NCBI RefSeq assembly: GCF_943169825.2 | Contig: NZ_OW968402.1 | Coordinates: 1,178,001 to 1,242,000 of the forward strand | Direction: 5' to 3' | DNA: 64,000 nucleotides | Origin: Varibaculum prostatecancerukia | GTDB lineage: Bacteria > Actinomycetota > Actinomycetes > Actinomycetales > Actinomycetaceae | Shown: in pieces, positions 1 to 64,000 of the stretch | Numbering within the stretch: the first letter of the stretch is position 1 | Layout of the letters: every line of letters starts with the position of its first letter | Notes under the pieces: model-generated | Seen by the model: only the letters and a program-made list of their open reading frames with translations | The model's database searches: none | What the model was told of the DNA's origin: nothing | Translations under genes and position numbers: made by a program

Positions 1-1
1 G

Positions 2-1081
2 AAGTTCTCGCCAGATTGGGTGGAGTTCCGTTTTCCCGACGGATTATACAGTCCTGGCGAGCGATCTACTGGGTACACGCTTGAGGATGAAGTCGAAGTG
101 CGTGATGGGTGCGCAATGAAAGACTTTCGGCTAACAGGACGCATGATTTGGTCGCAAGAATATCTGGAACAGCAGGTTCTCGCGGGTACCAAAATTGTAA
201 TCAAAAGCGAAGGTTTTGTTCCGTACTCTAAGAAAATAGCCACATCTAACTTAGCGCCGACGACCCTGATTCCCAGGGATGTGGTTGGAGATGTGCTTGC
301 TGGGAATGCAGAAATCCGCAACATTTTTGGTAGCCCTGTGTTCAATCATCCGAAGCCAACTAGCTTACTGCGCTATCTGATTAATTCGGTAACGGAAAAC
401 CGTAACAAAGACGCGATAATTTTAGACTTTTTCGCTGGTTCGGGATCGACAGCGCATGCCGTCAGTTCCCTAAATGCAGCGGATGGAGGTACCCGCCGGA
501 GCATCTCCGTACAGCTCCCTGAACCAACACCGGACAACTCTGTAGCCCGTAACGAAGGGTACAAGACGATTTCTGAGCTCGCTCGCCAGCGCATCCGCCT
601 GGCAGGAGAAAATATCCTCAAGGATGAGGCGGAAAAGCTAGAGTATAGAGCAGAAACGCTTGATGTTGGATTCCGTGCTTATAAGCTTGCAGATACAAAT
701 TTCACGAAGTGGAAAGCTGACTCAGGTTTGTCTCAATCAGAACTTGTCGACCTTTTTGCGGACATGGCTGAGTCTGCAGAGGATACGGCTGATCTTGAGG
801 CGCTACTCACCGAGGTACTCCTTAAACTGGGATTCTCGCTTACAGAGAAGATCGAGACTCTTGAGGTGGCAGGTCTGTCCGTGTTTAGCGTCGCTGATGG
901 CCTAGTGATTGCTTATCTGGATGAACATATTCAGCCGACCCTGGATCAGTTACGTGCGCTTGTTAGTCAGGAGCCGGAGCGTTTGGTGATCTTGGAGGAT
1001 GCCTTTCAGAGCAATGACGAGTTGAAAACGAATCTGGTGCAAGAGTGCCGTACTCATAATGTTGACCTGTGGACGGCGTAG
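2..1081 (+). CDS. mod: Type III restriction-modification DNA methyltransferase (Mod), 3' part
   Basis: C-terminal portion of an N6-adenine or N4-cytosine DNA methyltransferase of the beta class, the modification subunit of a type III system. The frame is open to the left edge, so the 5' end lies outside the window; an internal GTG at 20 is not the real start. Visible are the motif X-like segment HPKPTSLL followed by the S-adenosylmethionine motif DFFAGSGST at about 425-451. In the beta class the DPPY motif comes before motif I, so it should lie upstream of the window. The last ~130 residues are an acidic helical tail typical of Mod proteins. It stops 15 bp before res, which has its own AGGAGG. 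Target specificity cannot be read. Confidence 0.88.
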   Translation, partial: KFSPDWVEFRFPDGLYSPGERSTGYTLEDEVEVRDGCAMKDFRLTGRMIWSQEYLEQQVLAGTKIVIKSEGFVPYSKKIATSNLAPTTLIPRDVVGDVLAGNAEIRNIFGSPVFNHPKPTSLLRYLINSVTENRNKDAIILDFFAGSGSTAHAVSSLNAADGGTRRSISVQLPEPTPDNSVARNEGYKTISELARQRIRLAGENILKDEAEKLEYRAETLDVGFRAYKLADTNFTKWKADSGLSQSELVDLFADMAESAEDTADLEALLTEVLLKLGFSLTEKIETLEVAGLSVFSVADGLVIAYLDEHIQPTLDQLRALVSQEPERLVILEDAFQSNDELKTNLVQECRTHNVDLWTA

Positions 1082-1096
1082 GAGGGCGAGCGTTCG

Positions 1097-4063
1097 ATGA
1101 AATTCCAGTTTGATCCACGACAGCCCTATCAAACCAGTGCTATCGCTGCCGTCACTGACCTATTTGATGGGCAACCAGCCGATGCCGACCAGCTCCTGAC
1201 CGGCTTGCAGTACTTTCCCCCCCAGCAGTCACTGGACCTGCGGGACTTTGGTGGCCAGGGAGCTCTCGACGTCTTCGAGGAGACCGGTGCATATGGTAAC
1301 AACCTCCTCCTGGACGAGGACACGATCTTGGAAAATCTGCAGCGCGTGCAAGATAGGAATGGTCTTGAGATCAACGAGAGCCTGGTCGATGGTTTGCAGT
1401 TCGACATCGAGATGGAAACCGGCACCGGCAAGACCTACGTGTATCTGCGTACCGCGTTCGAGCTGGCGACGAAGTACAAGTTCAACAAGTACATCATCCT
1501 GGTACCGTCGGTGGCGATCCGGGAGGGCGTGAAGACCAGCATCGAGCTTATGAGTGAACATTTTAGCCACCTGTACCCGCAGATCAACATGGACTACAAC
1601 GTTTACTCCGGTGACCGTGCTGAGGACGTGCGGAATTTTGCAAGGGCCACGTCTTTGCAGTTCTTGGTGATGACGATTGACTCGATTAGGGGCGATAAGA
1701 ACACCCGCATCATTCACCAGCAGCGCGATAACCTCTCTGGCTTACGCCCGCTGGATTTCTTGCAGGCCACACGCCCGGTCGTGATTATGGATGAGCCGCA
1801 GAACATGGAGTCGTTGCTGGCTCAGTCGGCTGTGACTGATCTGAACCCTATGTGTACGTTGCGGTACTCGGCCACGCACCGCACGACCCGTAACATGGTC
1901 TACCGGCTTGATCCGCTCGATGCTCACCGACTCGAGCTGGTGAAGAAAATTGTGGTCTCCGATGCTCAGGAGCTTGGTAGTGCGGCTAAACCTTATGTCA
2001 AGCTGCTCGAGGTCAAGCGGGATCCAAGTTTTAAGGCCAGCTTGGAGTTGAACTGCCGTAAGAGGGATGGCTCTTATGCCAAGCGCAAGGTCAGCGCCTC
2101 TCAGGGTGATGACTTGGAGAGACTCTCCGGTGGGAACCCGGACTATGAAGGCAATTGGCGGATCAACGAGATCAGTGTGATGCCCGAACAGATCGAGTTG
2201 ACCAACTACGGCTACCTGCGCGTGGGGGAAGAAATCGGCGGTAACCAAGACGCTGTCTTCCAGGCGATGATTCGCGAAACCGTGCGTGAGCACATCCGCA
2301 AAGAAGAACAATTACACTCCCAAGGAATCAAGGTATTGTCGCTGTTCTTTATCGACAAGGTCGCCTCCTACCTCGGTGAAGGAATTAACAATCTTGACGC
2401 TAACGGTAAGTTTGCTACCTGGTTCGACACTATCTATCAGGAAGAACGGGATAAAATTTCTACCTCCCACGCATTCTTGCCGACAAATCCAGTTGAGGCA
2501 CGTTCTGGGTATTTCGCACAGATGAAACGCGGCAGGGGCAAGGCTGCGCAAGTGACGTTCAAGGACTCCTCGGGCAAGACCAAGGCTGACGATGACGCCT
2601 ATGAGTTGATCATGAAGGACAAGGCCCGCTTACTGAGTATGGATGAGCCGGCGCGGTTCATCTTCTCCCACTCCGCGCTACGGGAAGGCTGGGATAACCC
2701 CAACGTGTTCCAGATCTGCACCCTGCGAGACATGTCCACCGAGACTGAACGCCGCCAGACCATCGGGCGCGGGCTGCGCCTGCCGGTCAACCAAGCTGGC
2801 GAGCGCGTCAAAGACACCGGAACCGCACAGTTGACGGTGGTGGCGAACGAGTCATATGCGGCGTTCGCTTCCGCGTTGCAAGACGAGTACAAGCGCGCTG
2901 GTGTTTCGATCGGGTTTGTGCGTAAGACCGAGTTTGCTGAACTGCCCGTGGTTGAGGGCGGTAAGGAATCCCGGCTGGGGACGCGTCGTTCGACAGAGAT
3001 CTGGGAGGTTTTGCGCAAGCGCGGCTACATCAATGATGCAGGCGAGGTCCAAGGCACGTGGGTTCCTGACCAGCTTGGTTTCACCGTCGGTTTGTCGGAG
3101 CAGTACGCGGACTATGAGGCTGAGGTTATTGATCTAGTTGACCGGTGCAAGATCGAAGCACTCGTCAAGCCCAAGCGCAAGCGGAGAGTCCGGACACTGA
3201 ACAAGCAGGTGTATGCCACACCGGAGTTCGAGGAGTTTTGGGAGAAGATCACTTCTCGCACGACCTACCGGGTGAGTCTTGACCGTACGGATTTGGTACA
3301 GCGGTGCGTGGCCCGGATCAAGGAAGCCCCGCGTATTGATCCGATCCGTATCCAGGTCACCCGCACGGGTGTGGAGCTGACCCGGGGTGGCGCGAAGGGC
3401 TCGGTGCTTGGGTTTCGTGACGAGGTGCTCAAAGAGTCCTACCCGCTGCCAGACATCGTGCTACAGCTGCAAGAGTCCACGTCGCTGACCCGTAAAACGA
3501 TCATCGACATTCTGCTCGGATCGCAGCGGGTTGGTGAGTTCCTGGCCAACCCGAATGACTACATCAAGATGGTCACCGGGTGCATCGAAACCGAGCTCGC
3601 CCACACTCTCATCGACGGGATCCAGTATGAGCCCATCGGTGGCAGTATCTACGAACTGCGGGAACTGCAAGCGGACGGCCTCGAAGAGAAAGATCGTTTC
3701 ATTGATCAACTTTACAAGGTAAGCAATAAGGAAAAAACGGACTTCGACTATGTAGTCTTTGACTCTGCGGTGGAGAAACAGTTCGCCCAGTATTTGGACG
3801 GACGTGAAGACATCAAGCTGTTCATGAAGCTTCCCGACAAGTTCCGCATCCCCACCCCGGTCGGAGATTACAACCCGGACTGGGCGATCATCAAGCTCGA
3901 GGACGGCGTGGATCGACTCTATTTGGTGCGTGAGACAAAGTCCAACCAGGATCCGATGAAACGTCGTCCGAGCGAGAATGCAAAGATTACCGCTGCGATA
4001 AAACACTTCGAGGCTATCGGCGTGAACTATGCTGTCAGTTCTCCTGATCGTTGGGAAATATAG
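1097..4063 (+). CDS. res: Type III restriction enzyme Res subunit (helicase-nuclease)
   Basis: Restriction subunit of the type III system: an ATP-dependent superfamily 2 translocase that works with Mod to cut unmodified DNA. The 988 residues carry Walker A METGTGKT at 106-113, Walker B DEPQ at 232-235, motif III SATHRT near 258 and motif VI QTIGRGLRLPV near 555. A C-terminal PD-(D/E)XK-like nuclease segment has NPDWAI followed by VRETK around 925-950. An AGGAGGG sits 9 nt before the ATG. Length and motif order match intact family members, and I see no frameshift, so the enzyme is probably functional if the missing half of mod is intact. It is co-directional with mod and with the SNF2 gene that follows. 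Confidence 0.93.
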   Translation: MKFQFDPRQPYQTSAIAAVTDLFDGQPADADQLLTGLQYFPPQQSLDLRDFGGQGALDVFEETGAYGNNLLLDEDTILENLQRVQDRNGLEINESLVDGLQFDIEMETGTGKTYVYLRTAFELATKYKFNKYIILVPSVAIREGVKTSIELMSEHFSHLYPQINMDYNVYSGDRAEDVRNFARATSLQFLVMTIDSIRGDKNTRIIHQQRDNLSGLRPLDFLQATRPVVIMDEPQNMESLLAQSAVTDLNPMCTLRYSATHRTTRNMVYRLDPLDAHRLELVKKIVVSDAQELGSAAKPYVKLLEVKRDPSFKASLELNCRKRDGSYAKRKVSASQGDDLERLSGGNPDYEGNWRINEISVMPEQIELTNYGYLRVGEEIGGNQDAVFQAMIRETVREHIRKEEQLHSQGIKVLSLFFIDKVASYLGEGINNLDANGKFATWFDTIYQEERDKISTSHAFLPTNPVEARSGYFAQMKRGRGKAAQVTFKDSSGKTKADDDAYELIMKDKARLLSMDEPARFIFSHSALREGWDNPNVFQICTLRDMSTETERRQTIGRGLRLPVNQAGERVKDTGTAQLTVVANESYAAFASALQDEYKRAGVSIGFVRKTEFAELPVVEGGKESRLGTRRSTEIWEVLRKRGYINDAGEVQGTWVPDQLGFTVGLSEQYADYEAEVIDLVDRCKIEALVKPKRKRRVRTLNKQVYATPEFEEFWEKITSRTTYRVSLDRTDLVQRCVARIKEAPRIDPIRIQVTRTGVELTRGGAKGSVLGFRDEVLKESYPLPDIVLQLQESTSLTRKTIIDILLGSQRVGEFLANPNDYIKMVTGCIETELAHTLIDGIQYEPIGGSIYELRELQADGLEEKDRFIDQLYKVSNKEKTDFDYVVFDSAVEKQFAQYLDGREDIKLFMKLPDKFRIPTPVGDYNPDWAIIKLEDGVDRLYLVRETKSNQDPMKRRPSENAKITAAIKHFEAIGVNYAVSSPDRWEI

Positions 4064-4074
4064 GAGATGAATGC

Positions 4075-6927
4075 GTGTTTCAAAACTTAAACGCCTACCA
4101 GGCCAAGTTCTATGCCCACGAGCTTGATCGCTCCTATGCCTCTGACCATGTCGGGCGGTTAGCGGGTCTGCTATTTGATGCCCAGGTAGAACCCAAACCT
4201 CACCAGGTAGACGCGGCTCTGTTCGCATTGCAGACCCCCTTCACAAAAGGGGTAATTCTAGCGGACGAGGTAGGTTTAGGTAAGACGATCGAGGCCGGTA
4301 TTGTTATCAGCCAGTACTGGGCGCAACGTCAACGCCGCATCCTCATTATCGCGCCTTCATCGCTGCGTCAGCAGTGGCAACAAGAGCTGAGCGAAAAATT
4401 TGCGCTACCTGCCACATTGATGGACAGAACGAACATTGATGAACTCGTCAGTCCTGGTGGGTGTGATGAAATCCTGATTTGCTCGTATGAGTTCGCAAAC
4501 TCTCAAACTCAAAGGCTCATTCGTCCCTGGGATTTGGTGGTATGCGATGAGGCACATCGATTACGCTCTAATTGGACCGGACAGGCAAAAATCGCAGGGA
4601 ACGTTGCCCGCATCTGTCAGGCCGCAGGTAAAACAGTGATGCTGACCGCAACGCCGCTGCAAAACCGCCTGGAGGAGCTTTACGGCCTTGTCAGCGTGTT
4701 CTCTCCCGACTACTTCCACACCTTGGACTCCTTTAGGGAGCGGTACCTCAACCACCCAGAAGGCCCCGGGAATGATGATCTCGTGGATCGTGTTTCATGG
4801 ATTGCTAAACGTACACTGCGGAAGGACGCGGATAAGTACATTCGCTTCACTCAACGAATACCGCTCACGGTGGCATTTACGCCCAGCCCTGCAGAGATTC
4901 AACTTTATGATCGGATAAACGAGTACTTGCAGCGTCCGTTCTTACACGCGTTCGCTAAGTCCCAACGCCACCTATCGTCACTGATCCTGCGTAAACGACT
5001 TGGCTCCTCATCCTTCGCGGTTGCCACGACGTTAGAGAAGATCGCGAACCGCCTCGAAATAGAAATGACAGCTGGGCGTAGGCGTAACGATGCGGGCAAT
5101 CTCATGGACGACCCAGATTTAACCGATGAGATACGAGAAGCCAGCGAAGCCAATACCGACACCAGTCCCGCGCAAATAAACTTCACCGACCGGCAGGAGA
5201 TGCTCGACGAGGTCAACGAATTACGCGGATTCGCCGCGTTGGCGCGGTCGATCACGGTCAATCAGAAGGCCGTGAAACTCGTCGAAGCCCTCGATCAAGG
5301 CTTTGATAAACTGCGGGAAATCGGTGCGCCCGAGAAGGCGATCATCTTCACCGACTCGACCGTCACCCAGGACTACCTCGCCCGGTCGCTGGGCGAAGCA
5401 GGATGGGGTGAAGGACTGATCCTGTTCAACGGCAGTAACGACAGCCCCGAAGCCAAACGCATCTACAACCAGTGGCTAGAGGAAAACAAGGACGGTGACC
5501 TTGTTACCGGTATTGCTGCTGCTGATAGGCGTAAAGCTCTGGTGGATGAATTCCGTGACCGGGGTCGAATAATGATCGCCACCGAGGCTGCCGCTGAGGG
5601 TATCAACCTGCAATTTTGTTCCATGCTGGTCAACTACGATCTGCCCTGGAACCCGCAGCGTATCGAACAGCGTATTGGACGTGTGCACCGCTTCGGGCAG
5701 AAGCACAACGTCATCGTCGTAAACTTCTCCAACAAGGGGAACCGAGCCGAAGAACGTATTCTAGAGTTGCTCACCGAAAAGTTCCAACTATTTACATCGG
5801 TGTTCGGTGCGTCTGATGAGGTGCTGGGTCAGATTGAGGACGGACTGGACTTTGAGAAGATGATCGCTGGTATCTTGGACAACTGCAAGACCGCCGCTGA
5901 GATCGATGCTGCTTTTAAGGAACTCGAAGAGCGGTATTCAAAGCAGATTAACCGTGAGATGAAAAAAACGCGAGCTAAGGTGTTCGACAACCTTGACCCG
6001 AAAGTGCGTGACAAACTCAAGTATTACGATGCCCAGACCGGGGTAGTTCTCAACGCATTCCAGCGACTACTAATTCAGGTAACGCATCACGAGCTGGAAG
6101 GGAAGGCAACCTTCAATAGTTCGGGAACCCAGTTTACCCTCCATGAAGCCCCACTCGTAGGCATCCCCATTGGGGACTACTACTTTAAGTCAGAACCGCG
6201 CAAGGGTGCACACCAGTATCGGTATACCAGCGACCTGTGTGCGTGGGTAATCGAGCATGCGAAAAACCACGACACTCCACCGGCCCACCTCACGTTTCAG
6301 ATCAAAGGCTCCGAACGCGCCACGACGGTCGCTAAGCGGCTCAAGAAGAAGTCCGGGCGGTTGCGGATCGAGGAAGCTACCTTCACCATGAAGGCAGGCA
6401 AACAACAACTGCGCGAGTCCTACCTGCTGACCGCAGGATTTTTCGATGACGGCACCCCGATGGATCATGAGCAGATACGAGACCTTCTCGACCTGAACTG
6501 CACCGCCATCATCGCCCAGCCAGTCGACAGCACCGGGTTCGAGGATGACCTCAATGCTCAGCTTGCTGAGCTCGGGCAGGATGTGGAGGATCGCAACGCT
6601 GGGTTCTTCCTCCAGCAAGAAGAACTCATTGAAGCAGCACGCCTCGACCACAAAGCGAAGTTTGACGCAAAAATCCGCGAATACCAAGCCAAAGAGACCA
6701 CTGCGAAGAAGGCCGCCCGCAAGGCCGCCAGCGCCACCGAAGAGCTCAAGCTCAAGCAAGAAGCCAGACAGTGGCGACGCAAGATCGACGACACCGAAGA
6801 TGAATACCGCACCGAACGCAACCGGCTCCGCAACGAGTCCGAGGAATATCTCGACAACGCCCGCGACGCCCTCAACGCCACCGAGAACCGCCGCGAACTG
6901 TTCACCATCACCTGGGAGGTAAACTGA
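4075..6927 (+). CDS. SNF2-family helicase-like ATPase with charged coiled-coil tail
   Basis: 950-residue superfamily 2 ATPase. From the GTG at 4075 it shows Walker A DEVGLGKT at about 64-71, a DEAH box near 158-161, TATPLQN near 193, and the SNF2/RapA-type motif VI RIEQRIGRVHRFGQ near 531. Residues ~830-920 are rich in Lys, Glu, Arg and Ala and should form a long coiled coil. GTG 4075 is preferred over TTG 4051 because AGGAG lies 8 nt upstream of it and the longer version would overlap res. It directly follows mod and res, so it is probably an accessory of the restriction locus. DNA remodelling or translocation is inferred from family membership only. Class I DISARM also has a SNF2 protein (DrmD), but no other DISARM gene is present. 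Confidence 0.85.
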   Translation: MFQNLNAYQAKFYAHELDRSYASDHVGRLAGLLFDAQVEPKPHQVDAALFALQTPFTKGVILADEVGLGKTIEAGIVISQYWAQRQRRILIIAPSSLRQQWQQELSEKFALPATLMDRTNIDELVSPGGCDEILICSYEFANSQTQRLIRPWDLVVCDEAHRLRSNWTGQAKIAGNVARICQAAGKTVMLTATPLQNRLEELYGLVSVFSPDYFHTLDSFRERYLNHPEGPGNDDLVDRVSWIAKRTLRKDADKYIRFTQRIPLTVAFTPSPAEIQLYDRINEYLQRPFLHAFAKSQRHLSSLILRKRLGSSSFAVATTLEKIANRLEIEMTAGRRRNDAGNLMDDPDLTDEIREASEANTDTSPAQINFTDRQEMLDEVNELRGFAALARSITVNQKAVKLVEALDQGFDKLREIGAPEKAIIFTDSTVTQDYLARSLGEAGWGEGLILFNGSNDSPEAKRIYNQWLEENKDGDLVTGIAAADRRKALVDEFRDRGRIMIATEAAAEGINLQFCSMLVNYDLPWNPQRIEQRIGRVHRFGQKHNVIVVNFSNKGNRAEERILELLTEKFQLFTSVFGASDEVLGQIEDGLDFEKMIAGILDNCKTAAEIDAAFKELEERYSKQINREMKKTRAKVFDNLDPKVRDKLKYYDAQTGVVLNAFQRLLIQVTHHELEGKATFNSSGTQFTLHEAPLVGIPIGDYYFKSEPRKGAHQYRYTSDLCAWVIEHAKNHDTPPAHLTFQIKGSERATTVAKRLKKKSGRLRIEEATFTMKAGKQQLRESYLLTAGFFDDGTPMDHEQIRDLLDLNCTAIIAQPVDSTGFEDDLNAQLAELGQDVEDRNAGFFLQQEELIEAARLDHKAKFDAKIREYQAKETTAKKAARKAASATEELKLKQEARQWRRKIDDTEDEYRTERNRLRNESEEYLDNARDALNATENRRELFTITWEVN

Positions 6928-6933
6928 CGATAT

Positions 6934-7224
6934 GTGTCGTTGAGAAAGATGCGACTGATTGCTAGACCATACGTCTCACACATAAAGCTCTGCGACAACT
7001 CACGCGCCGCAATGCTCGCTGCGATCGAGGTCTACAACAAACCCCAGACAACATATCGAGAACAGCTAGTCACCGTCCTGGTCGTCAACGCCTGGGAACT
7101 GACCCTCAAGACTGCGCTCCGTAAGGCCAAGAAAAATATCTTCTACAAGAAGAAGCACGGAGAGGACTACAGGTCCTTATCACTGGAGCAGCGTATCGCA
7201 GACATGGACACAACCTACTGTTAG
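6934..7224 (+). pseudogene. DUF3644-like N-terminal fragment, truncated
   Basis: 96-residue frame starting 7 bp after the SNF2 gene, from a GTG. The segment with NSRAAMLAAIEVYNKP and VVNAWELTLKTAL resembles the N-terminus of DUF3644 proteins, a family often met in restriction and defence loci. Family members are about three times this length, and this frame stops abruptly after MDTTYC. A second short frame downstream (7358-7522) may be the rest of the gene. I infer that the last gene of the restriction operon has decayed. The family assignment rests on recognition of short conserved stretches. Confidence 0.55.
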
Positions 7225-7357
7225 AAAGAATCGCTTCGAAACGCTCCTCATCCGAAGTTTAACTAGCACCCTCACAACCGCGTTATAAGCTCAGATACCT
7301 CTTGTGGGCTGGATGTTAGCTACTAACGTATAGCGAGTCTGGCGCTTATCCGAGTTA

Positions 7358-7522
7358 GTGCCGCACGGAGGCTGCGATTTATTTGTTGCAAGCGTCTCAA
7401 CGCTTCTCCAGGATTATCAATCCATTCTTAAGAATGCTCTAAACCAGGAATCTGAGGAAAGTAAATTAGGTTTATTCCATTGCGCGATTAACGGGTGCTT
7501 GCTACCCGAGAACATGGACTGA
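7358..7522 (+). pseudogene. Possible remnant of the DUF3644-like gene's C-terminal half
   Basis: Short frame of 54 codons from a GTG, too short to stand as a convincing gene. It reads like protein: a stretch with FVASVSTLLQDYQSILKNAL has the helical Ala/Leu pattern expected in the middle of a DUF3644 protein. It lies about 135 bp after the truncated N-terminal piece, on the same strand. The bases between 7225 and 7357 contain stops in all forward frames and show nothing else I can identify. Confidence 0.25.
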
Positions 7523-7737
7523 ACGATAACTAGCGAAAATGGCACTGCCTGAAACTGCTACCTCAGTGGGCTCAAACCTAAGGCTTTGAAATCCCAACCA
7601 CCTACGCTGCCGCGCTAACCATTCGCAAGCCGCCATATCGACCGGTGTAAATCAGCGCATACTCTGATGCGCCAATAGAAGCCCCTAGGTAAAGAAGTAG
7701 GTAATAGCTACCGAGGCTGACATCCGTCAAGACCTCC

Positions 7738-7847
7738 GCCGGGCGCCCAAGAATAAAACAGCGCCTGTAAGTTAGCAGCAACCGCCAGGCGTCCTCATCC
7801 AGTTTCAAAGTTTCCGTATCCAAGGTGTAAACCGCGAAAAGCAATAG
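7738..7847 (-). pseudogene. Decayed copy of the 3' end of a PEBP (YbhB-like) gene
   Basis: About 105 bp (7741-7846) align with the 3' end of the intact PEBP gene at roughly 17163-17270, in the same orientation. I count about a dozen substitutions and two single-base indels over roughly 97 bp. The translated part FAVYTLDTETLKLDEDA matches FAVHALDTETLELDEDA of the intact protein, after which a missing base shifts the frame. Nothing of the 5' two thirds of the gene is present. An 80-codon frame (7602-7844) runs through it but is not a gene. The remainder, 7523-7737, holds no gene I can recognise. Confidence 0.75.
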
Positions 7848-7870
7848 CTATATGCGCATTACGCATATAG
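7848..7870. promoter_or_regulatory. Palindromic operator of the toxin-antitoxin operon
   Basis: Perfect inverted repeat with 9-bp arms and a 5-nt spacer: CTATATGCG, CATTA, CGCATATAG. It lies about 70 bp before the antitoxin ATG and the A/T-rich arms overlap plausible -10 sequence. RelB/DinJ antitoxins bind palindromes in their own promoters through an N-terminal ribbon-helix-helix domain, so autoregulation is the likely role. The role is inferred; the palindrome is seen directly. Confidence 0.65.
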
Positions 7871-7938
7871 TACGCACATAACCATTGATTTTTGATGCCA
7901 ATATTTCTAGTATTTATGTAAGAACAGGAGGGACAACG

Positions 7939-8214
7939 ATGGCTAAAGTTAGTACCAACATTAATTTGGACGCCGATCTCAAGCGCTCCGCGCAGCTTTT
8001 GCTTAAAGACCTGGGCATGGATCTAACTACTGCGGTCACCATATTCTTGCGGCAAACCGTGCGAGATCAGGCAATCCCGTTCCAAATATCGCGCGACATT
8101 CCCAATGCCCAGACCCTGGCTGCCTTGCAGGAATACGAGGAAATGAAGGCGCACCCCGAAAAGTACCCGCGTTATACCAGCTTCGAAGAAGCAATGAAAG
8201 ACGTTTTTGCATGA
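7939..8214 (+). CDS. RelB/DinJ-family antitoxin
   Basis: 91-residue antitoxin. The N-terminus (VSTNINLDADLKRSA... followed by LGMDLTTAVTIFLRQ) is the ribbon-helix-helix DNA-binding domain of the RelB/DinJ family. The C-terminal region after PFQI is the helical toxin-binding part and contains a YPRYTSFEEAMKDV segment. The ATG at 7939 is chosen because AGGAGGG lies 6-7 nt before it; a longer in-frame reading from 7885 would start inside the promoter. It overlaps the toxin gene by 4 bp (ATGA). It should neutralise the toxin and repress the operon through the palindrome at 7848-7870. Confidence 0.88.
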   Translation: MAKVSTNINLDADLKRSAQLLLKDLGMDLTTAVTIFLRQTVRDQAIPFQISRDIPNAQTLAALQEYEEMKAHPEKYPRYTSFEEAMKDVFA

Positions 8215-8492
8215 GGCTAAACATTGTTCTTTCCAACCGCTTCAGGAAGGATTTGAAACTTGCGAAAAAACGCGGTTTGGATCTGGATCTACTGAACTCG
8301 GTTATCAAACGTCTCGCCCAAAGGAAACCTCTTGCCCCTAAACACCGAGATCACGACCTTGGAGGCAATTTCAAGGGATTTCGGGAATGCCATATAAAAC
8401 CAGATTGGCTCTTAATCTATCGGATAGACGGCGAGGACCTCATATTGTTTTTAAACCGAACTGGCTCACACGCAGATCTCTTCGGTATGTAA
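8211..8492 (+). CDS. YafQ-family (RelE/ParE superfamily) mRNA interferase toxin
   Basis: 93-residue toxin. Members of this family cleave mRNA on the ribosome. Family hallmarks are visible in order: RDLKLAKKRG-like start, KHRDHDLGGNFKGFRECHIKPDWLLIY, and the C-terminal TGSHADLF with the histidine that is catalytic in E. coli YafQ. It starts within the antitoxin stop codon, so translation is coupled. The length is normal and no disrupted residue is obvious, so it is probably active and needs its antitoxin. Confidence 0.9.
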   Translation: MRLNIVLSNRFRKDLKLAKKRGLDLDLLNSVIKRLAQRKPLAPKHRDHDLGGNFKGFRECHIKPDWLLIYRIDGEDLILFLNRTGSHADLFGM

Positions 8493-8662
8493 GAGCCGAA
8501 CCGGCAACTTCTGTTTGAGATTGACTGAAGCCCCTGCGGCGATTCCGTTTGCGGCAGCGCCCTATAGACGATTCACCACTGCAACAATACCGAACACGGC
8601 ACCAGCTCCCTATAAAAAGCAAGGATGCTTCTCCGGCAGGCAATCACCGACACACTATCGTT
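8493..8662 (-). other. Short intergenic stretch with a possible decayed coding remnant
   Basis: On the minus strand one frame reads a small-residue-rich hydrophobic segment (GAGAVFGIVAVVNRL, a stop, then GAAANGIAAGASVNL) that looks like part of a membrane protein broken by stop codons. No start or ribosome binding site fits. It may be a gene remnant or chance. Confidence 0.2.
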
Positions 8663-8875
8663 TTATTTTTTGCTGCGGGTCTTTTTATTCTTTTCCCGAT
8701 TCCCGATTATCACAAAACAAGCAAAGCCTAAAGCCCAGATCGGAAGGGTGAACAACATGTTTCTAAGATAGTTAGCAGTAAACATCAAAAAGAAGTCCAA
8801 AATAGCCGAAATCGCCACCAGGATAATCCCCGCCCAAATCAAAAAATCATCGATAGTGTTTTTGCGCTTAGACAT
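8663..8875 (-). CDS. Small two-helix membrane protein, unknown function
   Basis: 70-residue protein with a short charged N-terminus (MSKRKNTIDD), two hydrophobic segments at about 11-33 and 40-60 separated by a short loop, and a very basic tail (NREKNKKTRSKK). This is a plausible inner-membrane protein with both ends inside. No family is recognised. The Shine-Dalgarno is weak (AAAG). It is divergent from the three-gene operon that starts at 9121 and lies tail-to-tail with the toxin gene. Confidence 0.5.
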   Translation of the reverse strand: MSKRKNTIDDFLIWAGIILVAISAILDFFLMFTANYLRNMLFTLPIWALGFACFVIIGNREKNKKTRSKK

Positions 8876-8905
8876 GGTCTTTAGTTTACCGGGTTTCGCG
8901 TATGC

Positions 8906-8934
8906 CCTCGGAAACAGTATTGAGTGTCTATAAT
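8906..8934 (+). promoter_or_regulatory. Candidate promoter of the 9121-15318 operon
   Basis: A perfect TATAAT sits at 8929-8934. No good -35 hexamer is visible at 16-18 bp upstream, which suggests an activator-dependent or otherwise atypical promoter. Transcripts starting here would have a leader of about 180 nt containing the 13-bp repeats at 9040-9091. Confidence 0.4.
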
Positions 8935-9039
8935 CGAATAGCGGGGCTGCACGCCGTCTACACCGGGAGTCAAAACCGGGTAAACCTGGCGGGCACGCAC
9001 AGGGGCCATTCCTGCCGGGATGACCACAGTAGAGGGTGA

Positions 9040-9091
9040 CAGCGACACAGAACAGCGACGCATAGCAGCGGAGCAGATCAGCGACGACGGC
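9040..9091 (+). repeat. Four tandem 13-bp repeats upstream of the three-gene operon
   Basis: Four consecutive 13-bp units read CAGCGACACAGAA, CAGCGACGCATAG, CAGCGGAGCAGAT and CAGCGACGACGGC. CAGCG is invariant and most other positions agree in at least three units. The array ends 29 bp before the ATG of the first gene. Regular spacing just over one helical turn suggests a multi-site protein-binding region or an RNA leader element; the function is unknown. Confidence 0.65.
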
Positions 9092-9120
9092 AAGTAATAA
9101 AAGGTAGAAAGAGGGACTGC

Positions 9121-12100
9121 ATGAAATCGCTTTCCGAGATGGTGGTAAACAATATTTTTGCCAACCAGGGGGTTCTCTCCCCGTCCTCCGAAACCGTTGC
9201 CGCCGTTAGGAAAGTAGTGAATTGCATCGTGGAATCCACTCCCCACCCCAAAAGCTTCTGGGAAACCGACTACTGGAAAAATTTCCTCCTCGGCGAAGAT
9301 GATTCATTCTGGACGCAAAAATCCGGAGAATCTTTCCAAGAAGTATTCACAAAAGTAGACAGTATCCGCAGTTACCAGGTTTATCCTCCAGCTAAATGGA
9401 CACGTAAGAACCATGACAATATACACCTGGTTAGATCAGAGAACCGTTATCTATTTTTTCGTGAAGGTAAGCGGCTGTACCTCCGCGACAATGTGGTTTT
9501 GATCCCTGCAGGTATTACCCCTATCGGGATTGAGCTAGGCATTGACTCGGAAGGGCGCTACGTCACCTGGGAGGGACGTCCTCTCGCCGGGAACTTAAAA
9601 AAACCTGCAGATACTGTTTTAGACCTGTTTCCCTACCCAGACGGAATACTGGTTTTTCCCACCACTGACGGATTTCGTGCCGCCCACCAAGACGAGGACG
9701 AAGTTACTGACAGTTTTCTCGATAACGTGACGGGACTGAATCCAAATTCCTTAGAATATTTTTCCTGCCGCCCAGCCCTGACTCCTCACCCTAACGGATA
9801 CGAGGCCACCCTGTCTTACTGGGACGATCGTTTCGATTTGTCAGAGGAAAAGGATCATCGTCCGGTACTGGTTTTAGCCCGTACCAAATCCGGGGATTCC
9901 TACTATGCCGTTGTCGCTCCTCGCAATAATCCCTACTTTAAAGACCGCTGCAAATGGCAGAAAGTTTCGGGTGGTAACACCTTCGTAGTCGAAGGTCAGT
10001 TCAAAGGTCAACCGGTGCGGATAACAGAAAAAGTTAACGGTGATTTAGAGATCAGCTATGGAGGGAGAGTAAAATCCCTAGGCAACGGACACTTAAGCGA
10101 AGTAAAGAGAATTGCCAATAACGACTTCCTCCAAACGCTTCGGGTCGTTATTTACGATTACCAGGGCGAGATCCGAACCCAGATTTTGGAAATCACTTTG
10201 AGCAGCGACGGCGCTATTTCAAAAAAACTCCTCCCTTGCCCGGGCAATGAACTTAAACCAGGCGGATTAGGCCAAGCAGGCAACCCCAAAAAACGCGATA
10301 AAAAAGCTGCTTCGCCGCTAGCAAAAGAGAAGGCTAAAACAATTGCTGATCGCCTTACTAACTGGCCACTCATGGGCAAGCAACTGTTACACCCCATTTT
10401 CGGAGCAGCCTCCCTAGCCGATAAGGATATCCCCACCGTGGCAAAGATCTGGGATCGCTGGAGTCAGTTTCAAGATGAGACCATCGAAAAAAAGGCAAAC
10501 CTGTTTATGGGGCTCCTGCCACTGAACGGAAACGATCTAGCTCGCACAACTATGCTGGTAGAGGAAGGCAGAACTAAATATAAATCCTATAGAATAACCG
10601 AGGGATCCACCCTAGGTGAAAAGCTGACTATCGATGCCTTGGATTCGTGGGACCTACCTATCGCGATGGCGCAAGAAAAATATCTAAACCGGTTACAAGA
10701 TCATTTTTCAACCGGACTTAAAGGCATCAGCGGCGTGCAGTTCATCTGGGTAACCCGAAGTGACCCCGAAAATGCTCGCTATTATTCAAGGGACTACGCC
10801 AAAAGTTGGGTAGTGGACACCAATCAGAACCTCTGGATGCTGCGCTACCTGGACACTCCAGAACTTAAAGCTAAAAATATAAAGTTTTTAAACGTCCTTG
10901 CACAAACCCTGCTAATGGAAGACGACAACCACTGCCGCTACTTCCTTGATCTAGGAACCGGGGATTTTTCCCCTCTCCCGCCTAATCGTAAATGGCTAGC
11001 CGGAGGAATCTACTGCGAGAACGGAGTCTACGTAACCCCGAAAGGCGATCCCTACCTGTTATCCGGGGAAACTATTGCGGTACCTAAAGGTCTAAAGTTC
11101 TGCCCCTCCTTCAGCGATGAGCTGCATATTGTGCCTGATGCCAGCGGAAAAATGCTGTTGCTAAAAGACGACCTCAGTGCCAGCTGCCTTGACCTGACAA
11201 TCGATATTGACTCCGCCACGGATTTTACTCCGGTTGCCAGAGTCGTAACCAGTAATAAACGCCCAGATAGACCCGATAGATTAGTAGATACTGTCCCCAA
11301 AGAGATGCATTGGGTCTATGTGCGAGATCGCTCGGGAAAAATCCGGTTTTATAACTATTCCTCTTCCAAGTTGGTAGCAGGTAAAGTTTTCAAGGATGAA
11401 TCGAGTACTGCCTCGCTGGTAGCCGTCAAACCCTACAAGAATTTTACCGTGGAATACTCTCGCACTAAAGGAGTATTGGCCAGGTTTGACACTAAGAAAA
11501 GAGCGTTAGTATTAGTTCCTCGGCACTGCCAACTAATAAAAATGGTAGTCACCTCCAAAATCCTGGAGGTTACCTATCAAAAAAATGACGGGAAAGCCTA
11601 CGATACCTCCATATCCCACAAGCAGGGCAGCTGTTCCTATCAGCGTAAGGAAGAGCCTCACAATATTTTCATGGATAAAGAGTATAACTGGGAAATAGAT
11701 TCTCATTGGACTCCGCGAATAAACCAACTAACTATGGATGATATTTCGCTCGGTCGCGATGAAGCGTTTTACCAGGGTTTTCATCGTTTAATCCTGGCTT
11801 CTCTAAACGCTGAAGACCGCGAAAACTTCTTAGATTTTCTAAAAGAATTGCGCGCCACCGAGAGTCCTGAAGCCCGCTCATGGTACAGATCTAATTGGGC
11901 AGAGGCACAAGCCCTAACCGCAGATAATCAACCCAGCCTGTGGGGTCACTATTACCGCTCGTGGACACAGTTCTACGGTTGTCTTTACCTCGCTAACTTT
12001 GATTTAGAAGCTGCCCTGGAAGCAATACGGAAAACGTTACAGCGGCAGGAAAGTATCGAAGACGAATATGGCATACCAAAATTATTTATTGATACCGCGA

Positions 12101-12147
12101 GAACAACTTTTTGGGGAATACCTGATGTTCCCGAAAGATGGATCTAA
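9121..12147 (+). CDS. Large protein of unknown function, first gene of the VWA/MoxR operon
   Basis: 1008 residues, not recognised. No signal peptide and no membrane segment is visible, so it should be cytoplasmic. Much of it (roughly 80-380 and 600-850) alternates short beta strands with Gly/Asp/Asn turns, such as YLFFREGKRLYLRDN and LWMLRYLDTPEL, as expected for beta-propeller-like or other all-beta repeats. A basic linker rich in Lys and Pro lies near 375-410. The last ~150 residues are helical and end with a Trp/Tyr-rich stretch (WGHYYRSWTQFYGCLY). AGAGGG precedes the ATG. It is followed 39 bp later by the VWA gene and shares its operon, so it is probably the partner or substrate adaptor of the MoxR-VWA pair; this is inference from context. 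Confidence 0.8.
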   Translation: MKSLSEMVVNNIFANQGVLSPSSETVAAVRKVVNCIVESTPHPKSFWETDYWKNFLLGEDDSFWTQKSGESFQEVFTKVDSIRSYQVYPPAKWTRKNHDNIHLVRSENRYLFFREGKRLYLRDNVVLIPAGITPIGIELGIDSEGRYVTWEGRPLAGNLKKPADTVLDLFPYPDGILVFPTTDGFRAAHQDEDEVTDSFLDNVTGLNPNSLEYFSCRPALTPHPNGYEATLSYWDDRFDLSEEKDHRPVLVLARTKSGDSYYAVVAPRNNPYFKDRCKWQKVSGGNTFVVEGQFKGQPVRITEKVNGDLEISYGGRVKSLGNGHLSEVKRIANNDFLQTLRVVIYDYQGEIRTQILEITLSSDGAISKKLLPCPGNELKPGGLGQAGNPKKRDKKAASPLAKEKAKTIADRLTNWPLMGKQLLHPIFGAASLADKDIPTVAKIWDRWSQFQDETIEKKANLFMGLLPLNGNDLARTTMLVEEGRTKYKSYRITEGSTLGEKLTIDALDSWDLPIAMAQEKYLNRLQDHFSTGLKGISGVQFIWVTRSDPENARYYSRDYAKSWVVDTNQNLWMLRYLDTPELKAKNIKFLNVLAQTLLMEDDNHCRYFLDLGTGDFSPLPPNRKWLAGGIYCENGVYVTPKGDPYLLSGETIAVPKGLKFCPSFSDELHIVPDASGKMLLLKDDLSASCLDLTIDIDSATDFTPVARVVTSNKRPDRPDRLVDTVPKEMHWVYVRDRSGKIRFYNYSSSKLVAGKVFKDESSTASLVAVKPYKNFTVEYSRTKGVLARFDTKKRALVLVPRHCQLIKMVVTSKILEVTYQKNDGKAYDTSISHKQGSCSYQRKEEPHNIFMDKEYNWEIDSHWTPRINQLTMDDISLGRDEAFYQGFHRLILASLNAEDRENFLDFLKELRATESPEARSWYRSNWAEAQALTADNQPSLWGHYYRSWTQFYGCLYLANFDLEAALEAIRKTLQRQESIEDEYGIPKLFIDTARTTFWGIPDVPERWI

Positions 12148-12186
12148 ATTGCGACCGATCGAAAAGAAGGAAACCCAGTAAGAAAT

Positions 12187-14067
12187 ATGCAACCCAGAGC
12201 ATTAACTGAAGAGCAGCGGATGCAATATATGGATGCTCTCTACTCTTGCATCAGCTATAGCAATGCCCCCTATTTAGCGCCACTATTGGTGCGGTTAAAA
12301 CCTTTAAGCGTACCCGGGTTGGGTACTTTAGCTTCCGATGCCCAGTGGCATGTGTTTATTGATTTCGATTTTCTGGAGTCTGAAAACATCGGCATGGAAG
12401 ATTTGGGCCGTCTGGTGCAACATGAAGCCTGGCACGCGGCCTATAGACACAATGAGCTCTCCGATCTCTATGACCCGCACTATGACCCGGGACTGGTCAC
12501 TATCGCCATGGATCTTGTTGTCAACCAGCATATTCCCCATATTGAGGAAGGGTGGACGGGGAAAACCGCAGTACTTCCCGGGAAAGGCGACTTCTCTGAC
12601 CTTCCTGAGGATTTAACCTGGCGAAAATACTTAAAGAAGATCGGCGAGTGGCATCCCCTCGTACCACTATCAGGCGACAAAAAAGAAGAGGAAGAAGAGG
12701 AAGAAAGCAAAAAGGGAAAGAAAAAAGACAAGGAAAAGAAACCGGGTTCACCGCAGGAAGAAAACCCGGATAAAGGAGACGATTCTGATCAGGATAGCGA
12801 TGCGGATTCCTCAAAAAAGGACAGTGATCAGGATAGCGATGGGGATTCTTCAAAAAAGGACGGCGATCAGGATAAAGACCAGTCCAATTCTAAAGAGAAA
12901 ACTGAAGAAGATGCATCCGGTGAAGGGGAAGATCAGGGCGACGATCAAGAAGGCGACTCGCCCTCCGAGGATCATTCCGGGACAGGAAAGGGCAAAGATC
13001 AAGAGGGGGAGGATTCCGAAACCGATCAGGCCTCCCCGCGTAAGGGCAAAAGCCATAAAAAGAATAGTGACGGCAAGGGTGAAAGTGCCTCCGCAGGAAA
13101 AGGAACTAGCAGCTCCAAACCCCAAAAACGCCCCAACGACCAGCCCAGTGAAGGCGGAAATGGTGGCAGCGGGTCCAGTGGCAACCAACCGATAACTTGC
13201 GGCAGATCCAAACTGACAAAAGAGCTTATTGAGGCTGCTCAAGAACTAGATCCCGGTTTTGAAGAAGGATCGATGGAACAAGTAATCGCCATTCGAGAAA
13301 TGGCGGAACAGATTACAAAATTTGCTGAGAGCAACTATCGCTGGGGACAATCCCACCGAGAACTGATCGGATGGGCAGAAGCTCAGTTAGCACCCTCGAT
13401 AGTTCCTTGGAAAAGACGCTTGTCACGGGTATTGGGCACCAAGATTGGCAATTCTCGCCCTCGTTTCGATTACACCTGGAGAAAACCCAGTAGGAGACAA
13501 AGCTGCGGAGTGGGAAAGCCCTATTATCCAGCCTTTAAGGGTGACACAAAATTTGAGCCCAATATCGTGATCGGGATTGACGTTTCCGGATCGATGTCTC
13601 GCGGGAACACCATCGACCACGTGGCCGGAGAAATTGACGGTATTTTGCGTTCGCACACGATTAGGAGTGCCTACGCCTTTTTTGTTGACGTGCAACCCGG
13701 AGAACTAAACGCAGTAGATAATACCGCTAAGGTGATTCAATCCGGGAAGACTTCGCTAGTTAGTTTCTCGCGCGTCAAAAACATTACACAGTATTTGTTT
13801 TCGGGTGGAGGCACCGATATGCGCAAAGCCTTAAAGGCGGCCTCCGAACTTCGCGGTAAGCTGCGCCCCAATATTTTTATATTGATTACCGACTGCGAAA
13901 CCCCCTGGTTGCAAGAAGAACCCGCGGGCTTGAAACGAGCAGAAACCATTCTTCTAGCGGTTAACACCAATATTTCCTCGATTACCTCCTCGCAGCAGGT
14001 TTGCCAACAATTCAATATTCCCGAATGGCTTAGTAAAGCTGTTATTCCGATACCCGCAGAATCATAA
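12187..14067 (+). CDS. Putative metallopeptidase-VWA protein (DUF2201-like)
   Basis: 626 residues in three parts. The N-terminal ~150 residues resemble the DUF2201 N-terminal putative metallopeptidase domain, with the zinc motif HEAWH at 79-83 and a following AMDLVVNQ. Residues ~165-330 are a low-complexity linker of Asp, Ser, Lys, Glu and Gly containing a 13-residue tandem repeat. The C-terminal half is a von Willebrand A domain with an intact metal-ion site: DVSGS near 467, a GGGTD Thr near 545 and a TDCE Asp near 580. VWA proteins encoded beside MoxR ATPases commonly act as their partners (RavA-ViaA, NorQ-NorD, CbbQ-CbbO). The substrate is unknown. MoxR follows after 60 bp. Confidence 0.85.
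   Translation: MQPRALTEEQRMQYMDALYSCISYSNAPYLAPLLVRLKPLSVPGLGTLASDAQWHVFIDFDFLESENIGMEDLGRLVQHEAWHAAYRHNELSDLYDPHYDPGLVTIAMDLVVNQHIPHIEEGWTGKTAVLPGKGDFSDLPEDLTWRKYLKKIGEWHPLVPLSGDKKEEEEEEESKKGKKKDKEKKPGSPQEENPDKGDDSDQDSDADSSKKDSDQDSDGDSSKKDGDQDKDQSNSKEKTEEDASGEGEDQGDDQEGDSPSEDHSGTGKGKDQEGEDSETDQASPRKGKSHKKNSDGKGESASAGKGTSSSKPQKRPNDQPSEGGNGGSGSSGNQPITCGRSKLTKELIEAAQELDPGFEEGSMEQVIAIREMAEQITKFAESNYRWGQSHRELIGWAEAQLAPSIVPWKRRLSRVLGTKIGNSRPRFDYTWRKPSRRQSCGVGKPYYPAFKGDTKFEPNIVIGIDVSGSMSRGNTIDHVAGEIDGILRSHTIRSAYAFFVDVQPGELNAVDNTAKVIQSGKTSLVSFSRVKNITQYLFSGGGTDMRKALKAASELRGKLRPNIFILITDCETPWLQEEPAGLKRAETILLAVNTNISSITSSQQVCQQFNIPEWLSKAVIPIPAES
12787..12879 (+). repeat. 39-bp in-frame tandem repeat in the VWA protein linker
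   Basis: Two full units of 39 bp (12787-12825 and 12826-12864) and a partial third encode DQDSDADSSKKDS, DQDSDGDSSKKDG and DQDKD. The units differ mostly at silent or conservative positions. Such repeats lengthen or shorten by slippage without breaking the frame. Confidence 0.85.
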
Positions 14068-14127
14068 AACCCGATTAGAAATCCAAATACCCCCAAAGAA
14101 ATAGATAAAAGAAAGAGTTGTTTTAGT

Positions 14128-15318
14128 ATGACCACCAATAAAAAGATGCTTTCCGCTCACTCCAGCGCTCTCGCTGAAAAAATTGCTATCACCTGCACGG
14201 CTGGGAACGTTCCTATTATTTGGGGGGATCCCGGGATCGGGAAAACCGCAATGGTCGAGCAGCTTGCAAAAGAGGTAGGCAGGGAACTGTTCGTGGTGAT
14301 TGGCTCCACTATGGAACCTACCGATATTGCAGGGCTACCGATACCGCAAGAGGGCGAGGACGGGGTTTTGGAAAGCCGCTTCACCGATCCTGACTTCTTG
14401 GCGTTCGTACGCAAACATAAAGGTAACGTGATTCTACTGTTTGACGAGTTCTTGTCCACTCCCCCGGTGGTACAAAACTCGCTATTGACTGCTATCCAGT
14501 CTCGGCGCCTCCCTGGAGGGCGTTTCCTACCAGATAACGTGTGGATGATTCTGGCCTCTAATCCCATGGAACAAACCCTTGACGGCACCGAGTTGTCCCT
14601 GCCGATGTCGAATCGCCTAGTCCACTTTTATGCAAATGTTGATCAGGAGTTTTTCTTACGTAACTTCCCGAGCAACTTCGGGAAAGGGTTTAAAAATCCA
14701 GCTGAGGCAGATATCCGGGCGATTATCGCTGGTTTCTTAACTCGCAACACTGCAATGATTCATGACATGCCCGAGGTGGACTCCGGATTTGTGGGCGGAT
14801 GGTGCTCACCGCGCTCTTGGGATAACCTAGCGCGTCAAGTTGCCATGTACGAGGACGGATTCAGAACCCCGGGAATCAAGATGGACTTCGTGGCCACAGT
14901 CGGCGAGGGCCCCTATATCGCGTTCTCCAGTTACTTCCTGAACCACAAGCTGCCGGCGCCCTCGGAAATCATCGCTGACCCAGAGCGTTCCGTTGCCTGG
15001 GGCAAACTGACCCCAGACCAGATTTACGCGATTATGGCGGGAGTATCTAGTTTTACTCCTGATAAACCGGAGAATCTCGGGAAAACCCTGTTAGCAATTA
15101 GTGACGTGTATGTGGCGGCTTCTAAGAGACTGAGCCCGCAAGGGATAGCTGTTTGCTGCGGACTCCTAGAATCCCTCTTCATGAAGACCCGGATCAAAAG
15201 GGATCTCACCGATGGTATCGGAGACGTTTTGGAGAAAGCTGAAATCCATGAACAAGTGCTGCAAAAACTTATGGGAACCCCGTTCCTTGACTATCTAAAG
15301 GAGAAAAAGCTCGCGTAA
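14128..15318 (+). CDS. MoxR-family AAA+ ATPase
   Basis: 396-residue AAA+ ATPase of the MoxR type. It has Walker A GDPGIGKT near 32-39, Walker B LLFDEF near 104-109, and a sensor 1 Asn in LASNPME near 148. The region TMEPTDIAGLP matches the MoxR-specific loop after beta 2. The C-terminal ~150 residues form the lid and an added helical domain. It should form a hexameric ring that remodels a target through its VWA partner encoded just upstream. It is the last gene of the operon: 29 bp later the PIN gene ends on the opposite strand. Confidence 0.9.
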   Translation: MTTNKKMLSAHSSALAEKIAITCTAGNVPIIWGDPGIGKTAMVEQLAKEVGRELFVVIGSTMEPTDIAGLPIPQEGEDGVLESRFTDPDFLAFVRKHKGNVILLFDEFLSTPPVVQNSLLTAIQSRRLPGGRFLPDNVWMILASNPMEQTLDGTELSLPMSNRLVHFYANVDQEFFLRNFPSNFGKGFKNPAEADIRAIIAGFLTRNTAMIHDMPEVDSGFVGGWCSPRSWDNLARQVAMYEDGFRTPGIKMDFVATVGEGPYIAFSSYFLNHKLPAPSEIIADPERSVAWGKLTPDQIYAIMAGVSSFTPDKPENLGKTLLAISDVYVAASKRLSPQGIAVCCGLLESLFMKTRIKRDLTDGIGDVLEKAEIHEQVLQKLMGTPFLDYLKEKKLA

Positions 15319-15346
15319 AGGGAAGTACGGAGTTAGGTAGTAAATA

Positions 15347-15868
15347 CTAACGAATGAATTCTCCTTTTTCCCAAAGTTGACGTCTATAATCAGCGTTTTC
15401 TTGTTGGGAAATGATGCCAGCTTTTTCCAAAAGTTCCAGGATTTTCTTGGTCCCGAAGGCAGCTGTTACCTCTGGCTGCTTCCTGGCAAGGGCAAGCGCG
15501 CGTCCATCATCACTTATAAATAGATTATGTTCATTGCGCGCAAAACTACCGACAATAATTGCTATGGTCTCCGCTTCTCCCAGATTCTCATTGTGATCGC
15601 AATGCCCGGGGGTATCCAAAACATTCTTATATGCTTGAGCTTGAAGCAGCTCAGCCGAATTAGGCCATTGAACCTTAGTCCAGAATTTTTTCACCTCTAG
15701 ATATAAATCATCGCGTTTCTTTTTTTTACAACAGAGGTGTTTAATTTCGTCCTTTACTGTGGGTGTCACGTAGAGGTTTTGCTTAAAAAGTTTTTTTACC
15801 TTAGGAAGCAGACCTACCAGGGCTAGGTTGAATAGGGTGCAGGTATCGTGGAAAAGTAATGTAGACAC
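15347..15868 (-). CDS. PIN-domain protein, putative nuclease
   Basis: 173 residues with the acidic pattern of PIN-domain ribonucleases: D8 in LFHDTCTL, E41 in VKDEI, E98/E100 in LGEAETIAI, and D120/D121 in FISDDGRALALA. These four acidic positions bind the metal ions in the family. A basic patch (KKKKRDD) near 48-54 may contact RNA. It is the third gene of a coupled operon behind an XRE regulator and an ImmA/IrrE peptidase; its GTG starts 4 bp after the peptidase stop. It is probably the effector of this module, by analogy with PIN toxins; this is inference. Confidence 0.82.
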   Translation of the reverse strand: MSTLLFHDTCTLFNLALVGLLPKVKKLFKQNLYVTPTVKDEIKHLCCKKKKRDDLYLEVKKFWTKVQWPNSAELLQAQAYKNVLDTPGHCDHNENLGEAETIAIIVGSFARNEHNLFISDDGRALALARKQPEVTAAFGTKKILELLEKAGIISQQENADYRRQLWEKGEFIR

Positions 15869-15872
15869 GATG

Positions 15873-16622
15873 TCACAGCTCCAGAAGTTTCAAGATCTCG
15901 TCAGCCGAGAGATCTTTGTCGGATTCTTCGGGAACTTCTTCCACCAGGTTGTCCGTAATTTGAATACCGAGAGTCCATTTGTAGGTATCGACGGGTACGT
16001 TTCCCTTAATTACCTGTTCATAGAGATTATTCAACAATTCGGTTGGGAATCTTTGCGCGCCCGACAAACTGGCGCGGCGCTGCAAGTCAGCCCACGTTAG
16101 TCCAATCTCTTCGAGATGTTCACCTAAAAAGTTTTGGGTATAAACCGTTTTTCCATCCTGATAAAGAAACTCTGGAACCGGCAACTTAAAGTCTTCTAGG
16201 CGAGTACTCAAGGCCGGAACTGATATCCCCCAATCCCAGATGAATCTGGCAAATTTGACCGGTTCGACTTTGCCCTCTACCAGACTGTGAATTTGCGCCT
16301 CCGGCATCAACAAGTCTGCAGCAAAGAGATTAGCCCCATCTTCCTGCTCTTTTATCTCATCATCATTCTTAATCATGGTGCCCTGTGCTATATGACCAAG
16401 TTCGTGGGCGATCCCAAAAACTTGCCTAAACCAGTTGTCTGTTCGGGGAGCCACAATCACCGGGCGAGAACCTAGACATAGACAGGAGCCATTAGCCTTC
16501 AAGCCGATCTGCACCACGTCAACATCCAGACGATCTTGAACTTGACTGGAGAAGTCAATATCGATTTTTCCCCCCAGCATCTCCAAGACTTCTGCCGGGG
16601 TTTTCCCTTCTATAGTGCTCAT
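15873..16622 (-). CDS. ImmA/IrrE-family metallopeptidase
   Basis: 249 residues of the COG2856 family of zinc peptidases that cleave or antagonise repressors in mobile elements and toxin-antitoxin-like modules. The zinc motif HELGH is at 73-77, and E94 in the EDGANLFAADLLMP segment is the third ligand. The C-terminal region (after ~110) is helical and should hold the sensor or partner-binding part. The ATG overlaps the upstream XRE gene by 4 bp and the PIN gene follows after 4 bp, so the three proteins are made together. The XRE protein is its likely substrate. Confidence 0.9.
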   Translation of the reverse strand: MSTIEGKTPAEVLEMLGGKIDIDFSSQVQDRLDVDVVQIGLKANGSCLCLGSRPVIVAPRTDNWFRQVFGIAHELGHIAQGTMIKNDDEIKEQEDGANLFAADLLMPEAQIHSLVEGKVEPVKFARFIWDWGISVPALSTRLEDFKLPVPEFLYQDGKTVYTQNFLGEHLEEIGLTWADLQRRASLSGAQRFPTELLNNLYEQVIKGNVPVDTYKWTLGIQITDNLVEEVPEESDKDLSADEILKLLEL

Positions 16623-16954
16623 CGATAAGCCTGCTTATAAACTAAGCCGATAGAACGAAAAACGTCCAGGTCATCCAGGTTCTGCCGGTATTCTCCGGTT
16701 TCCGGATCCCGATCGTGCCGGGCGGCAACGTCACTGGGTACCCAAAACTTGTCATCGCCAGTAATTAACCAATCTAGCGAAATATCTAAGATGGTTGCGA
16801 TTTCAGCAATCTCGCCGGCGCTAACCTTGCGTTGATCGTTAATCACTCGGCTAAGTTGCGACTCATCCCAACCCATTTTTTCCGCCAGCGTCTTTTGGCT
16901 GACTTTCTTGGCTTTGCAACTTTGGCGAATCCTTCGCCCAATGGTAGTTTCCAT
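16619..16954 (-). CDS. XRE-family helix-turn-helix regulator
   Basis: 111-residue regulator with an N-terminal Cro/cI-type helix-turn-helix (IGRRIRQSCKAKKVSQKTLA, then WDESQLSRVIN) at about 4-60, followed by a C-terminal region ending in YRQNLDDLDVFRSIGLVYKQ. The ATG at 16954 is preferred over the longer frame to 17002 because GGAGGTG lies about 6 nt before it. It should repress its own operon and may be destroyed by the ImmA/IrrE peptidase encoded next. Confidence 0.9.
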   Translation of the reverse strand: METTIGRRIRQSCKAKKVSQKTLAEKMGWDESQLSRVINDQRKVSAGEIAEIATILDISLDWLITGDDKFWVPSDVAARHDRDPETGEYRQNLDDLDVFRSIGLVYKQAYR

Positions 16955-17132
16955 TTTTGACACCTCCATTTGATTAACTCCAGCATAAACAAATATTTGC
17001 ACAATTGGAAGCTGAACTTGCGAAAATCACAATTTTACTCAAAACTTTTTTCGCGAGTAGACCATTTTTGCTGGTAGGAGGGTTTGCATGGATTTACCTT
17101 GCGGAGAAACGCCTGTTTTTTCTTTCAGCGTC
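16955..17132 (-). promoter_or_regulatory. Promoter/operator region of the XRE-ImmA-PIN operon
   Basis: Reading leftward, a TTCCAA / TATGCT pair with 17-bp spacing is a weak promoter candidate about 30-60 bp before the XRE start. A perfect 10-bp palindrome CAAATATTTG at 16990-16999 lies inside it and could be the repressor's operator. The right part of the interval holds the PEBP stop side and no gene. Confidence 0.4.
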
Positions 17133-17666
17133 CTACTTATTTTGGTAGGTGACCTCTAAAGTGGCGCGCGCCAAGGAATGAAACAGGGCCTGGAAGTTAG
17201 CAGCCGCCGCCGAGGCGTCCTCATCCAGTTCCAAAGTTTCCGTATCCAGGGCGTGAACCGCAAAAATATAGCGGTGGGGCCGATCCCCCTTCGGCGGAGC
17301 TGCCCCCATATAGGACCAGCCGCCCCCATCGTTGCGCAAATGGAAGGCCGGGCCTTCAAGCTCTAAGTCACTGCTGCCCGCACCGGTGGGCAAGGAAGTC
17401 ATCTCCGCCGAGATGTCGGTAATCAACCAGTGCCAGAATCCGGAAGGCGTAGGGGCATCGGGGTCAAAACAAGTCAGCAGGAAAGACTTGGTTTCTTTGG
17501 GGAAACCGCTCCACGAAAGTTGCGGAGATAGATTCTTCCCCGCCGCTATCTGCGCGGTGGGCATCTGACCCCCCGCAGTCAAATCCGTAGAAGTCAAAGT
17601 GAAAGTTGGAAGTTCTGGCAGCGCCTCGTAAGGGTCCAGAGCCAGCGGGCGAGAGTTAAGATCCAT
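17133..17666 (-). CDS. PEBP family protein (YbhB/YbcL, Raf kinase inhibitor-like)
   Basis: 177-residue phosphatidylethanolamine-binding-protein-like fold. It shows FDPDAPTPSGFWHW near 67-80 and the ligand-pocket segment GAAPPKGDRPHRYIFAVHAL near 122-141. No signal peptide is visible. GGAGGAATC precedes the ATG closely. The exact biological role of bacterial PEBP proteins is unclear. The last third of this gene is duplicated in decayed form at 7741-7846 on the same strand, flanking the accessory block between them. Confidence 0.92.
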   Translation of the reverse strand: MDLNSRPLALDPYEALPELPTFTLTSTDLTAGGQMPTAQIAAGKNLSPQLSWSGFPKETKSFLLTCFDPDAPTPSGFWHWLITDISAEMTSLPTGAGSSDLELEGPAFHLRNDGGGWSYMGAAPPKGDRPHRYIFAVHALDTETLELDEDASAAAANFQALFHSLARATLEVTYQNK

Positions 17667-17872
17667 GATTCCTCCAAAAACGTGGGAGTCTTACCGTTTC
17701 CAGATTACTTGAACAGGGAGAATATAGCTGAAGAATCACGGAGCTAGATTTCTGCAAGACAGCTAGTACCTCGCATTAACCCGCAGCGGTTTCACAAATA
17801 GTTACCTCCACGTGTTCCGAGGATAGCTAGCGAGATTATTCGCCCCTCGGAAAAGGCTCTAGAATCGAGGAC

Positions 17873-18334
17873 GTGTTGCATTTGATCTATTTCGAGCCGC
17901 GCATCCCGGGAAACACCGGAGCCGCTATCCGCTTATCCGCCTGCACCGGTACCCTGTTACACCTGGTAGAACCGCTTTGTTTCGATATGGATGACACTAA
18001 GCTAAAGCGTGCGGGTCTGGACTACCACGACCTCGCGCACGTAAAAGTTCACCCTAACTTGGAGGACGCCCTCGCCGAGATTCCCGGGAAAATCCATGCT
18101 TTTACCGGTCACGCTAAGCTGCACTTTCAAGACGCCTCTTATGGCTCGGACGACGGGCTGCTATTTGGCCCCGAACCTACCGGGCTACCCGAAGAAGTCA
18201 TGGCGCATCCTCGGGTAGCGGACTTGGTGCGGATTCCGATGGTGCCGCATCTGCGTTCCCTAAACCTGACGATTTCTGCCTCCATCGGCCTCTATGAAGC
18301 CCTGAGGCAAAACTCTTACCCCGATCTGGTTTAG
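17873..18334 (+). CDS. trmL: tRNA (cytidine/uridine-34 2'-O)-methyltransferase TrmL
   Basis: 153-residue SPOUT methyltransferase that 2'-O-methylates the wobble base of certain tRNA-Leu isoacceptors. Typical family segments are visible: IPGNTGAAIR near 11-20, LLFGPEPTGLPEEV near 100-113 and RSLNLTISASIGLYEALR near 128-145. The length is normal. The GTG start fits the family N-terminus. No Shine-Dalgarno is at the right distance, but TAGAAT lies 8 nt before the GTG, so the mRNA is probably leaderless. Confidence 0.93.
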   Translation: MLHLIYFEPRIPGNTGAAIRLSACTGTLLHLVEPLCFDMDDTKLKRAGLDYHDLAHVKVHPNLEDALAEIPGKIHAFTGHAKLHFQDASYGSDDGLLFGPEPTGLPEEVMAHPRVADLVRIPMVPHLRSLNLTISASIGLYEALRQNSYPDLV

Positions 18335-18771
18335 TTGCCGCTGGCGCCGCGCAGCGGAGAAGAAACCAGCAGCCAGATAACCGTTAACACCGTGAGAATC
18401 GCGGGAAAATACAGGTATTCTTGACCCCAGCTAAACAGCAGTTGCGCCCGCTCCAGATTAGGAGAAGAAAACACCAACGCAAACAGCACCAACAGCAAGG
18501 CTTCGATCCCGCTGAGCGCCCAGGCAAGCAGCCGCATCCGCCGCCCATTATGAATCACCGCGATCGAAAGCACGATCCAGTGCGCCACATTCGCCAGCGA
18601 TAACATTGCCAGCCCGTATCCGGCAGAACCAGCGGCCGGCAGGGTAGAAAACTCGTGAAACAGAGCAACCACCGAGAACACCACTAAACCTGCCATGAAG
18701 ATACGCCCTACCCCCCAAGAGGGTGTGCGCGGATCCCTATGGGAGGTATGCGCTGATGTAGATGCTGGCAC
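18331..18771 (-). CDS. Four-helix membrane protein, unknown function
   Basis: 146-residue protein with a hydrophilic N-terminal ~20 residues and four hydrophobic segments at roughly 23-42, 55-73, 82-100 and 118-138. No family is recognised. GGAGAAG lies 6 nt before the GTG start. It is convergent with trmL, overlapping its stop by 4 bp. Confidence 0.75.
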   Translation of the reverse strand: MPASTSAHTSHRDPRTPSWGVGRIFMAGLVVFSVVALFHEFSTLPAAGSAGYGLAMLSLANVAHWIVLSIAVIHNGRRMRLLAWALSGIEALLLVLFALVFSSPNLERAQLLFSWGQEYLYFPAILTVLTVIWLLVSSPLRGASGN

Positions 18772-19058
18772 GTTCTTCTCCGAATTTCGCGGTAATATCT
18801 TTCAGATTGTACCCGCCCAAGCTGAAAGCACCACTTCACTTCCTTACCGCAAACTTGAAAAGCGTTTTGTATTCTCGTTCACACTTCTTCCCTATCTTGA
18901 GAAAGAGCGTAATTCGCCGTGCGTTTAGCGAGCAAAGATGAAACAATGTGTGCAGGTGTCTGGAACGCCGCGGTCGCGGACAATCTTCCTTTAGGAGGTC
19001 ATTCCCGCCCATGCGCTAACCGGACATGGCCGTGATTTTATTCAAGGAGAACATCACA
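18772..19058 (+). promoter_or_regulatory. Upstream region of lpdA
   Basis: No gene is visible here. It must hold the promoters of lpdA and of the divergent membrane protein; no hexamer pair stands out. A strong AGGAGG at 18993-18998 is followed only by ATG CGC TAA, and the functional lpdA ribosome binding site is the AAGGAG at 19044-19049. Confidence 0.35.
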
Positions 19059-20426
19059 ATGACAAGTACCTATGACGTTGTAGTCTTGGGCGCGGGCAGC
19101 GGTGGATACGCTACTGCTTTGCGCGCCGCCCAACTGGGGATGAAAGTCGCCCTCATCGAAGGGGACAAAGTGGGCGGCACCTGCCTCCATCGTGGCTGCA
19201 TCCCCACCAAGGCGATGCTGCACGTGGCAGAAACAGTTGATGCCATTAAAGAAGCCTCTCGCCTGGGAGTTAATGCCAGTTTTGACGGCGTTGACATGCA
19301 GGAGGTGGGTCGTTTCCGCGACAAGACCATTTCCCGCCTCCACAAGGGACTACAAGGTCTGGTCAAATCCCGCAAGATTGACTATATCCAAGGCTGGGGT
19401 CGCGTCGTCAGCAAAGACACCGTCCAGGTAGGCTCGGAAACTTACCAAGGCAAGAACCTGGTATTGGCTACCGGCTCTTATTCTAAATCTCTACCCGGCC
19501 TCGATATCGAGGGGCGGGTAATCACCTCCGACCAGGCATTGCAACTCGATTGGGTACCAAACAAGGCAGTGGTACTTGGCGGCGGGGTTATCGGAATCGA
19601 ATTCGCCAGCCTCTGGGCCTCCTTGGGCAGCGAAGTCACCGTGATCGAGGGACTACCCCATTTAGCTAATAACGAGGACGCCTCCGTTTCTAAGGGGCTA
19701 GAGCGGGCATTCCGCAGCCGCGGTATCGCCTTCAAGACCGGCACCATGTTCGATTCAGTTACCCAAACCGGTAACTCAGTGCAGGTTAAGACCCAGTCCG
19801 GCGACACTTTCGATGCTGACGTATTGCTGGTGGCAGTAGGGCGCGGCCCGCGCACCAAAGATATGGGATTTGAAGAAATCGGGGTGAACATTGATCGCGG
19901 CTTTATCCCAGTAGATGAACATTTAATGACCAATGTTCCCGGCGTATATGCAGTTGGCGACATTGTTCCCGGCCTGCAACTTGCGCATCGCGGTTTCGCC
20001 CAAGGTATCTTCCTCGCCGAATATCTAGGCGGCCTGGATCCCCAGCCGCTGGTAGAACCCAATATTCCCCGGGTTACTTTCTGCGAACCCGAGATCGCTT
20101 CGGTTGGTTTAACTCAGGCGCAGGCGGAAGAAAAGTTCGGTAAGGACGGGGTAAAAGTCACCGAATACAACCTGGCTGGTAACGGCAAATCTCAGATTCT
20201 GGGTACCGGCGGCCTCATCAAATTGGTGGCACAAAAAGATGGTCCGATTGTGGGCTTCCATGCCCTGGGCAAACGAGTTGGCGAACTGGTTGGCGAAGGC
20301 CAGTTGATGGTCAACTGGGAGGCCTTCCCCGAAGATGTGGCAGCGCTGGTTCACACCCACCCCACTCAAGACGAAGCAGTTGGCGAGGCCGCGATGGCGC
20401 TTGCCGGCAAACCCCTACATTCCTAA
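19059..20426 (+). CDS. lpdA: Dihydrolipoyl dehydrogenase (E3)
   Basis: 455-residue flavoprotein that reoxidises dihydrolipoyl groups of 2-oxoacid dehydrogenase complexes with NAD+. It has the FAD-binding GAGSGGYATA near 9-18, the redox-active disulfide in GGTCLHRGCIPTK near 40-52, an NAD-binding GGGVIGIE near 177 and the C-terminal catalytic His in HTHPTQDEAVGEA. The ATG at 19059 follows AAGGAG by 9 nt; an in-frame ATG at 19026 has no such site. The E2 gene follows after 24 bp, so the two are co-transcribed. No E1 or lipoate gene is in the window. Confidence 0.95.
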   Translation: MTSTYDVVVLGAGSGGYATALRAAQLGMKVALIEGDKVGGTCLHRGCIPTKAMLHVAETVDAIKEASRLGVNASFDGVDMQEVGRFRDKTISRLHKGLQGLVKSRKIDYIQGWGRVVSKDTVQVGSETYQGKNLVLATGSYSKSLPGLDIEGRVITSDQALQLDWVPNKAVVLGGGVIGIEFASLWASLGSEVTVIEGLPHLANNEDASVSKGLERAFRSRGIAFKTGTMFDSVTQTGNSVQVKTQSGDTFDADVLLVAVGRGPRTKDMGFEEIGVNIDRGFIPVDEHLMTNVPGVYAVGDIVPGLQLAHRGFAQGIFLAEYLGGLDPQPLVEPNIPRVTFCEPEIASVGLTQAQAEEKFGKDGVKVTEYNLAGNGKSQILGTGGLIKLVAQKDGPIVGFHALGKRVGELVGEGQLMVNWEAFPEDVAALVHTHPTQDEAVGEAAMALAGKPLHS

Positions 20427-20450
20427 AGTCCAGAAAGGTAGATTAAGAAC

Positions 20451-22427
20451 ATGGCACAAGATATTGAGATGCCCGCTCTGGGCGAATCGGTAACCGAAGG
20501 TACGGTTTCGCGTTGGCTAAAGAAGGTCGGCGATCAGGTAGCGGTGGACGAGCCTTTACTGGAGGTATCCACCGATAAAGTTGACTCCGAGGTTCCTTCC
20601 CCCATCGCGGGGGTAATCACCGAGATTTTGGTGGAAGAGGACGAAACTGTGGACGTAGGCACGGTGCTTTGTCGGGTAGGTGAAGCCGGCGAAGCCGGAT
20701 CTGCAGCTCCTGCCGCACCGGCAGCTGAAGAAACTCCCGCTCCGCCCACGGTTCCGCCAGTTCCGGAAACTCCGGCAGCCCCGGAAACTCCGGCAGCCCC
20801 TGCTGCTAGCGAAGCCCCGGCAGGGGGCGGACAAGACGTGGAAATGCCCGCTCTGGGCGAATCGGTAACCGAAGGTACCGTTTCTCGCTGGCTAAAGAAA
20901 GTTGGCGACAAAGTAGAGGTAGACGAGCCGCTACTGGAAGTATCTACTGACAAAGTTGATTCTGAAGTACCGTCCCCCATCTCCGGTGTCCTCACCGAAA
21001 TTTTGGTGCAAGAGGATGAAACCGTGGATGTAGGCACCGTGCTTTGCCGGGTAGGTGAAGGTGCCGCGGCTCCTGCCGCCACTAGCACCCCGGCAGCCCC
21101 GGCAGCTCCGGCAGCTCCGGCTGCCCCCAAGGCTCCGGCAGCTCCCCCAGCTCCCAGCCTTCCGGAAAATCCGGAAGAACTTCCAGGTGCAGGTATCCCC
21201 TCCTCGATTAAACGTGAGGGTGACCATCACGTAGTGCAGTGGGCATACCCGCAGGCACACACCGGTTATCCCGGAACTATGACCGTGGAAGGACAGGTAG
21301 TACCGCCCTCCGAGAATGCTCCGGCCGCGCCTAAGCCGCCGGCTGCTCCCCCGGCACCGAAAGTTCCGGCAGCTCCGGCCGCGCCTAAACCTCCGGTAGC
21401 GCCGCCTGCTCCCGCACCCGCAGCTCCCAAGGCTCCGGCAGCTCCGACACCGGCAGCGGCTCCGAGCCCGAAGCCCGCGGAAAAACCGCAGGCAGCGGCG
21501 CAGGTAAGTGGCGGATATGTGACTCCGATCGTGCGCAAGCTGGCGCGGGAAAAGGCCGTGGATATCTCGACCCTCAAAGGCACTGGCGTAGGTGGAAGGA
21601 TTCGGCGTGAGGACGTGCTGGCGGCTGCGCAGAAAGCGCAGACCCCAGAGCCTACTACCCCGGCAGCTCCCGCGGCTCCGCTACCTCCGGTCAAACCGGC
21701 TCAGGAACGGGGCAAGACCGAGAAACTTTCCCGGATGCGCCAGACCATTGCCAAGCACATGATGAACTCGCTAGCCTCCACCGCCCAGCTAACCACGGTG
21801 GTAGAGGTAGACGTTACCCGGATCGCAAACCTGCGGGCGCGGGCGAAAGACTCTTTCGCACAGCGGGAAGGCACCAAGTTGTCGTTCTTACCCTTCTTCG
21901 TGAAAGCGGCAGTAGAAGCCCTCAAGGCGCACCCGAAGATCAACTCGCGGGTAAATGACGAAACCAACGAGGTCACCTACTTTGATCACGAGAACGTGGG
22001 GATCGCGGTGGACTCGGAGAAGGGTCTGATGGTTCCGGTAATCAAGAACTGTGGCGACCTGACAATCGCGGCTATTGCCCGCAAGATCAACGAGTTGGCC
22101 GCAAAGGTTCGCGACGGTTCCATCAGTATCGATGAAATGTCTGGCGGTACCTTCTCGATTACCAACACCGGTTCGCGCGGCGCCCTATTCGATACTCCGG
22201 TAGTTAACTACCCAGAGGAAGCGATCTTAGGGCTGGGCACCATCGTGCGCCGGCCGATGGTAGTCAAAGACGCCGAAGGTAACGACACCATCGCGGTGCG
22301 TTCCTTGGTGTACCTGGCGCTGTCCTATGACCACCGTCTAATCGACGGTGCTGACGCAGCTCGATACCTCACTACGGTAAAGAAGCGCCTGGAAGAAGGG
22401 GACTTCTCCGCCGAGGTCGGACTGTAA
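20451..22427 (+). CDS. sucB: Dihydrolipoamide acyltransferase (E2) with two lipoyl domains
   Basis: 658-residue core component of a 2-oxoacid dehydrogenase complex. Two nearly identical lipoyl domains (about 3-77 and 129-203) each carry the lipoylated Lys in STDKVDSE (K43 and K168). They are joined by Pro/Ala linkers. A long Ala/Pro linker is followed by an E3/E1-binding domain near 356-392 ([19 protein letters not shown]) and a chloramphenicol-acetyltransferase-like catalytic domain with the active-site motif HRLIDG near 629. Actinobacterial annotations often call such proteins SucB, but substrate choice (pyruvate, 2-oxoglutarate or branched-chain) cannot be told from E2 alone. It pairs with lpdA immediately upstream. 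Confidence 0.93.
20454..21060 (+). repeat. Tandem duplication of the lipoyl-domain coding sequence
   Basis: The sequence coding for the first lipoyl domain (about 20454-20680) is repeated at about 20838-21060 with high nucleotide identity over the segments for [19 protein letters not shown] and [14 protein letters not shown]. The repeats are separated by a Pro/Ala linker rich in CCGGCAGC-like words, making the region prone to recombination. Confidence 0.85.
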
Positions 22428-22463
22428 AGGTCTCTAGCTAGCTAAAAACTTAATAGTCCTGAT

Positions 22464-22510
22464 AATGTTCTTTGGCTCCGGCATTTGCCGGAGCCAAAGA
22501 ACATTTTTAT
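22464..22510 (+). terminator. Intrinsic terminator after the lpdA-E2 operon
   Basis: A perfect 19-bp inverted repeat (arms 22464-22482 and 22487-22505) with a 4-nt ATTT loop, followed by TTTTTAT. The stem core is GGCTCCGGC / GCCGGAGCC. It lies 36 bp after the E2 stop and is an unusually long perfect stem for a terminator. Confidence 0.92.
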
Positions 22511-22615
22511 ACCCGTTATTATTCCCAGGGGCGGAAATACAAACAGCTAGCGGTAGCTAAAGGGCAAAACAGCTTCCCTAAAATAGCCAAAGAAACGGCG
22601 GCAGCCAGGAAAAAG

Positions 22616-23638
22616 CTAGATTCCAAAGACGTCCAAGGGACGCTTAGTGATCTGTTGGAAAATTAGGCGTGCCTGATTGTTTTGGTAACGAGTCCAAATC
22701 CAGGACTGCACCGCGTCCGAATCGAAATAAATCACCTGGGCGGCATGCGGGCCGAGTTCGCGCACCTCTACCTCGGAGGGCGAGGGCGGATCTTCTGCTA
22801 GCAGCGCCGCAGTTTCGGTGCGAGAAATCGGAACTCCTAGTTCCCCAATCGACATAAAATCAGGGTGCATCATTTGTCGAATCTGCACCCGGTCCGCAGT
22901 CGCACAAAACTTTTGAAAACGCAGATCCTCATCCCTAACCACCTGGGTAATCGGACGCAGATTAGCGGCCGCTCCCCGCGCGGCTGACCCTAGTCCTCCG
23001 ACTCCCGCAGGGCCAGAGCTACGGCCACGGTCAAGAGGAACTACCGGATCTTCTCGCCGATGATTCTGAGGGAACTTAGCCACGTTATCGGGGATTGAAT
23101 CAGGAACCTCTTTCAACTGGGTGGCGCTGGTTAACGGTTTTTTTGAACTCCGCTCTCGTAGCTGCGCCACCCGCGCTTCACTAAGCCCCGGGCCTTGGTT
23201 CACCTGCCCATTATCTCTAAAGGAATAGGCGGCCTCCCGAGCATATATATGCGCCTGTAAAGCCAGTTCCTGCTGGGAAGAGTCCACACATTGCACCTGT
23301 AGCGAACGCCCCGCCAAATAGCGATCAATATTACGAATCAGAGACAGATCCGTGACCGGCATTCCATCAAGTTTACGCCAATCATTGCGTCGCCACTGGT
23401 GACGCCAGGTTTGGAGCACAGCTGCCACATACTCGGAGGAAGTGTAAATAGTTAGCGGCTCGCGCAATTGGTGGGAACGACGCACGAAAGAAAAAATCGC
23501 CCAGAACTGAGCCTGTGAAATCGACATGGAATCTTCCACGTGTCCACACGCCCAATTATCCTGGTCAAGCACCCATGACCAACCCACCAGGTTGGCATCT
23601 GCTAGGGAATAGGCGTCGACCACTACCGTTAAAGTCAC
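22616..23638 (-). CDS. RNase H-like fold plus NTF2-like domain protein, active site degenerate
   Basis: 340 residues. Residues 1-140 follow the RNase HI pattern (VVVDAYS, GWSWVL, SISQAQFWAIFSFV, IYTSSEYVAAVLQTW). Of the four acidic catalytic positions, however, only D8 remains: the Glu of the NNxAE motif is Q44, the Asp of TDSxYV is S67, and the last Asp is absent. A ~90-residue Arg/Ser/Pro linker leads to a C-terminal NTF2/SnoaL-like domain (~230-340; DLRFQKFCATADRVQIRQMM, then VIYFDSDAVQSWIWTRY). It probably binds nucleic acid or a small ligand rather than cleaving. It lies 56 bp after folC on the same strand. The fold assignments come from pattern recognition. Confidence 0.72.
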   Translation of the reverse strand: MTLTVVVDAYSLADANLVGWSWVLDQDNWACGHVEDSMSISQAQFWAIFSFVRRSHQLREPLTIYTSSEYVAAVLQTWRHQWRRNDWRKLDGMPVTDLSLIRNIDRYLAGRSLQVQCVDSSQQELALQAHIYAREAAYSFRDNGQVNQGPGLSEARVAQLRERSSKKPLTSATQLKEVPDSIPDNVAKFPQNHRREDPVVPLDRGRSSGPAGVGGLGSAARGAAANLRPITQVVRDEDLRFQKFCATADRVQIRQMMHPDFMSIGELGVPISRTETAALLAEDPPSPSEVEVRELGPHAAQVIYFDSDAVQSWIWTRYQNNQARLIFQQITKRPLDVFGI

Positions 23639-23694
23639 ATAAATATCTTGTCACATTTGCTTGCTGATTGCTCACGCTTGCCTTGAGAACCTTG

Positions 23695-25389
23695 TCACCT
23701 GCGTTTACGATCTTCCCGAATGCGAGGTGCCAGCAGCTGCCGTGCCTGCCCCGCCAAAACTACCGAACCGAAAATCACGATTCCCACCGCGTCCGCGGGG
23801 AGCTCGCCCTCCTCGGTTAAAGAAACCGCCCGGTCAACCGCGTCTAAAAGATTCGGAGCCGCGAAGGTTTGTTCCGCCCCAAAGACTTCTCCCGCGATTT
23901 TCGCCAGTTCCACTGGCTCCATGGCGCGCTCGCCATCCATCGGCAAAGTCACCACCGCATCTAGCAGCGGCTCCATCTCCGCCAAGATACCTTCCACGTT
24001 TTTATCGCCCATCGCCGAGAAAACACCGACAACCTTTTGGAACCCGAACGCGTCCTCGATTCCGGCTCTAAGCGCCGCCGCCCCCGCCGGGTTATGGGCC
24101 GCGTCCACGATGATGGTGGGCGAACCCCCCAGAACCTCTAGGCGCCCGGGAGAACGCGCCGCGTCTAGCCCGGCCGCCAGCACTTCCTCAGAAAGCGGTT
24201 TGCCTGCTCCTAGCGCTTCGACCGCTGCAATCGCCAAAGCCGCATTTACGGCTTGGTGGCGTCCAAAGAGCGGCAAATAAAGGTCTTGATAGCTGGCAGC
24301 GGGGGTAGTCAGGGTAAACATTTGTCCCCCGACCGCCATTTTGTGGTCACTAACCGTGAAATCCTCTCCGAAAAGGCGCAAAGTCGCATCTTTTTCCCGG
24401 CAGGCCTGTCTAATAACCTCCAGGGCTTCTGCTTCTTGCGGACCGCAAATAACCGTGGCACCAGGAAGAATAATCCCCGCTTTTTCTCCAGCGATTTCGC
24501 TGAGGGTATCCCCCAACCATTTTTCGTGGTCAAAAGAAATCGGGCAGATTACCTGCACCGGGGAGTCCAGCACATTAGTGGAATCCCAGCGTCCCCCCAT
24601 CCCCACTTCGATTACTCCCATGTCTATAGGGGCAGCCGCGAAAGCCTGGAAAGCTAAAGCAGTTAAATACTCGAAGAAGGAAAGATAGCCTTCACCGGCT
24701 GATTCGCCCTCTTTATCGGCGAGGGCGATAATCGGCTCCACATCCTGGTTGGCCTGCAAGAACGCCTGGGGACTGATCGGTTTCCCGTCAATAGAGATCC
24801 TCTCGCGTACGCTGACCAGATGCGGGGAGGTAAAGCGCCCTACCCGCATCCCCTGGGCGCTCAGCAAACTATCGGCAATGCGCGCAGTAGAGGTTTTCCC
24901 ATTGGTGCCGGCAATATGCAAACTGGGATAAGACAGTTGCGGATCCGAAAGGTAGTCCAGGGCGCGCTCGATCCGCGCTTTAGTCGGCGAGATGTTATGT
25001 TCCGGGCGCCTCTGTAAGATCCGAGCATAGACCTGGGCGACTTCAAAATCTGCCTGTAGGGCTTCATCGGAGGAAACCGCGGCAGCTGCTGTTTCATTAA
25101 AGGAAGCCTCCGCGGCCTCTTGCCCCGCTTCGCCCTCCGCGATACTTTCGTCATCAGCAAGCTCATCGGGCATAGCAATCCCGCCAGCCCGCAGAATCTC
25201 TCGTAAGCGCTGCGATTCCTGGGGGTCAGCCGAAGCATCGCTAATCGGCAACTCGATTTGTTCTTCCCTATCTGCCTCCACTAAATAAGGCAGCAGTTCC
25301 GGATCTATTTGTCCCCGTTTTCCTTGCGCGCCCTGGGCTATCTGTTCGTACGGATTACCCGCCGGCTGTTGGCTATCTTGACTATTCAC
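23695..25389 (-). CDS. folC: Folylpolyglutamate synthase / dihydrofolate synthase
   Basis: 564-residue Mur-ligase-like enzyme that adds glutamate to dihydropteroate and to folates, using ATP. The P-loop GTNGKTSTAR is at 161-170, followed by FTSPHLVSVRERI. SFDHEKWLGDT and VDAAHNPAGA are also family marks. The P-loop in typical FolC lies near residue 50, so there is an N-terminal extension of about 110 residues, acidic and Ala/Glu-rich. The GTG at 25389 has GGGGGA 4 nt upstream, which supports the long start. It follows ileS by 28 bp and probably shares its transcript. Confidence 0.93.
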   Translation of the reverse strand: MNSQDSQQPAGNPYEQIAQGAQGKRGQIDPELLPYLVEADREEQIELPISDASADPQESQRLREILRAGGIAMPDELADDESIAEGEAGQEAAEASFNETAAAAVSSDEALQADFEVAQVYARILQRRPEHNISPTKARIERALDYLSDPQLSYPSLHIAGTNGKTSTARIADSLLSAQGMRVGRFTSPHLVSVRERISIDGKPISPQAFLQANQDVEPIIALADKEGESAGEGYLSFFEYLTALAFQAFAAAPIDMGVIEVGMGGRWDSTNVLDSPVQVICPISFDHEKWLGDTLSEIAGEKAGIILPGATVICGPQEAEALEVIRQACREKDATLRLFGEDFTVSDHKMAVGGQMFTLTTPAASYQDLYLPLFGRHQAVNAALAIAAVEALGAGKPLSEEVLAAGLDAARSPGRLEVLGGSPTIIVDAAHNPAGAAALRAGIEDAFGFQKVVGVFSAMGDKNVEGILAEMEPLLDAVVTLPMDGERAMEPVELAKIAGEVFGAEQTFAAPNLLDAVDRAVSLTEEGELPADAVGIVIFGSVVLAGQARQLLAPRIREDRKRR

Positions 25390-25417
25390 TAATCCCCCTT
25401 TGCGTCCGGCATATTAC

Positions 25418-28400
25418 CTATACCGGATGCACCGCAGTGATGTTGATTTTCACCTCATCTGCGGTCGCCGCTTCTACCCTAAACGCGGTAGCCAGTACTT
25501 CCCGGGCGATCATTTGGGCATGCTCTTGCACGCCGGCTACTCGCTCGCTAGGAACTTCCAGCACCAGTTCAATGCGATCAGAAACGTGCAAATCCTGGGC
25601 TTTACGCTCATCTTGGATGGAGCGCACCAAGTCGCGGGCATAGCCTTCGGCCTCAAGCTCCGGGGTGATTTCGGTATCGAGTACCACCACTGTCCCATCG
25701 CCCAGAACCGTGGCCACCTGTCCTTCTTCAACTTCAACCGTGGTAGACAGCGAGAACTGGTCCCCGCTTAAAGTAACTGGCTGGTCGGCAACCAACACTT
25801 CGGGGAAGACAACGTTTTCGCCCTCTTCGTGCCACTGACCGGTCTTTTGAGCCTTAAATAGCTGGGAAGTAACTTTGCGAATCTCAGGTGCGAAGGCTTT
25901 CGGATTCAACTTCAGTTGCCGCTGCAGCTTAAGCCCTGACTCGCTAGAAGCCTGCAACACTACCTGCTTGACGTTTACTTCCCCGGCAATCAATTCCGAG
26001 AAATCCGCCAGTTTTTGGGCGTCATCATGCACAATAGTCAGTGACTTCAGCGGCTGACGTACCCGCAGGCCGTGGGTCTTACGCAGCGAATGAGCCGCCG
26101 AAACTACCTCGCGCACCATATCCATAGCGGATACCAAAGCAGGGTCATCAACCGTATCTGGAAGCACCGGGTAATCGCAGAGATGTACCGACTCTCCCCC
26201 GGTTAGTCCCCGCCAGATTTCTTCGGTCACTAGCGGAGCCAGCGGCGCCATCACCCGCATCAATACTTCTAGGCAAGTGTAGAGCGTGTCGTAGGCTTCG
26301 GTATCTTCTTCCCAGAAACGATCCCGGGAAGTACGCACATACCAGTTAGTCATCAAATCCAGATGCTCGCTGATCGCATCGCAAGCCCCCGGAATATCGT
26401 AGCTATCCAGCAGCTCCTTGACATTTAGCGCTAAGTTACGGGTACGTGCCAATAGGTAGCGATCCATAACTCCCAGTTGCTGCAGCGCTTTCGGATCCTC
26501 TAAATCCAAGGCTTTCGCCTGGTAACCGGCACCTTTATTGCAGGAACCGGCATAGAGGGCGAAGAAGTAATAAATGTTCCATAGCGGCAAAATCACGTGG
26601 CGAACCGTATCCCGAATCCCCTCGTCCTTTACCACCAGGTTGCCGCCCCGCACCACCGGGGAAGACATTAGGAACCAACGCATCGCATCCGAACCGTAGG
26701 TGTCGAACACTTCGTTTACGTCCGGATAGTTGCGCAGCGACTTCGACATTTTGCGGCCATCATCGCCGAGCACAATCCCGTGAGAAACACAGGAAGTAAA
26801 GGCCGGCCGATCAAAAAGCGCCGTAGCCAACACGTGCAGCACGTAGAACCAGCCGCGGGTCTGCCCAATATATTCCACGATAAAATCGCCGGGATAGTGA
26901 TCCTCGAACCATTGCTGGTTTTCAAAGGGGTAGTGTACCTGCGCATAGGGCATGGAACCGGAATCGAACCAGCAGTCCAACACGTCAGGGATCCGGCGCA
27001 TCATGGATTTGCCGGTGGGATCATCCGGGTTAGGACGCACCAAAGTATCGATAAACGGCCGGTGCAGATCTTTAACTTCTACCCCGAAATCTGCTTCTAG
27101 TTCCGCCAGCGAACCGTAAACATCTACGCGCGGATAGGTAGGGTCATCAGACTTCCACACCGGGATGGGGCTACCCCAGAAACGGTTACGGGAAATCGAC
27201 CAGTCGCGGGCGCCCTCCAGCCATTTACCGAACTGTCCATCTTTAATATGCTCGGGTACCCAGTCGATCTGCTGGTTTAGCTCCACCATCCGTTCACGGA
27301 AGTCAGTCACTTTTACAAACCAAGAAGAAACCGGTTTATAAATCAACGGCTTGCGGCAACGCCAACAGTGCGGATAGGAGTGTACAAAGGACTGTTGCCG
27401 CACCAGCACTGCCCGTTTTTCTTTCGGGGTGCGCGCCAAGGGGCCTTGGTCGTCCTCGTTACCGAGCCGGAAGTCGCGAATAATCTGTTTATTGGCGTCA
27501 AAAATCTGTACGCCCTGGTAGTCGGAGACCTCCGCGGTGAATAGCCCGGCGTCATCTACCGGGGTGACGGCGTTAATCCCATTGGCGGTTAGCAGGATCA
27601 TATCGTCCTCGCCGTAGGGAGCCTGGTGCACCAGACCGGTACCGTCAGTGGTGGTTACGAAGTCCGCAGCCAGTACGTGATAGGCCTTAGCGCCCGGGGT
27701 TTCCCCCTCGCCCAGCTGGTCTTTGTAGTAGTCAAAAATCGGCTCGTAGGAGCGTCCTACCAGCTCCGATCCCGGGTATTCTGCCACAATCTGGGGATCT
27801 TCCCCTAGTTCTTTCGCGTAGGCAGGCAACAGGTCACGCGCGATAATAACTTTTTCCCCGGCTACCGGAGATTCTAAATCTGCTTCTACCTGCACGGTCA
27901 CATAGGTGATCTCGGGGCCGACTGCGATTGCCAGGTTAGAGGGCAGCGTCCAGGGGGTGGTGGTCCATACCATCGCCAGTTCGCCTGTTTCCAGGCGTAG
28001 CCCCACGGTTACGGTATTGTCTTGACGATCCTGATAAATATCGTCATCCATTTTCAGTTCATGGTTCGACAGCGGAGTCTGGTCGTTCCAGCAATAGGGC
28101 AACACCCTAAAGCCCTCATAGGCCAGTCCCTTATCGTAAAGCTGTTTAAACGCCCAGATCACCGATTCCATATAAGTGACGTCGAGGGTCTTGTAGTCGT
28201 TATCGAAATCTACCCAGCGTGCCTGGCGGGTAACGTATTCTTCCCACTCTTTGGTGTAGCGCAGCACTGATTCCCGGCAGGTCTGGTTGAATTTTTCAAT
28301 CCCGATACCGTCCGGGCCTTCAATTTCGGATTTGTCTTCAATATTGAGGATGCGTTCGGCCTCTAGTTCTGCGGGCAGACCGTGGGTGTCCCAACCAAAA

Positions 28401-28678
28401 CGCCGTTCCACCCGGTGGCCTTGCATGGTTTGGTAGCGGCCGACCACGTCTTTTACATAGCCGGTCAGCAAATGCCCATAGTGGGGCAGGCCGTTAGCAA
28501 AAGGAGGGCCATCGTAGAACACGAACTCGTTAGCGCCCGCATCTCCGGCATCTCTTTGGGCAATCGATTTGCGGAAAGTGTCGTTCTGCTTCCAATACTT
28601 CAGGGTCTGTTCCTCTAGCTGGGGGAAAGACGGATTGGCGGAAACATCGCCATCTTTATGCCGCGGATAGTAGCCCAC
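25418..28678 (-). CDS. ileS: Isoleucyl-tRNA synthetase
   Basis: 1086-residue class I synthetase that charges tRNA-Ile. The HIGH-like motif is in [12 protein letters not shown] near 56-67 and the second motif in [10 protein letters not shown]. The length and the GLPHYGH form match the eukaryote-like type of IleRS that is common in actinobacteria; some members of this type are less sensitive to mupirocin. GTG 28678 is preferred over GTG 28690, because GAGG lies 6 nt before it whereas the upstream codon is itself part of that site. A T-box leader precedes it. folC and the RNase H-like gene follow on the same strand. Confidence 0.96.
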
Positions 28679-28699
28679 GTTAAACCTCACCTATTTCGA

Positions 28700-28900
28700 G
28701 CCGTTACTGCCAGTGCCGGGACGAAGGCTTTTCAGCCTCGCGGTACCACCCCGCTTCACCCAAAACTTGGGCCTCATTAACTGCTGTTACGGGCTTACCC
28801 GTCTGGTTCTACTGCCTGTTATCAGGGTTCTTCCAGAGGCTCCTCGGTGATAGCCGGATCTACGCCACTTCCCAACAGCATAGCCGGTTTAACTTTTTCT
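28700..28900 (-). ncRNA. T-box leader of ileS (actinobacterial translational type)
   Basis: Reading leftward, the leader shows the short actinobacterial stem I with the isoleucine specifier ATC (28849-28851) in the context GGCTATCACCGAGGAGCC. The linker phrase GGAAGAAC comes next, followed by a GACGGGTAAGCCCGT hairpin. The T-box bulge motif GGTGGTACCGCG is at 28739-28750, then GCCTTCGTCCC. No U-run terminator follows; instead the 3' part lies next to the ribosome binding site. Regulation is therefore expected at translation initiation: uncharged tRNA-Ile binds and frees the start region. Confidence 0.92.
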
Positions 28901-28962
28901 GGAAATTTTGTCCGCGCTAAGATAAACACAGTTGGCATAAATCACTTTCTTTTGGAGGACGC

Positions 28963-29778
28963 ATGGTCAAGTTAGGGGTTATCGGGGTTGGTTCTATGGG
29001 AGGCGCGATTGTGCGCGGCCTCCTTGCTTCCGGCCAAATGCAGGCGGAAGAGATTTTGGCTTTCAACCGTACCCGGGAGCGAATGCACGCCCTCGAGGAG
29101 GAGTTTTCTCTGCCGGTAGCCCCCGATGCTGCCACCGTAGCCCGGCAATCTCAGTACCTGCTGCTGGGAGTAAAACCCTATATGATTGCGCCTCTGCTCG
29201 ATGAACTGGGCGACGCCCTCGCCGGAAAACCAGTAGTGATCTCGGTAGCTGCCGGAAAACCTTTAGCGGATATTGAAGCGCATTTACCAGCACAAACCCC
29301 GGTAGTGCGGGTGATGCCAAATGTGAATGCCCAAATCAACCAGTCAATGTCCGGGATTGCTGCCAACCAATATGTGAGTGAGGAGGAAATGAGCGAAGTG
29401 CGCGCCATGTTTGACGCTATCGGGAAAACCGCGCTAGTACCGGAGGATCATTTCGCTGCTTTTGCCGCGCTCGCTGGGTGTTCTCCGGCCTGGATTTACC
29501 GTTTCATTGATGCTCTTGCGCAGGCAGGCGTGGCCCACGGTTTTAAGAAAGACGAAGCCACTCAGATAGTAGCGCAGGCGGTAGCGGGTTCGGCGCTAAA
29601 CGTGCTGCAAAATCTGCCCCAGGGGCTAAACCCGCAAGCTTTAGTGGATCAGGTTTGCTCCCCGGCAGGTACTACGGTTGCTGGTCTGTTAGCGATGGAA
29701 GATGCCGGTTTTTCGGCGGCTGCGCGCGCGGCAGTTAACGCCGCAGTCGCCCGGGATAATGAATTATCAGCTTCGTAA
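28963..29778 (+). CDS. proC: Pyrroline-5-carboxylate reductase
   Basis: 271-residue NADPH-dependent enzyme catalysing the last step of proline synthesis. The Rossmann motif GVIGVGSMGGAIVRG is at 5-19, followed by GVKPY near 71, a VRVMPNVNAQI segment near 115, and the C-terminal DQVCSPAGTT catalytic region. The length is standard. GGAGG lies close before the ATG. It is divergent from ileS. Confidence 0.95.
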   Translation: MVKLGVIGVGSMGGAIVRGLLASGQMQAEEILAFNRTRERMHALEEEFSLPVAPDAATVARQSQYLLLGVKPYMIAPLLDELGDALAGKPVVISVAAGKPLADIEAHLPAQTPVVRVMPNVNAQINQSMSGIAANQYVSEEEMSEVRAMFDAIGKTALVPEDHFAAFAALAGCSPAWIYRFIDALAQAGVAHGFKKDEATQIVAQAVAGSALNVLQNLPQGLNPQALVDQVCSPAGTTVAGLLAMEDAGFSAAARAAVNAAVARDNELSAS

Positions 29779-29875
29779 ATATGCCGGTTTTTTAAGGCGA
29801 GCTGGGATAGGATGAAAGTAGTTGACGTTAGCCCCATCCAGTGGCAGCTAGCAAGGCACAAAATGTGAGGTAAAG

Positions 29876-30202
29876 ATGGCTACTCCCGGACACGAAGACA
29901 ATCAAGGAATGTGTCTTTATATAGTTCTTTACGACTACGATCCCGAACTACTGGGGCGCAAAAAAGAGCTGCGAGATGAGCATCGTACCTTTATGCATCG
30001 CCTAAACAGCCTGGGCACCGTGCTTTCTAGCGGGCGCACCGCCGCCGGAGATGAGCGAGGATCTTTAACCATCATGCTGGCACGCGACGTGGAAGAAGCA
30101 CAGCGAATCCTCAAAGATGACCCCTACGCTCAAGCTGGAATCGTAAAATCCATGACCGTTCGGGAATGGTCGCCAGTAGTAGGAACTTTTGCCGACTGTT
30201 AG
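29876..30202 (+). CDS. YciI family protein
   Basis: 108-residue ferredoxin-like-fold protein with YIVLYDYDPE, DEHRTFMHRL (the conserved His region), SSGRTAAGDERGS and DDPYAQAGIVKSMTVREWSPV, which are the order and spacing of YciI proteins. The biochemical role of most members is unknown. GAGG lies 7 nt before the ATG. It stands alone between proC and the transporter gene. Confidence 0.85.
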   Translation: MATPGHEDNQGMCLYIVLYDYDPELLGRKKELRDEHRTFMHRLNSLGTVLSSGRTAAGDERGSLTIMLARDVEEAQRILKDDPYAQAGIVKSMTVREWSPVVGTFADC

Positions 30203-30301
30203 AGCAGCAAGCTTTTTGAGGTGCTGGTAAAACTCTCCCCCGCTGCCGCCCAGCCCTAGGCAAGTTAGACCAGTTAGGCTGCGCGCAGGTATCTTAGTTT
30301 T

Positions 30302-31270
30302 GTGAGTGGAAAGCAGCGATTACGCAGTCTCCTAGATCCCTTCATCATCTCCATCCTGGTGATTTTGGTGCTCGGGATTCTATTCCCGGTACCTGCGGTG
30401 GTTGTGACCGCTTTGGGATATTTGGGGAACGCCCTGATCGTACTGTTGTTCTTCCTATATGGGGCACGCCTGTCTACAAAAGAAATTTGGGAAGGCTTAA
30501 AGAACTGGCGTCTACAAGGAACCGTTGCGCTTTCCACTTTTGTACTTTTCCCGCTGCTGGGAATAGCGATGCACCCGGTAGATCTAAAGCTATTGGGGCC
30601 AGTTTTCGCCCTCGGAACTCTATACCTAACCTTGCTGCCCTCTACCGTCCAGTCCTCGGTAACTTTCACTTCTATTGCAGGCGGAAACATTGCGGGGGCA
30701 GTTTGCTCGGCTACTATCTCTAATATCGCGGGGATTATCCTCACCCCCGCCCTGGTATTCGCGGTGATGGGCAGAGCCAGTGGGATTGAGGCTTCGCGGG
30801 TGGTAAACGTGCTGCTGCAACTGCTATTGCCCTTTGTTTTAGGGCAGCTGGTTCACCGTTTTATCGGCAAGTGGCTAAATGCACACCGCCGCCTTACCAA
30901 AGCTACCGATAATGGAACTATCTTGGCGATTGTGGCCTCTTCGGTTTGCGGTGCCACTGCCGGCGGACTCTGGCAACAAATCTCCGCCCACCAAGTGGGA
31001 TTGCTGCTGCTGCAATGCATGGTGGTACTGGCCATTATGCTTACCCTCACCTGGAACCTAGGACGCTGGGTATCGCTAGCGCGGCGCGACCGGATTGTGC
31101 TGCTAATGTGCGGATCCAAGAAGTCCCTGGCCACTGGTTTACCGATGGCAGCGATTATTTTTCCGCCCGCTACCGTTGCGGCTGTAACTATCCCGGTGAT
31201 TGTGTTTCACCAATTCCAGTTACTTGTCTGCGCGATTTTGGCGCGTCGCTTAGCCGCCAACCCTTCGTAA
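30302..31270 (+). CDS. Bile acid:sodium symporter-like transporter
   Basis: 322-residue membrane protein with about ten hydrophobic segments, of the SBF-like group (YfeH type). The family stretch CGSKKSLATGLPMA near 270-283 and LLPSTVQSSVTFTSIAGGNIAGA near 112-134 are characteristic core motifs; the latter crosses a discontinuous helix. The substrate is unknown: despite the family name, most bacterial members do not have a proven bile-acid role. It starts at GTG with TATCTT only 7-12 nt upstream and no Shine-Dalgarno, so it is probably read from a leaderless mRNA. Confidence 0.88.
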   Translation: MSGKQRLRSLLDPFIISILVILVLGILFPVPAVVVTALGYLGNALIVLLFFLYGARLSTKEIWEGLKNWRLQGTVALSTFVLFPLLGIAMHPVDLKLLGPVFALGTLYLTLLPSTVQSSVTFTSIAGGNIAGAVCSATISNIAGIILTPALVFAVMGRASGIEASRVVNVLLQLLLPFVLGQLVHRFIGKWLNAHRRLTKATDNGTILAIVASSVCGATAGGLWQQISAHQVGLLLLQCMVVLAIMLTLTWNLGRWVSLARRDRIVLLMCGSKKSLATGLPMAAIIFPPATVAAVTIPVIVFHQFQLLVCAILARRLAANPS

Positions 31271-31306
31271 GTTGGCGAACCGGGCGAGGAAAACGAGCAA
31301 AGCCTA

Positions 31307-31358
31307 AACTAAACCGCCCCTACGAGCTAGAAGCCAGGTAGGGGCGGCATTAAGGTTT
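31307..31358. terminator. Bidirectional terminator between the transporter gene and aspS
   Basis: A 10-bp stem (CCGCCCCTAC at 31314-31323, GTAGGGGCGG at 31338-31347) with a 14-nt loop. It is flanked by A-rich sequence on the left and T-rich sequence on the right that extend the pairing (TAAACT / AGGTTTA). It sits between two convergent genes and can serve both. Confidence 0.8.
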
Positions 31359-31368
31359 ATTTGCGAGG

Positions 31369-33153
31369 TTAGTCTTCTTCGTCCTCCGGCACGAAGTCGA
31401 CCCCACTTTCTTTACGCTGCTCGGGCGTAATCGGAGCCGGAGCATCGGTTAACGGATCGTAGCCGCCCCCGGACTTGGGGAAAGCAATCACGTCGCGAAT
31501 CGATTCCGCGTGGGTCATCAAGGAAACAATCCGATCCCAACCGAAAGCAATCCCGCCATGGGGAGGGGCACCAAACTTGAAGGCGTTCAGCAGGAACCCA
31601 AACTTTTCTTGAGCTTCTGCTTCCGACAAACCCATTACCTTGAAGATGCGTTCTTGCACGTCACGGCGATGGATACGGATGGATCCACCTCCGATTTCAT
31701 TACCGTTAAGCACAATATCGTAAGCATAGGCTAGGGCGTTGCCCGGGTCTTCCTCGAAGCGGTCAAGCCATTCGGGTTTAGGAGAGGTAAACGCGTGGTG
31801 TACTGCGGTCCAAGCAGAGGCTCCCAGCGCCACGTCCCCTTCGGCTTTCGCGGCCGCCGAGGGCTTAAACAGCGGGGCGTCCACTACCCACACGAACTTC
31901 CATTCATTCGGGTCTAGCAGGTCGCAACGGGCACCGATTTCTAGGCGCGCTGCCCCCAGTAGGGCGCGAGCCTCATCGATCTTTCCGGCACCAAAGAAAA
32001 TGCAGTCCCCCGGTTTCGCTCCGGTTGCCTCAGCTAGGCCCTCGCGCTCGGTATCAGTGAGATTCTTGGCTACCGGCCCCGATAGGGTGCCGTCGTCTTC
32101 TACCTTTACGTAGGCCAAGCCTTTACCGCCACGCGAACGCGCCCAATCTTGCCATTTATCGAAAGTGCGCCGCGGCTGGGAAGCGCCTCCGGGCATCACT
32201 ACTGCTCCCACATATTCGGCGTTGGCGAACACCCTAAAGGGGGTGTCTTTAAAGTATTCAGTCAGGTCAGTTAGTTCCAGACCAAAACGCAGATCCGGTT
32301 TATCAGTGCCAAAACGCGCCATGGCATCGGCGTAGGTCATATGAGGAATCGGGGTTTCAATATCGACATCAATCAGCTTAAAAATAGCTTTAAGTACCTG
32401 TTCGGCAACTTCGATAACGTCTTCTTGCCGCACGAAGCTCATCTCTACGTCCAGCTGCGTGAACTCTGGCTGGCGGTCAGCGCGGAAGTCCTCATCCCGA
32501 TAGCAGCGGGCAATCTGGTAGTAGCGTTCCATTCCCGCCACCATCAGCAGCTGCTTAAACAGCTGGGGCGACTGCGGGAGCGCATACCAAGAGCCGGGAG
32601 CGAGGCGAGCCGGTACCAGGAAGTCCCGCGCGCCCTCGGGAGTAGAACGGGTCAAAGTTGGGGTTTCGATCTCTACGAAGCCCAAAGAATCTAAAGTATC
32701 GCGAGTGACTTTGGATACCTTAGAGCGCAGACGCAAACGGTTTGCCATCTCGGGTCGCCGCAAATCCAGGTAGCGGTATTTAAGACGCGCGTCCTCGCCA
32801 ACCTTCCCGGAGTCCTCGGCGTGTACCGAAACTTGGAAAGGCAGCGCAGCGGCGGGGTTTAGTACCTCAACTTCATCGGCGTAAACCTCGATTTCACCGG
32901 TAGGAAGTTCCGGGTTTTCGTTGCCTTCAGGGCGAGGATGCACCTTGCCCTTAATACGCAGAACATATTCGCTGCGCAGCTCATGAGCAATTTTCTCGTC
33001 ATGGATAACGACCTGCGCCACCCCGGAGGCGTCGCGCAAATCAATGAAGCAAACGCCTCCGTGATCGCGGCGACGATCTAGCCAACCCGCTAGTTCTACT
33101 GTTTCTCCCACCAGGTCGCGGTTTAGAGTTCCCGCGTCATGCGTTCTGAGCAA
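31369..33153 (-). CDS. aspS: Aspartyl-tRNA synthetase
   Basis: 594-residue class II synthetase of the bacterial type. The N-terminal OB-fold contains [19 protein letters not shown]. Class II motif 2 is in [20 protein letters not shown] and motif 3 in [14 protein letters not shown]. The bacterial GAD insertion is present. The TTG at 33153 is preferred over the ATG at 33171 because AGGAAAGGAAC lies just upstream and the protein then starts MLRTHDAG, as in relatives; the ATG has no ribosome binding site. Whether it also charges tRNA-Asn depends on the presence of gatCAB elsewhere, which is outside the window. Confidence 0.95.
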
Positions 33154-33319
33154 TGCTGTTCCTTTCCTCATGTAACTGTTAATAGTCTAGCGCCCCCGCG
33201 AATCGCTGGCATTTTCCGCCGGTCTTGGTGTCGTGTTTCACTGGCTATCATTTGCTAACTTTGCTGCTACCTCCGGTAACGTTAAAGCGAATAGTTTTTA
33301 AGCAGACAGGCAAAAATTA

Positions 33320-35185
33320 ATGAGCGAAATAGCTGCGGGGGCGAGTGCGTCCTCTTTGGAGACCAATCCCGACTTTGAAACCGGGGAACTAGACCTGGAG
33401 GGCAGCTTCGATACCCACGAAGCAGACGCCACTAATGGAGATTCCTTTGCGGAAGAAACCACTTTCTTTTCCGACCTGGGGTTACCGGAAATCATTTTAG
33501 ATACTTTAACCGATATGGGATTTACCGAGCCCACCCCGATTCAGCGGCAGGGAATTCCTCCCTTGATGGCCGGACGGGACGTAGTGGGGATTGCCCAAAC
33601 CGGGACGGGCAAGACCGCCGCTTTCGGACTGCCTATTCTGTCCGCATGTGACCAAACCGGGCAGGTTCAAGCCCTAATTCTGGCTCCCACCAGGGAGCTT
33701 GCTGCTCAGTCCGCGACAGCGATCACTGAGTTCTCCCGAGGAATGAAGCTAAAAGTGGTGGCGGTTTATGGCGGCGCCTCTTACGGACCGCAAATTTCGG
33801 CGCTGCGAGAGGGTGCCCAAATCGTGGTCGGCACCCCTGGACGGATTATGGATTTAATGGAGCGCGGGGAGCTGAATTTATCGGCGCTCAAGTTCTTTGT
33901 CTTGGATGAAGCCGATGAAATGCTGCGCATGGGATTTTCCGAGGACGTGGACCAGATTGCCAGCGGCGCTAACCCGAATGCTATCCGCGCCCTCTTTTCC
34001 GCCACTATGCCTCCGGCGATTAAACGGATTGCGGAGCGTCACTTGTCCGATCCGGTAGAGATTTCGATCGCGCCCCAATCTTCCACGGTCGAAACCGTGA
34101 ATCAGACCTATGCGGTGGTACCTTTCAAGTTCAAATCCGAGGCTTTATGCCGGGTACTAGCACTCAGCGAAGCCGCGGCCTCGATCGTGTTCGTGCGTAC
34201 CCGTATCGACGCCGAGCAGGTAGGCTCCGAACTACAAAAAGCCGGGTTCTTAGCGGCTGCCATCAGCGGTGATGTGCCGCAGGCAGAGCGGGAACGGATT
34301 GTAGCCCGCCTGCGCGATGGCGGCCTGGATGTGTTGGTGGCTACCGATGTGGCTGCCCGCGGCTTGGATGTAGAACGTATCGGGCTGGTCGTAAATTACG
34401 ATGTACCGCGAGAAGCCGAGGCCTATGTACACCGGATTGGTCGTACCGGCAGAGCTGGACGCGAAGGAACTTCGCTTACTTTCTTTACTCCCCGGGAACG
34501 TCCTCGTAAACGAGTAATCGAAAAACTCACTGGCGAAATAATGACCGAAGTGTTTATTCCCTCCCCTGCCCAAGTCGCGTTGGCGCGGGCAAATCGAATG
34601 AGTGAGCGTGTCCAAAGCCGCCTAGAGAAGGGGGAAATGGATGTTTACTATGACGCTATCCAAGACCTGGTGGTTTCCCGCGGAATCGATATCGGGGACG
34701 CCGCCGCAGCGCTGCTAGCGCTCGCCAGCGGTGATCTAGGCCCGGAAAAACGGCAACTTGATTTCCGCGTCCGGCGGGAAGAAAAAGTCGACGAATTGGG
34801 ACGTTTTATTTCTGCCAGTTTTGAGGAAGGCCGCGAAGGCGCCTCTGCGAAGGGTGCGCGCGGCAAGGGCGCGGCTCGCCGCCACTTTTCTTCTACTTCC
34901 GCTCGGCGCTATCGAGTGGAGGTAGGACGCCGAGATCGGGTTAAACCGGGTGCCATAGTGGGGGCAATCACCGGTGAGGGCGGCCTCAAAGGTGGCGATG
35001 TGGGGCATATCGATATTTTGCAGAGTTTCTCGCTGGTAGAGATGGCGCGCCCGCTTTCCCCGGAAACTATTCGCAAGATTGCCAAAGCCCGAGTCTCGGG
35101 ACGCACCTTGCGGATACGCGAGGACGAAGGCTCCGGTAAAAAGAGTGGCAAGAAGCGCGATTTCAAGCGCAAACACCGGGGCTAA
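33320..35185 (+). CDS. deaD: DEAD-box RNA helicase (DeaD/CsdA-like)
   Basis: 621-residue ATP-dependent RNA helicase. A 50-residue acidic N-terminus precedes the Q motif (FTEPTPIQRQ). Then come AQTGTGKT near 91, PTRELAAQ, TPGRIMD, DEAD near 197, SAT, ARGLD and HRIGRTGRAGREG. Near 480-590 lies a DbpA-type RNA-binding domain (YRVEVGRRDRVKPGAIVGAI), then a basic tail ending KKRDFKRKHRG. Such helicases act in ribosome assembly and cold adaptation. It is divergent from aspS and convergent with the UGPase gene. Confidence 0.94.
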   Translation: MSEIAAGASASSLETNPDFETGELDLEGSFDTHEADATNGDSFAEETTFFSDLGLPEIILDTLTDMGFTEPTPIQRQGIPPLMAGRDVVGIAQTGTGKTAAFGLPILSACDQTGQVQALILAPTRELAAQSATAITEFSRGMKLKVVAVYGGASYGPQISALREGAQIVVGTPGRIMDLMERGELNLSALKFFVLDEADEMLRMGFSEDVDQIASGANPNAIRALFSATMPPAIKRIAERHLSDPVEISIAPQSSTVETVNQTYAVVPFKFKSEALCRVLALSEAAASIVFVRTRIDAEQVGSELQKAGFLAAAISGDVPQAERERIVARLRDGGLDVLVATDVAARGLDVERIGLVVNYDVPREAEAYVHRIGRTGRAGREGTSLTFFTPRERPRKRVIEKLTGEIMTEVFIPSPAQVALARANRMSERVQSRLEKGEMDVYYDAIQDLVVSRGIDIGDAAAALLALASGDLGPEKRQLDFRVRREEKVDELGRFISASFEEGREGASAKGARGKGAARRHFSSTSARRYRVEVGRRDRVKPGAIVGAITGEGGLKGGDVGHIDILQSFSLVEMARPLSPETIRKIAKARVSGRTLRIREDEGSGKKSGKKRDFKRKHRG

Positions 35186-35304
35186 GCGATTCTTTTCTCA
35201 GGGGTCAGCCCCGGTTAAGCGAGGCTGGGATTTAAGCGGTTTTGGTTGCTTGCGGCGGTTTCGGGTCGGCATTTCCAGAAGCTACCGGCTAAAGCCTTAA
35301 CTGG

Positions 35305-36684
35305 TTAACCGGCCAGGCTAGTGCCCGCAGCTATCTGCTGTTCTTCCGCAGTTTCCAAGCTAACTTGACCCTGCACTTTGACGTCCTTACCGAAGGTATA
35401 GGGGCCGCTAACTTTAAAAGCCTTAGCTTCTCGCAGCGAGGGCACCCCGGCCGGGAAACGCGCCTCGAAATCAGCGATCTTCTTAAAGTAGCGGGAATCC
35501 AAATCCACTTCGACTTCTTGGTCATTGACCTTAAGCAGATGGTAGTTATCGCCCAGTTCATAAATGTCTGAACGCACTAAAGTCAGTTCATTAGTAGTTT
35601 TCACCGGCAGGAAACGGCTGCGCGGCACCAATATGGCGGTAGCGCCCTTAAAGGATGCAATCGCTGCCCCCATCGCGGTTTCCATTTGAATAACCGCTGG
35701 GCTTTGGGAATCGGAGGGGTCAACTGTTTTGTGGTTTGCGATTAAGGGCAAGCCCAACACCGCGTTGCGCTCTACCAAAGTATCGCGCAGTTTCACCAGG
35801 TCAAACCAGAGGTTATTAGTGTGGAAGAACGGATGCCGATGTTCATCGGTAAAGTAATCCATCTGTTCCGGCGGAGTCTGGGCAGTGTCACGCAAAATCA
35901 GTTGTCCATCGGCTTTGCGGATAGCTAAATGACCACCCTTGCGGTCATTGATCGTGCGGATACATAGCTCCGCGGCATAGGGGGCGCCACTGGCCGCAAA
36001 CCAGCCCGCGATCTCTGCGTTCGGGGTGGCTCCCAAATTATCTGAGTTAGAGGTCATCGCATAGCGATAGCCGGCATCGATCAGTTTATCTAACAGTCCG
36101 GAGCCATAAAGCGCAGTGTAGATGTCGCCGTGTCCAGGCGGGCACCACTCTAAAGAGGGATCTTTTTCCCAAGAAACCGGGGTTAAATCATCGGCTCGCA
36201 GTTTCGGTTCCTGATTCTGTAAGAAATCTAAAGGCAGTCCGGAAACTTCAATTCCCGGGTGATTCTGCAAAGCCGCCAAAGTGTCTGCCTGGGTACGGAA
36301 AGAATCCATGAAAATCAGCGGCAAGCTAACCCCGAACTCTTTCCGTGCTGCCATTACTTGCTGGCAAATAATATCTAGGAAAGTGAGCCCGGCACGCACC
36401 GGCAACAAAGACTTGGCCTTATCCATGCCCATGGAAGTGCCCAGTCCCCCATTGAGCTTAATCATCACAGTCTTAGCTAGAGCAGACTGTGCCTGCTGGG
36501 GGCTAACCTGGTTATCTTCCAAGCGATCCACGCTGGTCAGCGGGGAAATGGTTTCCTCGGGGATAAAGCTGCTATGTTCGCCCTCTAAAACCTGGTAGTA
36601 GTGCGAAAATACCGAGATGGCTGCCGCGCTAACCCCGGCGTTCTCCATTTTCTTGATTGCTTGGGCTAGTCCGGTTTCGCTCAT
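35305..36684 (-). CDS. UTP-glucose-1-phosphate uridylyltransferase (eukaryotic-type UGPase)
   Basis: 459-residue enzyme making UDP-glucose from UTP and glucose-1-phosphate. The nucleotide-binding motif LNGGLGTSMGMDKAKSLLPV near 77-96 is that of the eukaryotic-type UGPase family, which is found in bifidobacteria and Actinomycetaceae and differs from bacterial GalU. The C-terminus forms a left-handed beta-helix (FKVSGPYTFGKDVKVQGQVSL). The ATG at 36684 has AGAGG about 8 nt upstream; a GTG directly before it is also possible. The DUF349 gene lies 30 bp upstream on the same strand. Confidence 0.93.
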   Translation of the reverse strand: MSETGLAQAIKKMENAGVSAAAISVFSHYYQVLEGEHSSFIPEETISPLTSVDRLEDNQVSPQQAQSALAKTVMIKLNGGLGTSMGMDKAKSLLPVRAGLTFLDIICQQVMAARKEFGVSLPLIFMDSFRTQADTLAALQNHPGIEVSGLPLDFLQNQEPKLRADDLTPVSWEKDPSLEWCPPGHGDIYTALYGSGLLDKLIDAGYRYAMTSNSDNLGATPNAEIAGWFAASGAPYAAELCIRTINDRKGGHLAIRKADGQLILRDTAQTPPEQMDYFTDEHRHPFFHTNNLWFDLVKLRDTLVERNAVLGLPLIANHKTVDPSDSQSPAVIQMETAMGAAIASFKGATAILVPRSRFLPVKTTNELTLVRSDIYELGDNYHLLKVNDQEVEVDLDSRYFKKIADFEARFPAGVPSLREAKAFKVSGPYTFGKDVKVQGQVSLETAEEQQIAAGTSLAG

Positions 36685-36714
36685 CACAGACCTCTTTGTT
36701 GACGTTAACAGCTC

Positions 36715-38055
36715 CTAAAAAGACTCTACCTGTTTTAGCCAAGCCTCACGGGCTTTTAGCGACTCTTTTAGTTCCGCAGCTTTTTTGCTATCCCCGGCAG
36801 ATTCTGCGTCAGCAATCTCCGTCTTAATCTGCTCAATCAGCGATATAAGCTGCCCAGCCATCCCTTCGGCGCGTGCCTTGGTTTCAGGATTAGATTTGCG
36901 CCAAACTTCTTCTTCCAGGCTGCGCAGGTGATCTTCGACCGCCCGCATCCGCCGTTCCACGCGGTCAATATCGCCGCGCGGCACATGCCCAATCTCATCC
37001 CACTTTTCTTGCAGGGGACGCAACTTTGCCTTCAGCTCATCTACATCGGTGATTTCTTTAAGGGCTTCCGCCTTTACCAAGATGGCTTCTTTTTTCTGAA
37101 GATTCTCAGTTTCGAGGGCGTTAACCGCCTCGTTTTGGGCGTTGCGGGCATCAAAGAACTTTTGCTGTGCGCGGTGGAAACGTTGCCAGAGGGCATCGTC
37201 TTCGCGGCGTGAAGCCCTGCCCGCGGCCTTCCAACGCTGCATCAAATCACGGTAAGCCCGGGAGGTTTCCCCCCAATTGGTGGAGTTAGAAAGTGCCTCG
37301 GCCTCGATAATCAGTTTTTCTTTAGCGGCTTTAGCCTGGGATTGGGCCACATCTAGCTCGTTAAAGAATACCCGGCGTTTTTTATCAAAAGCCGAGCGAG
37401 CCGCCGCGAAACGTTTCCACAGTTCGTCTTCGATTGAGCGTTCAATACGTGGACCGGCGTGTTGGAGGCGTTTCCACTCGTCCAGTAAATCACGCAGTTC
37501 CTGCCCGGATTGTTTCCACTGGGTGCGCGCAGAATCCTGCTCGGCGATTTCCTCGGCTCTCACCACTACTTTTTCACGGTTTTTACGCGCTTCTTCTTTG
37601 GCTTCTGCCCGCTGAGCTGCTGCCTCTTCCTTGCGTTTATCGGCTTTTTCTTGCAGCCGCGCCACTTTTTCCCGCAAAGCAGGCAGATCCCCTACCGCTG
37701 CCGGCTGTGCTACCTGCTCACGTAAAGATTTCATAGTCTGGTCAATCTCGCGTTCAGCAAGTTTAGGTAGCCGTTCGGCGAATAAAGATATTTGAGCAGC
37801 TAAATCCAGGTAGCGCCGCACATAGATATTTAACGGGTTCTCAGGTACTTCCGCCGGGAACTGTCCAATCTGACGTTCTTCTTCTCCGTCCTTAACCCAG
37901 ACGCGCCCCTCTTCATCGACGCGCCCAAAGGGTAACGCTGCAGAAAAGTCAGGGGTTTTTATGGGCACTACCGGTTTATTTTCCCTGGGCAGATGAATCT
38001 TCCCCGGGGTCGGTACGGGCCTGGGCTTCGGAGCGGTATCGGGCTGTTCAGTCAC
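36715..38055 (-). CDS. DUF349 repeat protein
   Basis: 446-residue, highly charged, mostly helical cytoplasmic protein. At least four DUF349 units are visible; each carries a WK or WG and R/D core such as QWKQSGQELRDLLDEWKRL, ALWQRFHRAQQKFFDARN and LRPLQEKWDEIGHVPRGD. The N-terminal 60 residues are Pro-rich and link to VDEEGRVWVKDGEEERQIGQF. The function of the family is not settled. AAGGA precedes the GTG start. It probably forms an operon with the UGPase gene. Confidence 0.88.
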   Translation of the reverse strand: MTEQPDTAPKPRPVPTPGKIHLPRENKPVVPIKTPDFSAALPFGRVDEEGRVWVKDGEEERQIGQFPAEVPENPLNIYVRRYLDLAAQISLFAERLPKLAEREIDQTMKSLREQVAQPAAVGDLPALREKVARLQEKADKRKEEAAAQRAEAKEEARKNREKVVVRAEEIAEQDSARTQWKQSGQELRDLLDEWKRLQHAGPRIERSIEDELWKRFAAARSAFDKKRRVFFNELDVAQSQAKAAKEKLIIEAEALSNSTNWGETSRAYRDLMQRWKAAGRASRREDDALWQRFHRAQQKFFDARNAQNEAVNALETENLQKKEAILVKAEALKEITDVDELKAKLRPLQEKWDEIGHVPRGDIDRVERRMRAVEDHLRSLEEEVWRKSNPETKARAEGMAGQLISLIEQIKTEIADAESAGDSKKAAELKESLKAREAWLKQVESF

Positions 38056-38186
38056 TAATTTTTCCTTAAATCAGTTATTTTCACGGCTAGGCTTAGCCGC
38101 TTGCGCGCGGAGCGTATTGCTCCTAAACCATATTATGCCCTAGAGCAACTAAAGCACCAAGGCCGCGCATCCTTTAAGATGAGCCT

Positions 38187-38942
38187 ATGAGGATCGAAAA
38201 GTTTTATGCCCCGTTTTATTCGGAAAATCCCTATCTGCTTTTAGCTCCCGACAGCAACCAGGCGCTAATAGTCGACCCCGGACAGGGAGCCTTAGAGCAG
38301 ATCAAACAGGAGCTATCTCGTCTAGAGGCGACGGTGGCGGCGGTGCTATGTACCCACGGACATGCCGATCATATTTGGGATGCTCATGCGGTGGCCGGTA
38401 AAGCTCCGGTTTATATTCCGGCCCCGGATGAATACCGTTTCCACCCGGAGCAACTGGATCCTCGCGAACGCATCGAGCATCAACTATCACTCCCGCCTTG
38501 GAAAGCGCCCGAAAACCTGCAGGTGTTGCCGGGTGCCGCCACCAATGAAGGCGTAGAACTAGCTCCCGGAATTTTTATGCGAGCAGTACCAGCCCCCGGA
38601 CACACCGAAGGCTCCACCCTATTCCTTTTTGAAACTCCTGAGATTTCTGGCAAAGGAGGCGAGGAAGCACAAAAAATTTACGATAACTGGCTAGCAGAAT
38701 CAGAAAGAGAGCCCGAAAAGCCACAAAAACTTGCCCTCTCGGGGGACGTAATCTTTTTCGGCTCGGTTGGACGCACCGATCTGCCCGGCGGAGACTCCCA
38801 ACAAATGCTGCATACCTTGCGCACCCTACAAAACGTGATTGACCCCGATACCGTGCTATTGCCCGGGCACGGTCCGGCCACGGTCTTCGGATTGGAAAAA
38901 GCCCACAACCCTTTCTTTGCACAGGCAAGATACCAGGGATAA
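38187..38942 (+). CDS. Metallo-beta-lactamase-fold hydrolase (glyoxalase II-like)
   Basis: 251 residues with the zinc motif THGHADHIWD near 55-64, a later GHTEGSTLF near 135-143, the metal-bridging Asp in LSGDVIFFGSVGRTDLPGG near 190, and LLPGHGPATV near 233. This is the order of glyoxalase II and related thioester or sulfur hydrolases. The exact substrate is unknown. No Shine-Dalgarno is present; TAAGAT 9-14 nt before the ATG suggests a leaderless mRNA. It is divergent from the DUF349 gene. Confidence 0.88.
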   Translation: MRIEKFYAPFYSENPYLLLAPDSNQALIVDPGQGALEQIKQELSRLEATVAAVLCTHGHADHIWDAHAVAGKAPVYIPAPDEYRFHPEQLDPRERIEHQLSLPPWKAPENLQVLPGAATNEGVELAPGIFMRAVPAPGHTEGSTLFLFETPEISGKGGEEAQKIYDNWLAESEREPEKPQKLALSGDVIFFGSVGRTDLPGGDSQQMLHTLRTLQNVIDPDTVLLPGHGPATVFGLEKAHNPFFAQARYQG

Positions 38943-39032
38943 AAACTTTTCCACAGTTAATCTAGTTTCAAGTTTTCCTTGCGGACTTTTCCTGGCTTTC
39001 CGCTAAGCGCTTGGGGGCTGGAAGCTTAAAGC

Positions 39033-39602
39033 ATGGAAGCAATACTGGTCGATGCGCTGGAAAACCAGATCCTGCATGGTTCGGCGCGGGCATCATTGAC
39101 CCGCGGGAATCGTTTTGCCTGCTGGCGGGGAACTAACGCCGAGATCCTGGCGGAACCAGTAACCCTATCTTCAATCTATGGACGCGCCCTCTTCTTAGCT
39201 CCCCTACTTCCAAAAGAATGTTTCTTAACCGGGCATTCCGCAGCCTGGGTGTGGGCAGGACAGGGGCTTCCTCCCGAAACCTTATATATCGCCAGCGCAC
39301 GCCGCCCCCTGCGTGCCGCCGATTCCCGCTTTTGGGTTCACCTCGATGCCCCCTCTCGCCGCCGCTTAGCCAAGCGCGGCATTAAAACCCTGGGTACCCA
39401 TCGGGAAGCTAGCTGCCCACCCATTCCCCTCTCTGCAGGGCAAAGCGGGGAAAACCAGGCCGACTTCTTGCGTCTAGGAAAAGTTCGGCTGCTTAGTCCC
39501 CAAGCGGCCTTACGTTTTTGTAAACGTCACCCGGATCTTCCCGGAGGTGACAGCTGGAACCGTACCCGCCTACTCAAGCTGGCTAGTCAGTTACTTTCGT
39601 AA
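39033..39602 (+). CDS. Hypothetical protein, unrecognised
   Basis: 189-residue basic protein without signal peptide or membrane segment. A stretch CFLTGHSAAWVWAGQGLPPETLYIA resembles the promoter-proximal region of actinobacterial proteins often annotated near AbiEi or DUF559 families, but the match is too loose to name it. The C-terminus (LLSPQAALRFCKRHPDLPGG) is Leu/Ala/Arg-rich. Codon use looks like that of its neighbours. It overlaps the end of rel by 12 bp, tail to tail. Confidence 0.65.
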   Translation: MEAILVDALENQILHGSARASLTRGNRFACWRGTNAEILAEPVTLSSIYGRALFLAPLLPKECFLTGHSAAWVWAGQGLPPETLYIASARRPLRAADSRFWVHLDAPSRRRLAKRGIKTLGTHREASCPPIPLSAGQSGENQADFLRLGKVRLLSPQAALRFCKRHPDLPGGDSWNRTRLLKLASQLLS

Positions 39603-41897
39603 AGTACGGGTAGTGCGCTCAGCTGAGAACACCCCGGGAACTTTGCGAATATCGCTCAAAATGGTGTGCAAATAACGCGAATCTGCTACCTCAAAAGTGT
39701 AGCGGGAACTAGCGACCCGATCCGAGGAGGTATTCATCGAAGCCGCCAAGATATTGGCGCGGTAATCAGAAAGCACATTAGTAACGTCGTTAATCAAACC
39801 TTCGCGATCTAGCGCCTGAATCTCAATCTCCACCTGGAATTTAGCGGTGGGATGATCAGCCCAAGACACCTGCACTACCCGTTCGGGATGAGCCATCAAA
39901 TTTTGGGCGTTAGCACATTCTTTACGATGAACTGACACCCCGTGTCCGCGGGTAACGAATCCGACGATTTCATCTCCGGGGAGGGGGTTGCAGCAGCGGG
40001 CAATCTTGGTCCAGATTTCCCCTTGTTTCATTCCCTCCACCTGGATGCCGGTACCTTCGTTCCCCCCAAGAGGGCGAGCCTCTACCTGTTCGGGAAGTAC
40101 CGCTTCGGATAGGGTTTCTTCGGCACCGTCTTCTCCCCCGGCGCTTTCCATTAGTTTGTCCACTACATTGGCGGGAGAAACATGATGCGAACCCACGGCC
40201 GCGTAGAGGGCGGAAATATCGCTATAACCCATGCCGGAAGCTAACGCCGTCATAGTGTCATGACTCATCAGGCGCTGGAGCGGTAGATTCTGTTTGCGCA
40301 AATAGCTAGAAATCAGATCTTGACCGGTCTCAATAGCTTCTTCGCGTCGTTCTTTCGAGAACCAGGCTTTAATCTTGTTGCGCGCCCGGGGGCTGGCCAC
40401 GAACTTTAGCCAATCCCGAGAAGGTCCCGAGTTAGGTGACCGGGAAGTCAGTACCTCTACACTGTCCCCATTTTCCAGTTTGGTATCTAAGGGGACCAGT
40501 TTGCCGCCGACTTTCGCCCCCACAGTCCGGTTGCCCACCTCGGTATGTACCGAGTAGGCAAAATCTACTGGAGTGGATCCGGCAGGCAAGTCTTTAACCT
40601 CTCCCGCAGGGGTAAACACATATACCCGGGAACCGGACATTTCGTAGCGCAGCGAATCTAAGAATTCGCCGGGATCTTGGGTTTCCTTTTGCCAATCCAC
40701 CAATTGGCGCAGCCAGCCCATTTCATCGCCATCTGCCAATGCCGTTTTATTTTCACCCGCAGACTTCGCGTTCGGGTCTTCTTTGTACCGCCAGTGAGCA
40801 GCGATACCATATTCGGCGCGGCGATGCATTTCGTAGGTACGAATCTGGATTTCTACCGGTTTTCCGCCTGGCCCCACCACCGTAGTGTGTAGCGACTGAT
40901 AAAGGTTAAACTTAGGCATCGCAATATAGTCTTTGAAACGCCCAGGAATCGGGTTCCAACGCGCATGCATTTCCCCCAAAACGGCGTAACAGTCTCGCAC
41001 TGTTTCTACCAGTACCCTTACCCCAACCAGGTCATAGATATCGTCGAAATCGCGCCCCCGCACAATCATCTTTTGATAAATGGAATAGTGATGTTTCGGC
41101 CGCCCGGTAACTTCTCCCGCGATCTTATTTACCCGTAGATCTTCTTTGATCTTGTCGATTACTTCCCGCAGATATTTTTCGCGCTCCGGGGCACGCTCAT
41201 GCACCAAGTTATCGATTTCTTCATAGAGATCCGGGTAAAGAGTTTTAAAAGCTAGATCCTCTAGTTCCCATTTAATGGTGTTCATCCCCAGGCGATGCGC
41301 CAGGGGCGCAAAAATTTCTAGGGTTTCGCGCGCCTTATTTTGTGCCGACTTGGGGGATACATATTTCCAGGTACGGGCATTATGGAGGCGGTCTCCCAGT
41401 TTAATCACCAGTACCCGAATATCGCGGGACATGGAGATAATCATTTTTCGCACAGTTTCGGATTGTGCTGCCTGCCCGTAGGTGACTTTGTCGAGTTTAG
41501 TTACCCCATCGACCAGCAGGGCGATTTCTTCCCCAAAATCTGCTGTCAGCTGCTCGAGAGTATAGTCAGTGTCCTCAACCGTGTCATGGAGCAGCGCCGC
41601 CGCCAAAGTAGTGCTGGTCATCCCGATTTCGGCCAGGATAGTGGCGACTGCTACCGGATGGGTAATATAGGGCTCGCCCGATTTACGGAATTGGCCTTCG
41701 TGGCAACGCGAAGCCGTCTGATAGGCGCGTTCAATCAGGGAAATATCAGCTTTAGGGTGATTGGCTCTCAGCGCCCGTACCAGGGCTTGAATATGGGGAT
41801 CAATGCTCTTAGAACGCCCTGTTAACCAGGCTAAAGACGCACGCACCCGCGAGGACGGAACCGCATTGGCGCCCTCATCGGGAGTGATAGAAGTCAT
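39591..41897 (-). CDS. rel: Bifunctional (p)ppGpp synthetase/hydrolase (RelA/SpoT, Rsh)
   Basis: 768-residue stringent-response enzyme. The N-terminal HD hydrolase domain has HPVAVATIL and LLHDTVEDTDYT. The synthetase domain contains GRPKHHYSIYQKM and FKDYIAMPKFNLYQSLHTTV. A TGS domain (VYVFTPAGEVKDLPAGSTPVDFAY) and a C-terminal ACT domain follow. The intact HD motif suggests both making and degrading of ppGpp, as in other actinobacteria. TAAACT lies 7-12 nt before the ATG with no Shine-Dalgarno, so it may be leaderless. apt follows the conserved secDF-apt-rel order just upstream. Confidence 0.95.
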   Translation of the reverse strand: MTSITPDEGANAVPSSRVRASLAWLTGRSKSIDPHIQALVRALRANHPKADISLIERAYQTASRCHEGQFRKSGEPYITHPVAVATILAEIGMTSTTLAAALLHDTVEDTDYTLEQLTADFGEEIALLVDGVTKLDKVTYGQAAQSETVRKMIISMSRDIRVLVIKLGDRLHNARTWKYVSPKSAQNKARETLEIFAPLAHRLGMNTIKWELEDLAFKTLYPDLYEEIDNLVHERAPEREKYLREVIDKIKEDLRVNKIAGEVTGRPKHHYSIYQKMIVRGRDFDDIYDLVGVRVLVETVRDCYAVLGEMHARWNPIPGRFKDYIAMPKFNLYQSLHTTVVGPGGKPVEIQIRTYEMHRRAEYGIAAHWRYKEDPNAKSAGENKTALADGDEMGWLRQLVDWQKETQDPGEFLDSLRYEMSGSRVYVFTPAGEVKDLPAGSTPVDFAYSVHTEVGNRTVGAKVGGKLVPLDTKLENGDSVEVLTSRSPNSGPSRDWLKFVASPRARNKIKAWFSKERREEAIETGQDLISSYLRKQNLPLQRLMSHDTMTALASGMGYSDISALYAAVGSHHVSPANVVDKLMESAGGEDGAEETLSEAVLPEQVEARPLGGNEGTGIQVEGMKQGEIWTKIARCCNPLPGDEIVGFVTRGHGVSVHRKECANAQNLMAHPERVVQVSWADHPTAKFQVEIEIQALDREGLINDVTNVLSDYRANILAASMNTSSDRVASSRYTFEVADSRYLHTILSDIRKVPGVFSAERTTRTLRK

Positions 41898-41982
41898 GCA
41901 TCTAGTTTAGTGACTCACCAGTCATTTCCCCAAGTTTCCAGTTAGAAACCACCAAAGGAACGGAAAGAGCTGCGTAAATAGG

Positions 41983-42522
41983 CTAAATCAAAGTGAGGGC
42001 TTCACATTCAAGGTCGCCAATATGGGCGCGGCCGTCGAGTTCTTCCAGCTCCATCAACACGCACACGGATTCTACGATTGCCCCCGCGCGTTTAATTAGC
42101 GCCGCCGAAGCATTTACGGTGCCTCCAGTGGCCAGCACGTCATCGAGTACCAAGACTCGCGCGCCCTCGGCAATAGAATCCGGCTGTAATTCCATCCGGG
42201 ATTTACCGTATTCGAGGCCGTAGTCAATCCCGATTACTGGACCAGGCAGCTTCCCCGCTTTGCGGATCATCAAAGTTCCCAGCCCCAGTTCTACCGCTAC
42301 CGGAGCCGCAATCAAGAAACCACGAGACTCCAGTCCGGCAACCAAATCAACCCGACCCCGATAAAAGTCAGCTAGTCCTTTCACCAACTGGGAAAATGCT
42401 TCTCCGTTTGCCAGCAGCGGGGAAATATCGCGGAAGAGTACCCCCGTTTGCGGAAAATCCGGTACGTCACGCAGATTATCGCGAATAATTTTCCCTAAAG
42501 GGGCGAGTTTCGGATTAATCAT
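41983..42522 (-). CDS. apt: Adenine phosphoribosyltransferase
   Basis: 179-residue purine salvage enzyme converting adenine and PRPP to AMP. The PRPP-binding motif VLVLDDVLATGGT is near 122-134 and GLESRGFLIAAPVA near 62-75. The ATG overlaps the secF stop by 4 bp (ATGA) and has AGGAG from the end of secF. The length is standard. Confidence 0.95.
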   Translation of the reverse strand: MINPKLAPLGKIIRDNLRDVPDFPQTGVLFRDISPLLANGEAFSQLVKGLADFYRGRVDLVAGLESRGFLIAAPVAVELGLGTLMIRKAGKLPGPVIGIDYGLEYGKSRMELQPDSIAEGARVLVLDDVLATGGTVNASAALIKRAGAIVESVCVLMELEELDGRAHIGDLECEALTLI

Positions 42523-43607
42523 CGCTTACTCCTGGGGGTGCGTTTAGGTTGTGCCTGTTGGCCCTGGTGATGACCAGACTTTAGAGGTTGCGCCACCCGG
42601 GAAAGCTCCGGAGCCTTGCCATCTTCCTGATCGCTGCCTCCCGCACGCCGATCCAGTACCTTTTGGGTGTGGCTGGAAATCTTTTCGCTGCGAGTACGCA
42701 ACACCATCAGCATAGAGGGTGCAATCAGAATCGAGGACAGGGTACCGGCGATCATCCCCACAAATAGGGCAAGCGAAATATCGCGCAGGGTGCCGCCCCC
42801 GAGAGTAATCCAAGAAATCAACAGAATCGAGGTAACCGGCAATAGCGCCACCACTGAGGTGTTGATCGAGCGCACCAGGGTTTGGTTGATTGCCAGGTTG
42901 ACAATCTCGCCATAGGTGGAGCGGGTTTGCTGCTCGAAATCAACCGACAGTTCCCGCACCTTATCGAAGACCACCACCGTGTCATAGAGGGAGTAACCCA
43001 AAATGGTGAGCACGCCGATGATGGTGGCCGGGGAAATCTCTACCCGGGTCAGCGCCAAAACTAGGCCGGTAATCAGCACGTCATGACAGAGCGCGAACAG
43101 CGCCGAGAATGCCATCGTCCAGGTTTTAAAGTATGCCCAAAGCATTAGCGCCACTAGGACGAAGAAAATCACCAGTGACTGCAGGGCCTTGAAGGTAACG
43201 TCTGCCCCCCAAGACGGACCGATAGTAGTCGCCGCCACTTTAGCCTCGGGTAGCTTATAGGCTTTCGCCAAATCGGTGACTACCTGGCGTTTATCAGTGG
43301 TATTTAGGGAAACCGATTGTACGCGCACTGAGGAGGCGCCTACCGAGTTAACCGAAGATCCCTTCAGTTTGGGATTGGCATTTACTACTTTTCGCGCCGG
43401 AGCTTGATCCCGTCCGCTGACGGAAGAAATCGTGAACTCTGTCCCGCCCTTAAAGTCGATAGAGCGTTCCAATCCCAGCACCGACATTGCAATCACTGAG
43501 ATCAGCATTAACGCTACCCCAGCCAGCAGTAGGTACTTGCGGTTATCAATGAACTTGTAGGATTTGCGACCAGAATAAAGGGCGTTACCCCAACTTGCGA
43601 AACTCAC
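42519..43607 (-). CDS. secF: Protein translocase subunit SecF
   Basis: 362-residue membrane protein working with SecD and YajC to drive late steps of Sec export using the proton gradient. One helix is near 27-46, a periplasmic domain (SIDFKGGTEF...) spans to ~140, and five more helices follow, with ILGYSLYDTVVVFDKVRE near 210 as the family signature. The C-terminal ~60 residues are a basic, Gln/Pro-rich cytoplasmic tail. GGAGG precedes the GTG, which overlaps secD by 4 bp. Confidence 0.95.
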   Translation of the reverse strand: MSFASWGNALYSGRKSYKFIDNRKYLLLAGVALMLISVIAMSVLGLERSIDFKGGTEFTISSVSGRDQAPARKVVNANPKLKGSSVNSVGASSVRVQSVSLNTTDKRQVVTDLAKAYKLPEAKVAATTIGPSWGADVTFKALQSLVIFFVLVALMLWAYFKTWTMAFSALFALCHDVLITGLVLALTRVEISPATIIGVLTILGYSLYDTVVVFDKVRELSVDFEQQTRSTYGEIVNLAINQTLVRSINTSVVALLPVTSILLISWITLGGGTLRDISLALFVGMIAGTLSSILIAPSMLMVLRTRSEKISSHTQKVLDRRAGGSDQEDGKAPELSRVAQPLKSGHHQGQQAQPKRTPRSKR

Positions 43608-45475
43608 TTGTTTTCCTCCTGGTCAGTCCCGGATGCTGACGCCAGCGCTTCCGAAGCAGCATCATCCCCACTGGAATCTGGTGTTGCGGTGTCTTTGCTA
43701 TCCCCTGCTTTTTCCGCGGTTTCCTGGGGATTAGGTTTATAGACCGAGCGAATCTTACGAACCTTGCCCGCACCTACATAGCGGTAGGTTCCGCGCTGGG
43801 CTCCCAAATGCTCTGGATCCAAACCGGAAAGCTTATGGCCTTCACCGAAGAACTTAAAGCGCAACAGCCACACCATCATCGGGTGGGTGAAGATGAAGAT
43901 TAGCGCCAAGTCAATCAAAGTGGTGACACCCAAGGTGAAGGCGAAGCCTTGCACCCCGCCGACCGCCAGGAAGTAGAGCACGCAGGCAGCCAACACGTTT
44001 ACCAAGTCGGAGGTAACAATAGTGCGTTTTGCACGATCCCAACCGACGCTGACCGCGCTAGAAAGGGATTTTCCATCACGGACCTCGTCGCGAATCCTCT
44101 CAAAGTAAATAATGAAAGAGTCCGCTGTGGTACCAATCGAGACAATCACGCCCGCAATCCCGGCTAGCGACAGGCGGTAACCCATCGACCAAGAAAGCAA
44201 GGTCAATACCAGATACAGTATTACCCCAGCACTTACTAGGGAACCCACTGCCACCACGGCTAGACCACGGTATTGCCAAATCAGGTAGAACACCACCAGG
44301 ATCAAGCCGATAATACCGGCAATAACCCCATATCGTAGCTGGTCAGCACCGAGAGTCGCCGAAACCTGCTGTTCAGATTGCACATCAAAGTTAAGCGGCA
44401 GCGAACCGAACTTTAATTGGTTAGCAAGAGCGGTGGAAGAAGAACGAGTAAAGGAGCCAGAAATTTCAGCTTTACCGTTAGTAATCGCGTTGTTTACTCC
44501 CGGGGCTGAAACCACCAGTCCATCCAGAACGATCGCAAACCGGTTTTTGTCGTTATTTTGCCCCGGTGGCAAGCCATTTTCTCCCGCAACCGGTTGGTTG
44601 CGGAACTTCATCATCCGGGTGGTAATATTCGCGAATTTAGAAGCCCCCTGCTTATCGAAGGCCAGATTAACTACCCATTGACCAGTGGACTGTCCGGAGG
44701 CTCCGGTTCCCATCCCGGATTCTGCAGAAGAAATCCGGGCACCTGATACCTCGGCCGGCGAAAGGATATATTTTTCGTGTCCTTCGCTCGAGCAGGCTAC
44801 TAGCGGTTTCTTAATATCTCCAGAGGAGCCGCCCTCTCGAGAACTCTTTTGTTGGCAGTCTTTGGCATAGAACTCTTCGAGGACTTTTTCGGTAATCCAA
44901 GCGTCATCCGAATTATCTTTCGGCTGACCGAGCGGCTGATCGCTAATCTTGCCGTCACCGTTAATATCAGCCATCTGCTTGGCAAAAGCCTGCGGGTCGA
45001 TATTAGCCTTCGGGGCTTCCTTCTTTCCCGATTTTTGTTGCTCTGCCTGCTGCGCTATCACCGATTGGGGAACTCCCGGGGCAGATCGCAGCACTGCCCG
45101 GAAATACAACTCGGCAGACTGGCGTACCAAATCCAAAGTTTCTTTCGAGGGATTACCCGGCAAAGCAACTAGGATATTGGAGTTACCTTGAGAGGTAATC
45201 TCGGCCTCAGATACCCCCGAGGCATCGATACGCTGGCGAATAACCTCAATCGCCTGCGTGATGTCTTCCGCAGTCACCGCGCGTTTTGCACCGGATGCGA
45301 CGTTGCCTTTCGGAGTGAGGATCAGCTGGGTGCCGCCCTCCAAATCCAAAGCCAGAGAGGGAGTAGGATTCGCTTTCTTAGTGAGTACCCCCACCAGTAA
45401 AGTTCCCGCAAGGGCCAGCACAAGTACCAGGAAAAACGCCAGTGTGCGCCCAGCGTGATATTTTTTCTTAGCCAA
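43604..45475 (-). CDS. secD: Protein translocase subunit SecD
   Basis: 623-residue partner of SecF. An N-terminal helix (LAFFLVLVLALAGTLLVGVL) is followed by LDLEGGTQLIL, a large exported domain to ~380, then five helices with the signature GTTADSFIIYFERIRDEV near 455. The first periplasmic domain holds a ~100-residue Lys/Ser/Asp-rich insertion around 150-245, longer than in compact SecD proteins. The tail is Ala/Ser/Asp-rich. It starts at TTG with GGAAAG upstream, 42 bp after yajC. Confidence 0.95.
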   Translation of the reverse strand: MAKKKYHAGRTLAFFLVLVLALAGTLLVGVLTKKANPTPSLALDLEGGTQLILTPKGNVASGAKRAVTAEDITQAIEVIRQRIDASGVSEAEITSQGNSNILVALPGNPSKETLDLVRQSAELYFRAVLRSAPGVPQSVIAQQAEQQKSGKKEAPKANIDPQAFAKQMADINGDGKISDQPLGQPKDNSDDAWITEKVLEEFYAKDCQQKSSREGGSSGDIKKPLVACSSEGHEKYILSPAEVSGARISSAESGMGTGASGQSTGQWVVNLAFDKQGASKFANITTRMMKFRNQPVAGENGLPPGQNNDKNRFAIVLDGLVVSAPGVNNAITNGKAEISGSFTRSSSTALANQLKFGSLPLNFDVQSEQQVSATLGADQLRYGVIAGIIGLILVVFYLIWQYRGLAVVAVGSLVSAGVILYLVLTLLSWSMGYRLSLAGIAGVIVSIGTTADSFIIYFERIRDEVRDGKSLSSAVSVGWDRAKRTIVTSDLVNVLAACVLYFLAVGGVQGFAFTLGVTTLIDLALIFIFTHPMMVWLLRFKFFGEGHKLSGLDPEHLGAQRGTYRYVGAGKVRKIRSVYKPNPQETAEKAGDSKDTATPDSSGDDAASEALASASGTDQEENK

Positions 45476-45517
45476 TGTTGTTCTTTCCGTTAAGTACGGT
45501 GATTATGTCTTCGCTGA

Positions 45518-45949
45518 TTAGTTCTTTTCAGCCGAATCGCTGTCTTCGGAGGAAGAATCCTCTGCTTCACCAGCGGGAGTTTCGTCCTCTTTGACTTCTT
45601 CTTCTAGATTTTCTGCGGGCTGTTTATTTTCCTCGCCAGCGCCTTCAGTATCTGCGCCATCAGTGGCGGAATCGGTATCGGGAGCAAAGGGCGGGTTACC
45701 CACGCTAACGACAGCCCGCGTAGTCCACAGGGTTTCGGTGCCATCGGAAGTTTCCAATACGATTACGTCACCATCGGTTTCTACGTAGCGTCCATAAAAA
45801 CCGGAGGTGGTCATTACCCAGGCGCCCGGCACCATTTCGTTTGCCAGTTTGTCGCGCTGATCCGCTTGCCGCTTCTTAGCATTGCGTGAAGAAAAGATCA
45901 TCATCACTAAAAACGTGAGGATAACCGCTAGCAGTAACCCACTACCCAT
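45518..45949 (-). CDS. yajC: Preprotein translocase subunit YajC
   Basis: 143-residue small Sec accessory protein. One N-terminal helix (LLLAVILTFLVMMIFS) is followed by a basic segment (RNAKKRQADQRDKL), the conserved VMTTSGFYGRYVETDGDVIVLE, and a ~55-residue acidic Glu/Asp/Ser tail. ATG 45949 is preferred to TTG 45955 because GGAAGG lies 6 nt before it. It is co-transcribed with secD and secF. Confidence 0.92.
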   Translation of the reverse strand: MGSGLLLAVILTFLVMMIFSSRNAKKRQADQRDKLANEMVPGAWVMTTSGFYGRYVETDGDVIVLETSDGTETLWTTRAVVSVGNPPFAPDTDSATDGADTEGAGEENKQPAENLEEEVKEDETPAGEAEDSSSEDSDSAEKN

Positions 45950-45995
45950 TGTCAACCTTCCAATCTAAATTTCTTAACCTTAATGATTCTAAGCG

Positions 45996-47120
45996 TTAAA
46001 GCACGTCTGTTTCATCTTTCGTGCCCGGTTTTGACCCGTTTTGTGACCAGTTGCCCCTTGATTCGCTGTCGCCGAAGTCGAAAAGAGCGGCTTCGCTAGC
46101 TGCCCGCGGCGGGGTCAACCCCAAATGAGCAAAGGCATTAGGGGTAGCGATTCGCCCCCGGGGAGTGCGGGCAATAAAGCCTTGACGCACCAGATAGGGC
46201 TCTGAGACGGTTTCTACGGTTTCGGGTTCCTCCCCCACGGATACCGCCAAAGTTGTAAGCCCTACCGGCCCGCCCGCAAACCGTTCACATAGCGCCTGCA
46301 GAACTGAGCGATCCAGTCGGTCTAGGCCGGCAGGATCTACCTCGAACAGGTCGAGGGCAGCTTTGGCAGCTTTCAAGGAAAGCGTGCCGTCCCCGTGTAC
46401 CTGGGCATAGTCGATAACCCGGCGGAGCAGACGGTTAGCGATCCGGGGGGTTCCGCGGGAGCGGGCCGCCATTTCGGAGGCTGCCTGCGGATCCAGTTCG
46501 GCCTCCATGAGTCGCGCCGAACGGGTGAGTACCTGGCGCAACTCTTCGGCACTGTAATAGTCCAAATAAGCGGTAAAACCGAAACGATCCCGCAAAGGTG
46601 CCGGTAGCAATCCGGAGCGGGTAGTTGCCCCCACGACTGTAAACGGCGGTAAGGTTAGCGGGATCGAGGTCGCACCCGGGCCTTTCCCCACCACCACATC
46701 TACGCGAAAATCCTCCATCGCCAGGTAAAGCATCTCTTCCGCCGTGCGCGCTAAACGATGGATTTCATCGATAAAAAGTACGTCGCCCTCTTGCAGGGCA
46801 GAAAGAATCGCCGCTAGATCTCCGGCGTGTTGAATCGCCGGCCCGGAAGTCAGCCGCAACGAAGTTCCAGTTTCATGCGCGATAATCATCGCCAGGGTGG
46901 TTTTACCCAGTCCGGGAGGACCCGCCAAAAGCACGTGATCAGGGGTGGTGCCGCGTCCAATCGCCGCTTTTAACACCAGATCCAACTGGCGGCGAATCTT
47001 TTCTTGCCCTACGAAAGAATCCAGGTCTTTAGGACGCAGCGCGGCTTCGGCGGCCCGCTCAACCTCATCCGCTCCCGGCCCTACCGGAGAGCTAATCGCC
47101 CACTCGTTTGTTTCTTCCAC
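45996..47120 (-). CDS. ruvB: Holliday junction DNA helicase RuvB
   Basis: 374-residue AAA+ motor of branch migration. Walker [12 protein letters not shown] is near 66-76, Walker B DEIHRL near 117, sensor 1 VGATTR near 163, and a winged helix is at the C-terminus ([14 protein letters not shown]). A ~40-residue tail follows the usual end. GGGGAG lies upstream of the GTG start, 9 bp after ruvA. Confidence 0.96.
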
Positions 47121-47129
47121 TGCGCTCCC

Positions 47130-47729
47130 CTATGCGTGATGCTTGCCTAACAATTGTAAGGCCCCGCGCAAAAGTTCGGGAACTCCTGCCTGCGGGTTAG
47201 CTTCGGCGGCCTCGTTAACCGCCTTTTGGGCCAGCGGAGTTCTCCACCCTAACTGTTCGAGGGCATGGCAAACTTCTTCCTTGCCGGCGCTACCGATTCC
47301 GCCAGTTGGAGGTGTTCCCGCCTCGCTAGGTTCGCCTAGTTTATCTCCGATTTCTACCAGGATTCGTTGCGCGGATTTCTTGCCTACCCCCGGGATTTGG
47401 GTAAGAGCTGTCAGGTCACTTTGGGAAACTGCTGCCCGCAGCTCATCGGGACTAAAAACCGCGAGGGCGGCTAAGGCTAGTTTGGGTCCGATTCCCGAAA
47501 CCGTAATTAGGGTAGAGAAAATATCGCGTTCATCGCGTCCGGCAAACCCGAAAAGTAACCAGGCATCTTCCCGCACTACCAGGTGGGTTAATACTTTCAC
47601 CTGCTTACCGGCCTCTAGGGTCGACAATGTAGCGGGGGTAGCGAAAAAAGTGTAGCCCACGCCCGCCACGTCGATCGTGGCTTTGTCTAGTCTGACTTCT
47701 TCGATGGTTCCCGATAGATGCGTAATCAT
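47130..47729 (-). CDS. ruvA: Holliday junction DNA helicase subunit RuvA
   Basis: 199-residue junction-binding protein. It has an OB-fold N-terminus and two helix-hairpin-helix motifs (VSGIGPKLALAAL and IPGVGKKSAQRIL). A flexible linker and a C-terminal RuvB-contacting domain (HALEQLGWRTPLAQKAVNEA) follow. GGAG lies 7 nt before the ATG. It is part of ruvC-ruvA-ruvB. Confidence 0.96.
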   Translation of the reverse strand: MITHLSGTIEEVRLDKATIDVAGVGYTFFATPATLSTLEAGKQVKVLTHLVVREDAWLLFGFAGRDERDIFSTLITVSGIGPKLALAALAVFSPDELRAAVSQSDLTALTQIPGVGKKSAQRILVEIGDKLGEPSEAGTPPTGGIGSAGKEEVCHALEQLGWRTPLAQKAVNEAAEANPQAGVPELLRGALQLLGKHHA

Positions 47730-47770
47730 ATAGAATCTCCGCTAGCTGGCTACTGGTTATAGACGCTATC

Positions 47771-48409
47771 TTACTTGCCCTTATTTCGCCTAAGCCGGGG
47801 ATCAACCGCGCCGGTGCGTCGAGTTGTTGCCTGCGCCTGCGCCCACATTTTTTGGGCAGCAGTCAGATTCCCCCGCGAAGATATTTTGCCAGATAGAGAA
47901 ACGTTCACGGTGCCATCTCGGCTCGCCCCTTGCAAACCATCGCGCCGCCAACCGTGACAAATCGCGATAGCTAAGGCATCGGCAGCATCGGCGGGTCGCA
48001 CTACTTTTTCCATCCGCAAAATTCGTTGCACCATGTGCTGGACTTGGGCTTTATTCGCAACCCCGGAGCCGGTGACTGCGGCTTTAACCTCCGAAGGAGT
48101 GTGGATAGCTAGCGGCAGCTTGTGGGCGGCGGCCTCGGCCATGGCCACCCCCATCACCCACATGGTGGAGGTAACCGATTGCACATTATCCTGGGCGAAT
48201 ACCCGTTCAATCGACATGACTTCCGGGTGGTGCTCTTCAATAGCCGCTGCTATTCGCCGACGGATTTTATCTAGGCGAAAATGAGAGGCCATATTTTGCG
48301 GAGACCGGGCAACCTCGACATGCACCAGCTGGGCGCGCCGCTGGGAATCCATATCGATGATTCCAATTCCGCAGCGGGTCAGACCGGGGTCAATTCCGAT
48401 AATCCGCAA
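47771..48409 (-). CDS. ruvC: Crossover junction endodeoxyribonuclease RuvC
   Basis: 212-residue Holliday junction resolvase. The catalytic acids are visible in GIDPGLTR (D7), SIERVFAQDN (E near 66) and RPADAADALAIA (two Asp near 139-142). A basic C-terminal extension of about 35 residues follows the usual ~175-residue core. The start is TTG, 9 bp after yebC. Confidence 0.95.
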   Translation of the reverse strand: MRIIGIDPGLTRCGIGIIDMDSQRRAQLVHVEVARSPQNMASHFRLDKIRRRIAAAIEEHHPEVMSIERVFAQDNVQSVTSTMWVMGVAMAEAAAHKLPLAIHTPSEVKAAVTGSGVANKAQVQHMVQRILRMEKVVRPADAADALAIAICHGWRRDGLQGASRDGTVNVSLSGKISSRGNLTAAQKMWAQAQATTRRTGAVDPRLRRNKGK

Positions 48410-48418
48410 AGATATTGC

Positions 48419-49183
48419 CTATTCTTCCTCTGCTTCGTATTGCTCTTGTACTTCGTGGCTTACCGAAAGATTAGTGAACACGTCCTGCACGTCATCACTG
48501 TCTTCTAAAGCATCAATTAGCCGCATTACCTGGCGATACTTAGCTAAATCTAGCTCTGCTTCGGTGGTAGCTTTCCACTGGGATTCTGCCGAATCATAGT
48601 CAATGCCGGCTTCTTGTAGGGCTTTGCGTACCTCAACCAGATTCGTGGGATCGCAAATAACGGTGAAGTTTTCTGCGCCTTCTTCGACTTCTTCGGCTCC
48701 CGCGTCCAGAACCGCCATCAAAATGGTGTCTTCGTCTACGCCCTCGGCTTTAGCGACCTCGATAGCGCCGATCCGGTTAAATAGGTAGGAAACGGAGCCA
48801 GGATCAGCCAAGTTGCCGCCGTTCTTGCTAAAGGCAGTGCGCACATCGGCGGCAGCGCGGTTTTTGTTATCAGTGAGGCACTCTACCAGCATCGCTACTC
48901 CGCCCGGGCCGTAGCCTTCGTAGGAGATAGTCTGCCAGTCTGCGCCGCCTGCCTCGGCGCCGGAGCCGCGGGCAACTGCCCGTTTGATGTTATCGGCGGG
49001 TACCGAGTTCTTTTTCGCCTTCTGGATCGCGTCAAATAGAGTGGGATTTCCCGCGGGATCGCCGCCACCGGTACGGGCTGCTACCTCGATATTCTTAATC
49101 AACCGGGCAAATAGTTTACCCCGCTTAGCGTCGATTGCCGCTTTCTTATGCTTGGTGGTAGCCCACTTTGAGTGACCCGACAT
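48419..49183 (-). CDS. yebC: YebC/PmpR family regulatory protein
   Basis: 254-residue protein with the family N-terminus [21 protein letters not shown] and the [19 protein letters not shown] core near 84-102. Members are described as transcriptional regulators and, more recently, as aids to translation of proline stretches. AAGGAG lies before the ATG. Conserved position directly upstream of ruvC. No pdxS/pdxT pair lies between it and the NUDIX gene. Confidence 0.95.
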
Positions 49184-49266
49184 TCGCTCTCCTTAGTTCC
49201 GCTCGCGGATAAATCAAAATACAAGCCCGATTTTAGCGCCTTTGCGCCCTCAGCGTCTAAATAGCC

Positions 49267-49881
49267 TTAATCGTAGACGCTGAGGCAGTTGCCATCCCAA
49301 CCGCTAACCCACTGCTGAGCCAGTTCCGGGAGGCAATTAGGATAGATAGTTTCCCGCTCGCCTAAGCGCGCAAGTTCTGTAAGGGGAACCCAGCGGATAT
49401 CCTCTAAAAGTTGCTTTTCCGAGGGCGTCCACTTGGCGGTAAATGCCCGGGGTGCATCTGCATTTAGATGCACCAGGAAATAATGTTCTGCCTGGATGGC
49501 CCAAAGTTTGCGGAACTTTAGCAAAGATTCCCGGTAAAGCACCGATCCTTGCAGCTGACCAAGATTCAGGGTGATTCCAGTTTCTTCTTTAGATTCCCGC
49601 AGAGCCGCCTGCGCGCGGGTTTCTCCGCCTTCAATCCCGCCTCCGGGGGTAAACCACCAGCGATGGGTGGGATCAGAAAAATCGTGTCCACTGATTAAGA
49701 GGATGCGCCCTCGAGAATCAAACGCCACTATCCGGGCAGCGTGGCGACCCGGGTAGCCATCCTGATCGACCGGCCAGTCGGGAGCGAGCGGATTTTCTCC
49801 GTTAGGCGGAAAAGGATTCGGGAGCGGACGCGGCACCTGAAAACCGGAGCTCACCCTAGGATCGCCCCATTCGATAGGCAC
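49267..49881 (-). CDS. NUDIX hydrolase
   Basis: 204-residue hydrolase of nucleoside diphosphate-X substrates. The full Nudix box is present as GGIEGGETRAQAAL then RESKEETGI near 80-102. A Pro/Asn-rich N-terminal ~40 residues (PRPLPNPFPPNGENP) precedes the domain. The GTG at 49881 overlaps the PrsW gene by 26 bp; an in-frame GTG at 49854 is an alternative start and the ribosome binding site does not decide it. The substrate is unknown. Confidence 0.9.
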   Translation of the reverse strand: MPIEWGDPRVSSGFQVPRPLPNPFPPNGENPLAPDWPVDQDGYPGRHAARIVAFDSRGRILLISGHDFSDPTHRWWFTPGGGIEGGETRAQAALRESKEETGITLNLGQLQGSVLYRESLLKFRKLWAIQAEHYFLVHLNADAPRAFTAKWTPSEKQLLEDIRWVPLTELARLGERETIYPNCLPELAQQWVSGWDGNCLSVYD

Positions 49882-51196
49882 CTACGGGGGCGCTAGCACG
49901 AGCAAAGTCCGCTCGAGCCTGCAATAACTTCTTGACCGTCTCCTGGTTTTCTTTTTCTACACTTGCCGAGAGGCCACGATGGGAACTGGAAACATAGTTT
50001 AAAGCCAGAACGGTGCAGGCTTGTTGGAAAACCGAGAGAGCCCGGCGGGCAGCGGGAGAAATAGTGCGAGCGGATTTGCGGGCACGCCGCCGTCCAGACA
50101 GCGAACAAAGCATTTGTGCTTCTCGCACATCAATCCACCCAGCAGCGATATAGGCTTGAAGACCGTTTTCGATCGCATTGCGTTGCCGCACCGAAACCAC
50201 CAGGTTAATAGCTAGCCAGGTGATAAACATCGGTCCCCAGAAGAACAGGTAGGAAACCAGGAAAAGCAAAGCAGAATAGGTGGCGAGACCATTCCAGGCG
50301 GCATGCAAACAGATGGCGGAAGCCAGTCCAGAAATCGGGAGAATAATGCGCATTTTGGGGGAAGCCACCCGGGTAAGAGCCATCCCCAAGGCTAAGCCAA
50401 AGATCGAGGTGTAGACGGTATGACCGAAGGGACCGAGCATGGCGCGCATGAAGAAAACCACGGGGAGCTGATCGTAAAAACGCGCAAAGTAGAGCACGTT
50501 TTCAGTAAAGGCGAAGCCAGCCGCCAGAATTCCGGCAATAACTACCCCGTCTAGAGGGCTTTTCACTGAGCGCCGCCTGGTCAACATAATGATTACTACC
50601 CCGAGGCCTTTTAGGGATTCCTCTACTATGGGTGCCACGATGGTGGCCAGAACCCCAAAAGATTGGAAGGGAGTAGGCCCGAAATCTACTGCTTGCAGCG
50701 CTTTTCCTGAAAACGTATTTAGTCCTAAGGCGCAGGCAGAAGCAATCCCTGCCCCCCAGAGGAAGGCCACTACCAGCAGCCACCACGGTTTTGGCGCCCA
50801 GCGGTCAAGCCAAACCATCACAATCACTACAATCGCCATCGGTAACAGGGCAGCCATCACCGCCCCAATCGTGGTGGCAACTGACTCTTCAGCGGAGATA
50901 AAAAGCGCGAAATAGCTAAGTCCGCCCCCGGCAGCGATTAAACAAAGAACTTCTAGCCAGGGAAAAGAGCGCATCCGGGAATGGCGACTAGTTTTTTCTG
51001 CTCCCGGATCTACCAGCAGCGGCTGCGAAGATACTCGCTGTGAAATCGCCGGATGCGGAATCAAGGGATCTACTGGCAGGCTGAGGGCATCGAAACTGTA
51101 ATCTTGTACTAGCTGCTCCGGTAGTTGCTGATTGTTAGCCGCAGGACCAGGTTGGGCAAGCGAGGCGGGCGAGTATGCCGGGTTCATCTGGCTCAC
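49856..51196 (-). CDS. PrsW family intramembrane metalloprotease
   Basis: 446-residue membrane protein with about nine hydrophobic segments between ~85 and 330. The family zinc-site motifs are visible: VEESLKG (EExxK type) near 193, a FAFTENVLYF segment near 235 and HAAWNG near 305. The N-terminal ~80 residues and the C-terminal ~110 residues are soluble. B. subtilis PrsW cleaves an anti-sigma factor; the substrate here is unknown. AAGGAG lies 6 nt before the GTG. It sits inside the phospholipid-mannoside cluster, between pimA and the NUDIX gene. Confidence 0.9.
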   Translation of the reverse strand: MSQMNPAYSPASLAQPGPAANNQQLPEQLVQDYSFDALSLPVDPLIPHPAISQRVSSQPLLVDPGAEKTSRHSRMRSFPWLEVLCLIAAGGGLSYFALFISAEESVATTIGAVMAALLPMAIVVIVMVWLDRWAPKPWWLLVVAFLWGAGIASACALGLNTFSGKALQAVDFGPTPFQSFGVLATIVAPIVEESLKGLGVVIIMLTRRRSVKSPLDGVVIAGILAAGFAFTENVLYFARFYDQLPVVFFMRAMLGPFGHTVYTSIFGLALGMALTRVASPKMRIILPISGLASAICLHAAWNGLATYSALLFLVSYLFFWGPMFITWLAINLVVSVRQRNAIENGLQAYIAAGWIDVREAQMLCSLSGRRRARKSARTISPAARRALSVFQQACTVLALNYVSSSHRGLSASVEKENQETVKKLLQARADFARASAPVGAYRMGRS

Positions 51197-51288
51197 CTAT
51201 TTCTCCTTTGCTGGGCTGATACTAGTCTAACCGGGAAAACGCATTTTCTCTTATTAGCATTACCAAAAATAGATAACCGCTATTATCG

Positions 51289-52404
51289 CTAGTTTTCGGG
51301 TGTTTGCTTCCGGCAGCGTTCATAGACCGCTAATACTTGGTCAGTGACCACCGACCAGTCGTAACGTTTTGCTCCCTGGTGTCCTCGCTTTGCTAAGCGG
51401 GCAGCTGCTTCTCGATCTTCACAAACCGCCAGCAGCTTTTCAGCCAGTGAGGCCGCGTCCTCGGAAGTAAAAATCTCACCGAGGCGCCCCTCCTCTAGTA
51501 CCGCTGTGAAAGCAGGGATTGAGGAAGCGACTACCAGGCAGTTAGATGCCATCGCCTCTACCAGTACAATCCCGAAAGATTCTCCCCCGGTTTGGGGCGC
51601 GATATAGGCAGTCGCCGAGCTAAACAGCGCGATTTTTTCTTCTTCGCTAAGCGCTCCCAAGAACTCAACGCTGTTTCCATAGGGCGCTAAAGTAGCGCGG
51701 GCACGGCTGGCGTTTCCCGGTCCCGCAATTAAAAACCGCGCCTGGGGATAGGACGCCAAAACTAGCGGAATCGCTTCTACCAGGATTGATAATCCTTTGC
51801 GAGGTTCGTCTAGGCGCCCCAAGAAACAGAACACTGGCGATTCTTCGCTTTGTTGCCACTTTGGAGTGGGACTTGCCTGCGCAAAAGCCTGATAGTCTAC
51901 CCCGTTCGGGATCACGGTAGCGTCCCCACCTTGATAGCGCTGCAGAGTTCTCCGCGCTTCCTCAGAGACTGCGATTTGCGCACTGAGTTTTTCTTTAACC
52001 GACTGCACCACCGGTTTGCCCAAGGTGTAGAGCAAGGATTTCTCGATGGCAGCATGAAAAGTACCCACCACCGGACAGCGCGCATGCTGTAGGGCAATTA
52101 GAGACACCGAGGGCGTGGCCGGCTCGTGAACATGCAGAATATCAAAATCACTGGTAGTAACCCATTGGCGCGTGCGCGCCGCCACCCGCGGCCCAAATGC
52201 CAGGCGCGCAACGGAACCGTTATAGGGGATTGCAAAAGTTTTCCCCGCGTTTACAAACCCATCCTCGCTATATTCCGTTTCTACCGGGGCAAATACGGAA
52301 ACTTCATGACCGCGCCGCCGCAGCTCTTCTGCCTGGTCACGTACATGAAACTGTACTCCCCCCGGCACATCATAGGCGTAGGGGCAGACGATCCCGATTT
52401 TCAC
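51289..52404 (-). CDS. pimA: Phosphatidylinositol mannosyltransferase PimA-like (GT4)
   Basis: 371-residue GT-B fold glycosyltransferase of family 4. The N-terminus KIGIVCPYAYDVPGGVQFHV with the nucleotide-proximal GG, and the C-terminal donor motif GGESFGIVLVEAMASN near 269-284, are typical. The operon with the acyltransferase and the PgsA-type synthase supports transfer of mannose from GDP-mannose to phosphatidylinositol. The GTG overlaps the acyltransferase gene by 4 bp and has AAGGAGG upstream. Confidence 0.92.
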   Translation of the reverse strand: MKIGIVCPYAYDVPGGVQFHVRDQAEELRRRGHEVSVFAPVETEYSEDGFVNAGKTFAIPYNGSVARLAFGPRVAARTRQWVTTSDFDILHVHEPATPSVSLIALQHARCPVVGTFHAAIEKSLLYTLGKPVVQSVKEKLSAQIAVSEEARRTLQRYQGGDATVIPNGVDYQAFAQASPTPKWQQSEESPVFCFLGRLDEPRKGLSILVEAIPLVLASYPQARFLIAGPGNASRARATLAPYGNSVEFLGALSEEEKIALFSSATAYIAPQTGGESFGIVLVEAMASNCLVVASSIPAFTAVLEEGRLGEIFTSEDAASLAEKLLAVCEDREAAARLAKRGHQGAKRYDWSVVTDQVLAVYERCRKQTPEN

Positions 52405-53351
52405 TGCTGCGCCTCCTTCCGGCTGCGCTGCCGCGCCCGCTCAAGGCGAACTGGATCTAAATCAGCGACAAATAATTTTTGCAGCATGAACCAAGATTCG
52501 GGGGAATCCACAATCATCTCCCCGACTTTTTCCGCCCAATCCCGAGTCATAGTTTCTACCTTATCGGGCTTTATCGGTCCGGCAAGGTTAATCACTATTC
52601 CCCAACGCGAGCGTGCAGCCCGGCGTCGTGAGTGCGCGAGCTGTTCTAAGGAGATATGCCCGCAATAAAGGGGAGCATTAATTTTTTGCGCAAGGGCAGC
52701 CGGACCTGCTGCTAACAGGGCTTTTGATTTCCCCAAAGTCACTTCCACCCCGTTGCCGGTAATATCTCGGTCAGCGAGCAGCGGTATCAGATACTTTCCT
52801 TCTTCCGCAGCCGCCACTAAGTTTGCAAAAGGTTTTTCGCCCTTGTTGGCCGCAATTATCCGCATATTCGCCTGCTGCCGTACCTGGGTAAATGCCTGGA
52901 ATAGGGCTTCCGGTTTTACTTTTTCAGCCACAGTCAGTACCGGTCTTACTTCTTTACTAGCAAAGTAGCCCGCGAGATCCCAGTTGCCAGAATGGGTAAG
53001 CGCTAAACACACGTTCCCGCGCGCACAGTCGTCTAAGAAAACTTCCCGGTCACCCTCAATCCGCACGCGGGCAAGAATTTGGGAGCTGGAAAGCCTCCCT
53101 AACAAGGCGGTTTCGGAAAATAGCCGCATATAGCCTTTAAGCCCCTGCCGTACTGTTTTTTCAATGCTATTTTCCGGGATTCCTAAATGTCGCAGATTCT
53201 TCCGATACTGTCTCGCGCCGGAAGTATCTATCCGGTAAAGCACTTCCCCAATCAGGCTTCCGATTCCCTGAGCCCCGCCTAGCGGCAGATACGAGAGTAG
53301 TTTTAAACCAGTTCGCGCCAGCTGAGCGCTAGAAAATAGCTCAGTTTTCAC
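52401..53351 (-). CDS. patA: Phosphatidylinositol mannoside acyltransferase (HtrB/LpxL-like)
   Basis: 316-residue membrane-associated acyltransferase. The catalytic HxxxxD motif is in ALTHSGNWDLAG near 117-128, and the downstream PLLADRDITGNG near 190 is also typical. In actinobacteria this family acylates the mannose of phosphatidylinositol mannosides. It starts directly after the pgsA stop (TAA then GTG) and overlaps pimA. The symbol follows mycobacterial usage. Confidence 0.88.
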   Translation of the reverse strand: MKTELFSSAQLARTGLKLLSYLPLGGAQGIGSLIGEVLYRIDTSGARQYRKNLRHLGIPENSIEKTVRQGLKGYMRLFSETALLGRLSSSQILARVRIEGDREVFLDDCARGNVCLALTHSGNWDLAGYFASKEVRPVLTVAEKVKPEALFQAFTQVRQQANMRIIAANKGEKPFANLVAAAEEGKYLIPLLADRDITGNGVEVTLGKSKALLAAGPAALAQKINAPLYCGHISLEQLAHSRRRAARSRWGIVINLAGPIKPDKVETMTRDWAEKVGEMIVDSPESWFMLQKLFVADLDPVRLERARQRSRKEAQQ

Positions 53352-53966
53352 TTATTTCAGGTGCTTTCTGACGTAAAGGATTCTTTGTACCACGGTCACG
53401 AAACTTGCGAAAGCTACCCAGGAAAGCGCAATCGGAAAACAGATCTCCGGCGCTCCCAAATCGGTTATGCCTGCCCCTACTAGGGCGACTACTAGGCGAT
53501 CGGTGCGCTCCCCAATCCCCACTTTGGCAACCACCCCTAAGGCTTCACCGCGAGCACGCACATAGGGAACTGCCGCTGCCCCGACTAGGGCGCAAATAGC
53601 GGCAATAATGGTGAAGGTGCGGATGCTCCCCGAAGCCATCCCGCTAATCGCCCAGTACAGCAGGGAGCCAAAAATCGCTCCATCAGCAAGGCGGTCCAGA
53701 GAGGAATCTAGGAAGGCTCCAAAGTCGCTGGTCTGATTGGTAAGACGCGCCAAAACCCCATCTATGGAATCCGCGAAAGCGGTTATCCCGATCAGGATTC
53801 CTCCTAGCGCTAAATAGCCGTGTGCTAGCAGCCCGATAGCCAGCGCCATATTGATTATGGTTCCGGCAATAGTGACCATATTGGGGGTGACCCCCGCTTT
53901 GGCCAGCAGCTTGGCGGGGACGGTGAAAATTGCGCGGGCTAGACCCCGCCCATGGTTACCTAGCAT
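53352..53966 (-). CDS. pgsA: CDP-alcohol phosphatidyltransferase (phosphatidylinositol-phosphate synthase-like)
   Basis: 204-residue membrane enzyme with about six hydrophobic segments and the full CDP-alcohol motif D-x2-DG-x2-AR-x8-G-x3-D-x3-D, visible from DSIDGVLAR to GAFLDSSLD near 66-91. Together with pimA and patA this points to the inositol-phosphate synthase that makes the phosphatidylinositol precursor, rather than phosphatidylglycerophosphate synthase. AAGGA precedes the ATG. Confidence 0.92.
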   Translation of the reverse strand: MLGNHGRGLARAIFTVPAKLLAKAGVTPNMVTIAGTIINMALAIGLLAHGYLALGGILIGITAFADSIDGVLARLTNQTSDFGAFLDSSLDRLADGAIFGSLLYWAISGMASGSIRTFTIIAAICALVGAAAVPYVRARGEALGVVAKVGIGERTDRLVVALVGAGITDLGAPEICFPIALSWVAFASFVTVVQRILYVRKHLK

Positions 53967-53969
53967 GAT

Positions 53970-54533
53970 TTATCCTTGCCAGCCGTTAGCTATCTGTTCG
54001 CGTGCATCCCCCAAAAGCTGGGGTACTGCTTTGGTGTGAGCAATCAGGGGGAAGAAATTGGCGTCTCCTCCCCAGCGCGGAACAATATGTTGATGCAGGT
54101 GGCCGGCGATGCCTGCTCCTGCGACCTCCCCTTGATTCATTCCCAGGTTGAAACCCGCAGGGTTTGCCACCTTTTGCAAGGTTCTAATCGCTTGCGCGGT
54201 TACTTCCCCGAATTCGGCGCGCTCGTCCTCGTCCAGGTCAATGTATTCGGATACATGCCGGTAGGGACAGATCAACATATGCCCGGAGTTATAAGGGAAG
54301 AGGTTCATGAGGGCGAAGACTTTTTCTCCCCGGTAAACAATCAGGGCGTCCTCGTCGCTGCGATGGGGAGCGGCACAAAACGGACAGTCTTCACTTTTCT
54401 TGGTGGCCGGACGTGCCTCACCCGAGATATAAACCTGGCGATGTGGAGTCCATAGACGCTGGAAGGCGTCGGGAACTCCCCCGAAGCAGCGAGAATCTTC
54501 GGTCGGCAGCGCGCTAGAATCCGGCGAGGTCAT
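53970..54533 (-). CDS. HIT domain hydrolase
   Basis: 187-residue nucleotide hydrolase or AP4A phosphorylase-like protein. The histidine triad is in AGHLHQHIVPRW near 140-151, and a zinc-type CPFC lies near 51-54. It lies between thrS and pgsA, with 3-bp gaps on both sides, as is usual in actinobacteria. It should be co-translated with them. Confidence 0.92.
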   Translation of the reverse strand: MTSPDSSALPTEDSRCFGGVPDAFQRLWTPHRQVYISGEARPATKKSEDCPFCAAPHRSDEDALIVYRGEKVFALMNLFPYNSGHMLICPYRHVSEYIDLDEDERAEFGEVTAQAIRTLQKVANPAGFNLGMNQGEVAGAGIAGHLHQHIVPRWGGDANFFPLIAHTKAVPQLLGDAREQIANGWQG

Positions 54534-54536
54534 AAG

Positions 54537-56546
54537 CTATTTCCGTTCTGCGATTGCGGCAGTGATCTTAGCGATTGCTTGCTCGATCGGTACCCCGTTT
54601 TCTTGGCTGCCGTCACGGTAACGGAAGGAAACCGCCCCCGCCTCGGCATCCTCGCCCCCGGCAATCAAGGTAAAGGGAATCTTATCTTTGGAGGCGTTAC
54701 GGATTTTCTTCCCAAAGCGATCATCGGAGGTATCGACCTCAACCCGGACTCCTTGTTTGCGTAGCTGGGCTGCTACCTCGAACAGGTAGTCGTTGAAGGC
54801 CTCGGCTACCGGTACGCAGCGCACCTGGACAGGTGCCAGCCAGGCGGGGAAAGCGCCCGCATAGTGTTCCAGGAGTACCCCAAAGAAGCGTTCTATCGAG
54901 CCAAACAGGGCGCGGTGAATCATCACCGGACGCTGATGGGAACCATCGGCAGCAGTGTAGGTAAGGTCGAAACGTTCCGGCAGGTTGAAGTCCAGCTGGA
55001 TAGTGGACATTTGCCAGGTGCGCCCAATGGCGTCTTTGGCCTGTACCGAGATTTTTGGCCCGTAGAAAGCGGCCCCGCCCGGATCCGGGACTAGTTTCAG
55101 TCCGGAAGCAGTCGCTACCTCTTCCAAGGTGCGGGTAGCTTCTTCCCAAGTGTCATCGTCACCTACGAACTTGTCGGGATTCTTGGTGGACAGCTCCAGA
55201 TAAAAATCCTCTAGCCCAAAATCTTTTAACAGATCCAGGACGAAAGTTAGCAGGCTGGCAAGCTCATCGCGCATCTGTTCGCGGGTGCAGTAAATGTGGG
55301 AATCATCTTGAGTGAATCCGCGAGCGCGAGTTAGTCCGTGCACCACCCCGGATTTTTCGTAGCGATAAACGGTGCCGAACTCGAAAAGCCGCAGCGGCAA
55401 TTCCCGGTAAGAACGCCCCTTGGAAGCAAAAATCAGGTTATGCATGGGGCAGTTCATAGGCTTCAGATAGTAATCTTGCCCCTGCTTGGTGATATTGCCT
55501 TCCCTGTCATGCTCTTCGTCCAAGTGCATGGGCGGATACATGCCATCTGCATACCAATCCAGGTGGCCAGAGGTTTTGAACAGATCCGCCTTGGTGATGT
55601 GGGGACTGTAAACAAAGGAATACCCGGATTCGATATGCCGTTTGCGGGAGTATTCTTCCATTTCGTTGCGGATAATCGCCCCTTTGGGGTGGAATACCGG
55701 CAGACCGGAGCCAATCTCGTCGGGGAAAGAGAACAGATCCAGTTCGCGTCCCAGTTTGCGGTGGTCGCGCCGCTCAGCCTCGCGAATACGGGTTTGGTAG
55801 GCAACTAGATCATCTTTGCTGGCCCAAGCGGTGCCATAGATGCGCTGCAGGTGATCATTTGCTTGATCACCTTTCCAATAGGCGGCGGAAGATTTGGTCA
55901 GGGCGAAACCGTTGCCAATATAGCGGGTGTTGGGTACGTGCGGGCCGCGGCAGAGATCCTTCCAGGCGCACTCGCCGGAACGCTCAACATTGTCATAAAT
56001 GGTTAGTCCGCCGGCGCCTACTTCTACGCTGGCACCTTCGGCTTGATCAGGCCCATGACCTTTGGACTCGATCAGTTCCAACTTGTAGGGCTGATCAGCG
56101 AGTTCCTGGCGGGCCTCCTCGTCGCTTACTTCCCGACGCACAAAACGCTGCCCACTTTTAACGATTTTCTTCATCCGTTTTTCTAGGTCTTTTAAGAACT
56201 CGGGAGTCACCGGATCGATATTGCCGAAATCGTAATAGAACCCGTCAGTGATGTAAGGGCCTACTCCCAGGTTGGCATCCGGGTAAACCTGTTGCACAGC
56301 TTGGGCGAGGACGTGGGTAGCCGAGTGGCGAATAATTTCTAGTCCGGCCTCGCTATCAGCGGTAATCGGTTCTACCTGTGCCCCCTCGGGCAAGGTACGC
56401 GCCAGGTCCCAGGGCTCGCCCGCAACCCGCATCGCTACCACGCTGCGGTCTTTGCCCCACAAATCCAGGCCGGTGCAAGTGGCAGCTACCTCTTTAGTTT
56501 CCCCTGCAATCTGGACGTTGATTAGCCCTGCTGCCTCTGCTGCCAC
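54537..56546 (-). CDS. thrS: Threonyl-tRNA synthetase
   Basis: 669-residue class II synthetase. It has an N-terminal TGS domain, an editing domain with [10 protein letters not shown] near 74-83, and a catalytic core with [12 protein letters not shown] (zinc Cys) near 367 and [14 protein letters not shown] near 409. A C-terminal anticodon-binding domain includes [20 protein letters not shown] lies 6 nt before the GTG. It heads the minus-strand phospholipid cluster. No T-box is visible in its 51-bp upstream gap. Confidence 0.96.
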
Positions 56547-56597
56547 TTTCGATCCTCCTAGTTACGGATTAAGTTATTACCTGGCTATTCTACCTAG

Positions 56598-57560
56598 GTG
56601 CTCATTGCGATTAAAATGAAGCCGTTTCTACTTACCCTACTAGCGGAGGGCAGTTTTACGCTCGTTGGTCGATACGCGCCCAGTCCTACTGGCGCTTTGC
56701 ATTTGGGGAATCTGCGCACCGCCCTAATCGGGTGGGCGCTGTCTCGGCAAGGCGGCGGGCGTTTCGTGCTGCGTTTTGAGGATTTAGATGCCCGCTCGCG
56801 TGATCCTTTCCGCGCCCTACAACTTAGAGATTTAGCGGCCTTGGGGATTGATTGGGACGGGGAACCTTTGGTGCAATCAAGTTGTATCGGGCGCTATGAG
56901 GAGGTGTTTGCGCAGCTTAAAGCGGAGGGGCTGGTTTATGAATGTTATTGTTCGCGCCGGGAACTATCGCAAGTTGCTTCGGCCCCGCATACTCCTCCGG
57001 GAGCATATCCGGGCTATTGCCGCGACCTCACCCCGGCCGAGCGCGCCGGGAAGCGGGAAGAACTTTCAAAAGTAGGACGCGGCCCCGCTCTTCGCCTGCG
57101 CAGCAACCAAGAAACTTTGACCTTCACGGACGCGGTTTACGGGCCGCAGACCGGGGTGGTTGATGATTTCGTGCTACGCCGCTCCGATGGGGTGTTTTCC
57201 TATAACTTTGTTTGCGTAGTTGATGATGCCTATCAAGGGGTCTCCCAGGTGTGCCGCGGCCGGGATTTGCTTTCTTCGGTTGCCCGGCAGAACTATTTAC
57301 ATCAGCTATTAGGGTCTATCCCGCCCAACTGGGTGCATGTTCCTCTGGTGCTGAATCAAAAAGGAGAGCGGCTAGCTAAACGGGATGGAGCGGTGACTTT
57401 AGAGCAGCTGCGCGCCTGCGGAATTGAAAGCCCGCAAGTGATTTCGATGCTGGCTACTTCCCTGGGTTTCCCGCCCGCCAAAACTGCCAAAGAGTTCCTT
57501 GCCCACTTTGACTTGGGGAAAATGAGCCACGAGGATTGGCGTTTTCTTCCCCCACGTTAG
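56598..57560 (+). CDS. gluQ: Glutamyl-queuosine tRNA(Asp) synthetase
   Basis: 320-residue truncated class I synthetase (GluQRS) that attaches glutamate to queuosine-34 of tRNA-Asp. It has the HIGH-like PSPTGALHLGN near 29-39, the zinc ligands CYCS ... GYC near 116-142, and KGERLAKRDGA in place of KMSKS near 255. It lacks the anticodon-binding domain of GluRS, as expected. There is no Shine-Dalgarno; TATTCT lies 9-14 nt before the GTG, suggesting a leaderless mRNA. With tgt and yhhQ at 61.2-63.2 kb, it shows that the cell uses queuosine. Confidence 0.92.
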   Translation: MLIAIKMKPFLLTLLAEGSFTLVGRYAPSPTGALHLGNLRTALIGWALSRQGGGRFVLRFEDLDARSRDPFRALQLRDLAALGIDWDGEPLVQSSCIGRYEEVFAQLKAEGLVYECYCSRRELSQVASAPHTPPGAYPGYCRDLTPAERAGKREELSKVGRGPALRLRSNQETLTFTDAVYGPQTGVVDDFVLRRSDGVFSYNFVCVVDDAYQGVSQVCRGRDLLSSVARQNYLHQLLGSIPPNWVHVPLVLNQKGERLAKRDGAVTLEQLRACGIESPQVISMLATSLGFPPAKTAKEFLAHFDLGKMSHEDWRFLPPR

Positions 57561-57585
57561 GGAAACAGTGGTTTAGGAAGAAAAC
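57541..57585. terminator. Shared hairpin across the convergent gluQ and pflA stops
   Basis: Inverted repeat GTTTTCTTCC (57541-57550) and GGAAGAAAAC (57576-57585), with a second inner stem CCAC / GTGG. Both stop codons lie within it. The A/T-rich outer ends could act as U-runs in either direction. Confidence 0.6.
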
Positions 57586-58547
57586 ACCTGTTGGATACCT
57601 TGTTCGCGCATGATCTGTTTCGCTGCCTCTACCTGTTCTTTAGTAGGCACCGGGGTGTCTGCTAGTTGATAGTCCAAGCCCAGATTTTCCCATTTGTCCC
57701 GAGCCATCTGATGGAACGGTAAGATCTCGAGGCGTTCCAGGTTTGGCCAACGCTGGGCAATCTGTGCTACTTTCGCAATATTTTCTGGGTCATCGGTTAG
57801 CCCAGGAACCAACACGAAACGCACCCACACCGGGACTTTGGCTTCAGCTAAACGATCGCCAAAAGTAATCGTAGGGGCAAGGGCGCGTCCAGTCACTTGG
57901 TTGTAGGTGGCTTCGTCTCCACTTTTGACATCCAAGAGCACTAAATCCAGATTCTTTAAATCAGCATCGGCCAGATTGGCACCTAAGAATCCCGAAGTGT
58001 CGAGGCAAGTATGGATACCTTCCTGGTGACAGCGTCGCAGCAGGTTTTGCACAAAATTCACCTGCATTAAGGCTTCGCCCCCAGAAATAGTCAGTCCCCC
58101 TCCGGTGACCTTAAAAATAGCACGATAGCGTTTTACCAGCTTAAACACATCGGCAAGGGTGACTGCATGACCAGAACGCATCTGGAAAGTATCCGGGTTG
58201 TGGCAGTACTGGCAGCGCAGGGGGCAGCCAGATAAAAACAGGGTCATTCGGGTACCGGGGCCGTCTACGGCAGTCACCAGTTCCCAGGAGTGCACTGAAG
58301 CTAGATTGCCTTCGCGGACAGCCTGGTTGTGCTGGGAGTGGCTCATCTCGGGGGCTTCTCTTAGCGCTCCTAAACCGGAACCGCGCGTACGAGGAACTTG
58401 CTCTTCTAACGGCTCGGGAGCATATTCTCCGGTAATCCCATCAGCACTGACGCTGATATTTTCGGCACCGCCAGTTATTTCCATTAGCCCCGCCTTGTCT
58501 GTTTCCTTTGGTGAATACTCGATTCTATTTATGGTGAGGGCGGGCAT
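57573..58547 (-). CDS. pflA: Pyruvate formate-lyase activating enzyme
   Basis: 324-residue radical SAM enzyme that installs the glycyl radical on pyruvate formate-lyase. The iron-sulfur motif CPLRCQYC (CxxxCxxC) lies near 111-118, followed by GGLTISGGEAL near 152. Typical PflA has this motif near residue 30, so ~80 residues precede the domain. The ATG at 58547 follows AAGGAG with no spacing, so a later start (ATG 58484 or ATG 58343) is quite possible. It lies 45 bp after the glycyl-radical subunit gene on the same strand. Confidence 0.92.
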   Translation of the reverse strand: MPALTINRIEYSPKETDKAGLMEITGGAENISVSADGITGEYAPEPLEEQVPRTRGSGLGALREAPEMSHSQHNQAVREGNLASVHSWELVTAVDGPGTRMTLFLSGCPLRCQYCHNPDTFQMRSGHAVTLADVFKLVKRYRAIFKVTGGGLTISGGEALMQVNFVQNLLRRCHQEGIHTCLDTSGFLGANLADADLKNLDLVLLDVKSGDEATYNQVTGRALAPTITFGDRLAEAKVPVWVRFVLVPGLTDDPENIAKVAQIAQRWPNLERLEILPFHQMARDKWENLGLDYQLADTPVPTKEQVEAAKQIMREQGIQQVFSS

Positions 58548-58592
58548 CTCCTTGCAGAAGGAAGATACCCGCCCGGCACCAATATTTAAATT

Positions 58593-58844
58593 TTAGAGTT
58601 GGTTATGGAAAGTACGGGAAATAACGTCTAGCTGTTGTTCGCGAGTTAGCTTCACAAAGTTAACTGCATAGCCGGAAACCCGCACCGTTAGCTGGGGGTA
58701 TTTTTCCGGGTTTTTCATTGCATCTTCTAAAGTGTCGCGATTTAGCACGTTGATATTAGCGTGGTAGAGGCCTTGGACTCCTCCGCGTGCTTCGCGATTG
58801 GCTTTCATGGAAGCGAGCCGCTCATCGAAAGTTTTTACACTCAT
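58593..58844 (-). CDS. grcA: Separate glycyl-radical domain of pyruvate formate-lyase (GrcA-like)
   Basis: 83-residue protein equal to the C-terminal domain of PflB. It has [20 protein letters not shown], then the radical-site motif [10 protein letters not shown] near 53-62, then [17 protein letters not shown]. The Gly of SGYA is the residue activated by PflA. The long neighbouring pflB lacks this domain, so this small protein is probably an obligatory subunit and not just a repair part as YfiD/GrcA is in E. coli. AGGAG precedes the ATG. Order: pflB, this gene, pflA. Confidence 0.93.
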
Positions 58845-58954
58845 GGTTTCTCCTATTTTATTTGTTTCTTGATTATTTCTAGTTCTATTTCTGCCCTAAC
58901 CGGCTGCGTTTACGCCTTATAAAAGCACCAGGTGCTGCTGCAGGCAGAGAGTTT

Positions 58955-61051
58955 TCAGTAGGAAGAGTCTTGGGGAATGAAACCGGCGTCCATAATCCCC
59001 ACTAGGTTCTGGATCTGTTCCTCTTTGGTTCGTCCCAGCGAGGAGGGCACGATGGTGTTGGTCAAAGAAATACCATCCAACGCGTCATGGTAATCCAGTT
59101 TGCCTACCGAGAGCATCGAGGCCAGCATCCCATGCGAATCCATTCCATTTTCCGGGTTGGCGCCGGGAGCAAAGGGGGTTCCAGCCTCATGCCCGGAGGG
59201 GAAAGCCCCGGTGGCTTTACCGTAAACCACATTGGAGGTGATAGTGAGTACCGACTGGGTTGGAATGGCATCCCGATAGAGTTTAATTTCTTTAATCTTT
59301 GCCATTACCGTGTGCACGATGGTGGCCGCGATGTCATCGACGCGGTCATCGTCGTTTCCGTAGCAGGGGAAGTCCCCTTCGGTGTGGTAGTCCACCACCA
59401 AGCCGGTTTCGTCACGTACCGGGGTGACCTTGGCGTATTTGATAGCCGATAGGGAGTCCGCCACAATCGATAGTCCCGCGATTCCGCAGCCCATGGTACG
59501 TACGATATCGCTGTCATGCAGAGCCATCTCTAGGCATTCGTAGGCGTAACGGTCATGACAGTAGTGAATAATGTTGAGCGCCTCCACATAGGTGCCCACC
59601 ACCCAGTCCAACATTTTCTCGTAACGTTCCCACACATCATTGAAGTCCAGGGGACCGTCGCCAACGATACCTTCATATCCGGGCACTACTTGCTTGCCGG
59701 TTACTTCGTCGCGTCCACCGTTAATCGCGTAAAGCAGGGTTTTAGCCGCGTTTACCCGCGCGCCGAAGAACTGCATTTGTTTACCGACTCTCATGGGGGA
59801 AACGCAACAGGCAATGGCAGCGTCATCGCCCCACTGGCGGCGAATCTGATCATCGGCTTCATATTGGATAGAGGAAGTTTCGATGGAAATCTTCGCGCAG
59901 AACTCTTTATAGCCTTCCGGCAAACGCGGGGACCAGAAAATAGTGATATTGGGTTCGGGTGCCGGCCCCAAATTTATTAGGGTCTGCAAAAGCCGGAAGG
60001 AGGTTTTGGTAACGAGGGTGCGTCCGTCCTCCCCGAAACCCGCATCTGACCAGGTAGCCCAGTAGGGGTCACCGGAAAAGATTTGGTCATAGGCTTCGGT
60101 ACGTAGGAATCGCACAATCCGCAGTTTAACTACCAGGGCGTCAATGATTTCTTGGGCGCCCTGTTCATCTAGGGTGCCTTCCGCGAAATCACGTTCAAAG
60201 TAGCAGTCGAAGAAAGCGGAAAGGCGGCCAATGGACATGGCGGCTCCGTCTTGGCTCTTTACCGCGGCCAAGTAGCCGAAATAAGTCCATTGCACAGCCT
60301 CTTTAGCGTTCTTTGCCGGGCCAGAAATATCGAAACCGTAGCTGGCAGCCATGGTTTTTAACTTCTTCAGCGCCTTGATCTGCTCGGAGTGTTCTTCCCG
60401 GTAGCGCGCCCAATGTTCACTAAAAGGTTTGTCGGCAACTTTGTCTTTATCATCCTGTTTCCAAGCGATTAGCTGGTCTACCCCGTATAGGGCGACACGT
60501 CGATAGTCACCGATAATCCGGCCGCGTCCATAGGCATCGGGCAGACCGGTGATGATGTGGGAAGATCGAGCCGCCCGAATTCGAGGAGTGTAAATATCAA
60601 ATACCGCGTCGTTATGGGTTTTGCGGTAACGAGTAAAGATTTCTTTCACTTCCGGATTGATTTCTTTTCCGGCTTCTTTAATCGCGGTTTCGACCATGCG
60701 CCATCCGCCGTTGGGCATCATCGCTCGCTTTAAGGGGGTATCGGTTTGCAGACCAACGATTACGTCATCTTCTTCGCTAATGTATCCGGGCCCGAAAGCA
60801 TCAATATCAGCCGGAGTGTCGGTGTCAACATCGAAGACTCGTTTTTGACGTTCTATTGAAAGATAGTTTTCCTCTAGCGCTTGCCAGAGTTTCTGGGTTT
60901 TGGAGGTCGGTCCGCTTAAGAAAGCTGCGTCGCCCTGGTAGGGGGTGTAGTTCTTTTGAATGAAATCGCGTACATCGATTTCTTTATTCCATTTCCCCTG
61001 GACAAAAGTGCGCCACGCATTATCCGTTGAATTCTCTACGGTAGTAGACAT
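58955..61051 (-). CDS. pflB: Formate C-acetyltransferase catalytic chain, lacking the glycyl-radical domain
   Basis: 698-residue catalytic chain converting pyruvate and CoA to acetyl-CoA and formate under anaerobic conditions. The two adjacent active-site cysteines are in IACCVSPMRVGKQ near 413-425. The sequence is collinear with E. coli PflB (760 residues) but ends at DAGFIPQDSSY, about 60 residues short, exactly where the glycyl-radical domain would begin. That domain is the next gene. ATG 61051 follows GGAGGAG by 10 nt; a TTG directly before it is also possible. A ~110-bp gap to the next gene contains no frame. Confidence 0.95.
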   Translation of the reverse strand: MSTTVENSTDNAWRTFVQGKWNKEIDVRDFIQKNYTPYQGDAAFLSGPTSKTQKLWQALEENYLSIERQKRVFDVDTDTPADIDAFGPGYISEEDDVIVGLQTDTPLKRAMMPNGGWRMVETAIKEAGKEINPEVKEIFTRYRKTHNDAVFDIYTPRIRAARSSHIITGLPDAYGRGRIIGDYRRVALYGVDQLIAWKQDDKDKVADKPFSEHWARYREEHSEQIKALKKLKTMAASYGFDISGPAKNAKEAVQWTYFGYLAAVKSQDGAAMSIGRLSAFFDCYFERDFAEGTLDEQGAQEIIDALVVKLRIVRFLRTEAYDQIFSGDPYWATWSDAGFGEDGRTLVTKTSFRLLQTLINLGPAPEPNITIFWSPRLPEGYKEFCAKISIETSSIQYEADDQIRRQWGDDAAIACCVSPMRVGKQMQFFGARVNAAKTLLYAINGGRDEVTGKQVVPGYEGIVGDGPLDFNDVWERYEKMLDWVVGTYVEALNIIHYCHDRYAYECLEMALHDSDIVRTMGCGIAGLSIVADSLSAIKYAKVTPVRDETGLVVDYHTEGDFPCYGNDDDRVDDIAATIVHTVMAKIKEIKLYRDAIPTQSVLTITSNVVYGKATGAFPSGHEAGTPFAPGANPENGMDSHGMLASMLSVGKLDYHDALDGISLTNTIVPSSLGRTKEEQIQNLVGIMDAGFIPQDSSY

Positions 61052-61149
61052 CAATTATTCAGCTCCTCCGGCAGGATTGCTGCCAGTAAGGGTACTTATT
61101 TTTGCAGATATATTTTCTCAAATTAAAGTCGTACACACACCCTCAAATG

Positions 61150-63156
<2,007 letters not shown>

Positions 63157-63568
63157 CCGCCTAATCTAGCAGCCACCCCGGGGTACTCGTCCAGTTAGCC
63201 CCAGACTGCAGCTATAGGTTCTTGTTTTTATGCTACTTGGAGATAACTGTGTTCCGGTGCGCAGATAACAAGCCTCACGGGCAAGGGTTTTTCCTCCTGC
63301 CCAAAAACTCGAAAAAATCTAAAGATATTTTTCGAGTTTTACGCCCACCTAGCCCACTCGGATAAAACCCTTGCCCGCGCCGCCTTGCGTTCCAGCGGTA
63401 AAGCCTAACCTGAACCCGTAACCGCGCATACGAGAAAAATATTGCCAGTGCAGTCTGGCACTAACGGGAAACCTAAAATAAAAATCTCTGAACTATTTAC
63501 GGAGGAAAAACCTCTGCCCGCGCCAACACCAGATGCCTCAGAAATCTTCTGGCTTTTATAGAGGGATT
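63157..63568. other. 412-bp gene-free stretch between coaE and yhhQ
   Basis: No convincing gene, RNA or tRNA is visible. It holds a nested inverted repeat (63278-63377, listed separately) and presumably the yhhQ promoter on its left. Short frames, such as one of 68 codons on the minus strand from 63611, overlap coaE and lack a ribosome binding site. Confidence 0.6.
63278..63377. repeat. Nested inverted repeat, about 100 bp
   Basis: Outer arms of 14 bp are perfect: CGGGCAAGGGTTTT at 63278-63291 and AAAACCCTTGCCCG at 63364-63377. Inside them a second perfect 13-bp pair, AAAACTCGAAAAA at 63304-63316 and TTTTTCGAGTTTT at 63328-63340, has a further ATCT/AGAT pairing near its loop. The inner hairpin alone could terminate coaE transcription. 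The outer pair makes the whole element a two-tier stem, or cruciform-prone DNA. Confidence 0.8.
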
Positions 63569-64000
63569 CTACGCGCTGTCGCCATTGGCCAGGCGGCGCA
63601 GCTCGGGCCACAGCTCCGAGGCGATCGTGCGCCGCAAATCTTCGCGGGTAGTATCATTAACCAGCTCAAAGTTGGCAATCGCGCGGCGTTCTTCCTCGCT
63701 GGCTTGCGCCGCAATCCGGGCATCTACCTGTTCCGGTTCTAAGCCGGAGCGTTCTTGCAGGCGCTGGTAACGCTGCTTAAGGGGCGCGCTTACTGCCACA
63801 ATCACGTCAAAAGCGCGCGCGTTCGGATTCTCGGCTAGCAACGGAATGTCGTAAATCCCGATATCTCCAGGAGTGAGAGAAGCAAAGAAACGGTCAGAAA
63901 GAAACGAAATATAGGGGTGAGTTATTGATTCTAAGAGGCGGCGAGCATCGGGATTATTAAACACGATAGCTGCTAGCGCACTGCGGTCAACGCCGCTTTC
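63569..64000 (-). CDS. coaE: Dephospho-CoA kinase, C-terminal part
   Basis: 143 codons open to the right edge; the ATP-binding N-terminus lies outside the window. The visible portion begins ESGVDRSALAAIVFNNPDARRLLE, then HPYI, DIPLLAENPNARAFDVIVAV, and QERSGLEPEQVDARIAAQAS, all typical of CoaE, which phosphorylates dephospho-CoA in the last step of coenzyme A synthesis. The C-terminal domain of unknown function found in some actinobacterial CoaE proteins is absent. Confidence 0.9.
   Translation of the reverse strand, partial: ESGVDRSALAAIVFNNPDARRLLESITHPYISFLSDRFFASLTPGDIGIYDIPLLAENPNARAFDVIVAVSAPLKQRYQRLQERSGLEPEQVDARIAAQASEEERRAIANFELVNDTTREDLRRTIASELWPELRRLANGDSA

Follow-up and report, generated by a model that had tools for sequence, protein, structure and literature searches.

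An accessory three-gene block with a MoxR ATPase, a metallopeptidase-like VWA protein and an orphan 1008-aa protein in Varibaculum

Pairs of MoxR and VWA genes are common across bacteria, phages and plasmids, and as far as the accessible parts of the cited sources go, the branch with a metallopeptidase domain on the VWA protein has just a proposed function. Such a pair lies beside a large orphan protein in the window (the whole stretch of 64,000 nucleotides analysed), which raises the question of whether the three genes form one machine and in what role. The three genes form a compact unit, missing at the corresponding site in sister species. It was first described as a co-directional operon, and the coordinates agree: three genes on the + strand encode 1008, 626 and 396 aa, with intergenic gaps of 39 and 60 bp in the ORF listing (Table 1).

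Table 1. Features of the three-gene block and its surroundings (positions in the window)
Feature	Position	Strand	Basis
Orphan 1008-aa protein; candidate third component (sensor, adaptor or client)	9121..12147	+	ORF
Metallopeptidase-like (DUF2201_N) + VWA protein, 626 aa	12187..14067	+	families and model
HEAWH, residues 79-83, predicted zinc site	12421..12435	+	HE..H kept in most relatives
Low-complexity acidic/Lys/Ser linker, about residues 165-340	12679..13206	+	pLDDT mostly < 50
MIDAS DVSGS, residues 465-469, completed by T543 and D569	13579..13593	+	alignment, motif scan
MoxR-type AAA+ ATPase, 396 aa	14128..15318	+	Pfam, PHROG and profile matches
Walker A GDPGIGKT	14224..14247	+	ORF, alignment, motif scan
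Walker B LLFDE	14434..14448	+	ORF, alignment
Accessory segment, 8205 bp; 62 bp in its place in sister species G461	8915..17119	.	site comparison
Sub-segment with the three genes, absent from sister species G479 (right edge approximate)	8764..15346	.	site comparison
Fragment copied from the PEBP gene (17133-17666), ~86% identity; sign of rearrangement at this site	7740..7840	-	comparison

In terms of families, the VWA protein matches PF13203 (DUF2201_N) in Pfam, with E 3.2e-12 and 47.1 bits against a cut-off of 23.2, and its N-terminal 178 aa alone still give E 3.9e-7. DUF2201_N is a zincin-like “putative metallopeptidase” domain. PHROG 1314 is matched over most of the length (E 1.6e-19), and PF09967 (VWA-like DUF2201) stays below its cut-off (20 vs 26.4 bits). 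The C-terminus, residues 456-626, is modelled as a VWA fold, which aligns with 9p97_A (Z 11.0, rmsd 2.9, 144 aligned). No metallopeptidase is among the listed structure matches, which are filled by VWA domains and barely test the protein outside 422-626; the sole hint of a peptidase is the M48 peptidase 3c37_A, over the HExxH stretch (E 0.0088). The HEAWH site, acidic/Lys linker and full MIDAS of the preliminary description were all located, the last as DVSGS (465-469), GGGTD (540-544) and TDCE (568-571). The linker also holds a 39-bp tandem duplication, at 12786-12863.

The HE..H pattern is present in 98 of 109 relatives of the VWA protein. Ten of the other 11 have H[QH]xxH, with both His kept and the Glu lost, and one is truncated. 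The alignment has 79 rows, the window plus 78 relatives: from 109 loci with a VWA match, a length and motif filter dropped 12, and 19 of the remaining 97 were omitted by hand to shorten the list, their identity unmeasured (L152 was omitted for its insert). Since rows were picked for HE..H and D.S.S, the conservation of these two motifs is by construction, while that of H88, D109, N113, T543 and D569 is not. H88, D109 and N113 are found in 79/79 rows. E111 of the family is kept in 76/79 and is V in the window. With E111 replaced, and with ten relatives in which the catalytic Glu is missing from HExxH, the N-terminal domain need not be an active peptidase; judging from the sequence, in which HExxH and D109 are present, we regard it as a putative zinc peptidase.

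As for the ATPase, it matches PF07728 AAA_5 in Pfam (E 6.2e-9) and PHROG 1297 over most of its length (E 4.4e-46), and its profile reaches midasin (E 5.9e-25), RavA and NorQ. Both Walker motifs are intact, as had been claimed, and an ordinary GxxGxGK[ST] P-loop is seen in 18/18 rows of the MoxR alignment. With PF13203 and PHROG 1314 on one protein and PHROG 1297 on the other, the pair amounts to more than chance motifs.

The three-gene block is accessory and lies in a horizontally variable region. One sister species keeps PIN-ImmA-XRE without the three genes (G479 in Table 1), and searches of the 5 sister species examined matched neither the VWA protein nor the 1008-aa protein. G+C per kb is 0.47-0.51 over 9-15 kb and mostly 0.52-0.57 outside. 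The block was probably acquired horizontally. In sister species the same site is a hotspot that holds restriction genes (including a type I restriction system), toxin-antitoxin genes, adhesins and a prophage, and is not for defence alone.

The operon had also been placed among restriction, toxin-antitoxin and XRE/ImmA/PIN genes. Family matches agree for type III restriction, RelB/YafQ, XRE and ImmA-like neighbours. For PIN there is no such agreement: the ORF at 15347-15868 is recognised by neither Pfam (best E 0.041, an unrelated family) nor NCBIfam (no match), and has a weak PADLOC similarity to PDC-S70 (E 3.6e-5). The PIN/ImmA/XRE and RelB/YafQ groups are separable modules, each found in some sister species without the three genes. 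The XRE gene, like XRE genes in general, also matches phage repressor families.

A virion- or element-maturation module of MoxR and VWA-peptidase could have been left in the chromosome as a phage or plasmid remnant or cargo, with an unrelated gene upstream. The phage families matched by both proteins fit this origin, as do the 42 predicted viral structures that match the VWA protein model at E <= 0.001, phage relatives among them, the MoxR relatives in 317 of 50,697 phage records, and the prophage at the same site in a sister species. However, none of the ten ORFs scanned (6.9-17.7 kb) matches a virion, integrase or replication family, both genes of the pair keep intact motifs, and the closest row to the window in a MoxR tree, although viral, is just 33% identical. 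We consider this origin improbable.

RavA-ViaA suggests housekeeping roles for MoxR-VWA pairs, and so do the common actinobacterial chromosomal pairs. A MoxR relative is present in 56 of 394 class genomes (E <= 1e-15), the window's own among them. General protein quality control or a stress chaperone, with no conflict role, is nevertheless very unlikely here: a core quality-control gene would not be expected in an accessory block whose VWA and large proteins are unmatched in the five sister species.

The 1008-aa protein is an orphan. It lies outside known families, as the preliminary description had it, with no match in Pfam, NCBIfam, PADLOC, PHROGs or PDB. The lines at Pfam DUF1408 (E 0.18), HBS1_N (E 0.22) and PHROG 21702 (E 0.2) were taken as chance, as were two D.S.S matches (684, 828) in a short motif scan, which found no enzyme motif. 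One copy is present in its own genome, and this genome is the single match among 394 class genomes (E <= 0.001) and in the family (1/151) and order (1/248) draws (E <= 0.01), the three draws overlapping one another. Against all loci collected up to that search, the window's own locus alone was matched. Exact-peptide scans, insensitive as they need exact 8-residue matches, gave 6 stretches in genome contigs, none a relative, and nothing in viral contigs. A tblastn search of plasmids and phages (limit E 5) gave just Listeria matches, with E 3-5 over 11-12% of the query.

The AF2 single-sequence model of this protein is unusable (pLDDT 32.9, pTM 0.23), and nothing was drawn from its strands or helices. 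By eye, some stretches give the impression of propeller blades. Overlapping ends of neighbouring segments aside, the best self-similarity window scores 62, below the shuffled maximum of 67, so no internal repeat stands out above shuffled sequence. The cytoplasmic location first proposed is plausible, because no membrane-type hydrophobic segment is present (19-residue Kyte-Doolittle mean <= 1.44).

Pairs of DUF2201-VWA and MoxR also occur in phages, on plasmids and on actinobacterial chromosomes. A six-frame profile search examined 139 loci; 135 carry the two genes on the same strand, their midpoints no more than 4.5 kb apart, and 4 do not. Loci L210-L222 stand outside the 135. Gene calling by longest ORF or by codon-position G+C (the latter found the pair in 31/104 loci) was rejected, as real genes were lost in G+C-rich loci. 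The window's order, VWA before MoxR, is rare: 131 pairs have MoxR first and 4 have VWA first. Two third-gene families, c2 and c5, were counted when within 3 kb on the same strand, using profiles built from members of the same loci, and lie near 85/135 and 4/135 pairs. At least 46/135 pairs have neither nearby, so not every pair comes with a third gene. As many loci are close relatives, and at least two (L048 and L071) are the same DNA, the counts are descriptions and not independent events.

Some other MoxR-VWA lineages carry their own, dissimilar third genes. As distant kin of the 1008-aa protein, c2 and c5 were rejected (hhalign probability 0.1% and 0.3%), and so was the 332-aa neighbour of the L201 pair (best E 7.5). 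In the same family, genome G399 shares the window's gene order in a VWA-MoxR pair (31% and 27% identical) but lacks the large gene. A MoxR-alignment scan of genome contigs kept the best 80 of 344 loci, which are no census. The MoxR tree was offered 80 loci, of which 2 had no MoxR and 7 were dropped (< 220 aa), and holds 71 plus the window. The c5 rows group together with support (6 rows, 100/89), as do 10 of 13 c2 rows (100/99), with the other 3 elsewhere. The window row has a long branch (1.91) and no supported placement; with a long-branch warning that it shares with L201, the sole claim is that it falls outside both the c5 group and the 10-row c2 group.

We tentatively favour, with confidence approaching an even chance, a lineage-specific ternary MoxR-VWA machine with a peptidase-like domain and the 1008-aa protein as dedicated partner. 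The MoxR protein would form a hexameric ring on which the VWA domain would dock, its MIDAS metal gripping an acidic site of the target. ATP-driven movement would remodel the target, and the zincin-like domain, on its long flexible linker, could then reach and clip or hold it, provided that it is an active peptidase. The 1008-aa protein may serve as sensor or adaptor, delivering or licensing the target, or may itself be the client. Conflict with mobile elements would be the most probable role, and a defence role is plausible.

This ternary machine draws on what is observed of the block, namely its domains and motifs, family kinship, accessory status and tight co-directional gaps, and on the described ternary systems, the docking in NorQD and the third genes of other pairs. 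Against it count the single occurrence of the large protein, the separable defence-like neighbours, the adhesins and prophage at the hotspot, the virion-assembly proposal for the phage pair, the pairs with neither c2 nor c5 nearby and, for the peptidase step, the replaced E111 and the relatives lacking the Glu. Of the first reading, what is borne out is a remodelling pair of MoxR and VWA proteins, the latter with a putative zinc-peptidase domain, beside a familyless large protein in a horizontally variable region; no known metabolic or structural family was found for the large protein, and the context is not core-only. The check first suggested, whether the same third gene recurs beside other pairs, gave a negative answer: the 1008-aa protein was found at this locus only, and no recurrence ties it to the pair. 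A bolder form of the ternary machine is rather doubtful: a new conflict class in which a ~1000-aa sensor licenses the MoxR ring, which then hands an invader protein (or else the sensor) over to the VWA-borne zinc peptidase, the host having turned a phage-type pair into an immune protease with a third gene swapped between lineages. With an orphan here and dissimilar third genes by other pairs, the role of the third gene is open to direct experiment.

RavA-ViaA and CbbQ-CbbO also pair a MoxR AAA+ protein with a MIDAS-bearing VWA partner, and the N-terminal domains of NorD, ViaA and CbbO are not known to be DUF2201_N metallopeptidases. The clients of these systems and of NorQ-NorD are respiratory or carbon-fixing enzymes. 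According to the accessible part of its description, NorQ-NorD is alike in having a MoxR AAA+ protein and a MIDAS-bearing VWA partner, with NorD also built of an N-terminal domain and a disordered linker; the MIDAS is needed for the target and not for the ring, and the VWA docks in the ring pore (PMC9976466). The dedicated client of NorQD is nitric oxide reductase (PMC9976466, same part). The pair in the window might likewise mature or trim the 1008-aa protein, as NorQD does cNOR, so that the large protein performs the function with no immune sensing. The large gene comes first in the co-directional block, which fits, and lineage-specific third genes fit clients and sensors equally, but the protein has no enzyme motif in the short scan, no family and no sign of its task; a chaperone with its client is possible, if unlikely.

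In the parts of the sources consulted, ternary MoxR-vWA defence systems are described in which the vWA protein carries a peptidase and the third component is proposed to be a sensor (PMC12839542; PMC7159879). The VMAP, iSTAND, FtsH and beta-propeller conflict systems (PMC7159879, in part) share MoxR, vWA and a third component with the window. In contrast, the window has no VMAP, iSTAND or bpX match, its P-loop is ordinary and not the GXXXTAKS variant, and its vWA protein ends in the VWA fold, with no C-terminal effector or propeller. The bpMoxR trait of Kaur subsystem 4 is absent (PF20030, 21 vs 27 bits; P-loop GDPGIGKT), and a beta-propeller/TPR third component finds no Pfam match and no repeat above shuffled sequence, in a protein modelled at the low pLDDT given above. 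A VMAP-C or inactive STAND component (subsystems 1-2) has no match in Pfam, NCBIfam or PADLOC, a weak sign since such domains diverge fast. The actinobacterial c2-MoxR-VWA and MoxR-VWA-c5 loci, several on plasmids, have the same MoxR and DUF2201-VWA families plus a third gene; they differ in the opposite gene order and in their third genes (~470 and ~400 aa), for which no kinship to the 1008-aa protein could be detected.

In the open-licence literature searched, as far as its accessible text goes, no description of the 1008-aa, VWA and MoxR arrangement was found. The metallopeptidase-vWA and MoxR pair itself is already described in group 2.2 jumbo phages, where the accessible text proposes a role in virion assembly (PMC7824862). 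Both pair-defining traits are present in the window: DUF2201_N with HExxH fused to VWA, and an adjoining MoxR (60 bp) of the same phage family. The likeness, an N-terminal metallopeptidase domain fused to vWA with a MoxR ATPase adjoining, runs via PHROG 1314/1297 and Pfam. Unlike the phage pair as described there, that of the window is chromosomal, starts with VWA rather than MoxR and is preceded by the 1008-aa gene. If the orphan gates the peptidase, the block would be a host-side counterpart of the phage machine.

The three genes of the block lie on the same strand with gaps of 39 and 60 bp between them. The positions given in the preliminary description are confirmed, and the three + strand ORFs encode 1008, 626 and 396 aa. 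The motifs it listed (HEAWH, DVSGS, GGGTD, TDCE, Walker A and Walker B) were all found intact. By domains and neighbourhood, the second and third genes belong to the DUF2201 metallopeptidase-VWA plus MoxR family, the activity being predicted, and their products very probably form a working machine of the MoxR-peptidase-VWA type.

Features of the three-gene block and of the type III restriction block to its left (window coordinates)
Feature	Position	Strand	Basis
Type III restriction, mod part	20-1081		
Type III restriction, res	1097-4063		
DrmD-like SNF2 helicase, overlapping	4051-6927		NCBIfam DrmD_b, E 5.1e-170, below cut-off
DUF3644 piece, short	6934-7224		
Orphan protein gene, 1008 aa	9121-12147	+	ORF
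Metallopeptidase-like (DUF2201_N) + VWA protein gene, 626 aa	12187-14067	+	ORF, Pfam
MoxR ATPase gene, 396 aa	14128-15318	+	ORF, PHROG 1297

The 626-aa protein matches Pfam DUF2201_N, a “putative metallopeptidase domain”, at E 3.2e-12, and its N-terminal part alone does so at E 3.9e-7. This domain is followed by a disordered linker and then by the VWA domain. In a model built from 79 sequences (mean pLDDT 70), most of the linker scores below 50, and most of the two domains between 70 and 95. Structure comparison of the model identifies residues 456-626 as a VWA fold, with the best rows at Z 11.0 (for example 9p97_A, rmsd 2.9, 144 aligned). Furthermore, 42 predicted viral structures match the model at E <= 0.001, several of them covering at least 600 alignment columns and carrying phage annotations like “VWA-like domain-containing protein” or “Metallopeptidase domain protein”. 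These matches have modest TM-scores (0.31 for the top-ranked one, by query length), which we attribute to the linker. PHROG 1314 spans residues 7 to 575 at E 1.6e-19; its label, “HNH endonuclease”, is at odds with the Pfam domains found. Within the linker part of the gene, a 39-bp unit is tandemly duplicated (window 12786-12863, 92% identical), which suggests that the linker grows by slippage.

As for the ATPase, PHROG 1297 spans residues 7 to 310 at E 4.4e-46, and the MoxR profile matched, among solved structures, midasin (E 5.9e-25), RavA (9.9e-5) and NorQ (1.5e-4).

In terms of the predicted zinc site, HE..H is common to 98 of the 109 relatives of the VWA protein from a profile search. Ten of the remaining 11 keep both His, with Glu replaced by Gln or His, and one is truncated. 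Since the Glu is missing in some relatives, the site may bind rather than cleave in part of the family. H88, D109 and N113 are present in 79/79 rows of an alignment whose rows were picked for HE..H and D.S.S; the conservation of these three residues is not by construction. By analogy with zincins, we take D109 to be a candidate third zinc ligand. The site looks functional; E111 is present in 76/79 rows, the window protein having V, and this V is a warning against assuming the predicted peptidase function. A viral DUF2201-VWA gene (L152:7477-10035) carries an intein-like, LAGLIDADG-bearing insert within the conserved NxxxDxEIND stretch (LAGLIDADG_3 E 7.7e-11; Intein_splicing E 1.6e-5, under its cut-off).

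The 1008-aa protein had been described as belonging to no known family, and this is borne out, with zero matches in Pfam, NCBIfam and PADLOC and a best E of 0.2 against PHROGs. No PDB sequence matched, relatives were absent from the plasmids and phages searched, and exact-peptide scans of genome and viral contigs found none. Among sampled genomes, it occurs in 1/394 of the class, 1/151 of the family and 1/248 of the order, always its own genome, these draws overlapping. A simple motif scan found no Walker A, HExxH, GxSxG or PD-ExK, and there is no membrane-type segment. At the sequence level, the protein is an orphan among the databases searched, which does not in itself prove uniqueness.

MoxR relatives are present in 56/394 class genomes at E <= 1e-15 (window genome counted) and, at E <= 1e-5, in 89 of 72,556 plasmid records and 317 of 50,697 phage records. 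Both genes are close and on the same strand in 135 of the 139 loci examined; MoxR comes first in 131 of these pairs, and the window's order, VWA-MoxR, is found in four. For 85/135 pairs, a third gene, of family c2 and about 470 aa, lies within 3 kb; one of about 400 aa (c5) is near 4/135, and at least 46 have neither nearby. On four plasmids, as read from annotation, a second AAA gene comes after the c5-type gene. The suggested check, on whether the gene for the 1008-aa protein recurs beside other such pairs, found it only here among the loci and genomes searched, and no kinship of c2 or c5 to that protein was detected. In a MoxR tree of 72 rows, the c5 rows cluster together with support (6 rows, 100/89), as do 10 of the 13 c2 rows in a separate group (100/99); at least two third genes thus track MoxR lineages. 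The window MoxR, a long branch, arises from a large open fork and falls in neither group; its lineage may have a third gene of its own.

The c2 family (e.g. L075:7312-8721) is uncharacterised, the one member scanned having no Pfam match. Two related genomes have a 615-619-aa gene directly before the DUF2201-VWA gene (L205:5749-7596 and L215:5937-7796), a candidate for another third gene. As impressions only, its product contains a single likely membrane segment and ends in a tail that looks beta-rich; DNA polymerase III alpha is also encoded nearby in L205.

The genome containing the window is a single contig of 2.21 Mb. It belongs to an actinobacterium, perhaps of the family Actinomycetaceae: loci from genomes labelled with its class closely match named ones in DNA, L048 being 100% identical over 3108 bases to L071, of a Frankiaceae MAG, and L037 93% identical over 2481 bases to L057, of a Streptomyces. 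Measured per kb, G+C ranges from 0.47 to 0.51 over 9-15 kb, from 0.48 to 0.49 over 7-9 kb and from 0.45 to 0.48 over 15-17 kb, against 0.52-0.57 for most of the remainder. Third-position G+C is 0.50, 0.50 and 0.59 in the 1008-aa, VWA and MoxR genes. Of seven other genes measured, six have 0.60-0.70 and one, the ImmA-like gene, has 0.51.

The site of the block is an insertion hotspot. The flanking PEBP gene is present in 5/5 sister species. In G461, similarity to the left flank stops at window 8914 and similarity to the right flank resumes at 17120, the two flanks lying 62 bp apart. In G479, the left flank extends to 8763, and a few bases further on comes the 3' end of the PIN-like gene; the ImmA-like and XRE genes are kept, the three-gene block is absent, and an ADP-ribosylglycohydrolase-like gene lies some kb from the site. 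Large surface-protein genes occupy the same site in G496 (1233 aa, L173:3428-7129; Rib, G5 and adhesin domains by Pfam) and G437 (1414 aa, L174:3039-7283; judged by eye), the latter also with type I restriction genes, and G404 has a prophage with recombinase genes. A PEBP gene piece of about 100 bp occurs twice in direct orientation, 9.4 kb apart (window 7740-7840 and 17165-17266), and similar pieces exist on the same contig in G496 and on another contig in G437, as if insertions recurred at the end of the PEBP gene. Window 1-7580 was unmatched in every sister stretch compared, so the type III restriction/helicase block seems variable too. Defence genes do occur in the hotspot, and they share it with surface-protein genes and a prophage.

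MoxR-VWA pairs carry out ATP-driven remodelling of a target. Taken together, the evidence reads most simply as a ternary machine, with the orphan protein as a would-be sensor/adaptor or client; the orphan is likely to be a partner of the pair. The interpretation first suggested is thus supported in part: the layout is like that of a ternary system, and the conflict role is possible, if slightly doubtful.

Lastly, in terms of known systems, sections of PMC9976466 present data supporting a NorQ ring with the NorD VWA domain in its pore, and MIDAS residues of NorD that are required for the target and dispensable for NorQ binding. In the window pair, the VWA subunit also carries a zincin-like domain, attached through a long tether. 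Passages of PMC7824862 describe the same two-protein arrangement in jumbo phages, with virion assembly and peptide processing proposed, and portions of PMC12839542 and PMC7159879 propose, for ternary MoxR-vWA conflict systems, a sensor beside a peptidase-bearing vWA protein. The beta-propeller ternary subsystem has a C-terminal propeller on its vWA protein and a bpMoxR ATPase, whereas the window VWA protein has no propeller, and the window ATPase scores below the bpMoxR cut-off and has an ordinary P-loop, unlike the subsystem as defined. The block thus falls outside that subsystem as defined. As for the VMAP and iSTAND systems, the 1008-aa protein matched no VMAP or STAND family in Pfam, NCBIfam or PADLOC, which counts little against membership because these domains evolve quickly. 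The three genes are a variant of the already known MoxR-VWA arrangement.
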